Virus record (IMG/VR): IMGVR_UViG_3300027733_000004
Location: 1 to 43,597 of that record
Source of the DNA: a virus
Strand: one strand, 5' to 3'
Length of the DNA stretch: 43,597 nt
Part shown: one piece after another, positions 1 to 43,597 of the stretch
How positions within the stretch are numbered: the first letter of the stretch is position 1
How the letters are laid out: the number at the start of each line of letters is the position of its first letter
The notes under the pieces: generated by a model
Databases searched by the model: none
Seen by the model: the letters and a program-made list of their open reading frames with translations, nothing else
Told to the model about the DNA's origin: nothing
Position numbers and translations under genes: made by a program

Positions 1-127
1 CACCATCGATGAGTGATGGTGCAAGGTCAGCCTACGGGCTGGCCTTTTTTTGTGCCTTTTTATATCTTTACATGTGCTGCCCAGGCGAGTGGGCGTGATA
101 GCGGTGCAATCAATCATTCAATCATTC
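1..127. repeat. Terminal direct repeat, copy 1 (circular contig overlap)
   Basis: Bases 1-127 are identical to bases 43471-43597. The length of 127 equals a common maximum assembly k-mer, so this is most simply the overlap left when a circular or circularly permuted genome is linearised. Positions 1-16 are the 3' end of the last gene (stop TGA at 14-16 here, 43484-43486 in the other copy). The cut falls inside an 8-bp repeat array. Confidence 0.97.
23..52 (+). terminator. Rho-independent terminator of the rightward right-end operon
   Basis: GGTCAGCC (25-32) pairs with GGCTGGCC (37-44) around a TACG tetraloop closed by C-G, the very stable UNCG class, followed by a run of T from 45. It lies just after the stop codon of the last plus-strand gene once the genome is circularised. 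A second copy is at 43493-43522 because of the terminal repeat. Confidence 0.93.
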
Positions 128-272
128 AATCATTCGTTCCGTTCTATCAGTCAATCATTCGCTGCAGTCAATCATTCAATCGTTCAATGGAACCGTTCCA
201 TCATTTCTAACTATCTATCATTCAATCATTTCCATCATTCCATCGTTTCACTCTATCAATCATTCCATCGTT
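111..272. repeat. Array of 13 copies of an 8-bp repeat, CAATCATT type
   Basis: Seven exact CAATCATT copies start at 111, 119, 127, 152, 169, 223 and 257. Six variants fit C(A/C/T)ATC(A/G)TT: 177, 198, 215, 232, 240 and 265. Several run head to tail in an 8-bp register. The array lies in the gene-free gap (17-453) between two convergent operons and is flanked by a terminator on each side. Such arrays can be protein-binding iterons (origin, partition or packaging site), but the sequence alone does not say which. Bases 273-393 hold nothing I can name. Confidence 0.85.
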
Positions 273-393
273 TTGTCAAAGCATGCACTTGACAGGATGA
301 ATACATCCATCCTTTTGCATCAATAAAATCAATTGCTCGCTTTGATAGTGCTGCTTCGATTTTGGGAACCGTGTTTTTTGACAGTTAGAGTGT

Positions 394-430
394 AAAAACA
401 AAAAGGGTAGCACCAATTACGATGCTACCC
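394..430 (-). terminator. Rho-independent terminator of the amidoligase operon
   Basis: On the minus strand GGGTAGCA (430-423) pairs with TGCTACCC (412-405) around a 10-nt loop, followed by TTTTTGTTTTT (404-394). It begins 24 bases past the amidoligase stop codon. Confidence 0.93.
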
Positions 431-453
431 GATGATTAAAAACTATCTATTGA

Positions 454-2016
454 TTAGATGATAGTGTTGTTGCTGAAGTCGTGGTCGATAGCGGAGAGGT
501 TATTGATAGCACTCTCGTATTGCTGGAAAGCCTGCAGAGGCTGATGACCAGCATTGAGATAAGTGCTTTCAAACTTTTTGATGCGTCGAACTGCGTAAAG
601 CTTGAGGTCGAGCGGTGCATCACCGTTCATAAAGTCCTCAAACGAGTCGCAATGGTTTCGGTCACGAGCCAAGTATTGCAAGAAGCGCGACCAATACTTC
701 AACTTGTTAGGGTTGAGAGTAGGCATACCGATACGCACTTCGACGGTTCGATGTTCCGTCCAGCAAGCAGTATTGACAGCGGTGTAACGGTTGTTGTGAT
801 GACCGTTTTGGATGCCGCAATAGCGATTATAGGCACGCTTGACAGATACCATACGATGAGCCCACGTATTGATAGCGTCACGCATCTTACCAGCCGTGCG
901 ATAATAGGACGCATTGCTTTTTTGACGCATATCGATGTGAACGTGATTACCGCAGGTGTTATTGACGATAGCACCGCTAGAGGTCATAGTCTTGAGAGTT
1001 TTGAACACTTCGTTCCAATCGCTCTCATCATCACCATTGATGAATGCCGTGTATTCCTGCAAAGCACACACACGTTCGTTGTTATCGTTGGTGCTGATGC
1101 TACCATCGTGCTTGAACGAGTGGAACGGGATTGCAGGGAAATCATCGGAGTCCCATTGAGTAATGTCGCTACCGGAGCTACCGACGAATTCAAGCTCGAT
1201 ACCCAAGCAAGAACCCTGCGGACGCAAGCGATTAGCGATACGATATGCAGCAGGGGTCAGGGACGTGCTCCAATGGATAGCACGGGTTGCGTAGACCTGC
1301 TCTTTGATACGATAGAGACGGTCACGAACGGAGAGTCCGTTGCCATTGAGATTGATATTGTCCTGATAGTTGTTTCGAGCGTCCTGACGCAAGCGATAAC
1401 TGCGATTAAGCCAGCAAAGAGCGTTGTGCAAGCTCGTGCTGTTATTGTAGCAGAAGTCACGCTGCTTGTTGTAATACTGCTGCGTGTTAGCAGCCCAGGC
1501 TTGCACTCCGTCTCCGTTTTCATAGCCAGCGTGCAGTTTATCACGCTGCCAGAGGTCATACCAATTGCACGTATCATAGCGATGCGTGCTCCAGAGGTAA
1601 GAACGGTTGCGACCCATCCACGCAAGGACAGAAGGGCTATCTTCACCAGCAATCTTCATTGCTTTCAGCAGATTGAAGAATTGAGCACGAGCAACCATTG
1701 CTGCGATGTCAATAGCCTGCGGATAGCGGTCGCCGTAAGCGTTCGAAGCACGGAGTGCTAGCAGAAGCGTCTTTGGCTGATTGCGGACTTCGATAGGGAG
1801 AGCGTTCCACTTCACGACAGGCTCTGCGTTGAAAACGCGAGTGCTAATCGTGAGTTCCCTCCATACTTTCAGTTGTTGCTTGCGGATGATGGACCGAGAC
1901 GAAAGCTCGAGTCCGAGTTTGATGTCGTTAGACATGATGTTGTTTTTGGTATTTTGGTTTGGTTGCACGGATTCGTTGCCGAACCCGTAAGTGTTGAGAG
2001 AATGAAAAGAAGGCAT
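454..2016 (-). CDS. Amidoligase (glutamine-synthetase-like carboxylate-amine ligase family)
   Basis: Predicted ATP-dependent ligase joining an amine or ammonia to a carboxylate. About 520 aa. The C-terminal half carries the family signature in order: GIELE (about 272-276), HDGS (303-306), CGNHVHID (355-362) and VEVR (425-428), matching the G-E-E, DGS, HVH and E-x-R motifs of the putative amidoligase family (Pfam PF12224). The N-terminal half, roughly 270 residues rich in Tyr, Trp and Asn, is not recognised and may choose the substrate. The start at 2016 is chosen because its ATG overlaps the stop of the upstream amidotransferase as TAATG, implying coupled translation; in-frame alternatives are 2034 (before that stop) and 1935. 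Last gene of its operon, followed by a strong terminator. The substrate is unknown: cell-wall peptide, protein or small metabolite are all possible. Confidence 0.85.
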   Translation of the reverse strand: MPSFHSLNTYGFGNESVQPNQNTKNNIMSNDIKLGLELSSRSIIRKQQLKVWRELTISTRVFNAEPVVKWNALPIEVRNQPKTLLLALRASNAYGDRYPQAIDIAAMVARAQFFNLLKAMKIAGEDSPSVLAWMGRNRSYLWSTHRYDTCNWYDLWQRDKLHAGYENGDGVQAWAANTQQYYNKQRDFCYNNSTSLHNALCWLNRSYRLRQDARNNYQDNINLNGNGLSVRDRLYRIKEQVYATRAIHWSTSLTPAAYRIANRLRPQGSCLGIELEFVGSSGSDITQWDSDDFPAIPFHSFKHDGSISTNDNNERVCALQEYTAFINGDDESDWNEVFKTLKTMTSSGAIVNNTCGNHVHIDMRQKSNASYYRTAGKMRDAINTWAHRMVSVKRAYNRYCGIQNGHHNNRYTAVNTACWTEHRTVEVRIGMPTLNPNKLKYWSRFLQYLARDRNHCDSFEDFMNGDAPLDLKLYAVRRIKKFESTYLNAGHQPLQAFQQYESAINNLSAIDHDFSNNTII

Positions 2017-3068
2017 TACTTCTTGTGCTTCCAAGGCTTGGTTGCGTTGCTTTGATGGCGGCGTGCCTGTTGCTTGCGATACTCTTCAAGAGCATCTGCG
2101 GACACTTCACCATTGCTTGCGGTGCTAGGGCTGCTTACGCCACCGGCAGCAGGAGTTGCGACACGATAGCCGTAGGGGTTGTAATCGTCGTCATCCCACG
2201 CAGACCGATAACCTGCAGCACCTGCACTACCAAGGGAGCGATAGATGCTCGAAGTGCTGATGGAGCGAGAAGAGCTATCAAACTTCGCAAAGGATACGGA
2301 GGTAACTTCGCCGCTAGCGTGGAACGTATGCTTAACATACGATGCAATCATCATTGGCGTAGTAATGGTTGCGGGCTTGATGTTATTGAATTCGCAGAGC
2401 ATTTCCGACAACTTATTGCAATGGTCTTGGTCGGTGCAAAGGATGTAGTTATTGAGTTCCTTGATGTATTGCACATATAGCGGTGCTCGGTCATCACGCA
2501 AAGCGAACATTTCACCCTGCGGATTGATACCTACCACAGCAGCATAGCCTGCAAGACCCTTGGAGAAGGATTGCTCGCCGTCCAAGTGAAGGAAGCAATT
2601 GAGGATGTGCTCGCTATCGCAGGTAGTCTGCAGAGGAAGCACTTCACCAGACCAATCTACAACACCGTTGTGAGCAATGGTCCATTGCTTGCCATCCTTG
2701 AAACCTGTGAATGGATGCGTGTTGGTAATGTTCTTGCCGCACGTTGCGGTTCTGCCGTGAGCAATGAAGCTTCCGAGCAAAGGAGTCTTGCTAGGAATGT
2801 TGCCGTGCTGGTCATAATCGACTCCATACACTAATTGCGTTTGAAGCGCCACAGGCAAGATGTCACGGGACGCTTTGAGCGTTCCCATACCCTTGCATGC
2901 AGACGGGTTTACATAGCGTTCGACGAAAACGCCTTCGGATGCTTTGATAGCATAACCGAAGCCGTCACGCTGACTGCTTCCGAGCATTTCGCTCGATACT
3001 TTGATTAGCCGAGAAGCCTGCTTAAGAGTTTTGCAGGACAAGCTCGACATAGCGATTAACTTACACAT
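2016..3068 (-). CDS. Class II glutamine amidotransferase (ammonia donor for the amidoligase)
   Basis: Predicted to hydrolyse glutamine and release ammonia. About 350 aa. It starts Met-Cys, so removal of Met exposes the N-terminal Cys nucleophile of class II amidotransferases. Other family residues are present: the AHGRTAT segment with Arg106, HPF at 118-120, AHNG with Asn134-Gly135, Asp151 (CDSEH), and an RDDRAP segment near 191-196. The core therefore looks active. The last 90 or so residues are Ser, Gly and Tyr rich and look disordered. Translation is coupled to the amidoligase through a TAATG overlap. The start follows an A-rich AAAACAAC repeat with no Shine-Dalgarno. It is similar to YafJ-like stand-alone amidotransferases. 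The pairing with an amidoligase is known from comparative genomics of phages and bacteria; its chemistry here is inferred. Confidence 0.88.
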   Translation of the reverse strand: MCKLIAMSSLSCKTLKQASRLIKVSSEMLGSSQRDGFGYAIKASEGVFVERYVNPSACKGMGTLKASRDILPVALQTQLVYGVDYDQHGNIPSKTPLLGSFIAHGRTATCGKNITNTHPFTGFKDGKQWTIAHNGVVDWSGEVLPLQTTCDSEHILNCFLHLDGEQSFSKGLAGYAAVVGINPQGEMFALRDDRAPLYVQYIKELNNYILCTDQDHCNKLSEMLCEFNNIKPATITTPMMIASYVKHTFHASGEVTSVSFAKFDSSSRSISTSSIYRSLGSAGAAGYRSAWDDDDYNPYGYRVATPAAGGVSSPSTASNGEVSADALEEYRKQQARRHQSNATKPWKHKK

Positions 3069-3648
3069 GTCGTTTTGTTGTTTTGTTGTTTTGGGTTGTG
3101 CTGAACGATTGCTAGCAATACTCTATGCACACGCATAGACAGCACTACATGCTGTGATAGTGTTGCTATCACGCTTCGTGTTGCTTGTATGGATAGTTCT
3201 CGACTCAACAGATGCATCATAACAGATTATCAGGCAACCGACCAGAATATAGTAAAGAAAGTAAATCAGAAGTTATTGTAATACAATGACTTACGTAAAA
3301 CATGCCAACATGCAATGGTAGCGTCAAACAGATAGTAAAGAAAGTAAATCCGATAATCACGTTTTGATGTTGAGGCCGGCGGTGATTGCAAGTCGTCTTG
3401 CTTTCTTTCGGACTGCGTTAGATAGCATGGTATGTGTAAACAATACCACATCTCTAATCGTATAGAACAGTATCTCGTATTCGTTCATGTTATGGTTTTC
3501 AATCTGGTATCCAACATCGCATCAACTCGAGTTCGAGTTCAATGGTGGCAATGGTAACGAAGCAATCTTTAGAATTGCGTCTCACCTCGTTTTGGTCATG
3601 TTGCTTGTGTTGCAAGTTTGATTGCATTGCTTGTAGCCGGTGGATGGT
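3069..3648 (-). promoter_or_regulatory. 580-bp gene-free leader and promoter region of the amidotransferase operon
   Basis: No convincing gene; the 61-aa frame at 3266-3451 has no features. Nearest the gene is an A-rich spacer of AAAACAAC units. Next come three adjacent hairpins: CTATGC/GCATAG (3123-3138), CAGCA/TGCTG (3140-3154) and GTGATAG/CTATCAC (3154-3172). Further upstream is an exact 19-bp direct repeat at 3249-3267 and 3332-3350, with a 13-bp palindrome ATTGTAATACAAT at 3275-3287 between the copies. This reads as a regulated promoter plus a structured 5' leader. Which copy, if either, is a promoter cannot be told. Whether upstream genes read through is also unclear. Confidence 0.6.
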
Positions 3649-3966
3649 TTACTTCTCTAATCGTTCGATGTGCGGAAAAAACGCATTAATGATTTCATCA
3701 ATCGTTCCGTTTTTTGCCAAATCTGACGACTTGATTTGTCGCAGTTCTTCCTCGCTACGCATGATTTTGGCCTTGAGCATCATCTCGTGAAGCGAGAATA
3801 CTAGGTTGCGATAGTTCGTCTCGTTTTTGTCTTTCAAGAACTCGTTGTATGTGTAGATTACGTCCATCATCGAGTCGAGTGCGTCCGGATTTACGCAGAT
3901 AGACATTGCTGCTGTGGTGATTGAGGATTGCTTACGCTTATCCTTGAGTATCTTTTGGTTATCCAT
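3649..3966 (-). CDS. Hypothetical protein, 105 aa
   Basis: Not recognised. Lys-rich N-terminus followed by a helical, charged C-terminal two thirds with no membrane segment. The start at 3966 is chosen because its ATG overlaps the stop of the upstream gene by 8 bases; a start at 4014 would add 16 residues lying over the upstream gene. Last of a tight cluster of small minus-strand genes before the long gene-free leader of the amidotransferase. Confidence 0.65.
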   Translation of the reverse strand: MDNQKILKDKRKQSSITTAAMSICVNPDALDSMMDVIYTYNEFLKDKNETNYRNLVFSLHEMMLKAKIMRSEEELRQIKSSDLAKNGTIDEIINAFFPHIERLEK

Positions 3967-4471
3967 TTTTCTTGCGCTGTTTCTTGTGGTAGTAGGTGTC
4001 GATTTCGTCTCCATTCATCACGGTAGTGGTGAAGGAGTCCCAGAGTTCCATCTCGTTCTCACATTCAATCTCGAAGAACAGGGAGGGGAATTCGATGCTC
4101 ATCTCCTTGAGCCACGGAAGCGGGTGTCCGTCAAGGACACGGAATTCGTATTCGATGTATTCTCCGTGGTCGGTAATCATAACGGTGTCGGCATCGAACG
4201 GAGTGCCCCAGCACTTCTTGGTGTAGTAGTGTAGGTAAGGATAGCCGCACTCTTCGGTGTTATGATACTCTACGTCGTCACCGATTTTGTAACAGGTTTC
4301 GATGAGACACGCAGGGATAGGGAGGTGTTGGAAGAACGACAACGGCGAGTTATCGTCGGGGTCTTGCAGTTCTTGCACTAATCGTTCCATCTCGGAGATG
4401 ATAACTTGGTCGCTATCGTGTCCGTAAGCACACAGGGTGCAGTATGTCCAGTCGTTGTTGACTACGCTCAT
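3959..4471 (-). CDS. Api92-like / DUF1281-type ferredoxin-fold protein
   Basis: 170 aa. The layout resembles the small phage and plasmid Api92-like family: an N-terminal strand (NDWTYCTLCAYG), a middle loop with LSFFQHLPIP, the diagnostic KCWGTPFDAD (family form WGTKWDA) near residue 90, then a strand ending in PLPWLKEMS, then FPSLFFEIECENE. The family has a ferredoxin-like fold; its role in phages is unknown. The C-terminus is basic. It overlaps the downstream gene by 8 bases and lies 4 bases after the upstream one, so it is part of one operon. I am fairly sure of the family and cannot assign a function. Confidence 0.7.
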   Translation of the reverse strand: MSVVNNDWTYCTLCAYGHDSDQVIISEMERLVQELQDPDDNSPLSFFQHLPIPACLIETCYKIGDDVEYHNTEECGYPYLHYYTKKCWGTPFDADTVMITDHGEYIEYEFRVLDGHPLPWLKEMSIEFPSLFFEIECENEMELWDSFTTTVMNGDEIDTYYHKKQRKKNG

Positions 4472-4475
4472 TTTG

Positions 4476-4724
4476 TTATTTTTTGGAGTTTAGGTTGAAG
4501 GAATAGGTTTCGAACAAGAAGTTGACAGCGTGACGCTGTTTTTCGTTCTTTGGCGGTTTGCCATCGAAGTATTTATTCTTGATAGCATCCAGCAGTTCCG
4601 AGGTGGTCTTGGGCTTTTTGTTTCGTTTCTTTTTCGACATAACCTCATTATCCCGATTTTCTGGCATCTGTCCACAAAAAAAACAAGGGGCGGAAGGTAT
4701 TTCCGTTACCTCGGCTTCAGACAT
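4476..4724 (-). CDS. Hypothetical small basic protein, 82 aa
   Basis: Not recognised. Starting at 4724 it has an N-terminal CFFCG pair (one C-x2-C) followed by a very Lys-rich stretch and a short helix. A start at 4640 would give a 54-aa basic protein without the cysteines; both are possible. Upstream, 4725-4786 contains a hairpin TGCGAGA/TCTCGCA (4748-4772 region) between this gene and a 24-aa gene. Confidence 0.55.
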   Translation of the reverse strand: MSEAEVTEIPSAPCFFCGQMPENRDNEVMSKKKRNKKPKTTSELLDAIKNKYFDGKPPKNEKQRHAVNFLFETYSFNLNSKK

Positions 4725-4786
4725 TGAAACCGAACCCCTTGCTCATGCTGCGAGAAACTATATCTCGCAATGACTCAAATCATTCC

Positions 4787-4861
4787 TTACTTGAACCAGG
4801 AATTGTATTCTTCTTCCGTGATATCAAGCAGGGCTTCGTAGACTTCTTCTTCTTCGTTCAT
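4787..4861 (-). CDS. Small acidic protein, 24 aa
   Basis: A very short gene with ATG at 4861 overlapping the upstream stop as ATGA, and TAA at 4789-4787. The peptide is strongly acidic, with four Glu in a row near the N-terminus, and ends in WFK. Tight ATGA coupling, as seen for its neighbours, is the main reason to call it. Function unknown. Confidence 0.5.
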   Translation of the reverse strand: MNEEEEVYEALLDITEEEYNSWFK

Positions 4862-5265
4862 CGAATGCTGGTTGTTAGGAGTTTAGAGAGGAAGAACGCT
4901 CTGACGTTTTCAGCGCTGGACAATTCTTCGCTCGAAATGGACTCCGCAATGATGTCGCAGACAGACTTCTGGATGGTTCTGTTCTCGACAATCTTCTTGA
5001 ACGCCTTGCGATGCTTCTCGTATGCCATCACCAACTTGGAACGAGAGGGATTGCCTTCGTCGTTGTTGGCGGCATGGTTGAGAGCGTTGACGTTCGGCTC
5101 CCTGCACACGGCAAGATAGACCGCAACCGCATTGGCGCTGATTTTGTTGGCATCAACGCCTTCCGGAATGAGAAGGCAGAGTCGTGCTGACTCACGATTG
5201 TTAAGTCCGTTCAACTTGCCATACGCAAAGGTCTGGCAAGATTTTGTCTGTTCTGTGATTTTCAT
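4858..5265 (-). CDS. Hypothetical protein, 135 aa
   Basis: Not recognised. Mixed helical protein, soluble, no signal peptide. The start at 5265 is chosen because it lies one base after the upstream stop (TAATATG); a longer frame to 5313 would overlap the upstream gene. Near its C-terminus is a helical segment around a conserved-looking KIVENRTIQKSVCDIIAES stretch. Operon member with ATGA coupling to the 24-aa gene. Confidence 0.65.
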   Translation of the reverse strand: MKITEQTKSCQTFAYGKLNGLNNRESARLCLLIPEGVDANKISANAVAVYLAVCREPNVNALNHAANNDEGNPSRSKLVMAYEKHRKAFKKIVENRTIQKSVCDIIAESISSEELSSAENVRAFFLSKLLTTSIR

Positions 5266-5266
5266 A

Positions 5267-5704
5267 TTAGTTGAAGCGATTATTGAAGTTACCACCAAGG
5301 TCATCTTTGTCAATGGGCTTTTTCTTCTTCTTTGCGGCCTTATCCTTCTTCTTGGGAGTTAGTTCAATCTTGATGACAAGCTTCTCTTTCTTGGCATCTT
5401 GTTCAAGGAACGCCTCATCTTCAGAGGACAACTGTCCGTTCTCACGGAGCATTTCGCAGCCTTGGTCGTAGAGACGACGGAATTCATCGGGGTCTTTCGA
5501 GAGAGAGAACACAGTCATCGTTCCATACTGAGGAAGGTTGCAGTTAAACTCGCCGGCGTGGATGAGTCGCAGGATGTTCCAGCAGTCGAAGCGGGAAATC
5601 GTGCCGTCGTGGAGTTTCGCCAGAAGCGGAACAGGGTCTTCGCAGGTAAGGATAGACTTTCCGTCTTCAGATAGCAACTTTTCGTAGTGGTTTATGGGTT
5701 TCAT
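5267..5704 (-). CDS. Hypothetical protein with Lys-rich tail, 145 aa
   Basis: Not recognised. The N-terminal 110 residues look globular. The C-terminus is highly basic (KKKDKAAKKKKK) and ends NNRFN, which suggests nucleic acid or surface binding. The ATG at 5704 overlaps the stop of the upstream gene as ATGA. Confidence 0.7.
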   Translation of the reverse strand: MKPINHYEKLLSEDGKSILTCEDPVPLLAKLHDGTISRFDCWNILRLIHAGEFNCNLPQYGTMTVFSLSKDPDEFRRLYDQGCEMLRENGQLSSEDEAFLEQDAKKEKLVIKIELTPKKKDKAAKKKKKPIDKDDLGGNFNNRFN

Positions 5705-6165
5705 GGATTGGGATTGGTAGGCTCAATGTCTATTACATTGAGTGGCTTTGCGTCAAGCCCAAAAGCCTTGTTTAATTCATCTTGGCTAATTTTTAGTCGG
5801 GCTTCCACTTTTATGGTCGGAGTGTCCGTCAAATCACGCACCTTGTCAACGGCAATCGCAACGGCCATAGTTACCTGTCCAATCGGCATGGTATCAATCT
5901 CGTCTACGAGTCGTTTTGCACCTTTTAGTGCGAACTCTCCGAGGAGATTGGAAACCTCTTTCTTCCAAGAACCCATCTCCATCTTGCCGTCCACTTCCAT
6001 CTGCTTCCTGATGTCCACGACTGTCTGCTTTCTCACTTCTGCGAGTTTAGCAGTCTCCTCACAGGTCTTTCCCTCTTTGAGCAAATTCTCAATGATGGTG
6101 ACGCTTTTCTGTGGCATCGTTCTTGCAGGTTTTGCTAGATTTTCGTTGACGGGTTTGAATTCCAT
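5701..6165 (-). CDS. HTH protein, possible small terminase or regulator
   Basis: 154 aa. Residues about 24-55 look like a helix-turn-helix (IIENLLKEGKTCEETAKLA then VRKQTVVDIRKQM). The C-terminal half has a helix followed by VDKVRDLTDTPTIKVE, which resembles the DK-x-x-x-L-x-G-x-PT element seen after the HTH in several phage small terminase subunits and related regulators. No other small terminase is visible next to the large subunit, so this is a candidate, but its distance from the late operon makes a regulator equally likely. First gene of the leftward operon; its start is only 20 bases from the divergent plus-strand operon. An alternative start is at Met17. Confidence 0.6.
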   Translation of the reverse strand: MEFKPVNENLAKPARTMPQKSVTIIENLLKEGKTCEETAKLAEVRKQTVVDIRKQMEVDGKMEMGSWKKEVSNLLGEFALKGAKRLVDEIDTMPIGQVTMAVAIAVDKVRDLTDTPTIKVEARLKISQDELNKAFGLDAKPLNVIDIEPTNPNP

Positions 6166-6185
6166 GATAGTTATTTTGCATCATT

Positions 6186-6635
6186 ATGAAAGAAATCAAG
6201 ATGTTTGTCAAGATTGAACCGACAAAGACAACACATCAATCGTCGCTAAGGATACTAAAAGGACGTAACGGACGTATGTTTGTCGGTAAAATGTCATCGT
6301 CTCCCCACAAGAGATGGGTAGCGCAATTTGAAAAATTAATTCAAGCGGCGGCTCCGGCTAATCCGGTAGACGAGCCTGTTCAATGTGAGATGAGATTCTA
6401 CTTTTCTCATCTCAAATCTACGAAGAAGTCTCTCCTGGATTGCACGAGCTACAAGACGACAAGACCAGACCTTGACAATCTTGAGAAGTCCATCTTGGAC
6501 TCCCTGGTTCGTTGCGGATTTATCAAAGACGACTCGCTTGTGTGCGAGAAACATTCCTCAAAGTATCATTCTCCAGACTTTGGCATTTTCATTTCCTTGA
6601 AAAATACTTCAATTCCTCCTTGCCAGAAGTCCTGA
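6186..6635 (+). CDS. RusA-type Holliday junction resolvase
   Basis: 149 aa; endonuclease resolving recombination and replication junctions. The C-terminal half carries RusA acidic residues: RPDLDNLEKSILDSL (Asp95, Asp97, Asp105) and IKDDS (Asp115-116), with the usual spacing, after a basic N-terminal half. Met6 (6201) is an alternative start. It opens the early replication operon, ahead of a RecE-like nuclease, as is common in lambdoid-type recombination modules. Confidence 0.85.
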   Translation: MKEIKMFVKIEPTKTTHQSSLRILKGRNGRMFVGKMSSSPHKRWVAQFEKLIQAAAPANPVDEPVQCEMRFYFSHLKSTKKSLLDCTSYKTTRPDLDNLEKSILDSLVRCGFIKDDSLVCEKHSSKYHSPDFGIFISLKNTSIPPCQKS

Positions 6636-6654
6636 AAAGGTCATACTGACCTCG

Positions 6655-7503
6655 ATGAACCAACTAATCAACAACATCAGCGACCAAGAATACGATGGTC
6701 TTGAAGGCATCAATTTCTCCAAATTGAAGCACCTTCTGGACTCTCCATACCACTTCAAGAAGAACATCGAGAACGCCAGCAACGAAGAAAACACTTCGCT
6801 CAAGGTCGGACTCGCTGTCCATTGTCTATCTCTCACCCCTCAGTTGTTTGGCGACAAGTTCACGGTTGCTCCTGTATGTGACCGCCGCACCAAAGAGGGT
6901 AAGATTATCTGGCAGGACTTCCTTGCGAACAACGAAGGAAAGACCGTGCTAACGCAGGAAGAATTCGACCTTGTTGCGAACTGCTACAAAGCCATCGAGT
7001 CCAATCCTTACTTCAAGTGGGCTAAAGAAGGAGACGAAGTGTTCTTCGAAGCCGGCGGTTCCACCGAAATCTTCGGAAGCAAAATCAAGGGTCGTGTCGA
7101 CCTTTTCAACAAATCCAAGAACGTAATCTTGGACATCAAGACGTGTTCTGAAATTCCAAGCGTAGACAACATCCGAAAGGCTATCTACAAGCACAAGTAT
7201 CATATGCAGGCGTATTTCTACAAGTGCATCGTTGACAACTGCTTCGACACCAATGCCGAGTTCGTGTTCTTGTTCATTGACAAGAAACACTTCAACGCGG
7301 TAGGTCTTGCGAAAGTGGGAAGAGAGTTCTTCAATCGTGCCGCAGAGCAACTGAACGAAGCTCTCTGTCGTTACGAGAATTGCAAGAGCAACGATATCTG
7401 GCCCTCTCTCATCAATTCGGAGACTCCGATGATTGTGGATGCCCACCAGACATTCTTTGCGGATGGTCTTGACATTGACCTCGAGGACTCCGAAGATGTG
7501 TGA
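6655..7503 (+). CDS. RecE-like PD-(D/E)XK exonuclease
   Basis: 282 aa. Predicted dsDNA exonuclease producing 3' single strands for the annealing protein encoded at 9005. The core is visible: GLAVHCL (His56), KGRVDLF (Asp149), VILDIKTC (Asp160 and Lys162, the D-x-K of the fold) and MQAYFYK (Gln185 and Tyr187). It matches the RecE C-terminal / DUF3799 group of phage nucleases. The acidic C-terminus is typical. It shares the operon with an ERF protein, the usual exonuclease plus annealase pairing. Confidence 0.83.
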   Translation: MNQLINNISDQEYDGLEGINFSKLKHLLDSPYHFKKNIENASNEENTSLKVGLAVHCLSLTPQLFGDKFTVAPVCDRRTKEGKIIWQDFLANNEGKTVLTQEEFDLVANCYKAIESNPYFKWAKEGDEVFFEAGGSTEIFGSKIKGRVDLFNKSKNVILDIKTCSEIPSVDNIRKAIYKHKYHMQAYFYKCIVDNCFDTNAEFVFLFIDKKHFNAVGLAKVGREFFNRAAEQLNEALCRYENCKSNDIWPSLINSETPMIVDAHQTFFADGLDIDLEDSEDV

Positions 7504-7505
7504 CC

Positions 7506-8168
7506 ATGAACGAAAAATACACGCAGTTTTCTGGTGTCTTCATCCCCAGAGAGGTCTTGCTTGACCAAGAAGTTCCGGCCAACGCAAAACTAATCTTCGC
7601 AATCGTGCAGTCCCTTGACAATGAAAAGGGCTGTTATGCTAGCAATGAGTATCTCGGAGGTATGCTCGGCTTGTCCGAGTCTGCCGTCCGTGCTTCTTTG
7701 CACATCCTTGAGCATCGTGGCTACATCACCAGAACCATCGAAGACGGCATCAAACGCACATTGAAGACCTGTGTTACGCAGTCTTTTCGTGCCCAACCCC
7801 GCCAGATTTCTGAAGCCACCCCGCCAGAAATCGAGCAGCCCCCCCGCCAGAAATCTGGCACATATGTTAGTAGAAAGAATAAAGTAGTAGATAATAACAC
7901 CCTGCTACTTCCCCCACTCCCTCATTCGGAGGAATTCGCAAAGGTCTGGGACGAATGGGTTATCTTCCGCAAGGAGATAAAAAAGCCGTTGACACCGACC
8001 TCAATCCTTGAACAATTGAAATTCCTAACAGAACAAACAGAACATGACGCAATTACATCAATCAAAAACTCTATTCGAAGTGGGTGGGTTGGGCTTTTCC
8101 CTGTCAAGCAGTCAAACTCCAAGTTCGCCAACAAACTCCTCACCAGCAAAGACCATGAAGCCTTCTAA
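7506..8168 (+). CDS. Winged-helix replication initiator (origin-binding protein)
   Basis: 220 aa. The N-terminal 100 residues look like a MarR/DnaD-type winged helix (CYASNEYLGGMLGLSESAV then the helix ASLHILEHRGYI). A Pro, Gln and Arg rich linker (about 98-145) separates it from a C-terminal helical domain (FAKVWDEWVIFRKEIKKPL through SIRSGWVGLFP) typical of phage replisome organisers. The linker DNA carries iterons and an AT-rich tract, as in lambda O. The next gene is a helicase loader, fitting the O/P-type arrangement. The start could also be GTG at 7500, overlapping the previous stop. Role inferred from domains and context. Confidence 0.75.
   Translation: MNEKYTQFSGVFIPREVLLDQEVPANAKLIFAIVQSLDNEKGCYASNEYLGGMLGLSESAVRASLHILEHRGYITRTIEDGIKRTLKTCVTQSFRAQPRQISEATPPEIEQPPRQKSGTYVSRKNKVVDNNTLLLPPLPHSEEFAKVWDEWVIFRKEIKKPLTPTSILEQLKFLTEQTEHDAITSIKNSIRSGWVGLFPVKQSNSKFANKLLTSKDHEAF
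7801..7905 (+). other. Putative replication origin inside the initiator gene
   Basis: Three iterons of CCCCGCCAGA followed by (A/T)(A/T)TC: cores at 7801-7812, 7823-7832 and 7846-7859, spaced 22 and 23 bp, about two helical turns. The third is a near-palindrome, CCAGA-AA-TCTGG. An AT-rich stretch follows (7861-7898), a plausible unwinding element. The repeats lie in different reading frames of the host gene (PRQIS, PPEIE and PRQKS), so the constraint is on DNA rather than protein. A partial second copy is at 41115-41210. Confidence 0.72.
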
Positions 8169-8829
8169 CTGTGATTGCGGTGGACAGCGTGTTCCTCTCA
8201 CGCTCAATGGAAACATCTCTTGGCCCGGTTTCTTCTGTCCTTCCTGTGAGAGCAAATACACTCTTAACGGCGACCCGAAGCGTGGAGCAGAGTGGGCTTA
8301 CGAGCCTATCGGTATTCCTGTCGAATACACCAAGACTGTAGTGGATAAAATCCCATGCAACAACATGAAGAAAGTTGCAATGGAGTGGGAGGGCTGGAAG
8401 AACGGTCGTTCCATCCTGTTGCACGGAACTACCCGACTCGGCAAGACTCGAGCCGCTTGGGAGATTACTCGTCGTCATTGGAAGTCGTGCTTCAAGAAGC
8501 AATTGTTCTTCACAATGCGTGGCTTCGAGCGTATGATTGACGAAGGTTTCCAGCGTCATGACCATAGCAAGCGTCTTGATGAAATCATCAAGTGTCCGTT
8601 CCTTTACATCGACGACTTTGGCAAGGAAAAGATGACCCAACGTATCGCTTGCGACCTGTTCGCAGTAGTCGATGAACGCACCATCAACCATCGTCCGACA
8701 GTCATCACGACCAACTTTACGTCGTCCGGTCTTCTTGGTCGTTTCGAAGACCAAGAACTCGGTGCCGCAATGATTGGTCGCTTCCGTGACTACTTTGACA
8801 TCGTTGGTGCGAAGGAGGTTCAGTCGTGA
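8155..8829 (+). CDS. DnaC/IstB-like AAA+ helicase loader with zinc ribbon
   Basis: 224 aa; predicted ATPase loading the host replicative helicase. The N-terminus has a four-cysteine knuckle (Cys6, Cys8, Cys28, Cys31). Walker A is GTTRLGKT (91-98), Walker B FLYIDD (149-154), sensor 1 TTNFT (Asn187), and an arginine-finger-like IGRFRDY near 208-213. The start at 8155 is chosen since it begins just before the zinc knuckle and overlaps the initiator by only 14 bases; the frame extends up to 8044, but that would add 37 low-complexity residues. No phage helicase or polymerase is present, so it presumably recruits the host replisome. Confidence 0.82.
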   Translation: MKPSNCDCGGQRVPLTLNGNISWPGFFCPSCESKYTLNGDPKRGAEWAYEPIGIPVEYTKTVVDKIPCNNMKKVAMEWEGWKNGRSILLHGTTRLGKTRAAWEITRRHWKSCFKKQLFFTMRGFERMIDEGFQRHDHSKRLDEIIKCPFLYIDDFGKEKMTQRIACDLFAVVDERTINHRPTVITTNFTSSGLLGRFEDQELGAAMIGRFRDYFDIVGAKEVQS

Positions 8830-9008
8830 AACGTCATTACAATACCAAAGGACGAACTCCTAGATTTGACGACCCCGTTAACCAGCACGGCTCAACAATC
8901 TGCAGAAAAAAATCTGCAGAATTCGCAAAAAAGATGCTTGCCAAAGACGTCGAAAGATGGAAACTACTTTTCTCACGAAACAAATACCAGAAACCACTTG
9001 ACCTATGA
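8826..9008 (+). CDS. Hypothetical basic protein, 60 aa
   Basis: Not recognised. GTG start at 8826 overlapping the helicase-loader stop (GTGA), and its own stop overlaps the ATG of the ERF gene (ATGA), so it is held between two translationally coupled genes. Highly basic, with a CRKKSAEFAKKML helix. Probably nucleic-acid or replisome associated, on context only. Confidence 0.65.
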   Translation: MKRHYNTKGRTPRFDDPVNQHGSTICRKKSAEFAKKMLAKDVERWKLLFSRNKYQKPLDL

Positions 9009-9805
9009 GCCAATACCGACCATACAAGAAATACACTTGGACCGAATTCTCTGATAACTTTATGCCCGACACTACCATGACCAACAACATCGAATACCGT
9101 GCCCAACTTAACGCTGCCCTTGTCGCTGCTATCGCAGAGACGAAGGACGTTCATGCTGACAGCACTAATCCGTTCCACAAGAACAAGTATGCCTCCCTTG
9201 GTGCACACCTTGAGGCTATCAAGCCCATCTTCCAGAAGCACGGCTTGGCTATCCTTCAGTTCCCGACCTCTTGTGATAAGAGCATCGGCGTGAACACCAT
9301 CGTGGTGCATACCTCTGGTGCTTCCATCGAGGAAAGCATCTGCATCCCTGTCGGTGACAGCGTGAAGGGACAGGAGGCTGGTGCTATCATTTCCTATCTC
9401 CGCCGCTATGCTCTCGCCTCCGTTGCCGGTGTCGCTACCGAAGATGATGATGCCGAAATCGACCGCATCGCTCGCACTCCGTCTGCCCCAGCAGTCAAGT
9501 CTTCGAGCGTCCAGACGACCAAGTTCATCCCCAACCCTAACGCCTCTTCTGACATTGCAGGCGAAGTCAATTTCGACCTTCCTGTTCCGTTCGGTAAGGC
9601 AAAGGGAACGAGTCTGAACAATCTTCCTCTCTCCGACCTTGACTATTGGGCTAACAAGTGGGAGCCGAAGCCGTGGGAAAAGACGGGCAAGGTAGGTGCT
9701 AAAGACCTATCGTTAAAGGCCTCTGCACAGGCTCTGTGGTCGATTAAGAACTCCGAGCAGGGTCAACCCTCGGACGACAGCGAAGGGGACGCTATTCCCT
9801 TCTAA
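9005..9805 (+). CDS. ERF-family single-strand annealing protein
   Basis: 266 aa recombinase that anneals complementary single strands, partner of the RecE-like nuclease. The core shows the ERF signature: NPFHKNKYASLGAHLEAIKP (near 54-75) and AGAIISYLRRYALASVAGV then EDDDAE (near 126-150). The C-terminal part is a linker plus a second small region (PFGKAKGTSLNNLP). The extreme C-terminus is DDSEGDAIPF, like the acidic tip of bacterial SSB (DDDIPF type), suggesting it can engage host SSB-binding proteins. Start by ATGA overlap; an internal Met20 is possible. It is followed directly by two tRNA genes. Confidence 0.85.
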   Translation: MSQYRPYKKYTWTEFSDNFMPDTTMTNNIEYRAQLNAALVAAIAETKDVHADSTNPFHKNKYASLGAHLEAIKPIFQKHGLAILQFPTSCDKSIGVNTIVVHTSGASIEESICIPVGDSVKGQEAGAIISYLRRYALASVAGVATEDDDAEIDRIARTPSAPAVKSSSVQTTKFIPNPNASSDIAGEVNFDLPVPFGKAKGTSLNNLPLSDLDYWANKWEPKPWEKTGKVGAKDLSLKASAQALWSIKNSEQGQPSDDSEGDAIPF

Positions 9806-9812
9806 TTGACAT

Positions 9813-9884
9813 GCCCTGTTAGCACAGCGGTAGTGCATCTGTTTTGTAAACAGAGGGTCGCAGGTTCAAATCCTGCACAGGGCT
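9813..9884 (+). tRNA. tRNA-Thr (anticodon TGT)
   Basis: 72-nt cloverleaf: acceptor GCCCTGT/ACAGGGC, D stem GCAC/GTGC, anticodon stem TCTGT/ACAGA with loop TTTGTAA, T stem GCAGG/CCTGC with loop TTCAAAT. All stems pair. CCA is not encoded. Confidence 0.95.
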
Positions 9885-9888
9885 TTTT

Positions 9889-9963
9889 CGACCTTTAGTT
9901 CAACGGATAGAACACCCGCCTTCTAAGCGAGTTATCAAGGTTCGATTCCTTGAAGGTCGACCA
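9889..9963 (+). tRNA. tRNA-Arg (anticodon TCT)
   Basis: Acceptor CGACCTT/AAGGTCG, D stem GTTC/GAAC, anticodon stem CCCGC/GCGAG (one C-A mismatch) with loop CTTCTAA, T stem CAAGG/CCTTG, discriminator A, then encoded CCA (9961-9963). It reads AGA, a codon used heavily in the late genes. It starts 4 bases after tRNA-Thr. Confidence 0.94.
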
Positions 9964-9981
9964 CTTTAACTGAATTCCACA

Positions 9982-10584
9982 TTGAGATACAAACTAGAAC
10001 AACAGTCAACGCTTGAACAGGAAATCTGGGACACAGAAGCCAACAAGCTCGTGATTTCGTTCAACAAGGATGATTTCAATGTGGAATTCAATCCCCTTAT
10101 CCCCGAACTGATTGTCAAGTATCTGAACGACAGGAAGTCGGCAGACAGATACGACCAGCATCAGTTGATTGTTTCCCTGTTTGAACTTGCCAAAAACAAG
10201 AACAAGAAGCAAAACGAACTCATCGAAGTAATCGAAGGCTTGAAAGCCGGCGGACAAGCACTCAACTTCATCATCCCTCCACCCATAGACAATAGAAATG
10301 AATGCATCACCACATCGGAACTTTATAAAACTCAATACTCCCTCGCCAAGAAACAATGGCGTGCCTATTACTCCCGTTTCTACGAAAAGACTCCTACTGA
10401 AGAAGATTATTTCGTTCAGCATATGCATCGCTCTGACCTATTTGGTGTTCGTTCTATTGACGGCGAGTGGTTTATGACCATCAACATCGGAGGCAAGAGC
10501 ATGAAAAAATACCTCGGAAAGTCGGAAAATGTTGCAAAGAGAAAAAGAGATGAGATAATCAGACAAATAGCCGACAATGCCTAA
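9982..10584 (+). CDS. Hypothetical protein with AP2-like C-terminal domain, 200 aa
   Basis: Starts with TTG at 9982; the in-frame stop at 9967-9969 limits alternatives to CTG at 9970. The N-terminal 150 residues are helical and unrecognised. The last 50 (DLFGVRSIDGEWFMTINIGG, then KYLGKSENVAKRKRDEIIR) resemble AP2-like DNA-binding or integrase N-terminal folds: three strands and a helix with GV, W, LG and A-x-x-x-R positions. A DNA-binding role is inferred. It overlaps the phosphoesterase gene by 8 bases. Confidence 0.65.
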   Translation: MRYKLEQQSTLEQEIWDTEANKLVISFNKDDFNVEFNPLIPELIVKYLNDRKSADRYDQHQLIVSLFELAKNKNKKQNELIEVIEGLKAGGQALNFIIPPPIDNRNECITTSELYKTQYSLAKKQWRAYYSRFYEKTPTEEDYFVQHMHRSDLFGVRSIDGEWFMTINIGGKSMKKYLGKSENVAKRKRDEIIRQIADNA

Positions 10585-11344
10585 ATATCAGACATTCATA
10601 GCCGTGGGCGACAACCACGGAGACAAGGTAGACCCTATCGCCTTCGACGGAATGGTAGCCTTCCTCAAGGACTTCAAGCCAATGCACCGCATCCATCTTG
10701 GAGACTGCTTCGACTTCCGTTCAATCCGCAGGGGCGTAGGTGCTTCCGACAGAGAGTCCCATGAGTCGATGAAGGAAGATGTTTCAATCGGCAAAGAGTT
10801 CATCTCTGCATTACGTCCTACTGTTTTTCACTACGGAAACCACGAAGATAGACTGCATCAACTGATGACAGGCTCATCCTCTGGCGTTATCAGAGATGCG
10901 GCAGAGAAACAGGACTTGGAACTCAAGTCGTTCCTGCAAAAGAAGGGTTGCAGAACCATCCTTCCCTATCACGCAGACCTTGGCGTGTATAAACTTGGTC
11001 CTATCACTACTGTCCACGGATACACCTGTAACCGCAACGCAGTCGAAGAACAGGCTTCCCACTACGGAAGTCCTGGGGGTGCCGTAATCATGGGACACAT
11101 CCATCGCATCGCTTGCGTCACCGCAAAAAAGCACGGAGGTGTCGTCGGTTTCTCCGGAGGCTGTATGTGCCTCAAGCGAGAAATGGACTACGCCAAGAAC
11201 AGACTAGCCACCTCACAATGGGGTCTTGGCTGGACATACGGCATCGTTGAAGGCAACGAATGGAAGGTATGGCAAGCCCATCGCTTCAACGACGGCTGGA
11301 TTTGGACTACCGAAATTCGCACATGGAAGCACAAAACAAACTAA
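10577..11344 (+). CDS. Calcineurin-like metallophosphoesterase
   Basis: 255 aa with the dimetal phosphoesterase motifs in order: GDNHGD (11-16), GDCFD (42-46), GNHED (87-91), a histidine in VHGY near 148 and GHIH near 171. This is the family of the lambda serine/threonine phosphatase and of several nucleases and cyclic-nucleotide hydrolases. Substrate not predictable. The start overlaps the upstream gene by 8 bases. Confidence 0.85.
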   Translation: MPKYQTFIAVGDNHGDKVDPIAFDGMVAFLKDFKPMHRIHLGDCFDFRSIRRGVGASDRESHESMKEDVSIGKEFISALRPTVFHYGNHEDRLHQLMTGSSSGVIRDAAEKQDLELKSFLQKKGCRTILPYHADLGVYKLGPITTVHGYTCNRNAVEEQASHYGSPGGAVIMGHIHRIACVTAKKHGGVVGFSGGCMCLKREMDYAKNRLATSQWGLGWTYGIVEGNEWKVWQAHRFNDGWIWTTEIRTWKHKTN

Positions 11345-11631
11345 CGCTAAAGGAAATCTACATCAAGGCTCTCGCAAGAGGTCTTACGGCAAAGGAGGCT
11401 GGCTCTGAATACGGGGTCAACTATATCTCGTTGCTGAACAGAGGTCCGGAAAACGGACTACCTCCTCTCACTTCCTATTGGAAGCGTAAGGACCAGAGAA
11501 ACCTTGCCAACATGACCGACGAAGAACTATCTTCGCTCAAGGAGAAATTCGAGGCTTGGTCTATGCTTGTAACCCAAACCATCAATGAAAGACAAAAACA
11601 AAAAGAAAACGGAAACGGACAATCTAATTGA
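11323..11631 (+). CDS. Small HTH-like protein, 102 aa
   Basis: The start at 11323 overlaps the phosphoesterase by 22 bases; a frame back to 11260 would overlap it further. The N-terminal half (LTLKEIYIKALARGLTAKEA, then GVNYISLLNRG) looks like a helix-turn-helix, and the C-terminal half is a charged helix. Probably a DNA-binding regulator, uncertain. Confidence 0.65.
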   Translation: MEAQNKLTLKEIYIKALARGLTAKEAGSEYGVNYISLLNRGPENGLPPLTSYWKRKDQRNLANMTDEELSSLKEKFEAWSMLVTQTINERQKQKENGNGQSN

Positions 11632-11941
11632 CGCTCTGTTTCAGTATGAAATCTCAGACGAGCCTCCCGGTCCTGACTGGTTTACCGTCTGGGATATCGC
11701 AGCCAAATACAGCATCTCCAGAAGCCATGCGACCAAGAAGGTTACTGCGTTCATGCGAGAAGGTAAGATGATTACCAAGAAGTTCCGCACGAAAATCAAT
11801 AATTCTTACAGAGTCGTTCCTCACTACAAAGCGGTAAATAGCGTTTCAGAGCCTTGTAGAACAGTAGGCAAGGAAACTAATCGAGCAAGACCCCAAAAGG
11901 TCAACGACAAACCCTGTCCACATCCTGCTCGACTGAAGTGA
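11585..11941 (+). CDS. Small winged-helix-like protein, 118 aa
   Basis: Basic N-terminus, then WFTVWDIAAKYSISRSHATKKV and a following helix and wing (FMREGKMITKKFRTKINNSY), a winged-helix pattern. Basic, Pro-containing C-terminus. It overlaps the previous gene by 47 bases in another frame. Last gene of the early operon. It converges with the late operon 24 bases further on, where I see no hairpin terminator. Confidence 0.65.
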   Translation: MKDKNKKKTETDNLIDALFQYEISDEPPGPDWFTVWDIAAKYSISRSHATKKVTAFMREGKMITKKFRTKINNSYRVVPHYKAVNSVSEPCRTVGKETNRARPQKVNDKPCPHPARLK

Positions 11942-11964
11942 TTATTCCTTTTTTCAGCCCTCCG

Positions 11965-12672
11965 TCAAGGAGTTCTTCGGAAAAACTTCTCACGGATAAA
12001 TCTCCAGATAGCAAATGTCGCTGCGGCTCCAATGTTGACTACGACAAGTGCAATTGTGCCCAAGAGAACCCAAGAGTAAACTTCGGACTCAAAAATCCAA
12101 GCGGAGGAAGCACAGAGCATACCACCCGCAATTACTATACCACCCGCTATCTTCTTTGGCGTAAAGGCCGCTACAAAGATACCTATGGCAAGCAACCCGC
12201 AACCCAATGCTGTGATATACCAGATGCTCTTCTCTTTCGAGGCTTGTTTGGAAAGAGCGATGGCTTTTTCTTCGGCGGCCTTTGCATCACTCAACTTCTT
12301 GTCAAGAGCAGCAACCTTGGAGTAAAGTTCGGTGGTTTCTTTATCAATCTTAACGGCTTTAGCCTTATCTTCGGAGGCAGCCTTGGTGTCGTTATTGGCG
12401 ATTATCGCCCTCTGTTCTTCAAGTTTGGCAACACTAGGTGGCTTGATACCAGAGAGTCTGATGAATTGGGACTCTAGAACCTGGCTCTTGATGTCTTCAT
12501 TTTGCAGTTTCTCTTGCACAGCGAGAACTCCGGCAGCTGCGTCAGCTGCTACGTTCTCGATATAGTCAATATATTCATCCTTCTTCGGATTGTTGTCGAC
12601 TACCACTTGTTCTTCTTGCGTAGTGACACATCCAACAAGTAGTAAAAAAAAGAGAAAAATCAGGGGTCTCAT
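11965..12672 (-). CDS. Unimolecular spanin candidate (lipoprotein with C-terminal membrane segments)
   Basis: 235 aa. Lipoprotein signal with lipobox LLVGC (Cys15), followed by Val rather than Asp, which would send it to the outer membrane. Then about 130 residues of periplasmic Ala, Lys and Glu rich coiled coil, three predicted membrane helices (about 150-170, 175-194, 198-222) and a basic cytoplasmic tail (RFIREKFFRR). A protein tethered in the outer membrane by lipid and in the inner membrane by helices is the layout of a u-spanin, which disrupts the outer membrane at lysis. Known u-spanins usually have one C-terminal helix, so three is unusual. It sits beside holin and transglycosylase, coupled by ATGA, and closes the late operon. 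Confidence 0.72.
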   Translation of the reverse strand: MRPLIFLFFLLLVGCVTTQEEQVVVDNNPKKDEYIDYIENVAADAAAGVLAVQEKLQNEDIKSQVLESQFIRLSGIKPPSVAKLEEQRAIIANNDTKAASEDKAKAVKIDKETTELYSKVAALDKKLSDAKAAEEKAIALSKQASKEKSIWYITALGCGLLAIGIFVAAFTPKKIAGGIVIAGGMLCASSAWIFESEVYSWVLLGTIALVVVNIGAAATFAIWRFIREKFFRRTP

Positions 12673-13235
12673 TTCTTCTCCCTCGGCTTGAATGTTGTGC
12701 CAAGGTTTCTAATCTTGTCAATATATGAGTCTTTTTCGTTGGCCTTAGCCATGCCTTTGGGAACGCTGCCATAACTTGTGTTATGTGCCAACATTAGTTC
12801 CTCATCTGTCGGCGACCTGCCAAATACCTTTTCAAAATACTTTGCGTTGTAATAAGTATAAATTCTGAACGCATCAGTAGCCTTTGTTTCGTCCAACATG
12901 TCATCAAGCGTGTATTGATACTTCAGTCCATTTTCCTTCAAAGCCTTATTGACTTCATTAAGTGCCGGCTTTCTGAACTGAAACAGACCATAGGCTTTAT
13001 TGGCAAGGTGCTTGTCTCCGATAGCCTTGGTGTCGTAACTGCCGCCTGTTTCGATGAAGGCGACCTTATCCTTGATATCTTCTGCCCTGTCCCATCTTCT
13101 CATCTGTTCCTCTGTCTTGAGGTCGTATGGAGACTCCGTTTGGAGTTTGTATTTGCTCTTTGGAGCAGCCGTTCCAGCAGCAGTAGAAGCAAGGATGGAT
13201 TGAAACGGGTTTAGGAATGCGAGTTCATCATTCAT
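12669..13235 (-). CDS. Lytic transglycosylase / lysozyme-like endolysin
   Basis: 188 aa; predicted peptidoglycan-cleaving enzyme. Signature FIETGGSYDTKAIGD with catalytic Glu62, then KAYGLFQFRKPALNEVNK (near 80-97) and a helical end with EELMLAHNTSYGSVPKG. This matches the phage SLT/lysozyme-like group with the pattern E-(8-20)-AIGD-x-YG-x-x-Q. The start at 13235 is chosen for its 8-base overlap with the holin gene. The frame stays open to 13334 and would add a 33-residue hydrophobic N-terminus. Lies between holin and spanin. Confidence 0.78.
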   Translation of the reverse strand: MNDELAFLNPFQSILASTAAGTAAPKSKYKLQTESPYDLKTEEQMRRWDRAEDIKDKVAFIETGGSYDTKAIGDKHLANKAYGLFQFRKPALNEVNKALKENGLKYQYTLDDMLDETKATDAFRIYTYYNAKYFEKVFGRSPTDEELMLAHNTSYGSVPKGMAKANEKDSYIDKIRNLGTTFKPREKK

Positions 13236-13533
13236 TTTGTTTAAGTTTAGATAGGAATTTATTACGAACAAAGTCAAAAAGTTCAGGAGCAAAAGAACCA
13301 GAAATAGAACAAATGACGCTTTTATAGACTTCATCTAAATCTACTTCATGCAAGGAGAAGAAAACAAGCAAGCCAACAATCGAGGCAGCGACTATCTTCT
13401 TCGTCCAGATTGACATTACGAACCTCTCATTGGTGAAGATAAGCCTCATCAGCATGCCAAGACCGCCAAGGATTGCCATAATCCATCCAGCCTTTTTAAA
13501 GGATGTAATCAACTCCTCGTAGTTATCGTTCAT
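13228..13533 (-). CDS. Holin candidate, 101 aa
   Basis: Two clear membrane helices (about 16-33, GWIMAILGGLGMLMRLIF, and 46-61, KIVAASIVGLLVFFS) and a possible weaker third segment near 70-84, with a basic C-terminus (RNKFLSKLK). Size, topology and position immediately before the transglycosylase and spanin support a holin that permeabilises the inner membrane; it may belong to the LydA-like class. The ATG overlaps the stop of the giant gene as ATGA. Confidence 0.72.
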   Translation of the reverse strand: MNDNYEELITSFKKAGWIMAILGGLGMLMRLIFTNERFVMSIWTKKIVAASIVGLLVFFSLHEVDLDEVYKSVICSISGSFAPELFDFVRNKFLSKLKQNE

Positions 13534-16500
13534 CGATTATATCTCTTTTCTATTTCACTTCTTTCACCCTGTGTAAGTCCGGGTCTGACAACCTCAAGAT
13601 TTCTATTCTTGATGATATCTTCATTGGATGCATTGGACGCATCTTGAAAAGACTTGTAAGAACCGACCATCATACCCTTCGGGCTATACACATAGAACAG
13701 GTTAGGTCTATACTTGGTGTTCTTGCCTGTCAATGTATTGGCGATAGCACCAGAAATACTCGGCACGACAACCTTCTTTCCGCCAAGGTCAAGAACGTCC
13801 TTCGGGGCAATCTGTGCGATGAGGTAGCCAAAGTCATTCAAGTATGTGATGTTCTTGGTGGCAACGCCTGCTCTTCTGATGGCATTGATTGTCTGGAGGT
13901 GGGTTTCTGCAAAATGAGCAGCCTCCATGTTATTGGTAGTCGTGGGAGCAGGACCCTTCTTTTCTCTCTCAATGAATGTTTCGTAGTCCTTGATAAGACC
14001 ATCCGACCACTTAAGTGCAAGTTCAAGAGACTGTCTGTGTCTTGCGACATCCTGCTCTTTCTCGACAGCACCCTCATGCCACACGTCATAATCAACCTGT
14101 GCGGCATCAATCTCAGCCCTCATCGCAAGCCATTCTTCATTGGTATAGTGTGCCGGCTTAGGACCTGTAGGTGTCTTCGGTCTGACAGGATTGAGAGGAA
14201 CTTTCTTTCTGTCTGCAGCATCTTTTTCACTTGCGACCATTTCTCTGAATGTCTGTTGACCTTCAGCAAGAACCTTATTATCAAAATACCAACCAAAGTA
14301 ACCTTTCTTTCTGAAGTCCTGAATCCATGCAATCGTCTTTGATGGACTAGACTCAACAACGTCAGCACCAAGTTCTTGCACCATAGACGCAGCAACTTCG
14401 TTAGCCCAAGCAGCATCACCGACGTTACGTAGGTGCTTTTTGAACGCCCAATAAACAGGGTTCTTGTCAGCAAATCTGACCTGCTGCTGAACTCCGTTTT
14501 CAACAGTAGTTTTCTTCCACTCCATGACTCCAGACTCGGTAAGTTGTCTGTGCTTCTCGTTTGTGATAGCAACCTCGACTGAACCAGACTCAACTGCGTC
14601 TTGAATTGTCGCCATAAGGACATCTGTTCGAGCACCCTGTTGGTTGCCCTTAAGTGACATATTTGTCCTGATGGTAAGACCGGATTTGGTGTCAACAAGG
14701 TCAAACTTCTTGGTGCCAGCGTTTCTCTTAACAGTCCAAGTTCCGTCTTTGGAAATAAATTCGGTTCTTCTACCGGCCTCAAATGTAGTGCCGACAGGAA
14801 TAAAGCCAGCCTCACTCATGCTCATTTCAAACGCATTGCCAATCTGGGGAGAGTTAGACAATGGGTTTTCTACCGAGTGCTTCATGGCTGCGTTTTCAGC
14901 ATCCGTTCTGAGTTTGAATTCTCCGGAAACTCTTCTTCTCTCGGGGTCAAAGGCAATCCATCGCTGCTCCGTGACTCCGTGGAACGCAGGGTTCTTTCTT
15001 TCAACCAGCCACAAGGAGTAACCAGAGCCGTGTCTTGCACCAGACAGAACCCTATCTTCTCCCATGTTATACTGATTTGACATAGTTGTAATCTCACTAT
15101 TTGTGATATTAAACCACGCGCTACCTGTCGCATGGTTGGCTTTACCCCAGGAATATACGTTATTGGTAAATGGAATCATTGCCGGTTCACCACTCTTTGT
15201 GAGAACTCTTCCAATAGAGCCAAGAACTCTGTCTGGTCTGATTTTTGTGAAAATCATCTTTGCGTCCCAATCAGCACCAGAACCATACTCATTCTGGTTC
15301 TTGGCTCTCAATCTTGCAAAGAATTCAGAAGCCTCGTCTCTTTCAATGTCTTTGTCACGAAGTGTCTTAAGTCTGGCTTTTTCATCAGTAGACAGTTTCT
15401 TTGCGTCCTTGGACTCAAGTGCAATCAGTTCTCCAAGTTCGCTATCAGGAAAACCAATTGTTCTCAGGATGACATCAGCCATCTTCATGGCTACCTTCTG
15501 GTTGCCATTTGCATACGGAAGCAGCACCTGCCATGACCTCTTGGGAGGAAATCTCGTAGCGTTACCTTGATACGGTCCGCCCTGCGAGAAGTTCATCAGA
15601 ACCTTCTCCTGTGCCTCGATGAACATGTTGTAATTGGTAAACATGTTCTTGATTTCCTGATGCGACCATTCGTATCTTGTGCCCTTTGAGTCCTTGAGAC
15701 TTCCTTCCCAAGAAGCCTTAGACCTATCATTCCAAGCGTCGACATCGACAACCCAGAAATACATCATATCAACCGGCTCCATGTTCTTATCCGTTATGTA
15801 GCCTTTCTTGTCTCTTTCCTTCAACTTATAGCCAGACTCATCAAGAGTTGTTTGGTCAATGACAACGGCAAACGGAGCAAACCTTCTCATGCCTTGGTGA
15901 CCTCTTACGACCTTTCCTGTTTCGGTCATATGAGTAACACCTGCATAATCGACGAGGAAAACAGGAATGTGTCCAGCTGTCTTGTTTTTCTGATTTTCGG
16001 CATCAAGCACGTCGCTTCTGCCAATCGCATCAAGCATCTTGGCGATAGTGTCAAGATGGTGGTTGTTCATTCTGAACGGAGATGAAGCACCAAATTCACC
16101 GGTAGTTTTCAGCCATTCGATAAGCCTTTGGCTCTGTTCCTTGCTTGGAGTTCCAGAAAGAACAATCTTTCCATTCTTATTCTTGAACGGAAGCAGTCCG
16201 TAAATCTGACCTCTATCGTCAGTATCAACGACGACGTTCTTGAAGACTTCAATGGGCTTTGACTCTTCCTTGAATAACTGTGCAATCGGTGCCTTGAACT
16301 TGCCATCTTTGCCTAGCCATTCTTTTCTTCCCGTTGCAAATGCCCAAAGAATTCTTCTCTGTCTTGCTTCGGGAGAATTAGAATCTTCTTCACTATGGAT
16401 GGCATCAAACATGAAGTTGTCGTTCATGCTAATCTGAGAAGGAACACCTCTGGTCATCGCATGTGCTGCATCAACCGTCTGTTGAAGCGAAGGATGAACA

Positions 16501-19500
16501 GGTGCGTATTTTCCGGTTACCTCATCCCACAACTCCGTGGAAGAAAAGAACTTTGCAGGGTCAAGAGAGTCGTTGCCTTCCATCTTGAAGCCAAACTTTC
16601 TGCCAAGGTCAATGACAGTAGAACGCATCATTTTATCGTAGACACCGCCCATCATGAACATGTCTGTCCACATCTTGCTTCCTGCAATTCTTTCCTCAAG
16701 TCGAGCAATCTCCTGTTTTCTGTTTTCAACTTCTTCGTGAGTCATCTTGGACTCATCGATGTCTCTGGAGTAATAAGCAAGAAGGTTGTTTGCATCATCT
16801 TGAGTAACCATGTCCATGAACGTAGTCTGACCAAAGGCAAACTTGAAGAAGTTCTTCCAGACTCCGTTGCCAGCCACAATAGGAGAAGTTTCCCATCTTC
16901 CGTGGAAAGACTGAGGAGTTGCTCCTGTTTTTACCGCTTGAGGATTGGCAACAAGCTGACGCATCTGGTATACCTTTCCCCAGATTTCAAGGAAGACATC
17001 TTGCATGTGTCTTGTGTCAGCCTTATTCATCTGCCATTGTTTTTTGCCATGCTCCCATCTTGCAAGAAAGATTGGACCTTGTTCCGGTCCAAGTCCGTCT
17101 GCGTATGCTTTGGCATACATGTCCATGAAGGCAATAGCCTGTTCTGGAGTCTTTGCCACAGTCGGACCTTCCTTCATCACGAACTCATTATGCTCATTCA
17201 GTTCCCACTTGCCAAGGAAGTGACGCATGAACGTTGTTCTGTTGGACGCAAGTGCGTCGGAAAGGAAGAGGGCGTGTGCTAGTTCTTCAAGGACGATTGA
17301 AGCACCGGGTCTTGTCGTTGATGTAGCAGGTCTAAGGAAAGCATCCTTGTCGATGAGGATTTGTGTCTTTGACACCATGTTGCCAAAACCGTCATCGGTA
17401 GGAACGTGAAACAGGATAACGCCTTCTCTTTTTTCAATCGTCACCCCGTTATCAAGCGTCATGAATTCTCCAATTCTTGCACTTCTGGTAGGAGATAGCG
17501 ATGGAACCAACTTGCTTCTTTCTCCTTCAAGTGCTGAAATCTGAGTATTAGCATCAAGAACCTGCTGCTTGTTGTTTGCAAGTTCTTTTGATAGTTCAAC
17601 CCAAGAGGACTTAAACGAGTTAATCTTGCTGATTGTCTTTGCACTAAGATTTGATGTTATGTCAACAGGAGCTCCATCTTTGCCCGCTGCAGTAACGACA
17701 AAGCCCTGTTCGTTGAGTTTAACATTCTCGACCGAAACTCCAGCTTCTTGTGCTACAAGTTTTGCGACATCTCTGAACTTTGAAATTCTGTCTTTACCAT
17801 CCTTTTCAAGATTAACTACAAGTTCGTTAAGCTTTTTAATCTTAAGGTCAATGTCACCGATACCTGCTTCTGCGGCAAGCGAGTCGGTGTGTGTCTTCAT
17901 CATCTGCTTGGCATGTGCTTCAGCCTCGATTCCGGTAAGTCCAAGCTCTTTTGCTTGCTGCAGGAATTGGTCTTTTGCGGCTTCCGCAAGTTCTGGAGTG
18001 GCAAACTCTCTGCTGCCCCAAAGTGCAACAGCTGCGGATGTAACAGAAGCGTCATGAAACTCGACATTAGTTCCACTCAACGCTCTGTTGATAAGCGATA
18101 TATAAGCGGCAAACTCCTTCTGTGCAAGGATGGATTGATTGACTTTCAGTATCATCGAGCCAGGAGCATTCATCTTGCCGTCTCGTCTTTGAACAAGCGT
18201 ATCAATCATTTCTCTGATTGTAACAGCCTGACTGGGGTCCATTTCAGCCATTCTTGCGGAAAGTTCCATCAGGTCTAGGACTGTTCTTTCATTAATTCCG
18301 TGCGTAGGAGACACGTTTCTGATGAAAGAACGATTCATTACGCTCAACGACTTTGTTCCAAACGTATAGCCTGTTGCAGTTCCAAGCATCTGCGTGTCGC
18401 CAAGCCACATTAGTCCTTCATTGACAAACGAAGAAGCCATCACGTTGCCAATCTGATAGACACCGGCACCGATACCATGCTCTACAAGTCCGTTGGCAAT
18501 GCTCGAAAACTGCTTAAGTGCTGTAAGTCTTTCAATCTTAGCCATCAACTTAGCATGTTCTTCCTTGGTGCTAAGACCCGTTTTGACACCGGCAGCGGTT
18601 CTTTCAAGTTCGGCAAGTGCGTCATCAAGTTGAGTTCCGTAACTCTTACGAAGAATTCCAGAAACAGAGCGTGCTTCACTTGTCGCAAGAGAAGAAGCTT
18701 TCAGCCAGTCATTCCAGAACTCAAAGAAATAACCACCATAACCAGCAAGGTTGGCAATAGACCAAATCTTTCTTCCTTCATTCCACTTGGCAGCCCAATT
18801 GCCCGTAGATGTCACGGTCATGTTCATCGATGCGGCCTTATCTACGTCTCCTGTAGCACCAAGGATTGCAGCAACTTCGCCCTGCGATGGCATATTAAAT
18901 CTGGACACTTCTTTGCTTGTCTTATCAAGACCAGCTTGAACACCCCTGAATGCTCTGGAAAGACCGTAAGTAATACCACGACCAGGCATATTCATCAGAA
19001 GGTCTTCGATTGCTTCCAAGTCTTTGTATCCAGCAAGGTCACTAGCATCAAACTTTCTCCACGCATCTCCAACCTCTTTTCTTATGTTGCTGACCATCGA
19101 TTCCGTGATATTGACAGCACTTGTCTTACCAGCAGGCATTGCAATTCCGCCCTGCATCAATCTCTGATAAATCTCAAAATTAGAAGCGTCATCCCAAAGT
19201 CCGGGTTCAATTTCAGAAAGTCTCTGTCTGACCCTTTTGATGGTTTCTTCGGATGCCGTAGAATAGTTGATGTTTCTGCCTTCTTTTACAATCTTGGCAA
19301 ACTGTCTTCTGACGCCAGCAATTGAATTGCTCTTGTTGATGATGTCAGTCTTTAACGCCTCAACCATCTCCTTTGGGATTGTTTCAAGGGTCTTTGTCGC
19401 AGGATTAAACCATCTTGCTCTGCCTGAAATAATTCTTTCAATAGCTTCATAGTCATCGATGACCATGCCATTTGCCTTTGCTGTATCCTTGACAGACTCA

Positions 19501-21224
19501 AGAAGCACTCTAGATGTACCTTCAAGCTTGCCTCCTTTTCTTTCGATGTCAGACGCAATAAGTCTGGCTTCAATTGCCGCTTCCTTGGCTGCACCTTCTG
19601 CAGCACCCTTGATGGTTTCTACTCCACCAAAACCAACAAGCTTGCCAAAGTTCTTATAGATAGCCCTTGCAGTCCAGATGTCAAGGAAAGTAGATGCATC
19701 TTCTCTTACTCTCTGGCTTCCAGCACCGCTAATCTTAGTAAAAAGACCTTGTTCCGGTATGCTTGCAATGCCTTCACGCATAGCTTGGACTGCGTTGATA
19801 TAACGCATTTGAGCCTTGATTTGAACGTCTTCCCATGTGATTGCACCAAGTGCGTATCTGCTTTCATCGGCAAGGCTTGAGCCAATCTCACTACCGAAAT
19901 ATTCTGTGATTACAGAATTAGGGTCAGTAGATGTAACAAGATAAGAAAGTCCTGCGGTTGCCGTTACGATGCCATCAAGCAAAGAAAGCACGGAACCGGC
20001 AGTATTCTGACCTGCAGCCAAAGCAGGGTTTTCGGCACCAGTAAACGCACCTTTCTTTCTAAGTTTTGCGTAAAGGTCAACGACCTTCTTTGATTGCTCT
20101 TCAATCTCTGTGATTGACGTAGGGTCTTTAGAGTCAAGGAACATTCTCAAAGAGTCATGCTCGGAAATGCCTCCGTGTTTTTCCCTAAAACCTTTGAGTT
20201 CAGCGGGAAATCCTCCTAATGTGTCCTTTGAAATTCTTCTTTGCTCAAGAAGCTTGTTTACCTCAAAGATAAAACTCTGTTTAAGTTCTCCGTTTTCACC
20301 AGAGGCATTCTTGAAGTCATCGCTCCATGTGTAATCAGGATGAACAAAGGCTTCAAGCGTAGCAGGAGCAAGGTCCACCACAGAACCATAAAGATGACCA
20401 AGTGAATTCTTGGCATTATTGACCCAATCTGAAAATCCGGGATTTCTCTGCATTCTCTTTGCAGCCTTGAACATCTCAAGGTCGGACTTTGACTCTGGAT
20501 TAAGCGGAACTCCAGACTGCAGTCTTTCAAGGTATGTCGTAGGATATTGTTCTTCTACAAGTCCTGCCTTTTTTGCGGCATCCCAAACCTTAGAATGAAT
20601 GTCCGTTCTATAGATTCTGGAATACTTGTTGTTTCCTCCAAGGTATTGTGCACGCTCTTCCGGGGAAATTAGTTTCTTTTCAAGAAGGATTTTAGTGAAA
20701 AACTCTTGGTCACGCAGGGCGTTTGGGTCTTCCTTGACAATATCCATAACGCCTTCCTGCATAAGTCTGTTGAACAAAAAGTTGCCTTGTTCTCCTTCTT
20801 TCAGAAGGTTCGTGATGACTTCATCCTTGTTTGCACCTTTTGACGTAAGCCAAGAACCGTAAGAAGAACGAACGGGCTCTTTAGGCATGATTTTATCATT
20901 ATTTGCCTGAACTCCCGGAATAGAAGCATCCATCGATGGAAGAGCACTAATGCGGTCTGCATCCTCTCTCCACTTCTTGTAGTTAACGTCAAATATCGAT
21001 TTTTCCGCAAAAGCAGCATCAATATCAGAGCCTATGGCCCTTGCTTCCTTTGAGTCACTATTATTGAAAGAAGTAATGGCTGTTTTGTTCTCTCTAGTTC
21101 CTGGAAGAACGTAGGAAGGTGGATAAAACGCTCTCTTGTCGTAGCTAGAACCTGCGGCAAACGGCTCTTTTGGCTTAACTACTTCTGTGCTTGGAGCCTC
21201 GAAAACGCCGGGATTTTGTGCCAT
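13530..21224 (-). CDS. Giant virion-associated protein, about 2564 aa (ejection/polyvalent type)
   Basis: The largest gene, 18 percent of the genome. ATG chosen at 21224; the frame begins at a TTG at 21236. It sits after three other predicted internal proteins and before the lysis genes, the place of large ejection proteins in short-tailed phages. Near residue 1308 is VLEELAHALF, which looks like a zincin helix but with Glu in place of the first His of HExxH, so metal binding is doubtful. Multiple helical and mixed segments follow. Charged helical N- and C-termini, no signal peptide. No RNA polymerase motifs were noticed. Likely carried in the capsid and injected; enzymatic content unknown. 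A domain search on segments would be decisive. Confidence 0.7.
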   Translation of the reverse strand: MAQNPGVFEAPSTEVVKPKEPFAAGSSYDKRAFYPPSYVLPGTRENKTAITSFNNSDSKEARAIGSDIDAAFAEKSIFDVNYKKWREDADRISALPSMDASIPGVQANNDKIMPKEPVRSSYGSWLTSKGANKDEVITNLLKEGEQGNFLFNRLMQEGVMDIVKEDPNALRDQEFFTKILLEKKLISPEERAQYLGGNNKYSRIYRTDIHSKVWDAAKKAGLVEEQYPTTYLERLQSGVPLNPESKSDLEMFKAAKRMQRNPGFSDWVNNAKNSLGHLYGSVVDLAPATLEAFVHPDYTWSDDFKNASGENGELKQSFIFEVNKLLEQRRISKDTLGGFPAELKGFREKHGGISEHDSLRMFLDSKDPTSITEIEEQSKKVVDLYAKLRKKGAFTGAENPALAAGQNTAGSVLSLLDGIVTATAGLSYLVTSTDPNSVITEYFGSEIGSSLADESRYALGAITWEDVQIKAQMRYINAVQAMREGIASIPEQGLFTKISGAGSQRVREDASTFLDIWTARAIYKNFGKLVGFGGVETIKGAAEGAAKEAAIEARLIASDIERKGGKLEGTSRVLLESVKDTAKANGMVIDDYEAIERIISGRARWFNPATKTLETIPKEMVEALKTDIINKSNSIAGVRRQFAKIVKEGRNINYSTASEETIKRVRQRLSEIEPGLWDDASNFEIYQRLMQGGIAMPAGKTSAVNITESMVSNIRKEVGDAWRKFDASDLAGYKDLEAIEDLLMNMPGRGITYGLSRAFRGVQAGLDKTSKEVSRFNMPSQGEVAAILGATGDVDKAASMNMTVTSTGNWAAKWNEGRKIWSIANLAGYGGYFFEFWNDWLKASSLATSEARSVSGILRKSYGTQLDDALAELERTAAGVKTGLSTKEEHAKLMAKIERLTALKQFSSIANGLVEHGIGAGVYQIGNVMASSFVNEGLMWLGDTQMLGTATGYTFGTKSLSVMNRSFIRNVSPTHGINERTVLDLMELSARMAEMDPSQAVTIREMIDTLVQRRDGKMNAPGSMILKVNQSILAQKEFAAYISLINRALSGTNVEFHDASVTSAAVALWGSREFATPELAEAAKDQFLQQAKELGLTGIEAEAHAKQMMKTHTDSLAAEAGIGDIDLKIKKLNELVVNLEKDGKDRISKFRDVAKLVAQEAGVSVENVKLNEQGFVVTAAGKDGAPVDITSNLSAKTISKINSFKSSWVELSKELANNKQQVLDANTQISALEGERSKLVPSLSPTRSARIGEFMTLDNGVTIEKREGVILFHVPTDDGFGNMVSKTQILIDKDAFLRPATSTTRPGASIVLEELAHALFLSDALASNRTTFMRHFLGKWELNEHNEFVMKEGPTVAKTPEQAIAFMDMYAKAYADGLGPEQGPIFLARWEHGKKQWQMNKADTRHMQDVFLEIWGKVYQMRQLVANPQAVKTGATPQSFHGRWETSPIVAGNGVWKNFFKFAFGQTTFMDMVTQDDANNLLAYYSRDIDESKMTHEEVENRKQEIARLEERIAGSKMWTDMFMMGGVYDKMMRSTVIDLGRKFGFKMEGNDSLDPAKFFSSTELWDEVTGKYAPVHPSLQQTVDAAHAMTRGVPSQISMNDNFMFDAIHSEEDSNSPEARQRRILWAFATGRKEWLGKDGKFKAPIAQLFKEESKPIEVFKNVVVDTDDRGQIYGLLPFKNKNGKIVLSGTPSKEQSQRLIEWLKTTGEFGASSPFRMNNHHLDTIAKMLDAIGRSDVLDAENQKNKTAGHIPVFLVDYAGVTHMTETGKVVRGHQGMRRFAPFAVVIDQTTLDESGYKLKERDKKGYITDKNMEPVDMMYFWVVDVDAWNDRSKASWEGSLKDSKGTRYEWSHQEIKNMFTNYNMFIEAQEKVLMNFSQGGPYQGNATRFPPKRSWQVLLPYANGNQKVAMKMADVILRTIGFPDSELGELIALESKDAKKLSTDEKARLKTLRDKDIERDEASEFFARLRAKNQNEYGSGADWDAKMIFTKIRPDRVLGSIGRVLTKSGEPAMIPFTNNVYSWGKANHATGSAWFNITNSEITTMSNQYNMGEDRVLSGARHGSGYSLWLVERKNPAFHGVTEQRWIAFDPERRRVSGEFKLRTDAENAAMKHSVENPLSNSPQIGNAFEMSMSEAGFIPVGTTFEAGRRTEFISKDGTWTVKRNAGTKKFDLVDTKSGLTIRTNMSLKGNQQGARTDVLMATIQDAVESGSVEVAITNEKHRQLTESGVMEWKKTTVENGVQQQVRFADKNPVYWAFKKHLRNVGDAAWANEVAASMVQELGADVVESSPSKTIAWIQDFRKKGYFGWYFDNKVLAEGQQTFREMVASEKDAADRKKVPLNPVRPKTPTGPKPAHYTNEEWLAMRAEIDAAQVDYDVWHEGAVEKEQDVARHRQSLELALKWSDGLIKDYETFIEREKKGPAPTTTNNMEAAHFAETHLQTINAIRRAGVATKNITYLNDFGYLIAQIAPKDVLDLGGKKVVVPSISGAIANTLTGKNTKYRPNLFYVYSPKGMMVGSYKSFQDASNASNEDIIKNRNLEVVRPGLTQGERSEIEKRYNR

Positions 21225-21261
21225 GATACGATTCAATACTTGAATTATTGCTTTTCAAGCA

Positions 21262-23160
21262 TTATTTAATGGCGTTTCTCTTCATCTCTTCAGCCATCAA
21301 CAGGTCGTGGAACTTGTCAAAATACGACTTTGCTCTCTCTGCAGAAGCAGTTCCAGCCTGATATCCAACGTCCTTAGAACCAAGTCCGTAAGTGTCAATA
21401 ACGGTCATATGTCGATTGATGTCCGCAGCAGTAATATCATACCCAAGAATCTTTGCGTATCTCATATTGTAATGCTTGAGTGCTGATGCCGTAATCTTGA
21501 AGTTTGCCCTCTGCATAGTTCTGGCGTGGTCAAGCATTGTCAAATAGGCAATGGTTCTGATACGCTCTTTATTAAGCCCAGCCATAGAAAAGACTTTGCC
21601 GGGATTGGGAATACCAGAAAGAAGCATTTCCTGCTCGTAATTGGAAGGATTACCACCACCTGTAACAAACTTTCTTCTAGCCGCCATGATATGGAAAACG
21701 TTGTTTTCCTCGGCAGCATACTCTTCAGAGAAGAACTTCTTGATTGTATTGCTTGTCCAATAGCCCTTTTGAAGCTCATCAAACTTAAAAAACAGTTCCT
21801 GAAGCGGAGAAATCAACTTATCAGCATCAGAGGTAAGTTGGATAATATCATTAAGATTCTCTGCCTTAGGGTTCTGCATGTTAGCAACCTTGTTCTTAAA
21901 GTATCTATACTTTCCGTTCTTTTGAACCCAATTGACGAAATCTCCCGGAAGCATTGAAGAGTTTCTTACTCCACCACGTTTGTCTGTTGCAGTAGGGAAG
22001 GTAGGAGCAATCTTGTAAAACTCTGCTACGCCCTGAGAAATCCATCCATTGAATTTAGTATCATCATTTTCATGAATACCAACCCAGCCTTCAACATGCT
22101 TGTTGAAGAAGTCTTGGAAGATAAGTTCTGTCTTGTCAGCCTCGTCAATATTAGCAATTGTGGCATTATATGACGCAATTCTGCTAGTAAAATCAGTTTG
22201 CTGCTTTGCAATGGCTTCTTGTGCGTCCTTCCAAACTCTGAAATTCTGCTCTTCCTGAGAAACAAAAGAGGTTCTATCAGAATTCAAATTGTCAATTTCG
22301 GCATTAATCTTCTTTACTTCCGGATTGTCTCCACGAAGACCTGTTCTTTGTTTGACAAGATTTCCAATTCTTCTGTCAATATCTGAAATTCTAGACTCAT
22401 ACTTAGGCGTATAAGTTCCGGCAGGGTTTTGAGTAGTAGCCGAGAACGCAAGCATATCCTTATTTCTCTGTGTCTTGATACGCTCTCCCTCCGTAGGACC
22501 AGGAAGCGGCTCATTGCGATTTACAACCTCTCCGTTCTGAACATAAGAATTAAGAGACTGACCTGTTCTTTCAAATGCAGTATTAAGCAGAAGAAGCGAA
22601 GAAATGTCTTCCTTGGACTTGGGCTTTTCGCTGAACGCTCTGCTTACAAGCGTATAAGCCTTGGTGATTCTAGAAGCATTTCCAGAGCCATAGGTATCAA
22701 ACATCTGGATGGCTTCATCTTGCTCCTCTGCCGTAGGGTCAACAGAGAGATTTCTATCAAGGTTCTTATCAAGTATGAACTTCATCAGGTGAAGTTTACG
22801 CTTGTTCTGTGCGTGGAAATTGAGTTCCGGTTCAGTAAGTTTGGCTGCGTTTTCCCCCCAATTAGCATCGTTGATTTCGATGTTAAAGAGGTCTGGTGTC
22901 TCCTTATTGTTTACAATTCGACCAGAGATAGGAATGCCAGCCTTGTTGTTAAGGTTGCTGGTAACCCTGAACTTATGACCAAGGTCACCAGTCAAAACTC
23001 CTGTTTCACCGGCAATTTCACCAACAATAGGTTTAACAGCAGAACTTTCAGTCTGTCCAGACTTAGGTGCAACAGGTGTTGCGGTAGTAGCAGGTTTTTC
23101 TGCTTCTACTTTTACGCCAGGAGGCGTTGCTGCTACATATCTAGAGAAAAGTTCAGGCAT
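21262..23160 (-). CDS. Predicted internal virion/ejection protein, 632 aa
   Basis: Not recognised by motif. Pro, Ala and Thr rich N-terminus (first 40 residues), then a long mainly helical protein with coiled-coil stretches (about 230-330, RISDIDRRIGNLVKQR through QEAIAKQQTDF). No catalytic motif or membrane segment seen. It sits between a coiled-coil protein and the giant protein, in the block that in podoviruses holds the ejection proteins (T7 gp14-gp16 or P22 gp7, gp20, gp16 equivalents). Assignment is by position only. Confidence 0.65.
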   Translation of the reverse strand: MPELFSRYVAATPPGVKVEAEKPATTATPVAPKSGQTESSAVKPIVGEIAGETGVLTGDLGHKFRVTSNLNNKAGIPISGRIVNNKETPDLFNIEINDANWGENAAKLTEPELNFHAQNKRKLHLMKFILDKNLDRNLSVDPTAEEQDEAIQMFDTYGSGNASRITKAYTLVSRAFSEKPKSKEDISSLLLLNTAFERTGQSLNSYVQNGEVVNRNEPLPGPTEGERIKTQRNKDMLAFSATTQNPAGTYTPKYESRISDIDRRIGNLVKQRTGLRGDNPEVKKINAEIDNLNSDRTSFVSQEEQNFRVWKDAQEAIAKQQTDFTSRIASYNATIANIDEADKTELIFQDFFNKHVEGWVGIHENDDTKFNGWISQGVAEFYKIAPTFPTATDKRGGVRNSSMLPGDFVNWVQKNGKYRYFKNKVANMQNPKAENLNDIIQLTSDADKLISPLQELFFKFDELQKGYWTSNTIKKFFSEEYAAEENNVFHIMAARRKFVTGGGNPSNYEQEMLLSGIPNPGKVFSMAGLNKERIRTIAYLTMLDHARTMQRANFKITASALKHYNMRYAKILGYDITAADINRHMTVIDTYGLGSKDVGYQAGTASAERAKSYFDKFHDLLMAEEMKRNAIK

Positions 23161-23165
23161 TTTAT

Positions 23166-23915
23166 TTATTTAATTCCAAACGTGTTTTTAAGATAGTCTG
23201 AAAAAAGATTTACAGGTGCGCTGTTGATGATTGGATTGAAAGGCTTAATAAAGTTAGAAACGATTTCTGGGCCCTTTTCTTGAAGTGTCTGAGAAGCTTC
23301 TTTAACCATATTCCTCTTTGCAAGTCTTACTGCTTCTTGCTTTTCGGTATCCTTATACTCTGCAAGAGTTCCAGGAAGCTTCATTCCTGTGGTAATTTCG
23401 TCAATAGAGGCCTGATGTCCTTCTCTCTTCTTTCTCAATGCAGACATCTGACCTACGATAGCGTTCTTTTCAGAATTGCTAAGTTTGCCATATTTGTTGC
23501 CTTTGGCATCAGCATCTTCATCTAACTGAAGTTGGAGTCCGGAAATTCTAGCATCAATGGTCTGAATAGATTGGTCATGCATTCCATACAGTTCCTTGTA
23601 AGCAGTAGTTCTTGCCGTGATGTATTTGGTAACCTTGTCGTCTTCTTTTGCTGCAGCATCTGCCTCAAGTTTTGACTGTGCGATATCATTCTTTCTTCCT
23701 GCCTGCAAAGCAGTTTCTCCAGCAACATCAATTTCCTGCTTCTTAAGTTCCATCGTCTTGCTTTCGGTGATTGCATCAGAGATGGTCTTTCCGATGTTTG
23801 CATACATGGCAGCCTGTGTCTGTGCAGACTCAAGATAACCATTGGGAACTGTCTGGACCTGTTCACCTTGATACTTGGAAAATGTTCCTCCTTGCGGCTG
23901 TGGTTGATTAGGCAT
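23166..23915 (-). CDS. Predicted coiled-coil internal virion protein, 249 aa
   Basis: Almost wholly helical, Gln, Ala, Lys and Glu rich, with long coiled-coil stretches (about 40-100 and 115-190). Overlaps the upstream ejection-type gene by 8 bases. It resembles in composition, not in sequence that I can identify, the small ejection proteins that form the trans-envelope channel. Confidence 0.62.
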   Translation of the reverse strand: MPNQPQPQGGTFSKYQGEQVQTVPNGYLESAQTQAAMYANIGKTISDAITESKTMELKKQEIDVAGETALQAGRKNDIAQSKLEADAAAKEDDKVTKYITARTTAYKELYGMHDQSIQTIDARISGLQLQLDEDADAKGNKYGKLSNSEKNAIVGQMSALRKKREGHQASIDEITTGMKLPGTLAEYKDTEKQEAVRLAKRNMVKEASQTLQEKGPEIVSNFIKPFNPIINSAPVNLFSDYLKNTFGIK

Positions 23916-24930
23916 GGGAATTGATGTTTTTAAGTTGTCTGTTCACGACGATATCCATTGCAGAACGAACCATACGTTTAAGGATAGGCTTGTTGGAAAT
24001 GAACTTGGCAAAATCTTCGCCGTGCTTCGTGTAAATGTCAAGAAGCCACTTGGGTGCGTCTGTCGTAAGCCATTCTCTGAAGATAATCCATCGGATGTCT
24101 TTTTCTCCGTAGACTTCTCTTGCTACCCAGCAAAGTTTGATAAGACCGCCAACAATTCCACCTACCATGCTCATCATGCCGGCACTTCTTGTGGCTGCTG
24201 CCTGTGCCTGTGCCATCTGAACCTGTGCGTTCGTAGCACGGATGTTTGCAAGATACTGAGACTCTGGCTGCAAGAATGACGGACCAAGGTTTCCAAAAGA
24301 AGCCTGTGTCTGGTCAACCATTCCCGGCAACGAATACATGTTGCTCAACTGCATTGCGGGTTGCATGTAAGCCTGTGCACCAAACTGCTGGGTTTGCATA
24401 CCCATCTGGTTTGCTTGGAGTGCTGTCTGTTGTCTCTGCTGCTTTCTCTGGTTGCCAAGCTGATAAGAGTTCAGGACTTCCATTCCGATAGCCTGATTAC
24501 CGGTAAGACCTCTTGCACCAGCGGCAGCCCTAGCAGACTGTTGTGCGGCTGTCGTTTCCTGTTCGTTAAGAGTAGAACCAAGAGCAAGGTCGTTTGCCGC
24601 TTGCTGTCCAAAAGTGTTATAGATGCTTCTGTTCCAATCGGACATTCCGGCAACAGCCTGACTTGTCGCATTAGCACCAAGTTGACCAAACTGATTTACA
24701 AGTGCATTTCCATAAGCACCCTGTGCTGCGAGAGAGTCTCCCTGCAGACCTTGATACATGCCAAGAAGGTTCTGGGACTGACTTGCAAAGTTTGCTGCTT
24801 GGTGAGCCTGCAAGCCAGGCATGATTTCATTCTCGTAACCGATTACCTGCGGAAGAAGCTTAGTCTGAGCCTGTGCAGCACCAAGCGTCTCATTGTAATA
24901 CTGCTGTCCCTCTCTGGATAGAAAGTCCAT
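23908..24930 (-). CDS. Gln/Ala-rich internal virion protein with CWVAREVYG motif, 340 aa
   Basis: The first 240 residues are Gln, Ala, Gly, Asn and Met rich and low complexity, typical of flexible DNA-ejection proteins. Near 250-265 is a short hydrophobic Gly-rich helix (MMSMVGGIVGGLIKL), followed directly by CWVAREVYGEKDIRWIIFRE and a helical C-terminal domain (WLTTDAPKWLLDIYTKHG). The CWVAREVYG...W..FR...AP.WL..LY pattern recurs at the C-termini of internal virion and tail proteins of many phages; its function is unknown to me. The hydrophobic helix could insert in the membrane during ejection. Confidence 0.7.
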   Translation of the reverse strand: MDFLSREGQQYYNETLGAAQAQTKLLPQVIGYENEIMPGLQAHQAANFASQSQNLLGMYQGLQGDSLAAQGAYGNALVNQFGQLGANATSQAVAGMSDWNRSIYNTFGQQAANDLALGSTLNEQETTAAQQSARAAAGARGLTGNQAIGMEVLNSYQLGNQRKQQRQQTALQANQMGMQTQQFGAQAYMQPAMQLSNMYSLPGMVDQTQASFGNLGPSFLQPESQYLANIRATNAQVQMAQAQAAATRSAGMMSMVGGIVGGLIKLCWVAREVYGEKDIRWIIFREWLTTDAPKWLLDIYTKHGEDFAKFISNKPILKRMVRSAMDIVVNRQLKNINSHA

Positions 24931-24933
24931 AAA

Positions 24934-25884
24934 TTAGTTGGTCTTGTATTTTGTAATTCTAAACTTGTTAGTAAGAGGATAGTTTTGATACTGACCCCAT
25001 TCTACATAATAATAAGCATTAGAAACAGCAAACAATTGAACCATAGTATGCGTTAGTTTAAAATATGTATTATCAACCACAGTTCCTACATTTAAAACGT
25101 AACTAAAAGAAAGATAACCACCACCATAGCTGCCGCCATAAAATGTAGGCTGAATTCCTTTAAGTAACGTATTTCCTTGAAATAGTTTGACACCTAAATC
25201 ATAATTTCCAGAAACAGCAGCCGAGCCAGTATCACCACCGCCACTAGACCATCCGAAAGGTCTGAAATGTGCCTCTACTTCTATTACCCAGATTTCACTT
25301 GCTGGCTTTGTCATTGGAACCGACTGAAAACTAATACACCATCCAGAACTATCATAAGATGATTGATATGATGTTTCAAATATTGTATATTCAAGGATTT
25401 CCTTGATTTGAGAAATACCGGTAACTGTTCCGGTAAACGTTGTATTTCCAGTAATTGTAAGAGCACCGCCGACGCTGGCATTACCAGAGGTGGTAAGTGA
25501 AGCACCGCTAAGTCCGTTTGTAGCCGTAATGCTGCCAGCAGAAGTAATGTTGCCAGCAGACGTAGAGATGTTTCCCGTTGTAGCAAGCGTGCCAGCAACG
25601 GTAGTATTGCCACCAATCGTGGCAGTTCCTGTGGTAGAAAGAGTGCTAGCAGCCAGAGGAAGGTTGGACTGTCTTACGTCCTCAAGTTTGGCACTTCTAA
25701 GGGCAGCATCAGACGCATCCTTGACAAGAAAAAGGTCGCCGTTTTCCATAGCCTTGGTAGGCACAAGGTCACGGCTGGAAATAGCCTCTGCGGTCAGTCT
25801 AGCACCGGCAACGTGGTTATTGAGACGGGTATCATCAACCTGTTGTCCGTTTACAAAGTTTTCTCCTGGAATTAGGTCAGCCAT
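24934..25884 (-). CDS. Tail fibre or appendage protein, 316 aa
   Basis: The N-terminal 85 residues (DLIPGENFVNGQQVDDTRLN) look like a virion attachment domain. Residues about 85-165 are a Thr, Ser, Gly and Ala repeat with G-N-x-T/S steps, typical of trimeric beta-helical fibre shafts. The C-terminal 150 residues are Tyr, Gly and Ser rich and beta-strand prone, fitting a receptor-binding tip. It lies directly after the tail nozzle gene. Confidence 0.78.
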   Translation of the reverse strand: MADLIPGENFVNGQQVDDTRLNNHVAGARLTAEAISSRDLVPTKAMENGDLFLVKDASDAALRSAKLEDVRQSNLPLAASTLSTTGTATIGGNTTVAGTLATTGNISTSAGNITSAGSITATNGLSGASLTTSGNASVGGALTITGNTTFTGTVTGISQIKEILEYTIFETSYQSSYDSSGWCISFQSVPMTKPASEIWVIEVEAHFRPFGWSSGGGDTGSAAVSGNYDLGVKLFQGNTLLKGIQPTFYGGSYGGGYLSFSYVLNVGTVVDNTYFKLTHTMVQLFAVSNAYYYVEWGQYQNYPLTNKFRITKYKTN

Positions 25885-25886
25885 AA

Positions 25887-27494
25887 TTATTTAGTAGAGC
25901 GAATATTGCTGCCAATGCTATTGGCGTTAACTGTTATCGACCTGATAGTAGGTCTGCCATTTTGAGATGTCAATCTAATAAAACAAGATGCCGCAACTTT
26001 GCGAATTGGCAAGTCTCTAGTGCCATCTTCGCTCTCTGGAGAGCCAAAAACCTCAAGAAGATGCGTAATATCAGGATTTTCTGTTACAGCGTAAGAACTG
26101 ATAATAGCACCACCTGTGGTGTTTAAGTCAATCTCAACGGAAGAATACCTCTTATCTTCAGACTGACCCATGTTGTATGAGCGTGTAATGAGTTCACCAT
26201 TGACATTGTATCTGGTAAACGAAATGTTGTTAGCAAGTGTAAATGGCAACGGGAACGGAAGAACGTTATTACTAGTGCCGTCGTCAAACTCGTCACCATA
26301 CTCAAGCTCTTCAGAAAGAAAGATACCGTAGTCTTTATCAACATAAAACAAGCGTTTTCTGTTATTGTAAAGACCTGTAATCATGAAAGATATGTCCATT
26401 CCAGATTGGAATGTGTCAACAGACTCCCATGCTTTATTGATAAAATTATAGACAAGAACAGCGTTGTTTCTTGTAGAACCATCAAGCGGAACCGCAAGAT
26501 AATACCTATTGTCAAAGTAAATAGCACAGGCATCTTTGACAGCGTTTTGATTAATTCTAAGGATAACATCATCGATTGGTGCTGAAATAGGCTCTCCCAT
26601 AATGCCAGCTCTCATACCTTCTGGGGTTGTGGCGTTCTGGGGTTGCATCATGTATACGCCGAAGTCAGACAGGAACATCATGCCACCTGCAGCCTGTGCA
26701 ATTGTCTTTCTTGCAATACAACCAATGTCCGTAGCAAGAACCTTGACATACGAATCGTTAGAAAGAGGGGCATCTCCTTCATTGTATGCACCGGCACCAA
26801 CAGAGGCATAATACATGCGATTACGCATGAACACCACAAACTCATTAAGCACCCAAGGTGCAATGGCTACGATTTCGTCGTTAGAGCCATCATTAATCTT
26901 GAAAACATCAAGCAAGTTGAAATGTGTAAAGTCAAGATAATGAGAAACGCTAATTTCATCAGAACTAGACTTGAGTATAATTCTGTTGTTAGAATATATA
27001 CCATGAGGACTGTGTGGGAATACGTTGCCACCGGTTGTAGGCGGAGCAAGAAGCACAGATGAAGCATCTTGAATCCACTTGAGAGGATGCTTGTTAAACC
27101 CTCTGAGAATAAACAGGTTTCCACCAGCCTGAAATGCGTCTACCTCATCAGTCTCATTGATAGTTCCAACTCCTACTCCTTCAAATAAGATAGGTCCAAC
27201 AACTGCAGCAGTAACTGTATTGTATGTGTAGATAGCATTAGAGGCAATCAATATGACCAAATCTTGTCCAACGGAGTTTCTGAACGTAGTTACATTCCTA
27301 AGCGAAACACCGGAAAGACCGCCAGGAGTAAGTCTCTTAAGGCCTTTTCTTACGGTAGCAACGCCTCTATTGAGACGCATGTTAACCGATTTGGTTACCT
27401 GTCCCTTCTGCAAAATCTGCGGATTGTCCCTAGAGTTCAAGCCAATGAACCCTTGGTCGCCATCAATCAGCGGTTGTGGAGCAACGGGAGGCAT
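25887..27494 (-). CDS. Tail nozzle protein (T7 gp12 / tail tubular protein B-like)
   Basis: 535 aa, rich in beta strands with repeated propeller-like blades. N-terminal GLNSRDNPQILQKGQVTKSV then NMRLNRGVATVRKGL is the typical opening of podoviral nozzle proteins (inputs such as a variable N-terminus, then RxG-xxxRxG). Other blade elements are NNRYYLAVPLDG and VLVYNFINKAW. It forms the distal tube of a short tail. Spacing from the adaptor gene at 29396 is interrupted by surface-protein genes, but the order matches T7-like tails. ATG overlaps the stop of a 33-aa gene as TAATG. Confidence 0.8.
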   Translation of the reverse strand: MPPVAPQPLIDGDQGFIGLNSRDNPQILQKGQVTKSVNMRLNRGVATVRKGLKRLTPGGLSGVSLRNVTTFRNSVGQDLVILIASNAIYTYNTVTAAVVGPILFEGVGVGTINETDEVDAFQAGGNLFILRGFNKHPLKWIQDASSVLLAPPTTGGNVFPHSPHGIYSNNRIILKSSSDEISVSHYLDFTHFNLLDVFKINDGSNDEIVAIAPWVLNEFVVFMRNRMYYASVGAGAYNEGDAPLSNDSYVKVLATDIGCIARKTIAQAAGGMMFLSDFGVYMMQPQNATTPEGMRAGIMGEPISAPIDDVILRINQNAVKDACAIYFDNRYYLAVPLDGSTRNNAVLVYNFINKAWESVDTFQSGMDISFMITGLYNNRKRLFYVDKDYGIFLSEELEYGDEFDDGTSNNVLPFPLPFTLANNISFTRYNVNGELITRSYNMGQSEDKRYSSVEIDLNTTGGAIISSYAVTENPDITHLLEVFGSPESEDGTRDLPIRKVAASCFIRLTSQNGRPTIRSITVNANSIGSNIRSTK

Positions 27495-27595
27495 TAACCA
27501 AACAGGGCACGCCAGAGACTTCTAAGTTTTTCACCATAGCGAGCACCGACATAAACGCCACCAAGGAAGGCAACGATGGAGAGAAAAAGAGTCAT
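27494..27595 (-). CDS. Small membrane protein, 33 aa
   Basis: ATG at 27595 and stop at 27496-27494, both in TAATG overlaps with neighbouring genes, so it is well held in the operon. One hydrophobic segment (LFLSIVAFLGGVYVGA) followed by a basic tail (RYGEKLRSLWRALFG). Positive-inside topology would put the C-terminus in the cytoplasm. Function unknown; a lysis or superinfection role is conceivable. Confidence 0.6.
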   Translation of the reverse strand: MTLFLSIVAFLGGVYVGARYGEKLRSLWRALFG

Positions 27596-27789
27596 TACTT
27601 CTTAGGCTCCGTGTATGTAAGACCAAGCTTAGCAAGTTCAGCAAGAACTTCTTCCTTTGTCTCTTTTGAGATAAGTGTAAGGGCTGTGTCAGCCTTACCG
27701 CCATTCTTGAACTCAGAGAGTCCAAAAACCTTGTTTGTCTTAGGGTCGTAGAACGCTGTCCAGCCCTTCGGGATTTCTAGTTTAATCAT
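27595..27789 (-). CDS. Hypothetical small protein, 64 aa
   Basis: Not recognised. A compact mixed strand and helix protein starting IKLEIPKGWTAFYDPKTNKV, ending in a Lys-rich tail. Stop overlaps the start of the 33-aa membrane protein (TAATG). It lies within the tail and surface block, so it may be a virion component. Confidence 0.62.
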   Translation of the reverse strand: MIKLEIPKGWTAFYDPKTNKVFGLSEFKNGGKADTALTLISKETKEEVLAELAKLGLTYTEPKK

Positions 27790-27805
27790 GGTAGTTTAGG
27801 GTAAA

Positions 27806-29095
27806 TTAAAGTGTTGCGTAAACTCCGCCGTTTCCGTCAGAGCGCCAATGAAGTGTAAACCATATTCCTGAATATGGGTCAAGAACTGTCTCTTGCCATA
27901 CTTCTTCTCCGTAAGAATACCAAGTAGTGCTTCCATTTTGGTAACTGCCGCAATTTCCATCAGCAAGATTGTCATAATTATAAGTTCCAATATTTACAGT
28001 CACATTGTTGATTTGATAGGTTAGGTTGTAAGAACCGCTGCTTTCATATGTGCCATACGAAGGACAACCTCCGCCTCCACCGGAACCATCATCTTCTGTG
28101 TAATATCCTCCAGAGCCATCAGAGAAATAGTTATATCCACCACAATTTCCAACCTGAGTTCCATAAGAAAGATAATTATAATAACTTGTTCCATCATTAT
28201 AATAACCACCATTTCCATCAGCATAGTCTACATCGTCCCAATAGTCTCCGACAATCATATCTCCACATGCAGTAGAAATTGTGTAATTTCCACCATTTCC
28301 ACCGCTTAAATAAGTTCCATATGGAGGATATCCGGTTTCACCGGTGTATTCTCCCTGATAGTAGCTACCCTCTCCATTAGAATAGTAATTATAATCTCCG
28401 CAGTTGCCAATAAAAGTACCATATGGTTCATATGAATAATCAGCAAAACTAGAATAAGTTCCACCTGCCCCATCTGCAAAAATATCATAACTATTCCAAC
28501 CAACATAAAATGGTGTTACTATTGAGCATGGATACACATACACGCTTTGTTGTTCTTGGTCAAGATAGTATCCATATCCATACCAAAATGCCCAATTTCC
28601 ATTTTGCAGGTTAACTACATGGCCTGCTGCATCATTACTGCTTATTACATAACCATATTCATATTGATTAAATGTTCCATCCTCGTGGATACTTCCTCCT
28701 GTGCCATCATAATAATTAACATCCCAATGTTCACCCCAAACAAATGTGCCATTGTCTCCATTGGGAGCAGACCAGCTTAGGGTTGTATTGACAAATCCAT
28801 CATAGACATATCCATAAGGATAAAAGCACGGAGAAACATTTGAAGTATAACTGTCAGTCCAAAAAGAACCACCAATACCATCTGCTAACTGATTCCATAC
28901 CTCAACAGATACACTAAATTGAGTTCCAAGTGCGTCAGTAACCACATCATACTGTCCTATTCCGGCAGAATTTCCGCAAGAAGATGAAATATATGTCCCA
29001 TATGCGGGATAATAAGGAAGCACGCTACCTCCCCAAGTGAGGCTATCTACGAAACCGTTTCCAATTCCGTTAGTTCTTAGCAGCTTATTAAACAT
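27806..29095 (-). CDS. Tyr/Gly-rich repeat protein, probable surface or receptor-binding protein
   Basis: 429 aa from the ATG at 29095, which overlaps the upstream stop by 8 bases. Built from about eight to ten degenerate modules of 30-45 residues, each with YGT or PYG, a short variable part, then D-Y/D-x-x-A/S-D-G-x-G-G-x-Y. Examples are YGTFIGNCGDYNYYSNGEG and DYADGNGGYYNDG. Cys residues recur in NCG and ACG positions. Few charged basic residues; mostly Tyr, Gly, Ser, Asn and Asp. Such repeats suggest a beta-solenoid or calcium-binding stalk displayed on the virion. Sits among tail genes. Confidence 0.65.
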   Translation of the reverse strand: MFNKLLRTNGIGNGFVDSLTWGGSVLPYYPAYGTYISSSCGNSAGIGQYDVVTDALGTQFSVSVEVWNQLADGIGGSFWTDSYTSNVSPCFYPYGYVYDGFVNTTLSWSAPNGDNGTFVWGEHWDVNYYDGTGGSIHEDGTFNQYEYGYVISSNDAAGHVVNLQNGNWAFWYGYGYYLDQEQQSVYVYPCSIVTPFYVGWNSYDIFADGAGGTYSSFADYSYEPYGTFIGNCGDYNYYSNGEGSYYQGEYTGETGYPPYGTYLSGGNGGNYTISTACGDMIVGDYWDDVDYADGNGGYYNDGTSYYNYLSYGTQVGNCGGYNYFSDGSGGYYTEDDGSGGGGGCPSYGTYESSGSYNLTYQINNVTVNIGTYNYDNLADGNCGSYQNGSTTWYSYGEEVWQETVLDPYSGIWFTLHWRSDGNGGVYATL

Positions 29096-29393
29096 TAGCA
29101 AATGCTACATGAAGAATGCTGGTAGCACCAGAAGACTTGCAACGCAGAGGGCCATTGTAATTATCAAAAGAAATCAACTGATTAGGCTGGATATTAATTC
29201 CAGAAGTAACGGCAGGGTCGCTGCTAAGAATTGCAGTAATCACATCCGTAGAACCTTTGTTCTGAATAATAAGAAGGATACGCTTCTCGCCGGGCTTTAC
29301 AGCATCAAGGATATTCTCAATAGTAGTGCCAATTGTGCCTTCTTCGTGAGTAAGTTTAGAGAAGAAAGGAGAGGAAATATGGATATGAGACAT
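29088..29393 (-). CDS. Small beta-sandwich virion protein, 101 aa
   Basis: The pattern RILLIIQNKGSTDVITAI, then GINIQPNQLISFDNY and CKSSGATSILHVAFANV, is that of small decoration or fibre-base proteins seen in many phages (ILIQN.G...V.....G..L.PG..L.F...G.....A.S..T.V.V). Overlaps the Tyr/Gly-rich gene by 8 bases and starts 3 bases after the adaptor gene ends, so probably a structural protein. Confidence 0.6.
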   Translation of the reverse strand: MSHIHISSPFFSKLTHEEGTIGTTIENILDAVKPGEKRILLIIQNKGSTDVITAILSSDPAVTSGINIQPNQLISFDNYNGPLRCKSSGATSILHVAFANV

Positions 29394-29395
29394 GG

Positions 29396-30250
29396 CTAGT
29401 AGATTTGGTTGAATTTAATTCTTGGAGATTGACCTTGCTGGACGATAATCTTGTTAATCTCGAAGTCAAGGAGTATGAGAGCGTCTTTTTCAAGAGCAAG
29501 TCCAGCCTCAATGATTTGCTCTGACTTGAGCCAATCGGAATGAATACCCTTAATCATGTATTGACCCATGAACTGAGGGATTTTGACCTTTTCCCACTTG
29601 TCTCCGATAGAAGGAAGGGTTGCTCCTGTTGGGTTAGGTGCTTCGCTCGTTTGAACAAGGCACTTCCAGAAGTTCCCCTTTTTTCCAGCAAGAGTAGTTC
29701 CTCTTATTGGTGCAAAGTAGTCGCCTGTTGTGTTATAGGCGTAATAGGCAATATCGCCGGGATTGTATGTAGTGTTAGACTTCCAGATTTCTCCTACAAG
29801 TTCTGGACAATTGACTCTGAAGGTAACAAACAGTTCTGTCGCATCGATGTTATTGACAATGATGCGTCTGACAGAGGTTGTTACGAAGTTGCTAAGAACC
29901 TGCTCCTGTTCGTCGAATGAGAAGCCTACGTCCTTGACTTTGCCGGTGGTTCTGGGGTCTTCCACAGTAACCTGCATGACCGTGCCTACATCGACCTTGA
30001 ATGTGCCTTCCGTATTGGTAACAACACCATCATTAGGTATTGTGATGTAATGAATAGAGCCTGTATGCGTCACAGGAAATCTGACGCTTCTGATAAGGTC
30101 GGGCCAGGCATCATACTCCCAAGCAAACCGAATACGGTTGTTGGCGAAGTCACGAACCTGACCAAAAGTCTGGTCGTTGATGTTGTATCTATCAAGACCG
30201 CAGACCTGAAGAGCTTGAACCATTACGGTTTCAAAATCAATAGTTCTCAT
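29396..30250 (-). CDS. Tail adaptor protein (T7 gp11 / tail tubular protein A-like)
   Basis: 284 aa. The N-terminal helical part (MVQALQVCGLDRYNINDQTF then RDFANNRIRFAWEYDAWPDL) followed by beta-rich middle and a C-terminal helix with WLKSEQIIEAGLALEKDALI is the layout of podoviral adaptor proteins that link portal to nozzle. The middle region has a CBM-like insertion (WKSNTTYNPGDIAYYAYNTT), common in gut-phage adaptors. It follows the capsid gene and a 120-aa gene, the expected position. Confidence 0.75.
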   Translation of the reverse strand: MRTIDFETVMVQALQVCGLDRYNINDQTFGQVRDFANNRIRFAWEYDAWPDLIRSVRFPVTHTGSIHYITIPNDGVVTNTEGTFKVDVGTVMQVTVEDPRTTGKVKDVGFSFDEQEQVLSNFVTTSVRRIIVNNIDATELFVTFRVNCPELVGEIWKSNTTYNPGDIAYYAYNTTGDYFAPIRGTTLAGKKGNFWKCLVQTSEAPNPTGATLPSIGDKWEKVKIPQFMGQYMIKGIHSDWLKSEQIIEAGLALEKDALILLDFEINKIIVQQGQSPRIKFNQIY

Positions 30251-30609
30251 GTAAGGTATCCGTCGGCAGTAAAGACAGCACCACGAACCATTGTTCGCTT
30301 CATTCTGTTTCTGACGGCGGTTTCGGGGTTATCTCTGATAAACTCCCTAAGAAATTGTCTATCCTCCCAGCATTCGTAGCCGAGACGAGTTCCCCAATAA
30401 TGAAAAGCACTCGGGGGTATGCTTGCCCTTAATTCTCCAATGCCGTCAATGGGCTTTGCGACATTGTTTTTGTGAAATTCACCAAGGCGTTTGACCTCAA
30501 TCTTGTCTTTGACTTCATTGAGTTGCCAGCCATTGATGAGTTCCCTCTCCACCCCCTTGCGGAGATGGGAGGGAATTGCATCAGCCAGACTTTGGAATAT
30601 GTCTGACAC
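30247..30609 (-). CDS. Hypothetical head-tail region protein, 120 aa
   Basis: Not recognised. Mixed helical protein with a Trp- and Arg-rich C-terminal half (HYWGTRLGYECWEDRQFLRE). Its stop overlaps the adaptor ATG as ATGA and it starts 7 bases after the major capsid gene, so it is probably a head-completion or minor capsid protein. Confidence 0.62.
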   Translation of the reverse strand: MSDIFQSLADAIPSHLRKGVERELINGWQLNEVKDKIEVKRLGEFHKNNVAKPIDGIGELRASIPPSAFHYWGTRLGYECWEDRQFLREFIRDNPETAVRNRMKRTMVRGAVFTADGYLT

Positions 30610-30615
30610 TATCGC

Positions 30616-31692
30616 TTAGGCGAGGTCGAGCTTGCCGAAAGCCAGCGGGTTATGGACGCAGAGAGCAGCCACAGCCTCGATGAGTCTAGCAGGACCACCA
30701 CCGTAGTCGGGGAGAGCCGTAATTTCAGCGACATTGCCGCCATAACGGATTTCCACGAGGTCGAACGGGATGACGTAGCCAACCGTGAAGTTCTTGAGGA
30801 ACAGGGACGGGTGGATGCGGAGCTGACCGAAGTCGCCGTCAAACACATCGATGGACGAGGTGTAGGTATTGGCGGAAGCGTCTCTGTTGAAGTTACGCAC
30901 CGACTCCGTGGGGGAGAGGTCGTCACCCGGAACCTGCTTTGTCGTGAAGACGAGGTTCGTGAAGGCTCTCTTCATCAGCGGACCAGCAAGGCAGTCGTAG
31001 GTCTTATACTGACCGGTCTGCTTGTAGATGGAGGTGAGGAGGTTCTGGAGGGTCGTTTCCGTGAGGTCAGCGAGGTTGCCAGAGACGATGGACGAAGACG
31101 TAGCGTCGCCAGAGTTATACGGAAGACAGAATTCGTCCGGAACGATAGCAGCGGTTTCGTTAGTGTCCTTGTCGGCAGCCTTGACGAGCCACTTGTCAAG
31201 ACCACGGGTCTTGTAGGGGACGACAGAGCCAGAGACAGTCTTTTCAGCCTGGGCGGAGTTAGCGGAGCACATCGTCTTTTCCATGTCTCTCTTGAGGAGA
31301 GTCATAGCCTTGGAGACGTTGTTCTGCAGTTCATCCTTAACGCCAGCGATGTTTGTCACGCTGGACTGAGTGAGCTTCGAGACTCTCGTGGAGCGTCTGA
31401 AAATCTGGATGAAGTTACCGATTTCGTTACGATACTGCTTCGAAGAGGTCTTGACGAAGTTCTCGTAATCGTTGGAGGAGACATCGGTGCCGTCAACGGT
31501 GCCGTCTGTCTTGGGTTCGGGGAGGGAGTCAACCTGCCAGCGGAAGAAAGTCTGCTGGGGCTGAGCGCCCTTGCGTGCCATCGAGGTGAAGGGGGTATCC
31601 TTCGCATCGACGAGCGAGATGAGGTTAGCGATTTCTTCTCTTCGTCCAAGCTTGTTGGACTGGGAGAGGTCGCGTTCGAATAGCATAGCCAT
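30616..31692 (-). CDS. Major capsid protein, SU10 family
   Basis: 358 aa. Residues 20-60 (REEIANLISLVDAKDTPFTS, then TFFRWQVDSL) and 80-170 (YRNEIGNFIQIFRRSTRVSK, GVKDELQNNVSKAM, LLKRDMEKTM) match the SU10-type HK97-fold capsid family: TPF-x-S, F-x-W-Q, QIF and KRDME steps. The C-terminal domain ends in a strand with YGGGPARLIEAVAAL. The codon use is strict enough to leave a 343-codon frame open on the other strand, as expected for a highly expressed gene. Flanked by the scaffold and a small head-tail gene. Confidence 0.85.
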   Translation of the reverse strand: MAMLFERDLSQSNKLGRREEIANLISLVDAKDTPFTSMARKGAQPQQTFFRWQVDSLPEPKTDGTVDGTDVSSNDYENFVKTSSKQYRNEIGNFIQIFRRSTRVSKLTQSSVTNIAGVKDELQNNVSKAMTLLKRDMEKTMCSANSAQAEKTVSGSVVPYKTRGLDKWLVKAADKDTNETAAIVPDEFCLPYNSGDATSSSIVSGNLADLTETTLQNLLTSIYKQTGQYKTYDCLAGPLMKRAFTNLVFTTKQVPGDDLSPTESVRNFNRDASANTYTSSIDVFDGDFGQLRIHPSLFLKNFTVGYVIPFDLVEIRYGGNVAEITALPDYGGGPARLIEAVAALCVHNPLAFGKLDLA

Positions 31693-31718
31693 AGTGGTAT
31701 GTGGGTAGGGGGGTTAGG

Positions 31719-32753
31719 TTAGAGGAATCTGGACACAGCCTTTTTCAAGTCGTCACGATTTTGCGATTTAGCGTATCGTGCCTCGATATTTCTAGCCGTA
31801 GCGTCCACCTTGCTAGAAATCACAGGAGATGAAGTAGGTTTTACGCCCATAGAAGGAACTGCCCTTGCAGGCTGGCTCTTCTTGATGGACTTAGCAGTTC
31901 GTGCCATAAAACCCTGAACATAATCACCGACAAACAATTTGTAATCCGGATACGCCTTGAAATTCTTGAAGTTATTCAAGGTTTCTTGGGCAAGCTTATA
32001 CTCTTGCGAGTCTGGCTTGCTGAACCACGGATACTGCTCTGATGCAATCTTGTCGAATTCATTCTTTGCCTTCACAAACTGAAGTTGCTTGGGCAGGTGA
32101 ACTTCCATCGCCTTCATTGCGTTCAAACGCATATGTCTGACTTCATCGTGAGAGAATTCCTTCTCTCCCAACACAAAGCCTTCTGGGTTTTCTTCGCACT
32201 TAAACCTTAGTTCTCTGGCAGTTTCGTATTCAGCCTTAATCTTTACTTCGTCAATCAAGTCGGAGAAAGGATTGTCCACTGTCGGGGCTGGTCTGGATTG
32301 AAGTGAATCAACCTGCTCCAGCCTTATCTTATACGAGTTTACTTCTTCTGTAAGTTTCTCGACCTGCTCTTCTGCCTGCTTTCGCATGTAGGTGAGCTTG
32401 TCAATACGCTTCTGAAAGCCTTCGGATTTAACTCCGGTTTCTGCGTTTTCTACTTCTTCATCTGAAGGAACTTGGTTGCCATCCTCTGCCGTGGGGTCGC
32501 TTTCCGCTACTTGGTTTGCTCCGTCGAGCGAACCTTCCGCTTTTGCTTCCTTGTCTTCCGTCTGGACTTCTTCGGATTGTGCCATAGGTTCCGAATTGCC
32601 TATATTCTGAGGTTCGGCCCACAGAATGGATTCTAGTCTTTTGCTAAAATCCGGGATTTCATTTTGAACGACTCCGACATCGTTTTCCACGGGGTTTTGT
32701 GCTTCACCGTTATCAGCAGGATTGTTATCCATAGAATTTTTTACAGCATTCAT
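31719..32753 (-). CDS. Scaffold protein
   Basis: 344 aa, acidic Asn, Glu and Gln rich N-terminal 130 residues, a coiled coil at about 130-170 (RIDKLTYMRKQAEEQVEKLT), then a helical C-terminal half ending in a basic RYAKSQNRDDLKKAVSRF. This acidic, coiled-coil, basic-tail layout directly before the capsid gene is typical of a scaffold guiding capsid assembly. Met8 is an alternative start. Confidence 0.75.
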   Translation of the reverse strand: MNAVKNSMDNNPADNGEAQNPVENDVGVVQNEIPDFSKRLESILWAEPQNIGNSEPMAQSEEVQTEDKEAKAEGSLDGANQVAESDPTAEDGNQVPSDEEVENAETGVKSEGFQKRIDKLTYMRKQAEEQVEKLTEEVNSYKIRLEQVDSLQSRPAPTVDNPFSDLIDEVKIKAEYETARELRFKCEENPEGFVLGEKEFSHDEVRHMRLNAMKAMEVHLPKQLQFVKAKNEFDKIASEQYPWFSKPDSQEYKLAQETLNNFKNFKAYPDYKLFVGDYVQGFMARTAKSIKKSQPARAVPSMGVKPTSSPVISSKVDATARNIEARYAKSQNRDDLKKAVSRFL

Positions 32754-32802
32754 TGAAAGGAATGCAGAACTTACTTACAAGTTGACACGTTTTTACAGAA
32801 GG

Positions 32803-33051
32803 TCAAGACTTTTTTCTTCCTGCGTTGTCAAGTGCAACAGCCCTTGTGCTTTCAAGAAGGTCTTTGACAAATGCAATACCATCGACCCTGCCACATTGGT
32901 GGCTACGCTTCTGCTCGTCTATTGACTGTGAGATTGCAATCATCGACTCGGACTTGTATGCCTCGTCAATAATCCAAACGATTGAGTCCCAGAGGTCGCT
33001 TTGGTGAAAAACGAGTGAGTTCTGGACTTTGCTTTTGATATCTTCGCTCAT
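32803..33051 (-). CDS. Hypothetical protein, 82 aa
   Basis: Not recognised. Helical soluble protein (DLWDSIVWIIDEAYKSESMI). ATG overlaps the portal stop as ATGA. Position between portal and scaffold suggests a minor head protein or a small co-factor of assembly. Confidence 0.62.
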   Translation of the reverse strand: MSEDIKSKVQNSLVFHQSDLWDSIVWIIDEAYKSESMIAISQSIDEQKRSHQCGRVDGIAFVKDLLESTRAVALDNAGRKKS

Positions 33052-35195
33052 GCGGTAGGTTCAATGGGTTCTCCGGCAGACATCTGCTCTTTGAGTTTAT
33101 CTCCGACAGGGGAGACACCCGTCCTGCCAATCTGGGCATTCTGCTGCTGCATGATGCTCATCTGGAGGTTCTTTTGATAGTTCTGAAGCAGAGCCTGGAA
33201 TACGCCATCGCTCTTGGCAGCCTGTTGAGCCTTCGGGTTCTTTGACAGGATATCCTGCATAGCCTGCATCTTAACGCCAGCCTGCGGGTCATTTTCGACA
33301 TACTGAGCCTCAAGACCCAGCATCATCTTAACAAGGTCATTCTGAACATCAGCATATTGCTTCTGTGTGGCTGTCTTCTGGTCGATAAAGATGTCTCTGG
33401 CGGACTCTGGCGAGATAGCGTCAATGGTAGCCTTGATGAGTTTGCTTCTGTCGATGTTGCCACCCGTGTCCATCGGAAGGACAAACTGATTGATTGCCTT
33501 GAGTTTCTCGATGACAAAGTTGGTGTCGAGTTCCTTGACGTCAAACTTGATGGAGAAGTCGAACATCTGATTGATATCGTGGTTCTGGAACTCCAGCTTC
33601 ATGCCGGTAATTCTCTCGATTTCCTCTGGAAGCATATACTGCATCGAGAGACAGAACATCTGGCGATAGACCTGCGACCAAGCGGAGAAGAAGGTGTTGA
33701 CGATGAACTGCTGCGTGGTCTGCGTCTGCGTGGGGACGACGTTGGGATGGTAAAGACCGAACATGACTGCGACCTTCTGCTCAATCCTATCCATGAGGTT
33801 GAACGCAGTAACAGGAGTTCCGCTGGGTGGGGGAAGCCACATGTAATCGTCCTTGCTGTTGACGGGGAGCAACTGACCAGGACCGATACGCTGGTTATTG
33901 GCAAGTCTCTTGGTGACCATCAGAGGAGGCATTACCTCGATTGCGGTTCTGTCTCTGGTGGCATCGTGTTGTGCCTTGAGTTCTTCCTGCTCCGTGAACA
34001 GGATTTCAGGAATACCTCTGGACTCGACGACAGGGCGACGAAGACGCTCTCTGCGGAGTTCTACGAACGGATACTCTCCGTGTGCGTAGTCGAGGATTTC
34101 GTGCTTGCCGAAAAGGTCGTTGCGTGTCTGCGGACAGAACACGGTGTAGTAGATTGCAGCCTTGTTGCTCTTGTCCAACTGTCTTGCATAGCAATACACG
34201 ACTTCGATGAGATTATTGGCCTTTTCAACCGCATTAGGCACCGAGTTGATAAGGGGGATAAGATTGGAGTCGTGAAGATAGCCAGACTTGCCGGCGGTAT
34301 TGATGGCTTCATCGATGAACTCATCATCCCAACCTTCGGAAAGACCGATGCTCTTGAGTTGAACCTCGCTCATGAAAGTTCTCTTGAAAATCATTCTGGC
34401 TTCCTGAAGTTCTACGGTTTCGGGAGGGAAAGCGATTTCGTCAAACGGCTTGAGTGCGGCGACGACAGGAAGGTTTCTCTGGATATAGGGCTGCTCGTAT
34501 ACGGCAGAACCGTCTTCGATAAGTCCCTTGATAATTCTCTTTGCTTCCTTCTCTTCGCAAAGAAGAGACTGAGAAATGAGAAGAACGGACAGGTCGCTGA
34601 CTGTCTTGCTCTGAAGCGACTCGAACACCTGCTGGAGCATCACGTTGCCCTGCTGTGCAGCCTGTCCGATGTCGGACATGGTGATGGTGTCGTTTCTTCT
34701 TGCGACTCGTCTATCCCAACCGATGTGCATAGCCGACCAACCAAACTGAAAAGCATACTGTGCCCAGATTTCCGCTTCTCTTTCGAGTTCGCCACGCATT
34801 CGGTTGTTGACAATCCAATGCATGAGGGTCTGTGCGGCACCAGACTTCTCGGCATCATTCATCTCGATGCCGTTAACTCTGATGTTGGCTCTTTGCCAAG
34901 CGGTCATCACCAGCATCACGAGCTGATTGATGGTATTGTCGATTAGTCTGTTGCGGACATCGGAAGCACCCTCAAACGGGAAGGGTTCATGACCAAGATA
35001 CTCTTCGTGCTTCTTGCCGTCGTCGCTCTGCCCCTCCCATCTGCACATTCTCTGGTCGTCCGAGGTGGTAAGTCTCGACATATTGCCGCCATAATAGAGA
35101 GAACGGTTAAGTTCATCGCTAAGATATCGAATATTGGGCTTATCGCTGGAATAAGCGATTTTATCGGATGGGTTACCCCAGATTTGCTCGGACAT
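33048..35195 (-). CDS. Portal protein
   Basis: 715 aa. The N-terminus has WEGQSDDGKKHEEY then PFPFEGASDVRNRLIDNTIN, the opening seen in portal proteins of podoviruses with SU10-type heads. A long wing and stem region follows, and the C-terminus is Gln-rich helical (NYQKNLQMSIMQQQNAQIG). Twelve copies would form the DNA channel at the vertex. It lies directly after the large terminase and before scaffold and capsid, the usual order. Its codon bias leaves a 529-codon antisense frame open, which is a shadow. Confidence 0.85.
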   Translation of the reverse strand: MSEQIWGNPSDKIAYSSDKPNIRYLSDELNRSLYYGGNMSRLTTSDDQRMCRWEGQSDDGKKHEEYLGHEPFPFEGASDVRNRLIDNTINQLVMLVMTAWQRANIRVNGIEMNDAEKSGAAQTLMHWIVNNRMRGELEREAEIWAQYAFQFGWSAMHIGWDRRVARRNDTITMSDIGQAAQQGNVMLQQVFESLQSKTVSDLSVLLISQSLLCEEKEAKRIIKGLIEDGSAVYEQPYIQRNLPVVAALKPFDEIAFPPETVELQEARMIFKRTFMSEVQLKSIGLSEGWDDEFIDEAINTAGKSGYLHDSNLIPLINSVPNAVEKANNLIEVVYCYARQLDKSNKAAIYYTVFCPQTRNDLFGKHEILDYAHGEYPFVELRRERLRRPVVESRGIPEILFTEQEELKAQHDATRDRTAIEVMPPLMVTKRLANNQRIGPGQLLPVNSKDDYMWLPPPSGTPVTAFNLMDRIEQKVAVMFGLYHPNVVPTQTQTTQQFIVNTFFSAWSQVYRQMFCLSMQYMLPEEIERITGMKLEFQNHDINQMFDFSIKFDVKELDTNFVIEKLKAINQFVLPMDTGGNIDRSKLIKATIDAISPESARDIFIDQKTATQKQYADVQNDLVKMMLGLEAQYVENDPQAGVKMQAMQDILSKNPKAQQAAKSDGVFQALLQNYQKNLQMSIMQQQNAQIGRTGVSPVGDKLKEQMSAGEPIEPTA

Positions 35196-35225
35196 AATAC
35201 TTAATTAGACGAAGTTTGACAAAAA

Positions 35226-36848
35226 TCAATAAGAACCTCCACCGATGGGTGTAAAAGTGCTACCGTTTTCGTGGGAAGGGTTCATTACTGCGATGTATCT
35301 CAATGCGTCAATAGGGTCTTTTGTAGCACCCTTATCATTGTCCTGTCCTGTCCACTCACGCAGGGAATAAATAAGGTTTTGACACTTATCAGAGATGAAA
35401 AGTTTAGGTTCGTTGATACCAGAGATGGGTTGGCTCATGTCGTAAGACAGCCAATCGTTGATAATTGAAATACCTTGGTCAATCTTGATACCAGCGGACG
35501 GTTTGAAGAACATCGGGTTGTCTCCAGTATTGAGAAGGTCAATCAATGACGTTCCGCCATCCCTGCCAATTGCTTGCGTAGCACCGGCACGGGGGTCAAT
35601 GTATCTTTCTGCCACTTCCTCTTCTTCCTCCATCGATGAGATGAGGTCTTTATACTCATCTATGCCACGACCAGCCCCAGCACGCTGGGCAGGACCCTCA
35701 CGACCATCCGCTTTTGAGTCAGCCAACGCCCACTCGCCATAACTTTCATCTGGAAACTCACGGAAAATAAAGATTTTGCCATCTTCTGTGCATCTTGCCC
35801 ACAGCATAAACCAATTTCTTGCACCAGCAGGGTCGCAAGACATGAAAACTGTGCCCTCCTTTGGGATTTTATCGTGAGGAATGATATGGTTTTCACCAAA
35901 CATCGGAAATTGAGAGCCTACCAGAGCCTGTGCCCACCCGTATGCTCGGATTTTTTTCTCATAATCTGTCTTTGAGGAGAGTTCTTTGACCATTCTCTCA
36001 AACGGAGAATAGACATTGAACTTGGAATGAAACCAAATTATGCCTGCGTTCTTGGTTCTGGCTTCAGCCGTGAACGGCATGTGACCTTTTGGGCATCCGT
36101 TTACATGGATTAGACTCTGTGAAAGTATTTCTGCCCTCTCTGTTTTGACGAACTTGCATCCGCTGACATACTCTTTGACTACCTGCGAAAATCCGTTGAT
36201 GGGAGTGAAGGTAATCAGCAGTTTTCCAAGTCTTGTAAGAATACGGTATCGCAACGTCTGCACCCAATCAAGCGGAACAAGCTCGTCGCACCAGATAAAG
36301 TCCGGCTCTCCGCCTTCGATAACCACCTTGTCCTGTGCATAATTCATGAAGATGCATTGAGAACCGTTGGGGAAAACAAAAGAGTTATTAGAGAAGCCGT
36401 TTTTCAAGGAGTATTGGATGTTTGTGATGCGTCCCTTCTTGATTGTCTTATATTCGTTAGGAATGTATTTCCAGATTACGTTCTGCTGCATCTGGACGGA
36501 AGACATGGATGTGGTATGGATGCACCACACGATGGAGTTTGGCTTGTTGACAAGCGTATAGATAGCCCTCTTTGCGGCATACTCCGTCTTACCTGCACGA
36601 TTGCCACCAAGAATAAGCAGTTCGTCCTTTTCCTTTAGCAGTTTGTCCGCCTCATTCCAATGAAACGGCTCATAGCCGTGACGATAAGGGTCTTCTTTTT
36701 CAGCAGTTATCTTGTCTTCCCTGAGCTGAATGAGTTTTGTGACATAATCAATGCCGTTATTGTCTACAAGGTTTCTGATTGTCTCCTCGTCTGGCTTTTT
36801 CAGAACAGGATGGTCTGTCATCTTGTCGATGATTTTGGAGATACTCAT
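35226..36848 (-). CDS. terL: Terminase large subunit
   Basis: 540 aa packaging motor. Walker A GGNRAGKTE (81-89), Walker B FIWCDE (184-189), a coupling segment LLITFTPINGF (210-220), and the RNase-H-fold nuclease with FMSCDPAG (Asp339) and a C-terminal DPIDALRY helix near 512 carrying the last acidic residue. The ATG overlaps the stop of the 1096-aa gene as ATGA. No small terminase neighbour; the HTH protein at 5701 is a candidate. Confidence 0.92.
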   Translation of the reverse strand: MSISKIIDKMTDHPVLKKPDEETIRNLVDNNGIDYVTKLIQLREDKITAEKEDPYRHGYEPFHWNEADKLLKEKDELLILGGNRAGKTEYAAKRAIYTLVNKPNSIVWCIHTTSMSSVQMQQNVIWKYIPNEYKTIKKGRITNIQYSLKNGFSNNSFVFPNGSQCIFMNYAQDKVVIEGGEPDFIWCDELVPLDWVQTLRYRILTRLGKLLITFTPINGFSQVVKEYVSGCKFVKTERAEILSQSLIHVNGCPKGHMPFTAEARTKNAGIIWFHSKFNVYSPFERMVKELSSKTDYEKKIRAYGWAQALVGSQFPMFGENHIIPHDKIPKEGTVFMSCDPAGARNWFMLWARCTEDGKIFIFREFPDESYGEWALADSKADGREGPAQRAGAGRGIDEYKDLISSMEEEEEVAERYIDPRAGATQAIGRDGGTSLIDLLNTGDNPMFFKPSAGIKIDQGISIINDWLSYDMSQPISGINEPKLFISDKCQNLIYSLREWTGQDNDKGATKDPIDALRYIAVMNPSHENGSTFTPIGGGSY

Positions 36849-39800
36849 ATGACGTCTTTTGCGAAAATGTCGTTTTTGTCAAGCCATTGTTGATACGCTT
36901 CTTCTTTTTTCTTGGTTTCAACCTTTTTGACCCTTTCGGCTTCCATCTTTTCAAGAAGATTCCAATCGACTTTCTGCTTATCAATAGGATTGAACATTGC
37001 GTTTGCAACAGAACGAGCAATCTCTGGCTGACGCTCTGCACGAATTGCAGCTTCTTCAGCCCTTCTTCTATTTGCACCCTCAATTGTGGCATCGCCCATC
37101 ATAGTAACTCCGCCAAGGTATCTATCAAAGTATTTAAACATAAGATAGCCAAGACCCATCTCTCCAGCAGCCGCAGGAGCCGCCTTATAGAACGGCATAC
37201 CTTCGCTCATCTTTGAGCCAATATTAACGCCAGCCATTGCGGACATGAGCAAGCCAGGTCCGTATTTTCCTGCGGCATCTATAGTGGCATTGTGAACTCC
37301 GGCTCTAAAGCTTGGATTGTTTGCGTATTTGTTTGCAAAGCCTTTCGTGTATCTGTCCATGTGTTGCTCCATCATCACGCCCGTGTCATACAACTTTTCA
37401 AGTTGAGGACCAAAGTTAGAGCCAAGCTTGCCGTAGTTAGGATTTCCTACCGTAGACTCATCTACTAGGTTTTTTATGAGAGTATATCCAGGAGTTACGG
37501 TTTGTGCTAATTCCGCAGGGTGTGCTCTTCTTGCCGTAGAACCGGCATAAAGCATCTTTTCAAGACCTTCGACTTTTTTTCCAGCCAATACCTGGTCTGC
37601 GAAATCTTCAGCAGTATTATATCCTTTGATGAAAGGATAAGAATTTTGCCTATCATGGTAATAAAGCGTTCCTTGTTGAATTGAAAGTTCATGCCTTTGC
37701 TTGTCATCAGTTATGTGTGCAAGAGCTTCATATTCTTTTCTTATCTCGTCATCTAACGTGGTTTTTGCAATAGGTTCTACCACTTCTCTTGCAAATCTAA
37801 TCAATGCATCCCTATAGACATGTTGAGGAGCAGCTTCGGTAGGGATAGGTTTCAATCCTTTTTCATTCGGGTCGTTGTTCCATTCTCTTACGATATCAAA
37901 CCCGGTAGGATTGTCTGGATTTACCTTGAGAAGAACAGAAGGTCTTGCGCTTGAATTCAAATCAAACTCTCCAGACGGAAATTGGAATGTTCTTTGGGTT
38001 CTTTTTTCCTTAAATCCGGTTCCTTCAAGTTTTACCCATGTGGGTCTTGATTTCTTATCTTCAGGAATTGCAAAGAGTGTTTTCAAGAAATCCCTATCCA
38101 TAGCGGAAGAAGTTCCGTATTTAGCAATAAGCTCCTTTGGATTAGGAACCCATATGACAGTATCTCCATTTGCAAGCTTGACTCCCTTTCCGGGCAATTG
38201 CCCTTCCCATGTCACTCTTTCTCCGATATGCTTCAACCTTTCCTCACCCACACCAACCTGAATTGATGTTATATTGGACTCAAGGTCTGAATATTCAACA
38301 TCTGGTCCATATGGTTTCAGTTTGTCATAAATCGAATATTTGCTTTCCTTAATCTGTTCGACGGATTGCCATGGTGCGGTATATCTAGTGACAGGCAAGG
38401 ACTCGGAATACATCGCACCTTCTTTTCCAAGGTGAGGCCATTGTAGTCGCCCAACCGTAATTCTTCCGCTGTCTGAAACAACAGGTTCTCCGGTAAATCT
38501 TCCTTTTATACGCCAAGCATCTTGTGCGTCCTTGAACGAAGCCTCATCAGATGGATTTACGTAGACCTTATCTCCGGTAGGTCCTAATACATAACTTCTG
38601 TTATTAGTCACATCAAGGAAATAATCTTCCTGTCTTATGGCTGGACTAAGCGTGTTTAAGTTCGGAGAAGCAGGGTTTATGGAAAGAGGAAGATATCTTG
38701 GAGTTTGATTTATTTCATAACTTGGAAAAAATCTTCCTTCAGGTGCCGCAGTTCCTATCACGGGAAGTCCAGGTCCGACATCATCCATTCCGGTCAGGAC
38801 GGTTCCAAGCTGAGCAAATACTTTTCTTGTGAAAAGGTCAGGGTCTGTCTTTGCCTGTTGCGACCACACTTTTTTTCCGGATACTTCTTCCAACGCCATT
38901 CCAAGGGCATTGTCTCGCATGCCGCCTCCTACGATATTATTTCCTTGAGAATATCCGATGTCAGAAAGAAGAAAGTCAAGAGAATCAAGACCATTCTTAT
39001 AAGCATGCAACGCTGAGCCGTAATCTCCACGGTTTGAAGTAAGTATTGCTTTCTGCTGCGGAGTATATTGGTCTGATACAAGCGTGTCCCTTATGAAATC
39101 ACGAGTATCCAAAAGCCACTTTGCATGCTTTTTCACCAACTCAATTCTTTCAGGAGTAATCAAATCCCTGAGTTCTTTTGCCTGCATTTCGTCCCTGCTT
39201 TTCTTGAAAACAGGCATGAAAGATTCAAGTTTAAGGTCAGTAATTTCTTTTTGTATATCCTGCTTTTCACGTCTCCAGTCAGACCTTTGATAACTTGCGT
39301 CGATTGCGTCTTGATTTTTATTCGCATGACTTGCATCTATCTTATCGTCAAGTTCCTTGATTGACCTGCGCAAATCAGATGTTTCAATCCTGAAATCTTC
39401 AGCAACTTCCGGATGATGCCTTTCAATATAATCATCCAGCGACTTGATAGATTCTTCGTCATATAGGTCATCCGAAACTTTTTCACGTTTTCTTTCTTCT
39501 TTGTCCATACCCCAGACGAAAGAAAGATTTGCCAGATTACTCATCCTTCTTGAAATATTTGAGATTTCAAATTTCAATTCGGAAAGTCCTTTTGTCGTCT
39601 GAGAACCACCCTCATGGGAAGGAATTGTTATTTTCGCCTCTTGGACTGCGTTTGGACCAACATCTCCTTTTGACGGATGTAATTCAGTTCCTCCTTCATG
39701 CCAATCGTCTGGAAGTGCGAATTGTTTATCAGGTGCATTTCCACGCCTATCTCCCCACTTGTCGCCAAGTGTTGCGAGGATATATCTTTGACCTGGAGTA

Positions 39801-40135
39801 GAAGCATAACTCCAGAGAGGGACACCTTGATTGAAAAATATCCCAAGAGGAAGATTTTCTCCGACATTATAACTTCCGGGTATCTTTCCCGTCGTTAAGA
39901 TATCGCTTGCATAATTATCACCCCTGAAAACCCTGTATTTGACAGATGGGTCAAGGAGAAGATTTGGGATTGTCCAACCATTGTTTTCCCTAAACCCTCT
40001 GGTTCCGCCATAATTTTCATTGTTGAAGAATATATTGCTTCTTCCCGTGAACTTCTCACGAAGCATCTGCCAATCAATGCCACTCCCTTCTTCGCTGAGA
40101 AGAAACGGATTTTCCTTTGGGTCTATGTTTGCCAT
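36845..40135 (-). CDS. Large protein with possible ADP-ribosyltransferase-like N-terminus, 1096 aa
   Basis: Not recognised as a whole. Residues about 66-124 (YRVFRGDNYASDIL at 67-80, LGIFFNQGVPLWSYAS at 97-112, RYILATLG at 117-124) resemble the strand order of the ADP-ribosyltransferase fold: Y/F-R-G, then fF-x-x-x-x-x-A-x-x-Y-A. This is a resemblance only, and the catalytic Glu cannot be placed. Residues 190-340 are helical and charged. The middle contains strand-rich parts with proline turns. A Gly, Ala and Met rich hydrophobic stretch near 985-1030 could be membrane-active, and the end is a charged helix. Upstream of terminase and translationally coupled to both neighbours, so it is likely packaged or a DNA-packaging co-factor. 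Confidence 0.55.
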   Translation of the reverse strand: MANIDPKENPFLLSEEGSGIDWQMLREKFTGRSNIFFNNENYGGTRGFRENNGWTIPNLLLDPSVKYRVFRGDNYASDILTTGKIPGSYNVGENLPLGIFFNQGVPLWSYASTPGQRYILATLGDKWGDRRGNAPDKQFALPDDWHEGGTELHPSKGDVGPNAVQEAKITIPSHEGGSQTTKGLSELKFEISNISRRMSNLANLSFVWGMDKEERKREKVSDDLYDEESIKSLDDYIERHHPEVAEDFRIETSDLRRSIKELDDKIDASHANKNQDAIDASYQRSDWRREKQDIQKEITDLKLESFMPVFKKSRDEMQAKELRDLITPERIELVKKHAKWLLDTRDFIRDTLVSDQYTPQQKAILTSNRGDYGSALHAYKNGLDSLDFLLSDIGYSQGNNIVGGGMRDNALGMALEEVSGKKVWSQQAKTDPDLFTRKVFAQLGTVLTGMDDVGPGLPVIGTAAPEGRFFPSYEINQTPRYLPLSINPASPNLNTLSPAIRQEDYFLDVTNNRSYVLGPTGDKVYVNPSDEASFKDAQDAWRIKGRFTGEPVVSDSGRITVGRLQWPHLGKEGAMYSESLPVTRYTAPWQSVEQIKESKYSIYDKLKPYGPDVEYSDLESNITSIQVGVGEERLKHIGERVTWEGQLPGKGVKLANGDTVIWVPNPKELIAKYGTSSAMDRDFLKTLFAIPEDKKSRPTWVKLEGTGFKEKRTQRTFQFPSGEFDLNSSARPSVLLKVNPDNPTGFDIVREWNNDPNEKGLKPIPTEAAPQHVYRDALIRFAREVVEPIAKTTLDDEIRKEYEALAHITDDKQRHELSIQQGTLYYHDRQNSYPFIKGYNTAEDFADQVLAGKKVEGLEKMLYAGSTARRAHPAELAQTVTPGYTLIKNLVDESTVGNPNYGKLGSNFGPQLEKLYDTGVMMEQHMDRYTKGFANKYANNPSFRAGVHNATIDAAGKYGPGLLMSAMAGVNIGSKMSEGMPFYKAAPAAAGEMGLGYLMFKYFDRYLGGVTMMGDATIEGANRRRAEEAAIRAERQPEIARSVANAMFNPIDKQKVDWNLLEKMEAERVKKVETKKKEEAYQQWLDKNDIFAKDVI

Positions 40136-40275
40136 CAGAGAAAGTTATTGCTGTCGCAAAGGTCTATGTCTTCATCTTCGTCCTCGGCATCAAGGTCGAC
40201 AGGAAAGAAGACACCTTGCTTACCATGCCTTGAAAGACCAATATCTGGCCTTTGTATTGGGACCCGGGTTTTCAC
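40135..40275 (-). CDS. Small acidic-tailed protein, 46 aa (GTG start)
   Basis: A frame with GTG at 40275 (a second GTG at 40290 is possible) and stop TGA that overlaps the ATG of the 1096-aa gene as TGATG. Basic first half (KTRVPIQRPDIGLSRHGK), acidic second half (DLDAEDEDEDIDL). The coupling and charge pattern suggest a real gene; no ATG and no homologue recognised. Confidence 0.42.
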   Translation of the reverse strand: MKTRVPIQRPDIGLSRHGKQGVFFPVDLDAEDEDEDIDLCDSNNFL

Positions 40276-40314
40276 GATGATGGCGAGCACGGGTTACCAT
40301 ATTATCGATTGCAA

Positions 40315-40491
40315 TCACTTGCCTCGAAAATTCTTGGACTGACGGATACCAGACTTATTGCCGTGCATCGCAGTCTCAATCATCTTCATCTTCTTTTCGG
40401 CATTACGATACTCAGCGTTGCTGTCCTCACGCTTTTCGGTAGACTTGGATTCTCTGCCTTCGTGTGCCTTGCCATGCTTTTTAAACTTCAT
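40315..40491 (-). CDS. Small basic protein, 58 aa
   Basis: ATG at 40491, 8 bases after the upstream stop; a longer frame to 40572 would overlap that gene. Very charged: Lys, Glu, Arg and Asn rich single helix (HEGRESKSTEKREDSNAEYR). No domain recognised. Possible nucleic-acid or head-associated protein. Confidence 0.58.
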   Translation of the reverse strand: MKFKKHGKAHEGRESKSTEKREDSNAEYRNAEKKMKMIETAMHGNKSGIRQSKNFRGK

Positions 40492-40498
40492 AGGTATA

Positions 40499-41029
40499 TT
40501 AAGAAATAAAAACTCTTCCGTTAGAAGCAACTCGAAAATCACCGACCCATCTCCCACCCCTATGTCTGGCATTGATAATTGAATTAACTCTCAATTGCGA
40601 GGAGTCCCTTACAGCCACATTGACAGTCTCCCCTCTTATCTCGCATCTTACAAGACGCTTGTTGGGATACTTGCTTCTAACGATGGCAGGAACAGTCCCC
40701 GTGGGTGCGGCTGGAGTCGAACCAGCATCTTGACCGTTATGAGCAGTAGGTTCTGACCCTTGAACTACGCACCCGGAAATGGTGGAGGCTGGGGGAGTCG
40801 AACCCCCATTATCCGATTGCAGGTCGGGTGTCCTGCCATTGGAAGAAGCCCCCGTAATGACAACAAGCTTATTCAAGCCCTTCTCTGTCCATAGAATTAC
40901 AAACGTCCCGTTATTCTTGTCCTTCTTGACATAATCTTCGCCAATCTCAAATACACCAGACTTTCTCAACTCGATAAGTTTGGCTTTATTGATATTGAAG
41001 TTTTCTGCAATAAACTTCTCTTTATACAT
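40499..41029 (-). CDS. ORF of 176 aa running through two tRNA genes
   Basis: The N-terminal 55 residues (MYKEKFIAENFNINKAKLIE ... FVILWTEKGLNKL) look like a small DNA-binding domain. Residues about 59-109 are the translation of the tRNA-Ala and tRNA-Met genes on the same strand (Ser, Gly, Thr, Pro rich). The C-terminal 60 (YPNKRLVRCEIRGETVNVAV, then RHRGGRWVGDFRVASNGRVF) looks like a small beta domain. Either one protein whose linker is tRNA sequence, or two gene remnants bridged by an open frame; no internal ATG, GTG or TTG start for the C-terminal part is evident before the domain. Start at 41029; the frame extends upstream to 41155 across iterons. Confidence 0.5.
   Translation of the reverse strand: MYKEKFIAENFNINKAKLIELRKSGVFEIGEDYVKKDKNNGTFVILWTEKGLNKLVVITGASSNGRTPDLQSDNGGSTPPASTISGCVVQGSEPTAHNGQDAGSTPAAPTGTVPAIVRSKYPNKRLVRCEIRGETVNVAVRDSSQLRVNSIINARHRGGRWVGDFRVASNGRVFIS
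40702..40774 (-). tRNA. tRNA with CAT anticodon (Met, or Ile2)
   Basis: 73 nt: acceptor GGGTGCG/CGCACCC, D stem GTTC/GAAC, anticodon stem TACTG/CGGTC (one mismatch, one T-G) with loop CTCATAA, T stem GCTGG/CCAGC, discriminator A. A paired first position argues against an initiator. Elongator Met cannot be told from lysidine-modified Ile. CCA is not encoded. Confidence 0.88.
40780..40853 (-). tRNA. tRNA, most likely Ala (anticodon TGC), atypical loop
   Basis: Acceptor GGGGGCT/AGCCTCC with a G3-T70 wobble pair and discriminator A73, both alanine identity elements; encoded CCA (40780-40782). D stem TCC/GGA (3 bp), anticodon stem CCCGA/TCGGA with loop CCTGCAA, T stem GGGGG/CCCCC. Centred reading gives TGC but with C at position 33 instead of the near-universal T. 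A Cys reading (GCA with T33) breaks the stem. Confidence 0.75.
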
Positions 41030-41056
41030 ATCGATAACTCTACCAGAGATATCGAT
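41030..41056 (-). promoter_or_regulatory. 27-bp near-perfect palindrome abutting the late start codon
   Basis: ATCGATAACTCT (41030-41041) and AGAGATATCGAT (41045-41056) are inverted repeats with one mismatch around ACC. It ends one base before the ATG at 41029. As DNA it could be an operator for the late operon; as RNA it forms a hairpin over the ribosome site. Confidence 0.75.
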
Positions 41057-41114
41057 TGTCGCAAGTAAAAATTTTAAAAAATCATACCACCCACCTGAAA
41101 AATAGAGGGGGGGT

Positions 41115-41210
41115 GCCAGATTTCTGAGGGGGGGGGCGCCAGATTTCTGGCACATATAGTAATAGAAGATATAAATAGAAGATAATAAAAGGAGGTCAGC
41201 AGATTTCTAG
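41115..41210. repeat. Second iteron cassette, similar to the intragenic origin
   Basis: GCCAGATTTCTG at 41115-41126 and GCCAGATTTCTGGC at 41138-41151 (23 bp apart, the same spacing as inside the initiator gene), plus a degenerate GCAGATTTCTAGC at 41199-41211. The 51 bases from 41138 align with 7846-7897, including exact blocks TCTGGCACATAT and GATAATAA. G-runs up to nine long replace the C-runs of the other copy. Candidate origin or initiator-binding operator ahead of the late operon. Confidence 0.72.
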
Positions 41211-41218
41211 CACCTCTA

Positions 41219-41411
41219 TTGACATGATTGTTTGTAAACTATTTGAACGTTAAGTTTACAAAGATGACATTGACAGAGGTCTTTTGTAAAAAATTATGGG
41301 TGTTGGAATCAATCAGGCCTGCAATCTTTTACAAATGTAAAAGACCCCCTCCCCCCCTATTTTTTACACTTATTTTACGTTTTTTTTCGTTAAAAAGTTG
41401 TAAAAAACGCT
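41219..41411 (+). promoter_or_regulatory. TTGACA boxes and TTTACA/TGTAAA operator array
   Basis: TTGACA at 41219-41224 and 41270-41275, each followed 6-7 bases later by TTTGTAAA. Inverted repeats: TTTGTAAACT/AGTTTACAAA (41231-41262), TCTTTTACA/TGTAAAAGA (41325-41344), and TTTTTTACA/TGTAAAAAA across 41360-41407. C-runs at 41345-41357. Reads as a control region for the rightward operon and its leader. -10 elements are not convincing. Confidence 0.6.
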
Positions 41412-41464
41412 CAATCTATCAATCGGGGATTGCAGGATAACCCCTAAATCTCCATTGTATCTAT

Positions 41465-41926
41465 ATAGGGTTAATCACCCTATGCTCTTTGAAAGTTTAA
41501 GCAGGCAAGGCAAACGGGACACCCTACGGGGGCGTCTTATCTGTCAGATGCAAGCGGGGGCAAACCCTCCAAAGTAACGGACAATCCGAAGGGGTTGCGG
41601 ACGGAAACTGTTAGCACGATACGCTAAACCATAGGCGTAGGCGTGATAGCGTGAGAAAATAGCGTAGGGACACTTACGCCGAAGTATCAATACCGGGCAA
41701 TCTTTGTAAGTGCGTAATACTACTGCCATTGTAGGTCGGGCAGGGACGCAGAGCCGTGAAACATCTAGACAGGTCAAATCCGTGCAGTCGTGCAAGCGTG
41801 TTAGTTTCCTTTAACTTTCCCATTAGGCGGGGTGCGTATTGATACGCTAGCGTCTAGGCTATTGCTGGTAGCATAAACCAGCACAGCAGGGGGCTGAGTA
41901 AGCCCTTGTTGGTTAGAAAGGAAACT
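41465..41926 (+). ncRNA. Candidate large structured RNA or structured 5' leader, about 460 nt
   Basis: No protein-coding frame, but dense complementary segments: ATAGGGT/ACCCTAT (41465-41483), GCGTCT/AGATGC (41532-41551), CAATCC-GAAG-GGGTTG (41582-41597), TACGCTA/TAGGCGTA with one bulge (41620-41639), CACTTAC/GTAAGTG (41671-41712), CTGCC/GGCAG (41723-41743), GCGTA-TTGA-TACGC (41834-41847), GCTGGT/ACCAGC (41864-41882) and GGGCT/AGCCC (41891-41905). A 10-bp stem AGTTTCCTTT/AAAGGAAACT (41803-41812 with 41917-41926) closes a multi-branch junction and includes the ribosome site of the next gene. No match to RNase P, tmRNA, group I intron or 6S core motifs that I could find. Size, phage setting and tRNAs nearby invite comparison with ROOL and GOLLD RNAs. 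Confidence 0.6.
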
Positions 41927-41931
41927 CCAAG

Positions 41932-42252
41932 ATGTCGAACATCAAAAACGACCCCTACAATCGCCCCGAACTCGAGGCGGTTGCTCTGGACTCGGTTATC
42001 AAAGTTATCGACGGCTCTGCCATTACGATTGCGGCTAACTTCCGCCTCGCTAATGGTCAGAAGACCATCGGCGTCATCGTCCTCCCGAAGCACTTCCTGA
42101 CTGTTGGTCAGGCCAGCAATCACGCTGTCCTGTTCATCAGCAAGGGCTTCTTCGAGAGCGAAGACGACTTCAATATCCGCTGCGAAGAGATGGGCGTGAC
42201 GCGTGAAGAGCGTGTCGAACGCCCTGGGCAGTCCAAGAAGAATAAGGCTTAA
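41932..42252 (+). CDS. Hypothetical protein, 106 aa
   Basis: Not recognised. A strand-rich N-terminal domain (VIKVIDGSAITIAANFRLAN, then KTIGVIVLPKHF) and a charged, basic C-terminus (PGQSKKNKA). Preceded by AAAGGA 9 bases from the ATG, one of the few strong ribosome sites in the genome, which lies in one strand of a 10-bp stem. First gene of the small rightward operon with a structured leader. Confidence 0.75.
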   Translation: MSNIKNDPYNRPELEAVALDSVIKVIDGSAITIAANFRLANGQKTIGVIVLPKHFLTVGQASNHAVLFISKGFFESEDDFNIRCEEMGVTREERVERPGQSKKNKA

Positions 42253-42383
42253 CCGCTAAGTTCCAATGGCTGGTAATCGTGGGGAGGGCAACCTCCCCAC
42301 TTCTTGGAGTCCTTTCTTTTCCTTTCCCCAAGCACCTCGGGGCTGTGAGGTGCAATCATCAACAAGCAAAAAAAGGAAACGAC
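42253..42383 (+). promoter_or_regulatory. Structured intercistronic leader (hairpins, ribosome-site pairing)
   Basis: A 9-bp hairpin GTGGGGAGG-GCAA-CCTCCCCAC (42279-42300, GNRA loop) follows the upstream stop. Then a pyrimidine stretch with TTTCCTTT (42318-42325), hairpin GCACCTC/GAGGTGC (42332-42353) and the ribosome site AAAGGAAA (42372-42379), which is complementary to TTTCCTTT. The weak T content after the first hairpin makes it a processing site or weak terminator. Confidence 0.6.
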
Positions 42384-42692
42384 GTGAAGACGAACACTTC
42401 TGGTGTTCTCGCCTCCTACCTTGACACCTGCAAGGAACGCGACAAGTGGACTATGAAGCTCCACAAGCTGCGTAACCCTGGCATGAAGGCTGTCAAGAGC
42501 CGTGGCGAGTTCCGGAAGCATCTCATGTCCCTGTTCGGTCCCAAAGAGGGCAGCAGGGCGTGGGCTTTGTTCATCCGTAGTATCCGCAAGGAGATGCATC
42601 ATGCCAAGACCGAGCACGCCTATTACAAGGTTAAGGCTCAAGGTCTTGTCAAGGTGCTTCGCTACCTGCGGGTCAGCGGTTACGAACGCTAG
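42384..42692 (+). CDS. Hypothetical basic protein, 102 aa (GTG start)
   Basis: Not recognised. GTG at 42384 follows AAAGGAAACGAC; no nearby ATG serves. Very basic, mainly helical (ERDKWTMKLHKLRNPGMKAV, RKHLMSLFG, RKEMHHAKTEHAYYKVKA). The composition suggests RNA or DNA binding. Middle gene of the right-end operon. Confidence 0.7.
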   Translation: MKTNTSGVLASYLDTCKERDKWTMKLHKLRNPGMKAVKSRGEFRKHLMSLFGPKEGSRAWALFIRSIRKEMHHAKTEHAYYKVKAQGLVKVLRYLRVSGYER

Positions 42693-42863
42693 TCCGTGTA
42701 GTCATCATGGGGAGGCAATCCTCCCCATTTATTGTAGTTTATGAGCACAATCGCTATCATAGTGCTCGTCCTTGTGGTTCTAGCGAACTCAGAGGACTAG
42801 CGACGACTAGCACCCGTAAGGTGCCCAACTTTCCCCAGCAATGGGGTGATAGAAAGGAAACAA
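42693..42863 (+). promoter_or_regulatory. Structured intercistronic leader, second copy of the module
   Basis: Hairpin ATGGGGAGG-CAAT-CCTCCCCAT (42707-42728), the counterpart of that at 42279. Then GAGCAC/GTGCTC (42743-42767 region), CACC/GGTG (42811-42823), and CCCCA-GCAA-TGGGG (42833-42846) beside CTTT (42829-42832) facing AAAG (42853-42856) in the ribosome site AAAGGAAA (42853-42860). Confidence 0.58.
42741..42800 (+). CDS. Possible 19-aa hydrophobic peptide
   Basis: ATG at 42741, TAG at 42798-42800. Ten Ile, Val and Leu residues in a row after the first five (AIIVLVLVVL), then ANSED. Looks like a membrane peptide. It lies within a structured leader, has no ribosome site, and may be chance. 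Low confidence. Confidence 0.22.
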   Translation: MSTIAIIVLVLVVLANSED

Positions 42864-43094
42864 ATGAAAAACGAGATTAGCGATAAAGAGTGGTTTCACT
42901 CTGCTCCGTATCGCTGGGCAATCGAAGTAAGTTGGAAGTGTCCTGTCTTCAAAGACCTTGGCTATGCCAAGTTTGATGAAGAACGGCACGCTCAAGCTTA
43001 TCAGAAGTTCATCCGTAGTCTGTGGCCTAAAGCCTTGATTATCCGGAAGGATGTCCAGCGTAGCGAGAGCACATATCGCCTAGCGTGTAAGTAA
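42864..43094 (+). CDS. Hypothetical protein, 76 aa
   Basis: Not recognised. Trp- and Lys-rich small protein (EWFHSAPYRWAIEVSWKCPV). Preceded by AAAGGAAACAA; the ATG at 42864 is preferred over the frame start at 42846 because of that ribosome site. Third gene of the operon, followed by a terminator. Confidence 0.7.
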   Translation: MKNEISDKEWFHSAPYRWAIEVSWKCPVFKDLGYAKFDEERHAQAYQKFIRSLWPKALIIRKDVQRSESTYRLACK

Positions 43095-43111
43095 TATACA
43101 CGTGTAATACA

Positions 43112-43134
43112 GGGGTGTGACCCACCCCTTTTTT
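43112..43134 (+). terminator. Rho-independent terminator
   Basis: GGGGTG (43112-43117) pairs with CACCCC (43123-43128) around a 5-nt loop, then TTTTTT (43129-43134). It separates the 76-aa gene from the last gene. Confidence 0.82.
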
Positions 43135-43144
43135 ACTTTCCCCC

Positions 43145-43486
43145 ATGGATAACAACAAAGGCTCGCAACCTACTGCGGAACGATCCACCTACATCGTGTT
43201 CTGCCAATACAAGGAGAATTATGGTATCCATAATAACCCTCCTATTGAGTATTGGAAGTTCAAAGGAGGTCGCACTATCCTTGTGCGTAATTGTAAGGAT
43301 GATGTCCAGGCTCGAGCAGCTGTCGATGCATCAGAGCACGTCTGGAGCAATGAGGCTTCGGTGTCTTATGTGTGCCATGTAGCACGCTATGAAGGCACCT
43401 ACGTCGCAGAGCTCGATGAAGACCGTGAGATGTATCGAGAGCGTGGCACCGAACTGGATGTGCCAGAAATCACCATCGATGAGTGA
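43145..43486 (+). CDS. Hypothetical protein, 113 aa
   Basis: Not recognised. Compact protein with YIVFCQYKENYGIHNNPP and WKFKGGRTILVRNC near the N-terminus (strands), a helix, then an acidic C-terminus (ELDEDREMYRERGTELDVPE). ATG 43145 lies only 11 bases after a terminator and has no ribosome site, so it may be expressed from readthrough or a promoter near 43085-43110 (inverted repeat GTGTA/TACAC). It ends directly before the strong terminator at 43493. Confidence 0.72.
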   Translation: MDNNKGSQPTAERSTYIVFCQYKENYGIHNNPPIEYWKFKGGRTILVRNCKDDVQARAAVDASEHVWSNEASVSYVCHVARYEGTYVAELDEDREMYRERGTELDVPEITIDE

Positions 43487-43597
43487 TGGTGCAAGGTCAG
43501 CCTACGGGCTGGCCTTTTTTTGTGCCTTTTTATATCTTTACATGTGCTGCCCAGGCGAGTGGGCGTGATAGCGGTGCAATCAATCATTCAATCATTC
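43471..43597. repeat. Terminal direct repeat, copy 2
   Basis: Identical to 1-127. Contains the end of the last gene, its terminator (43493-43522) and the first two and a bit repeats of the CAATCATT array. Confidence 0.97.
43493..43522 (+). terminator. Rho-independent terminator (duplicate of 23-52)
   Basis: Same UNCG-looped hairpin and T-run as at 23-52, ending the last plus-strand gene. Confidence 0.93.

Follow-up and report, generated by a model that had tools for sequence, protein, structure and literature searches.

The window analyzed here, an IMG/VR record of 43,597 bases taken over its full length, represents a bacterial virus from an environmental sample and carries two linked genes on the minus strand at positions 454-3068 (Table 1). 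The first encodes a putative class II glutamine amidotransferase (GAT) and the second a putative amidoligase. As described in the initial annotation, both open reading frames are in place, and their domain matches lie above curated cut-offs. The amidoligase frame had been listed as 454-2034 from a TTG codon; the ATG of the TAATG overlap at 2016 gives 454-2016 and a protein of 520 residues. Phage replication and head genes are found elsewhere in the window, i.e., RusA, exonuclease VIII, a replication initiator, a DnaC-like loader, Erf, terminase, and a major head protein. No recognised lysis gene adjoins the pair among the gene matches of the window, and no other metabolic gene was recognised among the neighbouring genes.

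Table 1. Positions of the two genes, their protein regions and flanking elements in the window.
Feature	Position	Strand	Basis
Class II (Ntn-type) glutamine amidotransferase (GAT), first of pair	2016-3068	-	ATG start, 350 aa; Pfam, Foldseek, invariant residues
GAT residues 1-265, predicted Ntn hydrolase glutaminase domain	2274-3068	-	AlphaFold model
GAT residues 267-350, SLGSAG motif, disordered linker, C-terminal helix and KPWK end	2019-2270	-	Model, alignment
TAATG, GAT stop and amidoligase start with one base in common	2014-2018	-	Sequence
Amidoligase_2 enzyme, second of pair	454-2016	-	ATG at 2016, 520 aa; PF12224 E 6.3e-8
Amidoligase residues 1-264, N-terminal region	1225-2016	-	Model; first 30 residues low-confidence, then mostly helical
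Amidoligase residues 265-491, predicted glutamine-synthetase-superfamily catalytic domain	544-1224	-	VIA-align
Intrinsic terminator directly 3' of amidoligase stop	405-430	-	11-bp stem, 4-nt loop, T-rich tail

The terminator hairpin region (395-460, minus strand) folds at -20.6 kcal/mol (z -5.83), and irregular direct repeats built on CAATCATTC lie just past it (window 94-276). Two near-identical 22-nt copies are located upstream of GAT at 3249-3270 and 3332-3353. Their 17-base core, allowing up to three mismatches, occurs only in these two copies in the window versus 0.17 expected, and they are possibly regulatory sites. In the related contig L001, the pair is followed downstream by counterparts of window genes from the opposite end of the record; judged from this gene order, the record may represent a genome that is circular or permuted and was opened just beyond the pair. 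Further along, the window encodes a metallophosphoesterase-like protein (10577-11344, PHROG 221), as do several relatives, and two open reading frames without a PHROG match at E <=0.01 (13530-21236, 2568 aa; 36845-40135, 1096 aa). Many genomes of OM43 phages contain a metallophosphoesterase gene, and amidoligase and GAT likewise occur in OM43 phages, according to PMC10580990.

Catalytic domains of the two proteins

GAT matches the Pfam profiles PF13522 GATase_6 (E 1.3e-7, 32.1 bits with a curated cut-off of 27) and PF13230 (E 2.8e-7). The AlphaFold model has a mean pLDDT of 69, with means of 55-95 for 10-residue blocks up to residue 260, and resembles the glutaminase domains of PurF and GlmS in a Foldseek search of the PDB (best E 5.6e-10). 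At E <=0.001, 58 PDB chains were matched, and the 50 listed are PurF-type and GlmS/GFAT-type enzymes, 1te5, and EgtC. Residue 2, directly after the initial methionine, is a cysteine in all 14 GATs, and C2, H104, R106, H118, N134, G135, and D151 are invariant across the same 14 aligned rows. H104-R106, H118, N134-G135, and D151 presumably correspond to the class II glutaminase motifs. The predicted Ntn glutaminase fold, the profile match, and the cysteine after Met thus fit a class II glutamine amidotransferase.

The amidoligase scores 33.2 bits with PF12224 Amidoligase_2 (curated cut-off 22), which exceeded its cut-off in 15/15 records, namely the window and 14 related ones, and it matches two PHROG amidoligase families (E 1.5e-7 and 5.7e-5). 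Its model, folded as a whole protein, has a mean pLDDT of 78 and was matched in BFVD to phage amidoligases, including those of Arthrobacter phage Salgado, Pseudomonas phage tf, and Salinivibrio phage CW02. VIA-align gave Z values of 9.8-11.5 for residues 265-491, with rmsd values of 3.1-4.5 in most listed rows, in alignments to YbdK-type ligases, glutamine synthetases, GmaS, and Dop; the best of these were 1tt4_A (Z 11.5, rmsd 4.2, 205 residues aligned) and the YbdK structure 1r8g_B (Z 11.4), and glutamine synthetases and Dop reached about 10. The shared fold comes with an identity of 8-15% in the listed rows, and the window differs from this superfamily in having a separate GAT and an additional N-terminal region. 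Fifteen of 15 aligned rows retain E274, E276, D304, S306, E321, N352, C355, G356, H358, H360, D362, R364, R394, E426, and R428, and we take the stretch around E426, R428, and N435 to be the C-terminal Arg/Glu motif of glutamine synthetase. Profile score, predicted glutamine-synthetase-like fold, and acidic, histidine, and arginine motif residues all place the protein in Amidoligase_2.

Structure prediction, which the initial annotation had proposed as a check, thus gave a glutaminase fold for GAT and a glutamine-synthetase-type fold for the amidoligase. Loss of catalytic residues in close relatives, named there as evidence against the pair, was not found. In the proposed chemistry, loss of Met1 would expose the catalytic cysteine of GAT, which would hydrolyse glutamine. 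The ammonia would pass to the glutamine-synthetase-fold amidoligase, which would activate a carboxylate with ATP and convert it to an amide. Predicted folds, motifs, and linkage support this route from glutamine via ammonia to a carboxylate, and we regard joint amide-synthase chemistry of the two proteins as likely.

Linkage, selection, and distribution of the pair

Scans of IMG/VR recovered one or both genes on 16 contigs, two of which (L006, L012) end inside the amidoligase. In all 14 related contigs that are readable on both sides, the genes are adjacent and on the same strand; separation of the two genes in most relatives, which a gene-neighbourhood survey might have revealed, was thus not found. 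GAT comes first in 11 of these contigs and the amidoligase in three (L007, L013, L026). L007 and L013 group together in both protein trees and L026 is placed elsewhere, so adjacency has outlasted changes of gene order. L023 and L024 have identical scores and are probably near-duplicates rather than independent records; L024 was omitted from both alignments and L006 from that of the amidoligase. The TAATG overlap had been read as a sign that both proteins are made together. The overlap itself is real, but it is restricted to the window, and the gaps in relatives range from 7 to 185 nt.

The conserved adjacency also bears on a different reading, in which the amidoligase joins an amino compound instead of ammonia to a carboxylate and GAT acts separately, e.g., by trimming the product hydrolytically. 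This arrangement is conceivable as we know of no amine assigned to PF12224 enzymes. In addition, PMC5498523 places the glutamine amidotransferase among the degradation functions of the module. However, adjacency in 14/14 contigs in either order, together with an intact glutaminase active site, favours ammonia transfer, and we consider separate roles quite improbable.

Relatives of both proteins align across nearly the whole length, and dN/dS values in three pairs of relatives each were 0.06-0.11 for GAT and 0.17-0.45 for the amidoligase. Judged from these comparisons, it is well supported that purifying selection acts on both genes. The near-full-length relatives and low dN/dS argue that GAT and amidoligase are not chance open reading frames, and the pair appears real and functional. 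Its predicted folds, active sites, linkage, and purifying selection are well supported.

Related phages were also collected independently of the pair, with the terminase as query. This survey found 91 related loci, of which 80 were kept, and profile scans covered the 30 with contigs of at least 16 kb. All eight contigs with a terminase identity of at least 77% carry the amidoligase and seven carry GAT, the eighth contig stopping within the amidoligase; all eight had previously been found through the pair itself. The other 22 contigs belong to sister phages with a terminase identity of 60-65%, and in none of them did the GAT or the amidoligase profile find a match. PF12224 also gave 0/22 in these contigs, in a scan whose control was silent, though the profile matched 15/15 records elsewhere. 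A local scan of all 80 kept loci added a single contig, L077 (terminase 61%), with an amidoligase fragment at 2-718 on a cut contig, which places the gene outside the close clade as well. L023, with a terminase identity of 58%, carries both genes. Short contigs without a match are uninformative because they may end before the pair. The pair is thus a constant feature of a single phage clade but scattered in its occurrence outside that clade, and its absence from the matches in 22/22 sister contigs suggests that it is dispensable in the wider phage group.

Searches of phage collections with the GAT of the window or with that of L026 returned no match, nor did a nucleotide search with the whole gene pair. 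One profile scan of genome contigs, for which the GAT alignment served as query, detected no relative and hence located no host or prophage copy.

The amidoligase N-terminal region and the GAT tail

The part of the amidoligase that precedes the catalytic domain had been described as an unrecognised domain of 270 residues. It indeed has no family match in the Pfam and PHROG libraries, but its extent is smaller, as the mostly helical region predicted in the whole-protein model spans about residues 35-264 and follows 30 residues of low confidence. A PDB sequence search with the amidoligase alignment (A3) gave only chance-like matches (E 0.25-0.57). Foldseek with the whole amidoligase model found nothing in the PDB at E <=0.001, the best match being a glutamine synthetase (0.023). 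The VIA-align rows mostly cover residues 265-491, so this search barely sampled the N-terminal region, and folding was done on whole proteins. A single PADLOC match (PD-Lambda-5_A, E 0.0059, 13.3 bits) fell in the helical region, and a reading as a defence system was rejected. Mean pairwise p-distance is 0.78 in the N-terminal region versus 0.50 in the catalytic part, and dN/dS was higher, i.e., constraint lower, in the N-terminal part in 3/3 pairs, with an approximate boundary between the parts.

Faster divergence than in the catalytic domain is expected for a recognition part, and the same chemistry could act on a protein, with the helical region selecting a host factor or virion protein for amidation of its side-chain or C-terminal carboxylates. 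The catalytic fold also resembles Dop, which acts on protein (Z about 10), and the peptide-chemistry partners of the published wall module, considered below, were not found. However, Dop is matched no better than glutamine synthetases or YbdK, and the neighbourhood of the pair yielded no candidate for such a substrate. A protein substrate seems unlikely to us.

The tail of GAT has pLDDT values below 50 at residues 267-327 and 336-350. Its SLGSAG motif is present in 13/14 GATs, and the basic C-terminal segment has a K-P-W-K-like end in 11/14; L013 has the variant NPYK, and the end is absent in L023 and L026. The amidoligase partners of these two GATs have 324 and 164 residues before E274, respectively, versus 250-286 in the others. 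As the GATs without PWK pair with amidoligases of unusual N-terminal length, the tail and the helical region may meet. This co-variation of motif and length suggests that the tail contacts the helical region, and it is possibly a docking element, in which case the flexible tail with its PWK-like end would tether GAT to the amidoligase. Matches of the tail to VP4 (E 0.028 and worse) fell on a low-complexity stretch and were taken as chance.

Known modules and possible targets

Pairing of the two families was known beforehand, as the initial annotation had stated. In the gp16-gp22 module of LUZ24, as in the window, an Amidoligase_2 gene adjoins a class II GAT gene (gp18-gp19). LUZ24 gp18 is shorter (391 versus 520 amino acids) and was not reported by our amidoligase profile (A3) at E <=1, whereas gp19 was by the GAT profile (A4; E 1.8e-9). 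Many Pseudomonas records and a few from Bruynoghevirus have major head proteins that are distantly similar to that of the window. Genes 93-94 of the Laroyevirus Wheelbite, an Arthrobacter phage, likewise encode adjoining enzymes, in the order amidoligase then GAT. The Wheelbite amidoligase, with 337 amino acids short compared with that of the window, is matched by A3 (E 2.9e-19), whereas its GAT is not matched by A4. Wheelbite also has a cyclotransferase at 57258-57626, the site of gene 92, of which no counterpart was found in the window.

In LUZ24-like and phiEco32-like phages, the module as published has further members, namely a COOH-NH2 ligase, an ATP-grasp enzyme, and a gamma-glutamyl cyclotransferase (PMC5498523, PMC11945000). 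We searched 15 records, the window and 14 related ones, for these partners; several of the records are fragments. The COOH-NH2 ligase profile (PF14395) was above cut-off in 0/15, with one sub-threshold match (11.8 bits, G010); its controls were positive in LUZ24 and phiEco32 and negative in Wheelbite. The cyclotransferase profile (PF06094) matched 0/15 at E <=1 and all three controls (LUZ24, phiEco32, Wheelbite). PF14243 was unusable for the ATP-grasp enzyme as it missed the LUZ24 control, and LUZ24 gp21 was used instead; this query matched 0/15 records, phiEco32 but not Wheelbite, and a diverged ATP-grasp protein could escape it. The kind of system is thus already known, and the window appears, by sequence comparison, to hold a reduced two-gene version in which no COOH-NH2 ligase, cyclotransferase, or LUZ24-type ATP-grasp enzyme was found. 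What distinguishes this version is the N-terminal region of the amidoligase, predicted to be mostly helical and evolving fast, together with the disordered GAT tail and its PWK-like end.

The initial annotation had regarded the target in phages as not known. Our literature survey, which covered titles and the opening lines of abstracts and few subscription papers, found no demonstrated substrate of a phage amidoligase/GAT pair. The peptidoglycan idea, however, was already a published hypothesis: PMC5498523, PMC11945000, and PMC10580990 propose that amidoligase/GAT modules alter peptidoglycan and block superinfection. Several of PMC3890496, PMC3517423, PMC10580990, PMC10945688, PMC5498523, PMC7824862, PMC11945000, PMC9348578, PMC6209634, PMC11450229, PMC11318856, and PMC11253131 credit Iyer et al. 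2009 with this idea, and PMC5498523 additionally credits Hardies et al. 2013. Two evolved isolates of Bruynoghevirus FJK have missense changes in both genes (PMC11450229); these two may descend from a common ancestor, and the changes imply no function.

Neither N-terminus shows an export signal on reading by eye, so a cytosolic substrate is expected. MurT-GatD of Staphylococcus uses glutamine nitrogen, and its amidotransferase belongs to class I, whereas that of the window is class II. Like the window pair, MurT-GatD comprises two genes; they are reported to be co-transcribed and responsible for peptidoglycan amidation, and the enzyme has a Mur-ligase-like substrate domain where the window pair has a glutamine synthetase fold. 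By our proposal, the window pair would amidate a peptidoglycan precursor on a stem-peptide carboxylate, and the amidated wall of the infected cell would resist premature lysis or the entry of a second phage. We infer joint action, tail docking, substrate, and benefit to the phage, and assign a probability of roughly 0.35 to the proposal as a whole, in which two subunits form a glutamine-dependent amide synthase whose substrate is a peptidoglycan precursor in the cytosol, benefit included. Peptidoglycan as the target is itself tentative. The published module partners were not found in the window and its relatives, and the target could therefore differ from peptidoglycan. A minimal, self-contained amide synthase, in which the GAT tail plugs into the helical region and no module partners are needed for amidation of the host's peptidoglycan precursor or of some other single target, is an unlikely variant.

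The folds closest to that of the amidoligase, namely those of glutamine synthetases, GmaS, and YbdK, belong to enzymes that act on small molecules. This would be in accordance with a role in nitrogen metabolism during infection or in the amidation of a small molecule or secondary metabolite, and papers on OM43 phages (PMC10580990) and Phage-ZRK32 (PMC10945688) class such genes as auxiliary metabolic genes. Yet the long N-terminal region points to a larger partner or substrate and no further metabolic gene was recognised alongside the pair, which leaves this role with a low probability. Our order of preference is a peptidoglycan precursor first, a protein second, and a small molecule third.

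Amidoligase and GAT genes are recurrent accessory genes in phages to which a wall-modification hypothesis is attached. The two-gene version is the simplest form in which to test this hypothesis, with one glutaminase, one ligase, and one expected mass shift. If the wall is the target, the pair would be a means, encoded by the phage, of amidating peptidoglycan and possibly of blocking superinfection; if it is not, the annotation of many phages would be redirected.

Follow-up and report, generated by a model that had tools for sequence, protein, structure and literature searches.

Iterons inside a phage initiator gene and their twin in distant non-coding DNA: a probable SPP1-type pair of replication sites

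Three copies of a short repeat lie inside the replication initiator gene of a viral contig, within the part that encodes a protein linker, and the question is whether they follow from the encoded peptide or serve replication as DNA. We analysed the whole contig of 43,597 bp, called here the window; because its ends carry a 127-bp repeat, the genome is taken to be a circle of 43,470 bp. Our preferred reading, to which we give a probability of about 0.82 from sequence comparison, is that the repeats are the iterons of an origin within the initiator gene and that the same protein reads a second, non-coding module, as in a two-site system of the SPP1 type. The genes of this part of the genome are:

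6186-6635, plus strand: RusA-like Holliday junction resolvase gene (RusA, E = 5.9e-16)
6655-7503, plus strand: PD-(D/E)XK exonuclease gene, exonuclease VIII-like (DUF3799, E = 8.5e-31; phrog_412, E = 1.3e-44)
7506-8168, plus strand: initiator gene, 220 aa (HTH_36, E = 3.9e-7; phrog_678 'replication initiation O-like', E = 6.3e-17; AlphaFold model)
8155-8829, plus strand: DnaC-like helicase loader gene (IstB_IS21, E = 1.7e-9; phrog_50 DnaC-like, E = 9.5e-21), its start, read from the sequence, overlapping the end of the initiator gene
9005-9805, plus strand: Erf-like single-strand annealing protein gene (ERF, E = 1.2e-18; phrog_2324, E = 1.6e-29)

The AlphaFold model of the initiator consists of a winged helix (residues 10-90) with its recognition helix at 58-70, a linker (92-134) and a weaker helical C-terminal part; the linker is modelled with low confidence and is presumably disordered. 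The phrog_678 and HTH_36 matches and the winged-helix model place the protein in the O-like winged-helix group, as expected of a lambda-type origin. The Pfam family Phage_rep_O was not reached by the window initiator (it was weakly matched in locus L042), solved structures searched by sequence gave no real match, and Foldseek returned generic winged helices only, the weak ones including PDB 4pt7 and 4pql. These two entries we take to belong with the RepA_N plasmids of Firmicutes (pSK41/pTZ2162 type), in which a winged-helix initiator has iterons inside the rep coding sequence. Unlike the window, these are plasmids with a single site, and no sequence similarity to them was found.

A preliminary description had reported three repeats in the initiator linker with spacings of 22 and 23 bp. 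All three are there, as copies of CCCCGCCAGA at 7797, 7819 and 7842, and the repeated unit proves longer than the ten bases described, being a 14-bp imperfect palindrome, GCCAGAWWTCTGGC, followed by an A+T-rich stretch:

7801-7814, plus strand: in-gene iteron 1, GCCAGATTTCTGAA
7823-7836, plus strand: in-gene iteron 2, GCCAGAAATCGAGC
7846-7859, plus strand: in-gene iteron 3, GCCAGAAATCTGGC, with perfect half-sites
7860-7900, plus strand: in-gene A+T-rich tail (76%), holding TAG/TAA triplets

The three dyad-symmetric copies all fall inside the stretch encoding residues 92-134, and their spacing corresponds to about two helical turns. The AT-rich stretch already described after the repeats measures 41 bp and lies directly beside the iterons, so that the interval first proposed, 7801-7905, fits palindromes plus tail. 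This tail, the presumed unwinding element, is the richest 41-bp A+T stretch of the gene and is equalled by 0.8% of such windows in the genome.

Since the region encodes a low-complexity, presumably disordered linker, the repeats could be a by-product of a repetitive proline-rich peptide, with no function as DNA. The reading frames speak against this: as had been pointed out, the first two copies encode different residues (PRQIS and PPEIE), being read in two frames, and copies 1 and 3 share one. When the codons of the initiator gene were shuffled synonymously, only 2 of 20,000 shuffles placed some 10-mer three times within 120 bp. Elsewhere in the genome such a triplet occurs solely at a simple ATCATTC array; this array, made up of ATCATTC/TCAATCATTC repeats, occupies positions 110-270, near the join of the record.

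Synonymous sites were compared with those of a relative whose initiator is 82% identical (L005/L006). No synonymous change was found in the 27 informative codons at the iterons and tail, whereas 55 of 148 had changed elsewhere in the gene (hypergeometric P = 1.3e-5), a result that counts as one independent comparison because L005 and L006 are identical over the initiator gene. The peptide linker of the relative has drifted (77% identity over codons 92-121), and the amino acids encoded by iterons and tail are no better conserved than elsewhere in the initiator. The earlier proposal that the repeat is kept at the level of DNA is thereby borne out. The DNA itself thus appears to be under selection, and a lambda-style replication origin within the initiator gene is well supported by these comparisons. 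With the same word occurring again in non-coding DNA (below), a mere peptide by-product is contradicted and is hardly credible. The linker region of eight initiator genes from phages in a public collection, cultured and uncultured, likewise holds iterons; the word is particular to each, and the spacings are about 19-29 bp. GC, AT and purine skew were also considered for origin mapping and rejected, because third-position skew tracks the gene strand; GC skew is uninformative and lends the origin no support.

A scan of the genome with the palindrome detected one further cluster, at 41115-41211 in non-coding DNA, which the preliminary description had missed:

41115-41128, plus strand: remote iteron 1, GCCAGATTTCTGAG
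41138-41151, plus strand: remote iteron 2, GCCAGATTTCTGGC
41152-41192, plus strand: remote A+T-rich tail (80%), aligning with the in-gene tail
41198-41211, plus strand: remote iteron 3, degenerate, AGCAGATTTCTAGC, lying beyond the tail and kept in the relative L011

The two modules have the same orientation and lie about 10.2 kb apart on the circle. Remote iteron 2 and its tail align with in-gene iteron 3 and its tail over 53 columns at about 79% identity, with a score of 63 against a maximum of 30 in 2,000 dinucleotide shuffles. The remote site shares 14 repeated 8-mers, versus 3 for the next-best position of the genome. In the comparison with L011, no other part of the non-coding region is as well conserved (79% over 188 bp), and the non-coding DNA around this core is otherwise unalignable.

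The tails at 7860-7900 and 41152-41192 both hold TAG/TAA triplets with a three-base periodicity reminiscent of DnaA-trios; the periodicity is significant in these two tails (P < 0.0005 and P = 0.003, respectively) and not significant in most other lineages. Just past the remote site, a dyad, TTTGTAAACT...AGTTTACAAA, at 41229-41263 is partly kept in L011 and may belong to the site. Beside it lies an apparently non-coding stretch of about 440 bp (41480-41920) that is strongly foldable, with a minimum free energy of -143 kcal/mol as a raw value without shuffle comparison; this stretch could not be aligned with L011, and the non-coding region beside the remote site gave no Rfam match. On the other flank, the tRNAs Met-CAT and Ala-TGC (40701-40774 and 40780-40853) lie in frame and on the same strand inside an open reading frame at 40499-41029, minus strand, which stays open through both. 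Its L011 homologue (46% identity, 165 aa) shows no tRNA at that position but an ordinary linker.

The pair is found beyond this genome. Viral contigs scanned for the iteron plus the start of the tail yielded six contigs, with iteron clusters in all of them; the iteron pattern in a collection of genome contigs (257 Gb) gave three matches, lone sites without a cluster and about as many as expected by chance. One of the six, G005, is a phage that has a circular genome of 62 kb and an initiator 29-35% identical to that of the window, and its iteron is also GCCAGAWWTCTGGC. Its iterons occur within the initiator gene and, about 6 kb off on the circle, next to a Cpn10-like gene in non-coding DNA; the Cpn10 match was established on the L042 orthologue of the G005 gene. 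In contrast to the window, the two modules of the G005 group have opposite orientations. The Cpn10 (GroES)-like gene (3111-3752 in L034, with orthologues in L049-L076) is a fixed neighbour of the remote site in this group.

A search with the Cpn10-like gene gave 28 loci, in which the remote site stays at the same place while its word changes. Closer relatives of the G005 initiator use quite different words, each of which is found at both places, within the initiator gene and next to the Cpn10-like one. In some twenty further viral contigs, the site within the initiator gene has a remote twin at a distance of 7-10 kb, likewise adjoining a Cpn10-like gene. An in-gene and a remote site, each with repeats and an A+T-rich element, thus occur together in the window and recur in G005 and others. 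Nine phage records related by initiator or terminase showed no second cluster at the sensitivity used (at most a scan for repeated 9-mers in the case of MT835558 and of the first 5.7 kb of Cruim01), and the twin is therefore a feature of a lineage rather than part of every such origin. In-gene iterons are present in eight of the nine; the ninth, C75C1, which is related by terminase, was set aside, its initiator being short and without iterons.

To compare the two sites of each phage, 8-base words were matched between the in-gene and the remote site, excluding G/C runs and words consisting almost only of A+T, in those loci from the Cpn10-like search that had an initiator in reach. For 20 loci, the sum over own pairs was 401 against a permutation maximum of 240. 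For 20 dereplicated phages, the window and G005 included, it was 410, whereas 50,000 permutations averaged 70 and never exceeded 221; permutation does not take out shared ancestry, which dereplication lessens without removing it. A phage's own remote site was the best match in 15 of the 20; for most of the other five, the best match came from a phage whose word was identical or nearly so. Words differ from phage to phage, for instance GGTGTAGAAACACC in L061 and TAGTGAGAACTCACTA in L074. One real exception is L057, whose initiator and in-gene word resemble those of L053 and whose remote site carries a hybrid, L075-like word that matches only half; it is possibly a change of specificity caught midway or else a chimeric contig. 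Across the 20 phages, the words of the two sites agree. With the word common within a phage and differing among phages, both sites and the protein appear to change together.

L061 and L062 contain identical stretches of up to 32 bp between their own two sites, which suggests copying from one to the other. Such stretches also suit the view that the remote site is a recent, functionless duplication of the in-gene segment, a recombination scar. That view is very unlikely: the remote site persists beside the Cpn10-like gene in all 28 loci while the word changes, the window sites share no run longer than 14 bp and yet align over 53 columns, and L011 has conserved the site but not its surroundings.

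The pairing extends to phages with another initiator. L058, L064 and L066 have an initiator of the Lin1244_N family (PF14297; the family was tested on L064), and their site beside the Cpn10-like gene carries their own initiator's in-gene repeats and a purine-rich tail. In L073, the initiator protein used as a query matches even the non-coding remote site. By eye, the window and G005, which have GCCAGAWWTCTGGC in common, also share a recognition helix of the form S-x-S-A-[VI]-R-[AS], and five phages with GGTGT...ACACC share MKL[DE]GVRTC. On balance we favour a widespread design in which an origin in the linker and a remote non-coding twin stay in step, so that after a change or exchange of initiator the word of the remote site would follow, by copying, selection or both.

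A different role for the remote cluster would leave the in-gene module as the only origin, the cluster being an operator at which the initiator regulates how neighbouring late or structural genes are transcribed. Its position would suit this, as it lies about 80 bp upstream of a gene on the minus strand that heads the structural block, and in the G005 group between the Cpn10-like gene and the next gene, ahead of the structural genes. However, the remote copy retains the A+T tail besides the iterons, which an operator does not need; the type of tail changes with the initiator family, and the orientation relative to the flanking genes is not constant. We consider an operator unlikely. Nor is it probable that the remote site is a control element that titrates the initiator or loops to the in-gene site, acting as neither origin nor operator, since the A+T tail is not expected at a pure titration site. 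This role agrees with the same iterons lying 6-10 kb apart and with palindromes, which suit a site-bridging protein, and no result obtained here contradicts it. Plasmid iteron clusters and the crr of P4 are presumably parallels for titration or looping; nothing usable on P4 crr was found in the open-access literature.

In the two-site reading that we prefer, the closest known system is SPP1. The preliminary description had drawn the parallel with lambda, and an in-gene origin, an O-like initiator, iterons in the linker and an A+T region do agree; with the twin at 41115-41211, SPP1, which has oriL in gene 38 and a remote oriR, is the closer parallel. As in SPP1 (G38P, G39P, G40P; PMC3485210, PMC6316719), one origin would lie in the initiator gene and another among the late genes or next to them, outside coding sequence, with repeats and an A+T-rich unwinding element (predicted in the window) at both sites, and genes for a loader, annealase, exonuclease and resolvase nearby. 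The sites are 12-13 kb apart in SPP1 and 10.2 kb apart here. This likeness is one of published layout, and for the window both initiator binding and the function of the remote site are predictions.

Lambda ori in gene O, bound by O dimers (PMC5043065), shares with the window an O-type winged-helix initiator whose linker region holds dyad-symmetric iterons, an adjacent A+T-rich stretch of about 40 bp and a loader gene downstream. It differs in having four 19-bp iterons, against three 14-bp palindromes at 22-23 bp, and P in place of a DnaC/IstB-like loader, and in being without a remote second module. P1 oriL, inside repL, is a lytic origin within an initiator gene that needs an A+T-rich region (PMC9948254); it resembles the window in these two respects, in a layout that is otherwise unrelated.

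In lambda and SPP1, the initiator binds at iterons, an A+T-rich region opens and a loader delivers the helicase (PMC5043065, PMC6316719). By the same scheme, the palindromes, with about two helical turns from one to the next, would most likely be occupied by initiator dimers along a single face of the DNA. The dimers would then melt the adjacent A+T-rich tail, and the DnaC-like loader from the neighbouring gene would be recruited to place the replicative helicase. The module at 41115-41211 would be read by the same initiator. By analogy with SPP1 oriR, it may stall a fork and aid the switch to concatemer synthesis, or act as a late origin; the view of oriR as a fork block or late site is a proposal in SPP1 as well (PMC3485210; also PMC5615212). 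In the likeliest division of labour, the first round would start within the initiator gene, and the remote site would either stall forks or initiate late in a recombination-dependent manner. The Erf annealase, RusA resolvase, exonuclease and loader encoded near the initiator are the kinds of function that SPP1 uses, and the first three would be compatible with a fork-stalling or concatemer step. Any single fork-blocking geometry is weakened, because the modules are co-oriented in the window and opposed in the G005 group.

In the open-access literature, a two-site origin of this kind is known mainly from SPP1, where the role of the second site, as a block that triggers the switch to concatemers, is still a proposal. 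Here, as a difference from SPP1, the layout occurs in many phages, whose iteron words are of many kinds and whose initiators come from two families or more. These loci form a comparative set for three questions: how iterons are matched to the initiator residues that read them, whether forks start or stall at the remote site, and by what route the protein, the in-gene site and the remote site change specificity together. If the proposed design is true, they would amount to a large natural collection in which each recognition helix comes with its own in-gene and remote origin.

Follow-up and report, generated by a model that had tools for sequence, protein, structure and literature searches.

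A putative boxA-headed leader RNA upstream of a small-gene operon in an uncultured phage and its relatives

The window analysed here, the whole viral DNA stretch of 43,597 nt, carries a terminal direct repeat of 127 bases and thus is probably complete as a circular map, with 43,470 bases. Relatives of its terminase are numerous in IMG/VR, those among named phages are distant, and one scan of bacterial genomes yielded no confirmed relative of this protein. The region under study (41465-41931) is flanked by a leftward gene, whose true start was placed at about 41029 by alignment, and by a rightward gene for a 106-aa protein beginning at 41932. The only other contig that carries this region is 100% identical over 19 kb and therefore belongs to the same phage. 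A preliminary description had proposed a large structured RNA without a coding frame at this place. Its account of the surroundings was borne out: the region holds no convincing reading frame, it is bordered upstream by an AT-rich stretch bearing operator-like palindromes and downstream by the 106-aa gene with a clear ribosome site, and two tRNAs are located about 600 bp away on the opposite strand.

The operator-like palindromes GCCAGATTTCTGGC, GCTAGATTTCTAGC, and GCCAGAAAACTGGC (41105-41220), with G runs between them, adjoin the start of the leftward gene. Counterparts are present at the equivalent place in relatives, and the half sites seem to co-vary between phages. The two tRNAs, tRNA-Met and tRNA-Ala (40701-40774 and 40780-40853), form in-frame, sense-oriented parts of the gene at 40499-41029 on the minus strand, which encodes a conserved two-domain protein with the tRNAs in its linker, so that their translation yields the linker SSNGRTPDLQSDNGGSTPP.... 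In the relative L005 one tRNA (91-165) occupies the same linker position, and other relatives have an ordinary linker. A consensus scan revealed a promoter-like site, TTGACA-16-AATTAT, at 41270..41297 on the plus strand and no further plus-strand candidate downstream of 41297; the site is part of a TTGACA...CTTTTTGTAAAAAATT block which was recognised by eye in relatives. A replication origin at the region was rejected, the skew extremes being located elsewhere, at 5.8 and 29.1 kb.

Four small genes follow the region on the plus strand. The first (41932..42252), encoding the 106-aa protein, has equivalents as first genes in relatives. This protein is without a Pfam or PHROG match, its homologues in more distant phages are limited to weak matches within one long frame, and its predicted structure (mean pLDDT 47) was not usable. 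The second gene (42384..42692, 102 aa) has homologues in L008, L009, and L012. It is followed by a terminator-like hairpin with a weak T run (42707..42728), the third gene (42846..43094, 76-82 aa depending on the choice of start), another terminator-like hairpin (43111..43129), and the fourth gene (43145..43486, 113 aa), of which L012 has a homologue. All three hairpins of this type are on the plus strand; the last one, at 43493..43516, marks the end of the operon and has similar counterparts in L008 and L012, where they take the same position. Between the start of the region and the first gene, a scan of the plus strand found no terminator-like site. In six relatives (L010, L093, L013, L015, L016, and L081) a strong terminator is already reached after one or two small genes; the arrangement thus cannot have read-through of a long operon as its general purpose.

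The region begins with a boxA, a feature overlooked in the preliminary description. In detail, positions 41484..41494 of the plus strand read GCTCTTTGAAA, which is identical to the boxA of bacterial rrn leaders and may represent an rrn-type NusB-S10 signal. Together with the next three bases, GTT, it forms GCTCTTTGAAAGTT, 14 bases identical to rrn sequence, and both GCTCTTTGAAA and GCTCTTTGAAAGTT occur in 16S rRNA leaders of the phylum to which genome G004 belongs. The boxA-like pattern GYTCNTTRA was present in the 16S leader or the spacer of 15 of the 17 rrn loci from this phylum and of 22 of the 23 from the phylum containing the Ignavibacteria. Among rrn loci from bacterial phyla, GTTCTTTGA, GTTCATTGA, and GCTCTTTGA were found upstream of 16S or 23S rRNA, and GYTCTTTAA is the prevailing form in the phylum of Pantoea (Pseudomonadota). 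The window's boxA differs at one base from the gamma-proteobacterial consensus GYTCTTTAANA (PMC5725501). Since the window contains six occurrences of GYTCWTTGA and 2.9 would be expected by chance, only position and conservation single out the boxA at 41484-41494. Exact matches to an 18-mer around boxA in bacterial genomes were discarded, as their number (11) was near chance level and none was shown near a 16S gene.

Immediately 5′ of boxA, the predicted fold contains a 7-bp hairpin (ATAGGGT/ACCCTAT, 41465..41483, plus strand) at the place taken by boxB in rrn leaders. Within 30 nt after boxA, the predicted ensemble contains no hairpin of the boxB kind, with its adenine-rich loop. No N-like protein was recognised among the four operon genes; N proteins are known to diverge beyond recognition. 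A switch in which boxA pairs with the stretch before the start codon appeared in several predicted folds and was rejected (combined p 0.29).

For comparison, the divergent region was extracted from related phages by means of the terminase, the leftward gene, and the first rightward gene. All relatives examined have a non-coding leader ahead of the equivalent small first gene. The leaders range in length from about 100 to about 470 nt, a variation that speaks against the conservation of a single elaborate fold, and their sequences are mostly unalignable, with little conserved besides the 5′ end and the ribosome site. The constant motif comprises 9-11 bases, namely GCTCTTTGAAA in the window and GTTCATTGA(C/T/A)A or GTTCTTTGA in relatives. 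The exact rrn-type boxA 9-mer GYTCWTTGA is found in 8 of 11 orthologous leaders or, counted by independent lineages, in five out of eight, versus a mean of 0.04 and a maximum of 1 in shuffled sequences. The L008-type leaders (L008, L009, and L089) and that of L012 contain only a candidate with one mismatch, ATCTTTGACA, and the leader of L014 shows GTTCTTCGA in place of the exact boxA. Just after boxA, the window harbors a further short conserved element, AGCAGGCAAGGC (41500..41511, plus strand), the predicted 5′ strand of a long-range helix; it is identical at 11 of 12 positions in L081 and was aligned with L006. The near identity of the leaders of L089 and L090 (1 difference in 470 nt) was rejected as evidence of slow leader evolution since these two phages are just as similar in other stretches.

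Five relatives with short leaders (L013, L015, L016, L010, and L093), in which boxA is located 151-157 nt before the start codon, share a fold of about 131 nt headed by boxA. A model based on three of the sequences retrieves the other two with E-values of 1e-6 and 8e-6. In the alignment of all five, 15 of 32 pairs show changes in both partners, a count reached in 0 of 500 shuffles and compared with 0-5 in slid controls; as the alignment was fitted to its model, such counts lean towards the model. RNAalifold's own prediction from the same alignment likewise contains 15 pairs changed on both sides. Many of the double changes represent one event each because the five relatives form two sets of near relatives. 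The orthologous place of L081 matches the model weakly (12.1 bits; E 0.0085, with a small search space). In these six phages, AGUA and GAA flank a hairpin, an arrangement which by eye resembles a bulged-G (loop E) motif. The RNA is absent from Rfam, and covariance models of it found no match in 32 mostly more distant phage records, an outcome of little weight as the search had no positive control. Positions 41030-41950 of the window showed no real match to model R1, even unfiltered, and none to model R2. Judged from these searches, the leader of the window is outside the ~131-nt family, though it occupies the same place and is also headed by boxA. Relatives do possess a smaller covarying RNA at this place.

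The preliminary description had offered two readings, a stand-alone RNA and a long leader under regulation. The latter is supported by the boxA at the start, the lack of a terminator-like site before the first gene, and the presence of leaders in every relative. We consider it fairly probable that the region is the boxA-headed 5′ untranslated leader of the operon 41932-43486 and recruits host NusB-S10 for antitermination. It is known that NusB-S10 binds boxA, which is both required and enough for rrn antitermination complexes (PMC10250234), and that a boxA relieves Rho-dependent repression arising from an extended non-coding 5′ UTR (PMC4807359). In addition, boxA elements precede CRISPR arrays (Stringer et al., as cited in PMC7862264). 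From these published functions we infer that the leader recruits a host complex to the polymerase. In the proposed course of events, RNA polymerase would transcribe the leader from an upstream start, and the transcribed boxA would be bound by host NusB-S10 (NusE), whereby the polymerase is modified. The long untranslated leader could then escape Rho termination, and the intergenic hairpins at 42707 and 43111 would more likely be passed by the modified polymerase. The folded RNA 3′ of boxA would constitute a leader domain whose size and sequence change quickly among relatives, and the leader may also control translation. The conserved boxA at the leader start suggests that the phage borrows the host machinery by which bacteria sustain transcription across rRNA genes. 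In the short-leader relatives the strong terminator comes early, so that the benefit must lie in the leader itself, which may shield the transcript from Rho, regulate the first gene, or titrate Nus factors.

Several known systems resemble this arrangement. Bacterial rRNA operon leaders (boxB-boxA-boxC, rrnTAC) share with the window the boxA sequence, in some rrn leaders, as well as a hairpin immediately before it and a long untranslated RNA after it, but the window's boxA leads into a phage protein operon without rRNA. In lambda nutL/nutR and other N-like antitermination systems, including the mEpimmI phages (PMC11893012), boxA likewise lies in a phage operon leader before a small first gene, nutL being located about 200 bp upstream of N, and lambda-like operons also have hairpins between downstream genes. 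In contrast, the window's leader is much longer; furthermore, the window has no identified boxB hairpin with an A-rich loop or N-like protein, and the units of several relatives end after one or two genes. The boxA elements of suhB and other 5′ UTRs (PMC5725501) are comparable in that they belong to the untranslated leader of a protein gene with a possible link to translation. However, the boxA of suhB is close to the Shine-Dalgarno sequence (SD), whereas that of the window is 448 nt before the start codon. The elements ahead of CRISPR arrays similarly head a long non-coding transcript; the window differs in having no repeats and coding genes downstream.

Leaders with boxA are thus known, and what is new here is their occurrence in a phage group where the boxA is of the rrn type, the leader RNA is variable or covarying, and no N protein can be recognised. 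To our knowledge, the use of boxA by phages has been documented mainly in lambdoid phages of gamma-proteobacteria which possess N proteins. An rrn-type boxA leader without a recognisable N would extend the capture of host Nus factors to other bacteria. The put RNA of HK022 is a short RNA of two hairpins which acts on polymerase without protein factors. As a tentative proposal, the related uncultured phages may use fast-evolving boxA-headed leader RNAs as mimics of the start of pre-rRNA to capture the Nus complex, with the ~131-nt form as a new RNA family. Their purpose, proposed just as tentatively, could be processive transcripts without an N protein or the withdrawal of Nus factors from host rRNA synthesis. 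The boxA leader offers precise sequences that can be mutated, and the ~131-nt RNA can be modelled now.

Control of translation was weighed as a different explanation. The leader of the window measures 449 nt, and pair probabilities predict two domains on the plus strand. Domain 1 (41505..41793) is held by the pairs 41505-41511/41787-41793 and 41539-41550/41762-41774, and domain 2 (41803..41926) is closed by a 10-bp helix, AGTTTCCTTT/AAAGGAAACT (41803-41812/41917-41926), which covers the ribosome site of the first gene with a predicted P of 0.89. The ensembles of L006 and L008 show the same organisation, in which a large domain is followed by another that is closed over the ribosome site, with P 0.95 and 0.92 for the helix at the equivalent place. 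According to this explanation, the ribosome site is masked within 41803-41926 until a protein, possibly the 106-aa product, or the loading of Nus factors opens it, and boxA would act in repression, as it does in suhB or lambda N. Nus factors at boxA repress translation of suhB, and nutL represses N (PMC5725501), which speaks in its favor. In a test of the SD helix, p was 0.046 in L006 and 0.044 in L008 but 0.16 in the window, where the SD-sequestering helix is suggestive only and not significant; no consistent helix exists in the short-leader relatives (p 0.04-0.96), and purine-rich SDs readily find pyrimidine partners. We therefore regard control of translation as an unlikely explanation.

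The units of the six relatives with early strong terminators, which comprise only boxA and structured RNA followed by one or two small genes and the terminator, point to another possibility, namely that a short, structured, strongly terminated transcript headed by boxA acts as a decoy which titrates NusB-S10 from host rRNA operons during infection. With so few genes per unit, little would be gained by distal read-through. The rrn type of the boxA fits such a role, and over-expressed nutL RNA was found to titrate Nus factors and to lower rRNA expression (PMC4807359). Nevertheless, each leader offers only one copy of boxA, very high expression would be needed, and the unit of the window runs on over four genes, which makes a decoy quite unlikely as the explanation.

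The ROOL/GOLLD-like alternative among the initial readings, a large and novel structured RNA that stands alone, would agree with about 450 nt of non-coding sequence, many stems, and tRNAs close by; like ROOL and GOLLD, the region is found in a phage near tRNA genes and has no protein product. Some of the stems described earlier recur in the predicted ensemble, namely the TTGA hairpin (41834-41847, P 0.95) and the long-range helix 41539-41550/41762-41774 (P 0.96-0.99), while the GAAG hairpin is present but weak (P 0.42). The presumed folding beyond chance was not confirmed: the fold energy of 41465-41926 corresponds to a z of about -2.4, with 1 of 100 shuffles equally low, yet 10 of 62 control stretches of 462 nt from the same genome are as low or lower, and fold energy was thus rejected as evidence of a structured RNA. 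From boxA to the start codon z is -1.6 to -1.8, the antisense strand of the region reaches -2.1, and 41640-41820 folds no better than shuffles. A comparison with Rfam, as recommended earlier, found no family at gathering or permissive settings. Nothing except tRNAs reached the gathering score, and with E up to 5 just two matches far below threshold appeared, both outside the region or at its edge; covariance models of ROOL, GOLLD, OLE, and other Rfam families gave no match to the region. Distant blastn and tblastn searches in annotated phages were also without a match. Unlike ROOL and GOLLD, the region has no Rfam match or conserved fold, serves as a gene leader, and is shorter than GOLLD. The lack of an Rfam match, a fold energy at genome background, and leaders of about 100-470 nt with neither size nor sequence conserved among relatives leave the ROOL/GOLLD-like reading without support; as the region is also contiguous with the downstream gene and starts with a cis-acting transcription signal, a stand-alone RNA is very unlikely. 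Most improbable is an ordinary spacer or 5′ UTR with boxA match and stems by chance, for which a fold energy usual for this genome and the six boxA-like 9-mers versus 2.9 expected could be cited, against the position and conservation of boxA in relatives, the covariation in five of them, and the 14-base rrn identity.

Elsewhere in the window, the genes for an amidoligase-like protein (526 aa) and a glutamine-amidotransferase-like protein (350 aa) adjoin at 454-3068 on the minus strand, the former having relatives in several related phages. A protein of 2568 aa (13530-21236, minus strand) had no Pfam match above the cut-off. Two further tRNAs (Thr and Arg) are located at 9813-9963, and near them 6655-10584 contains matches to DUF3799 (PDDEXK-like) and to an IstB/DnaC-like ATPase.
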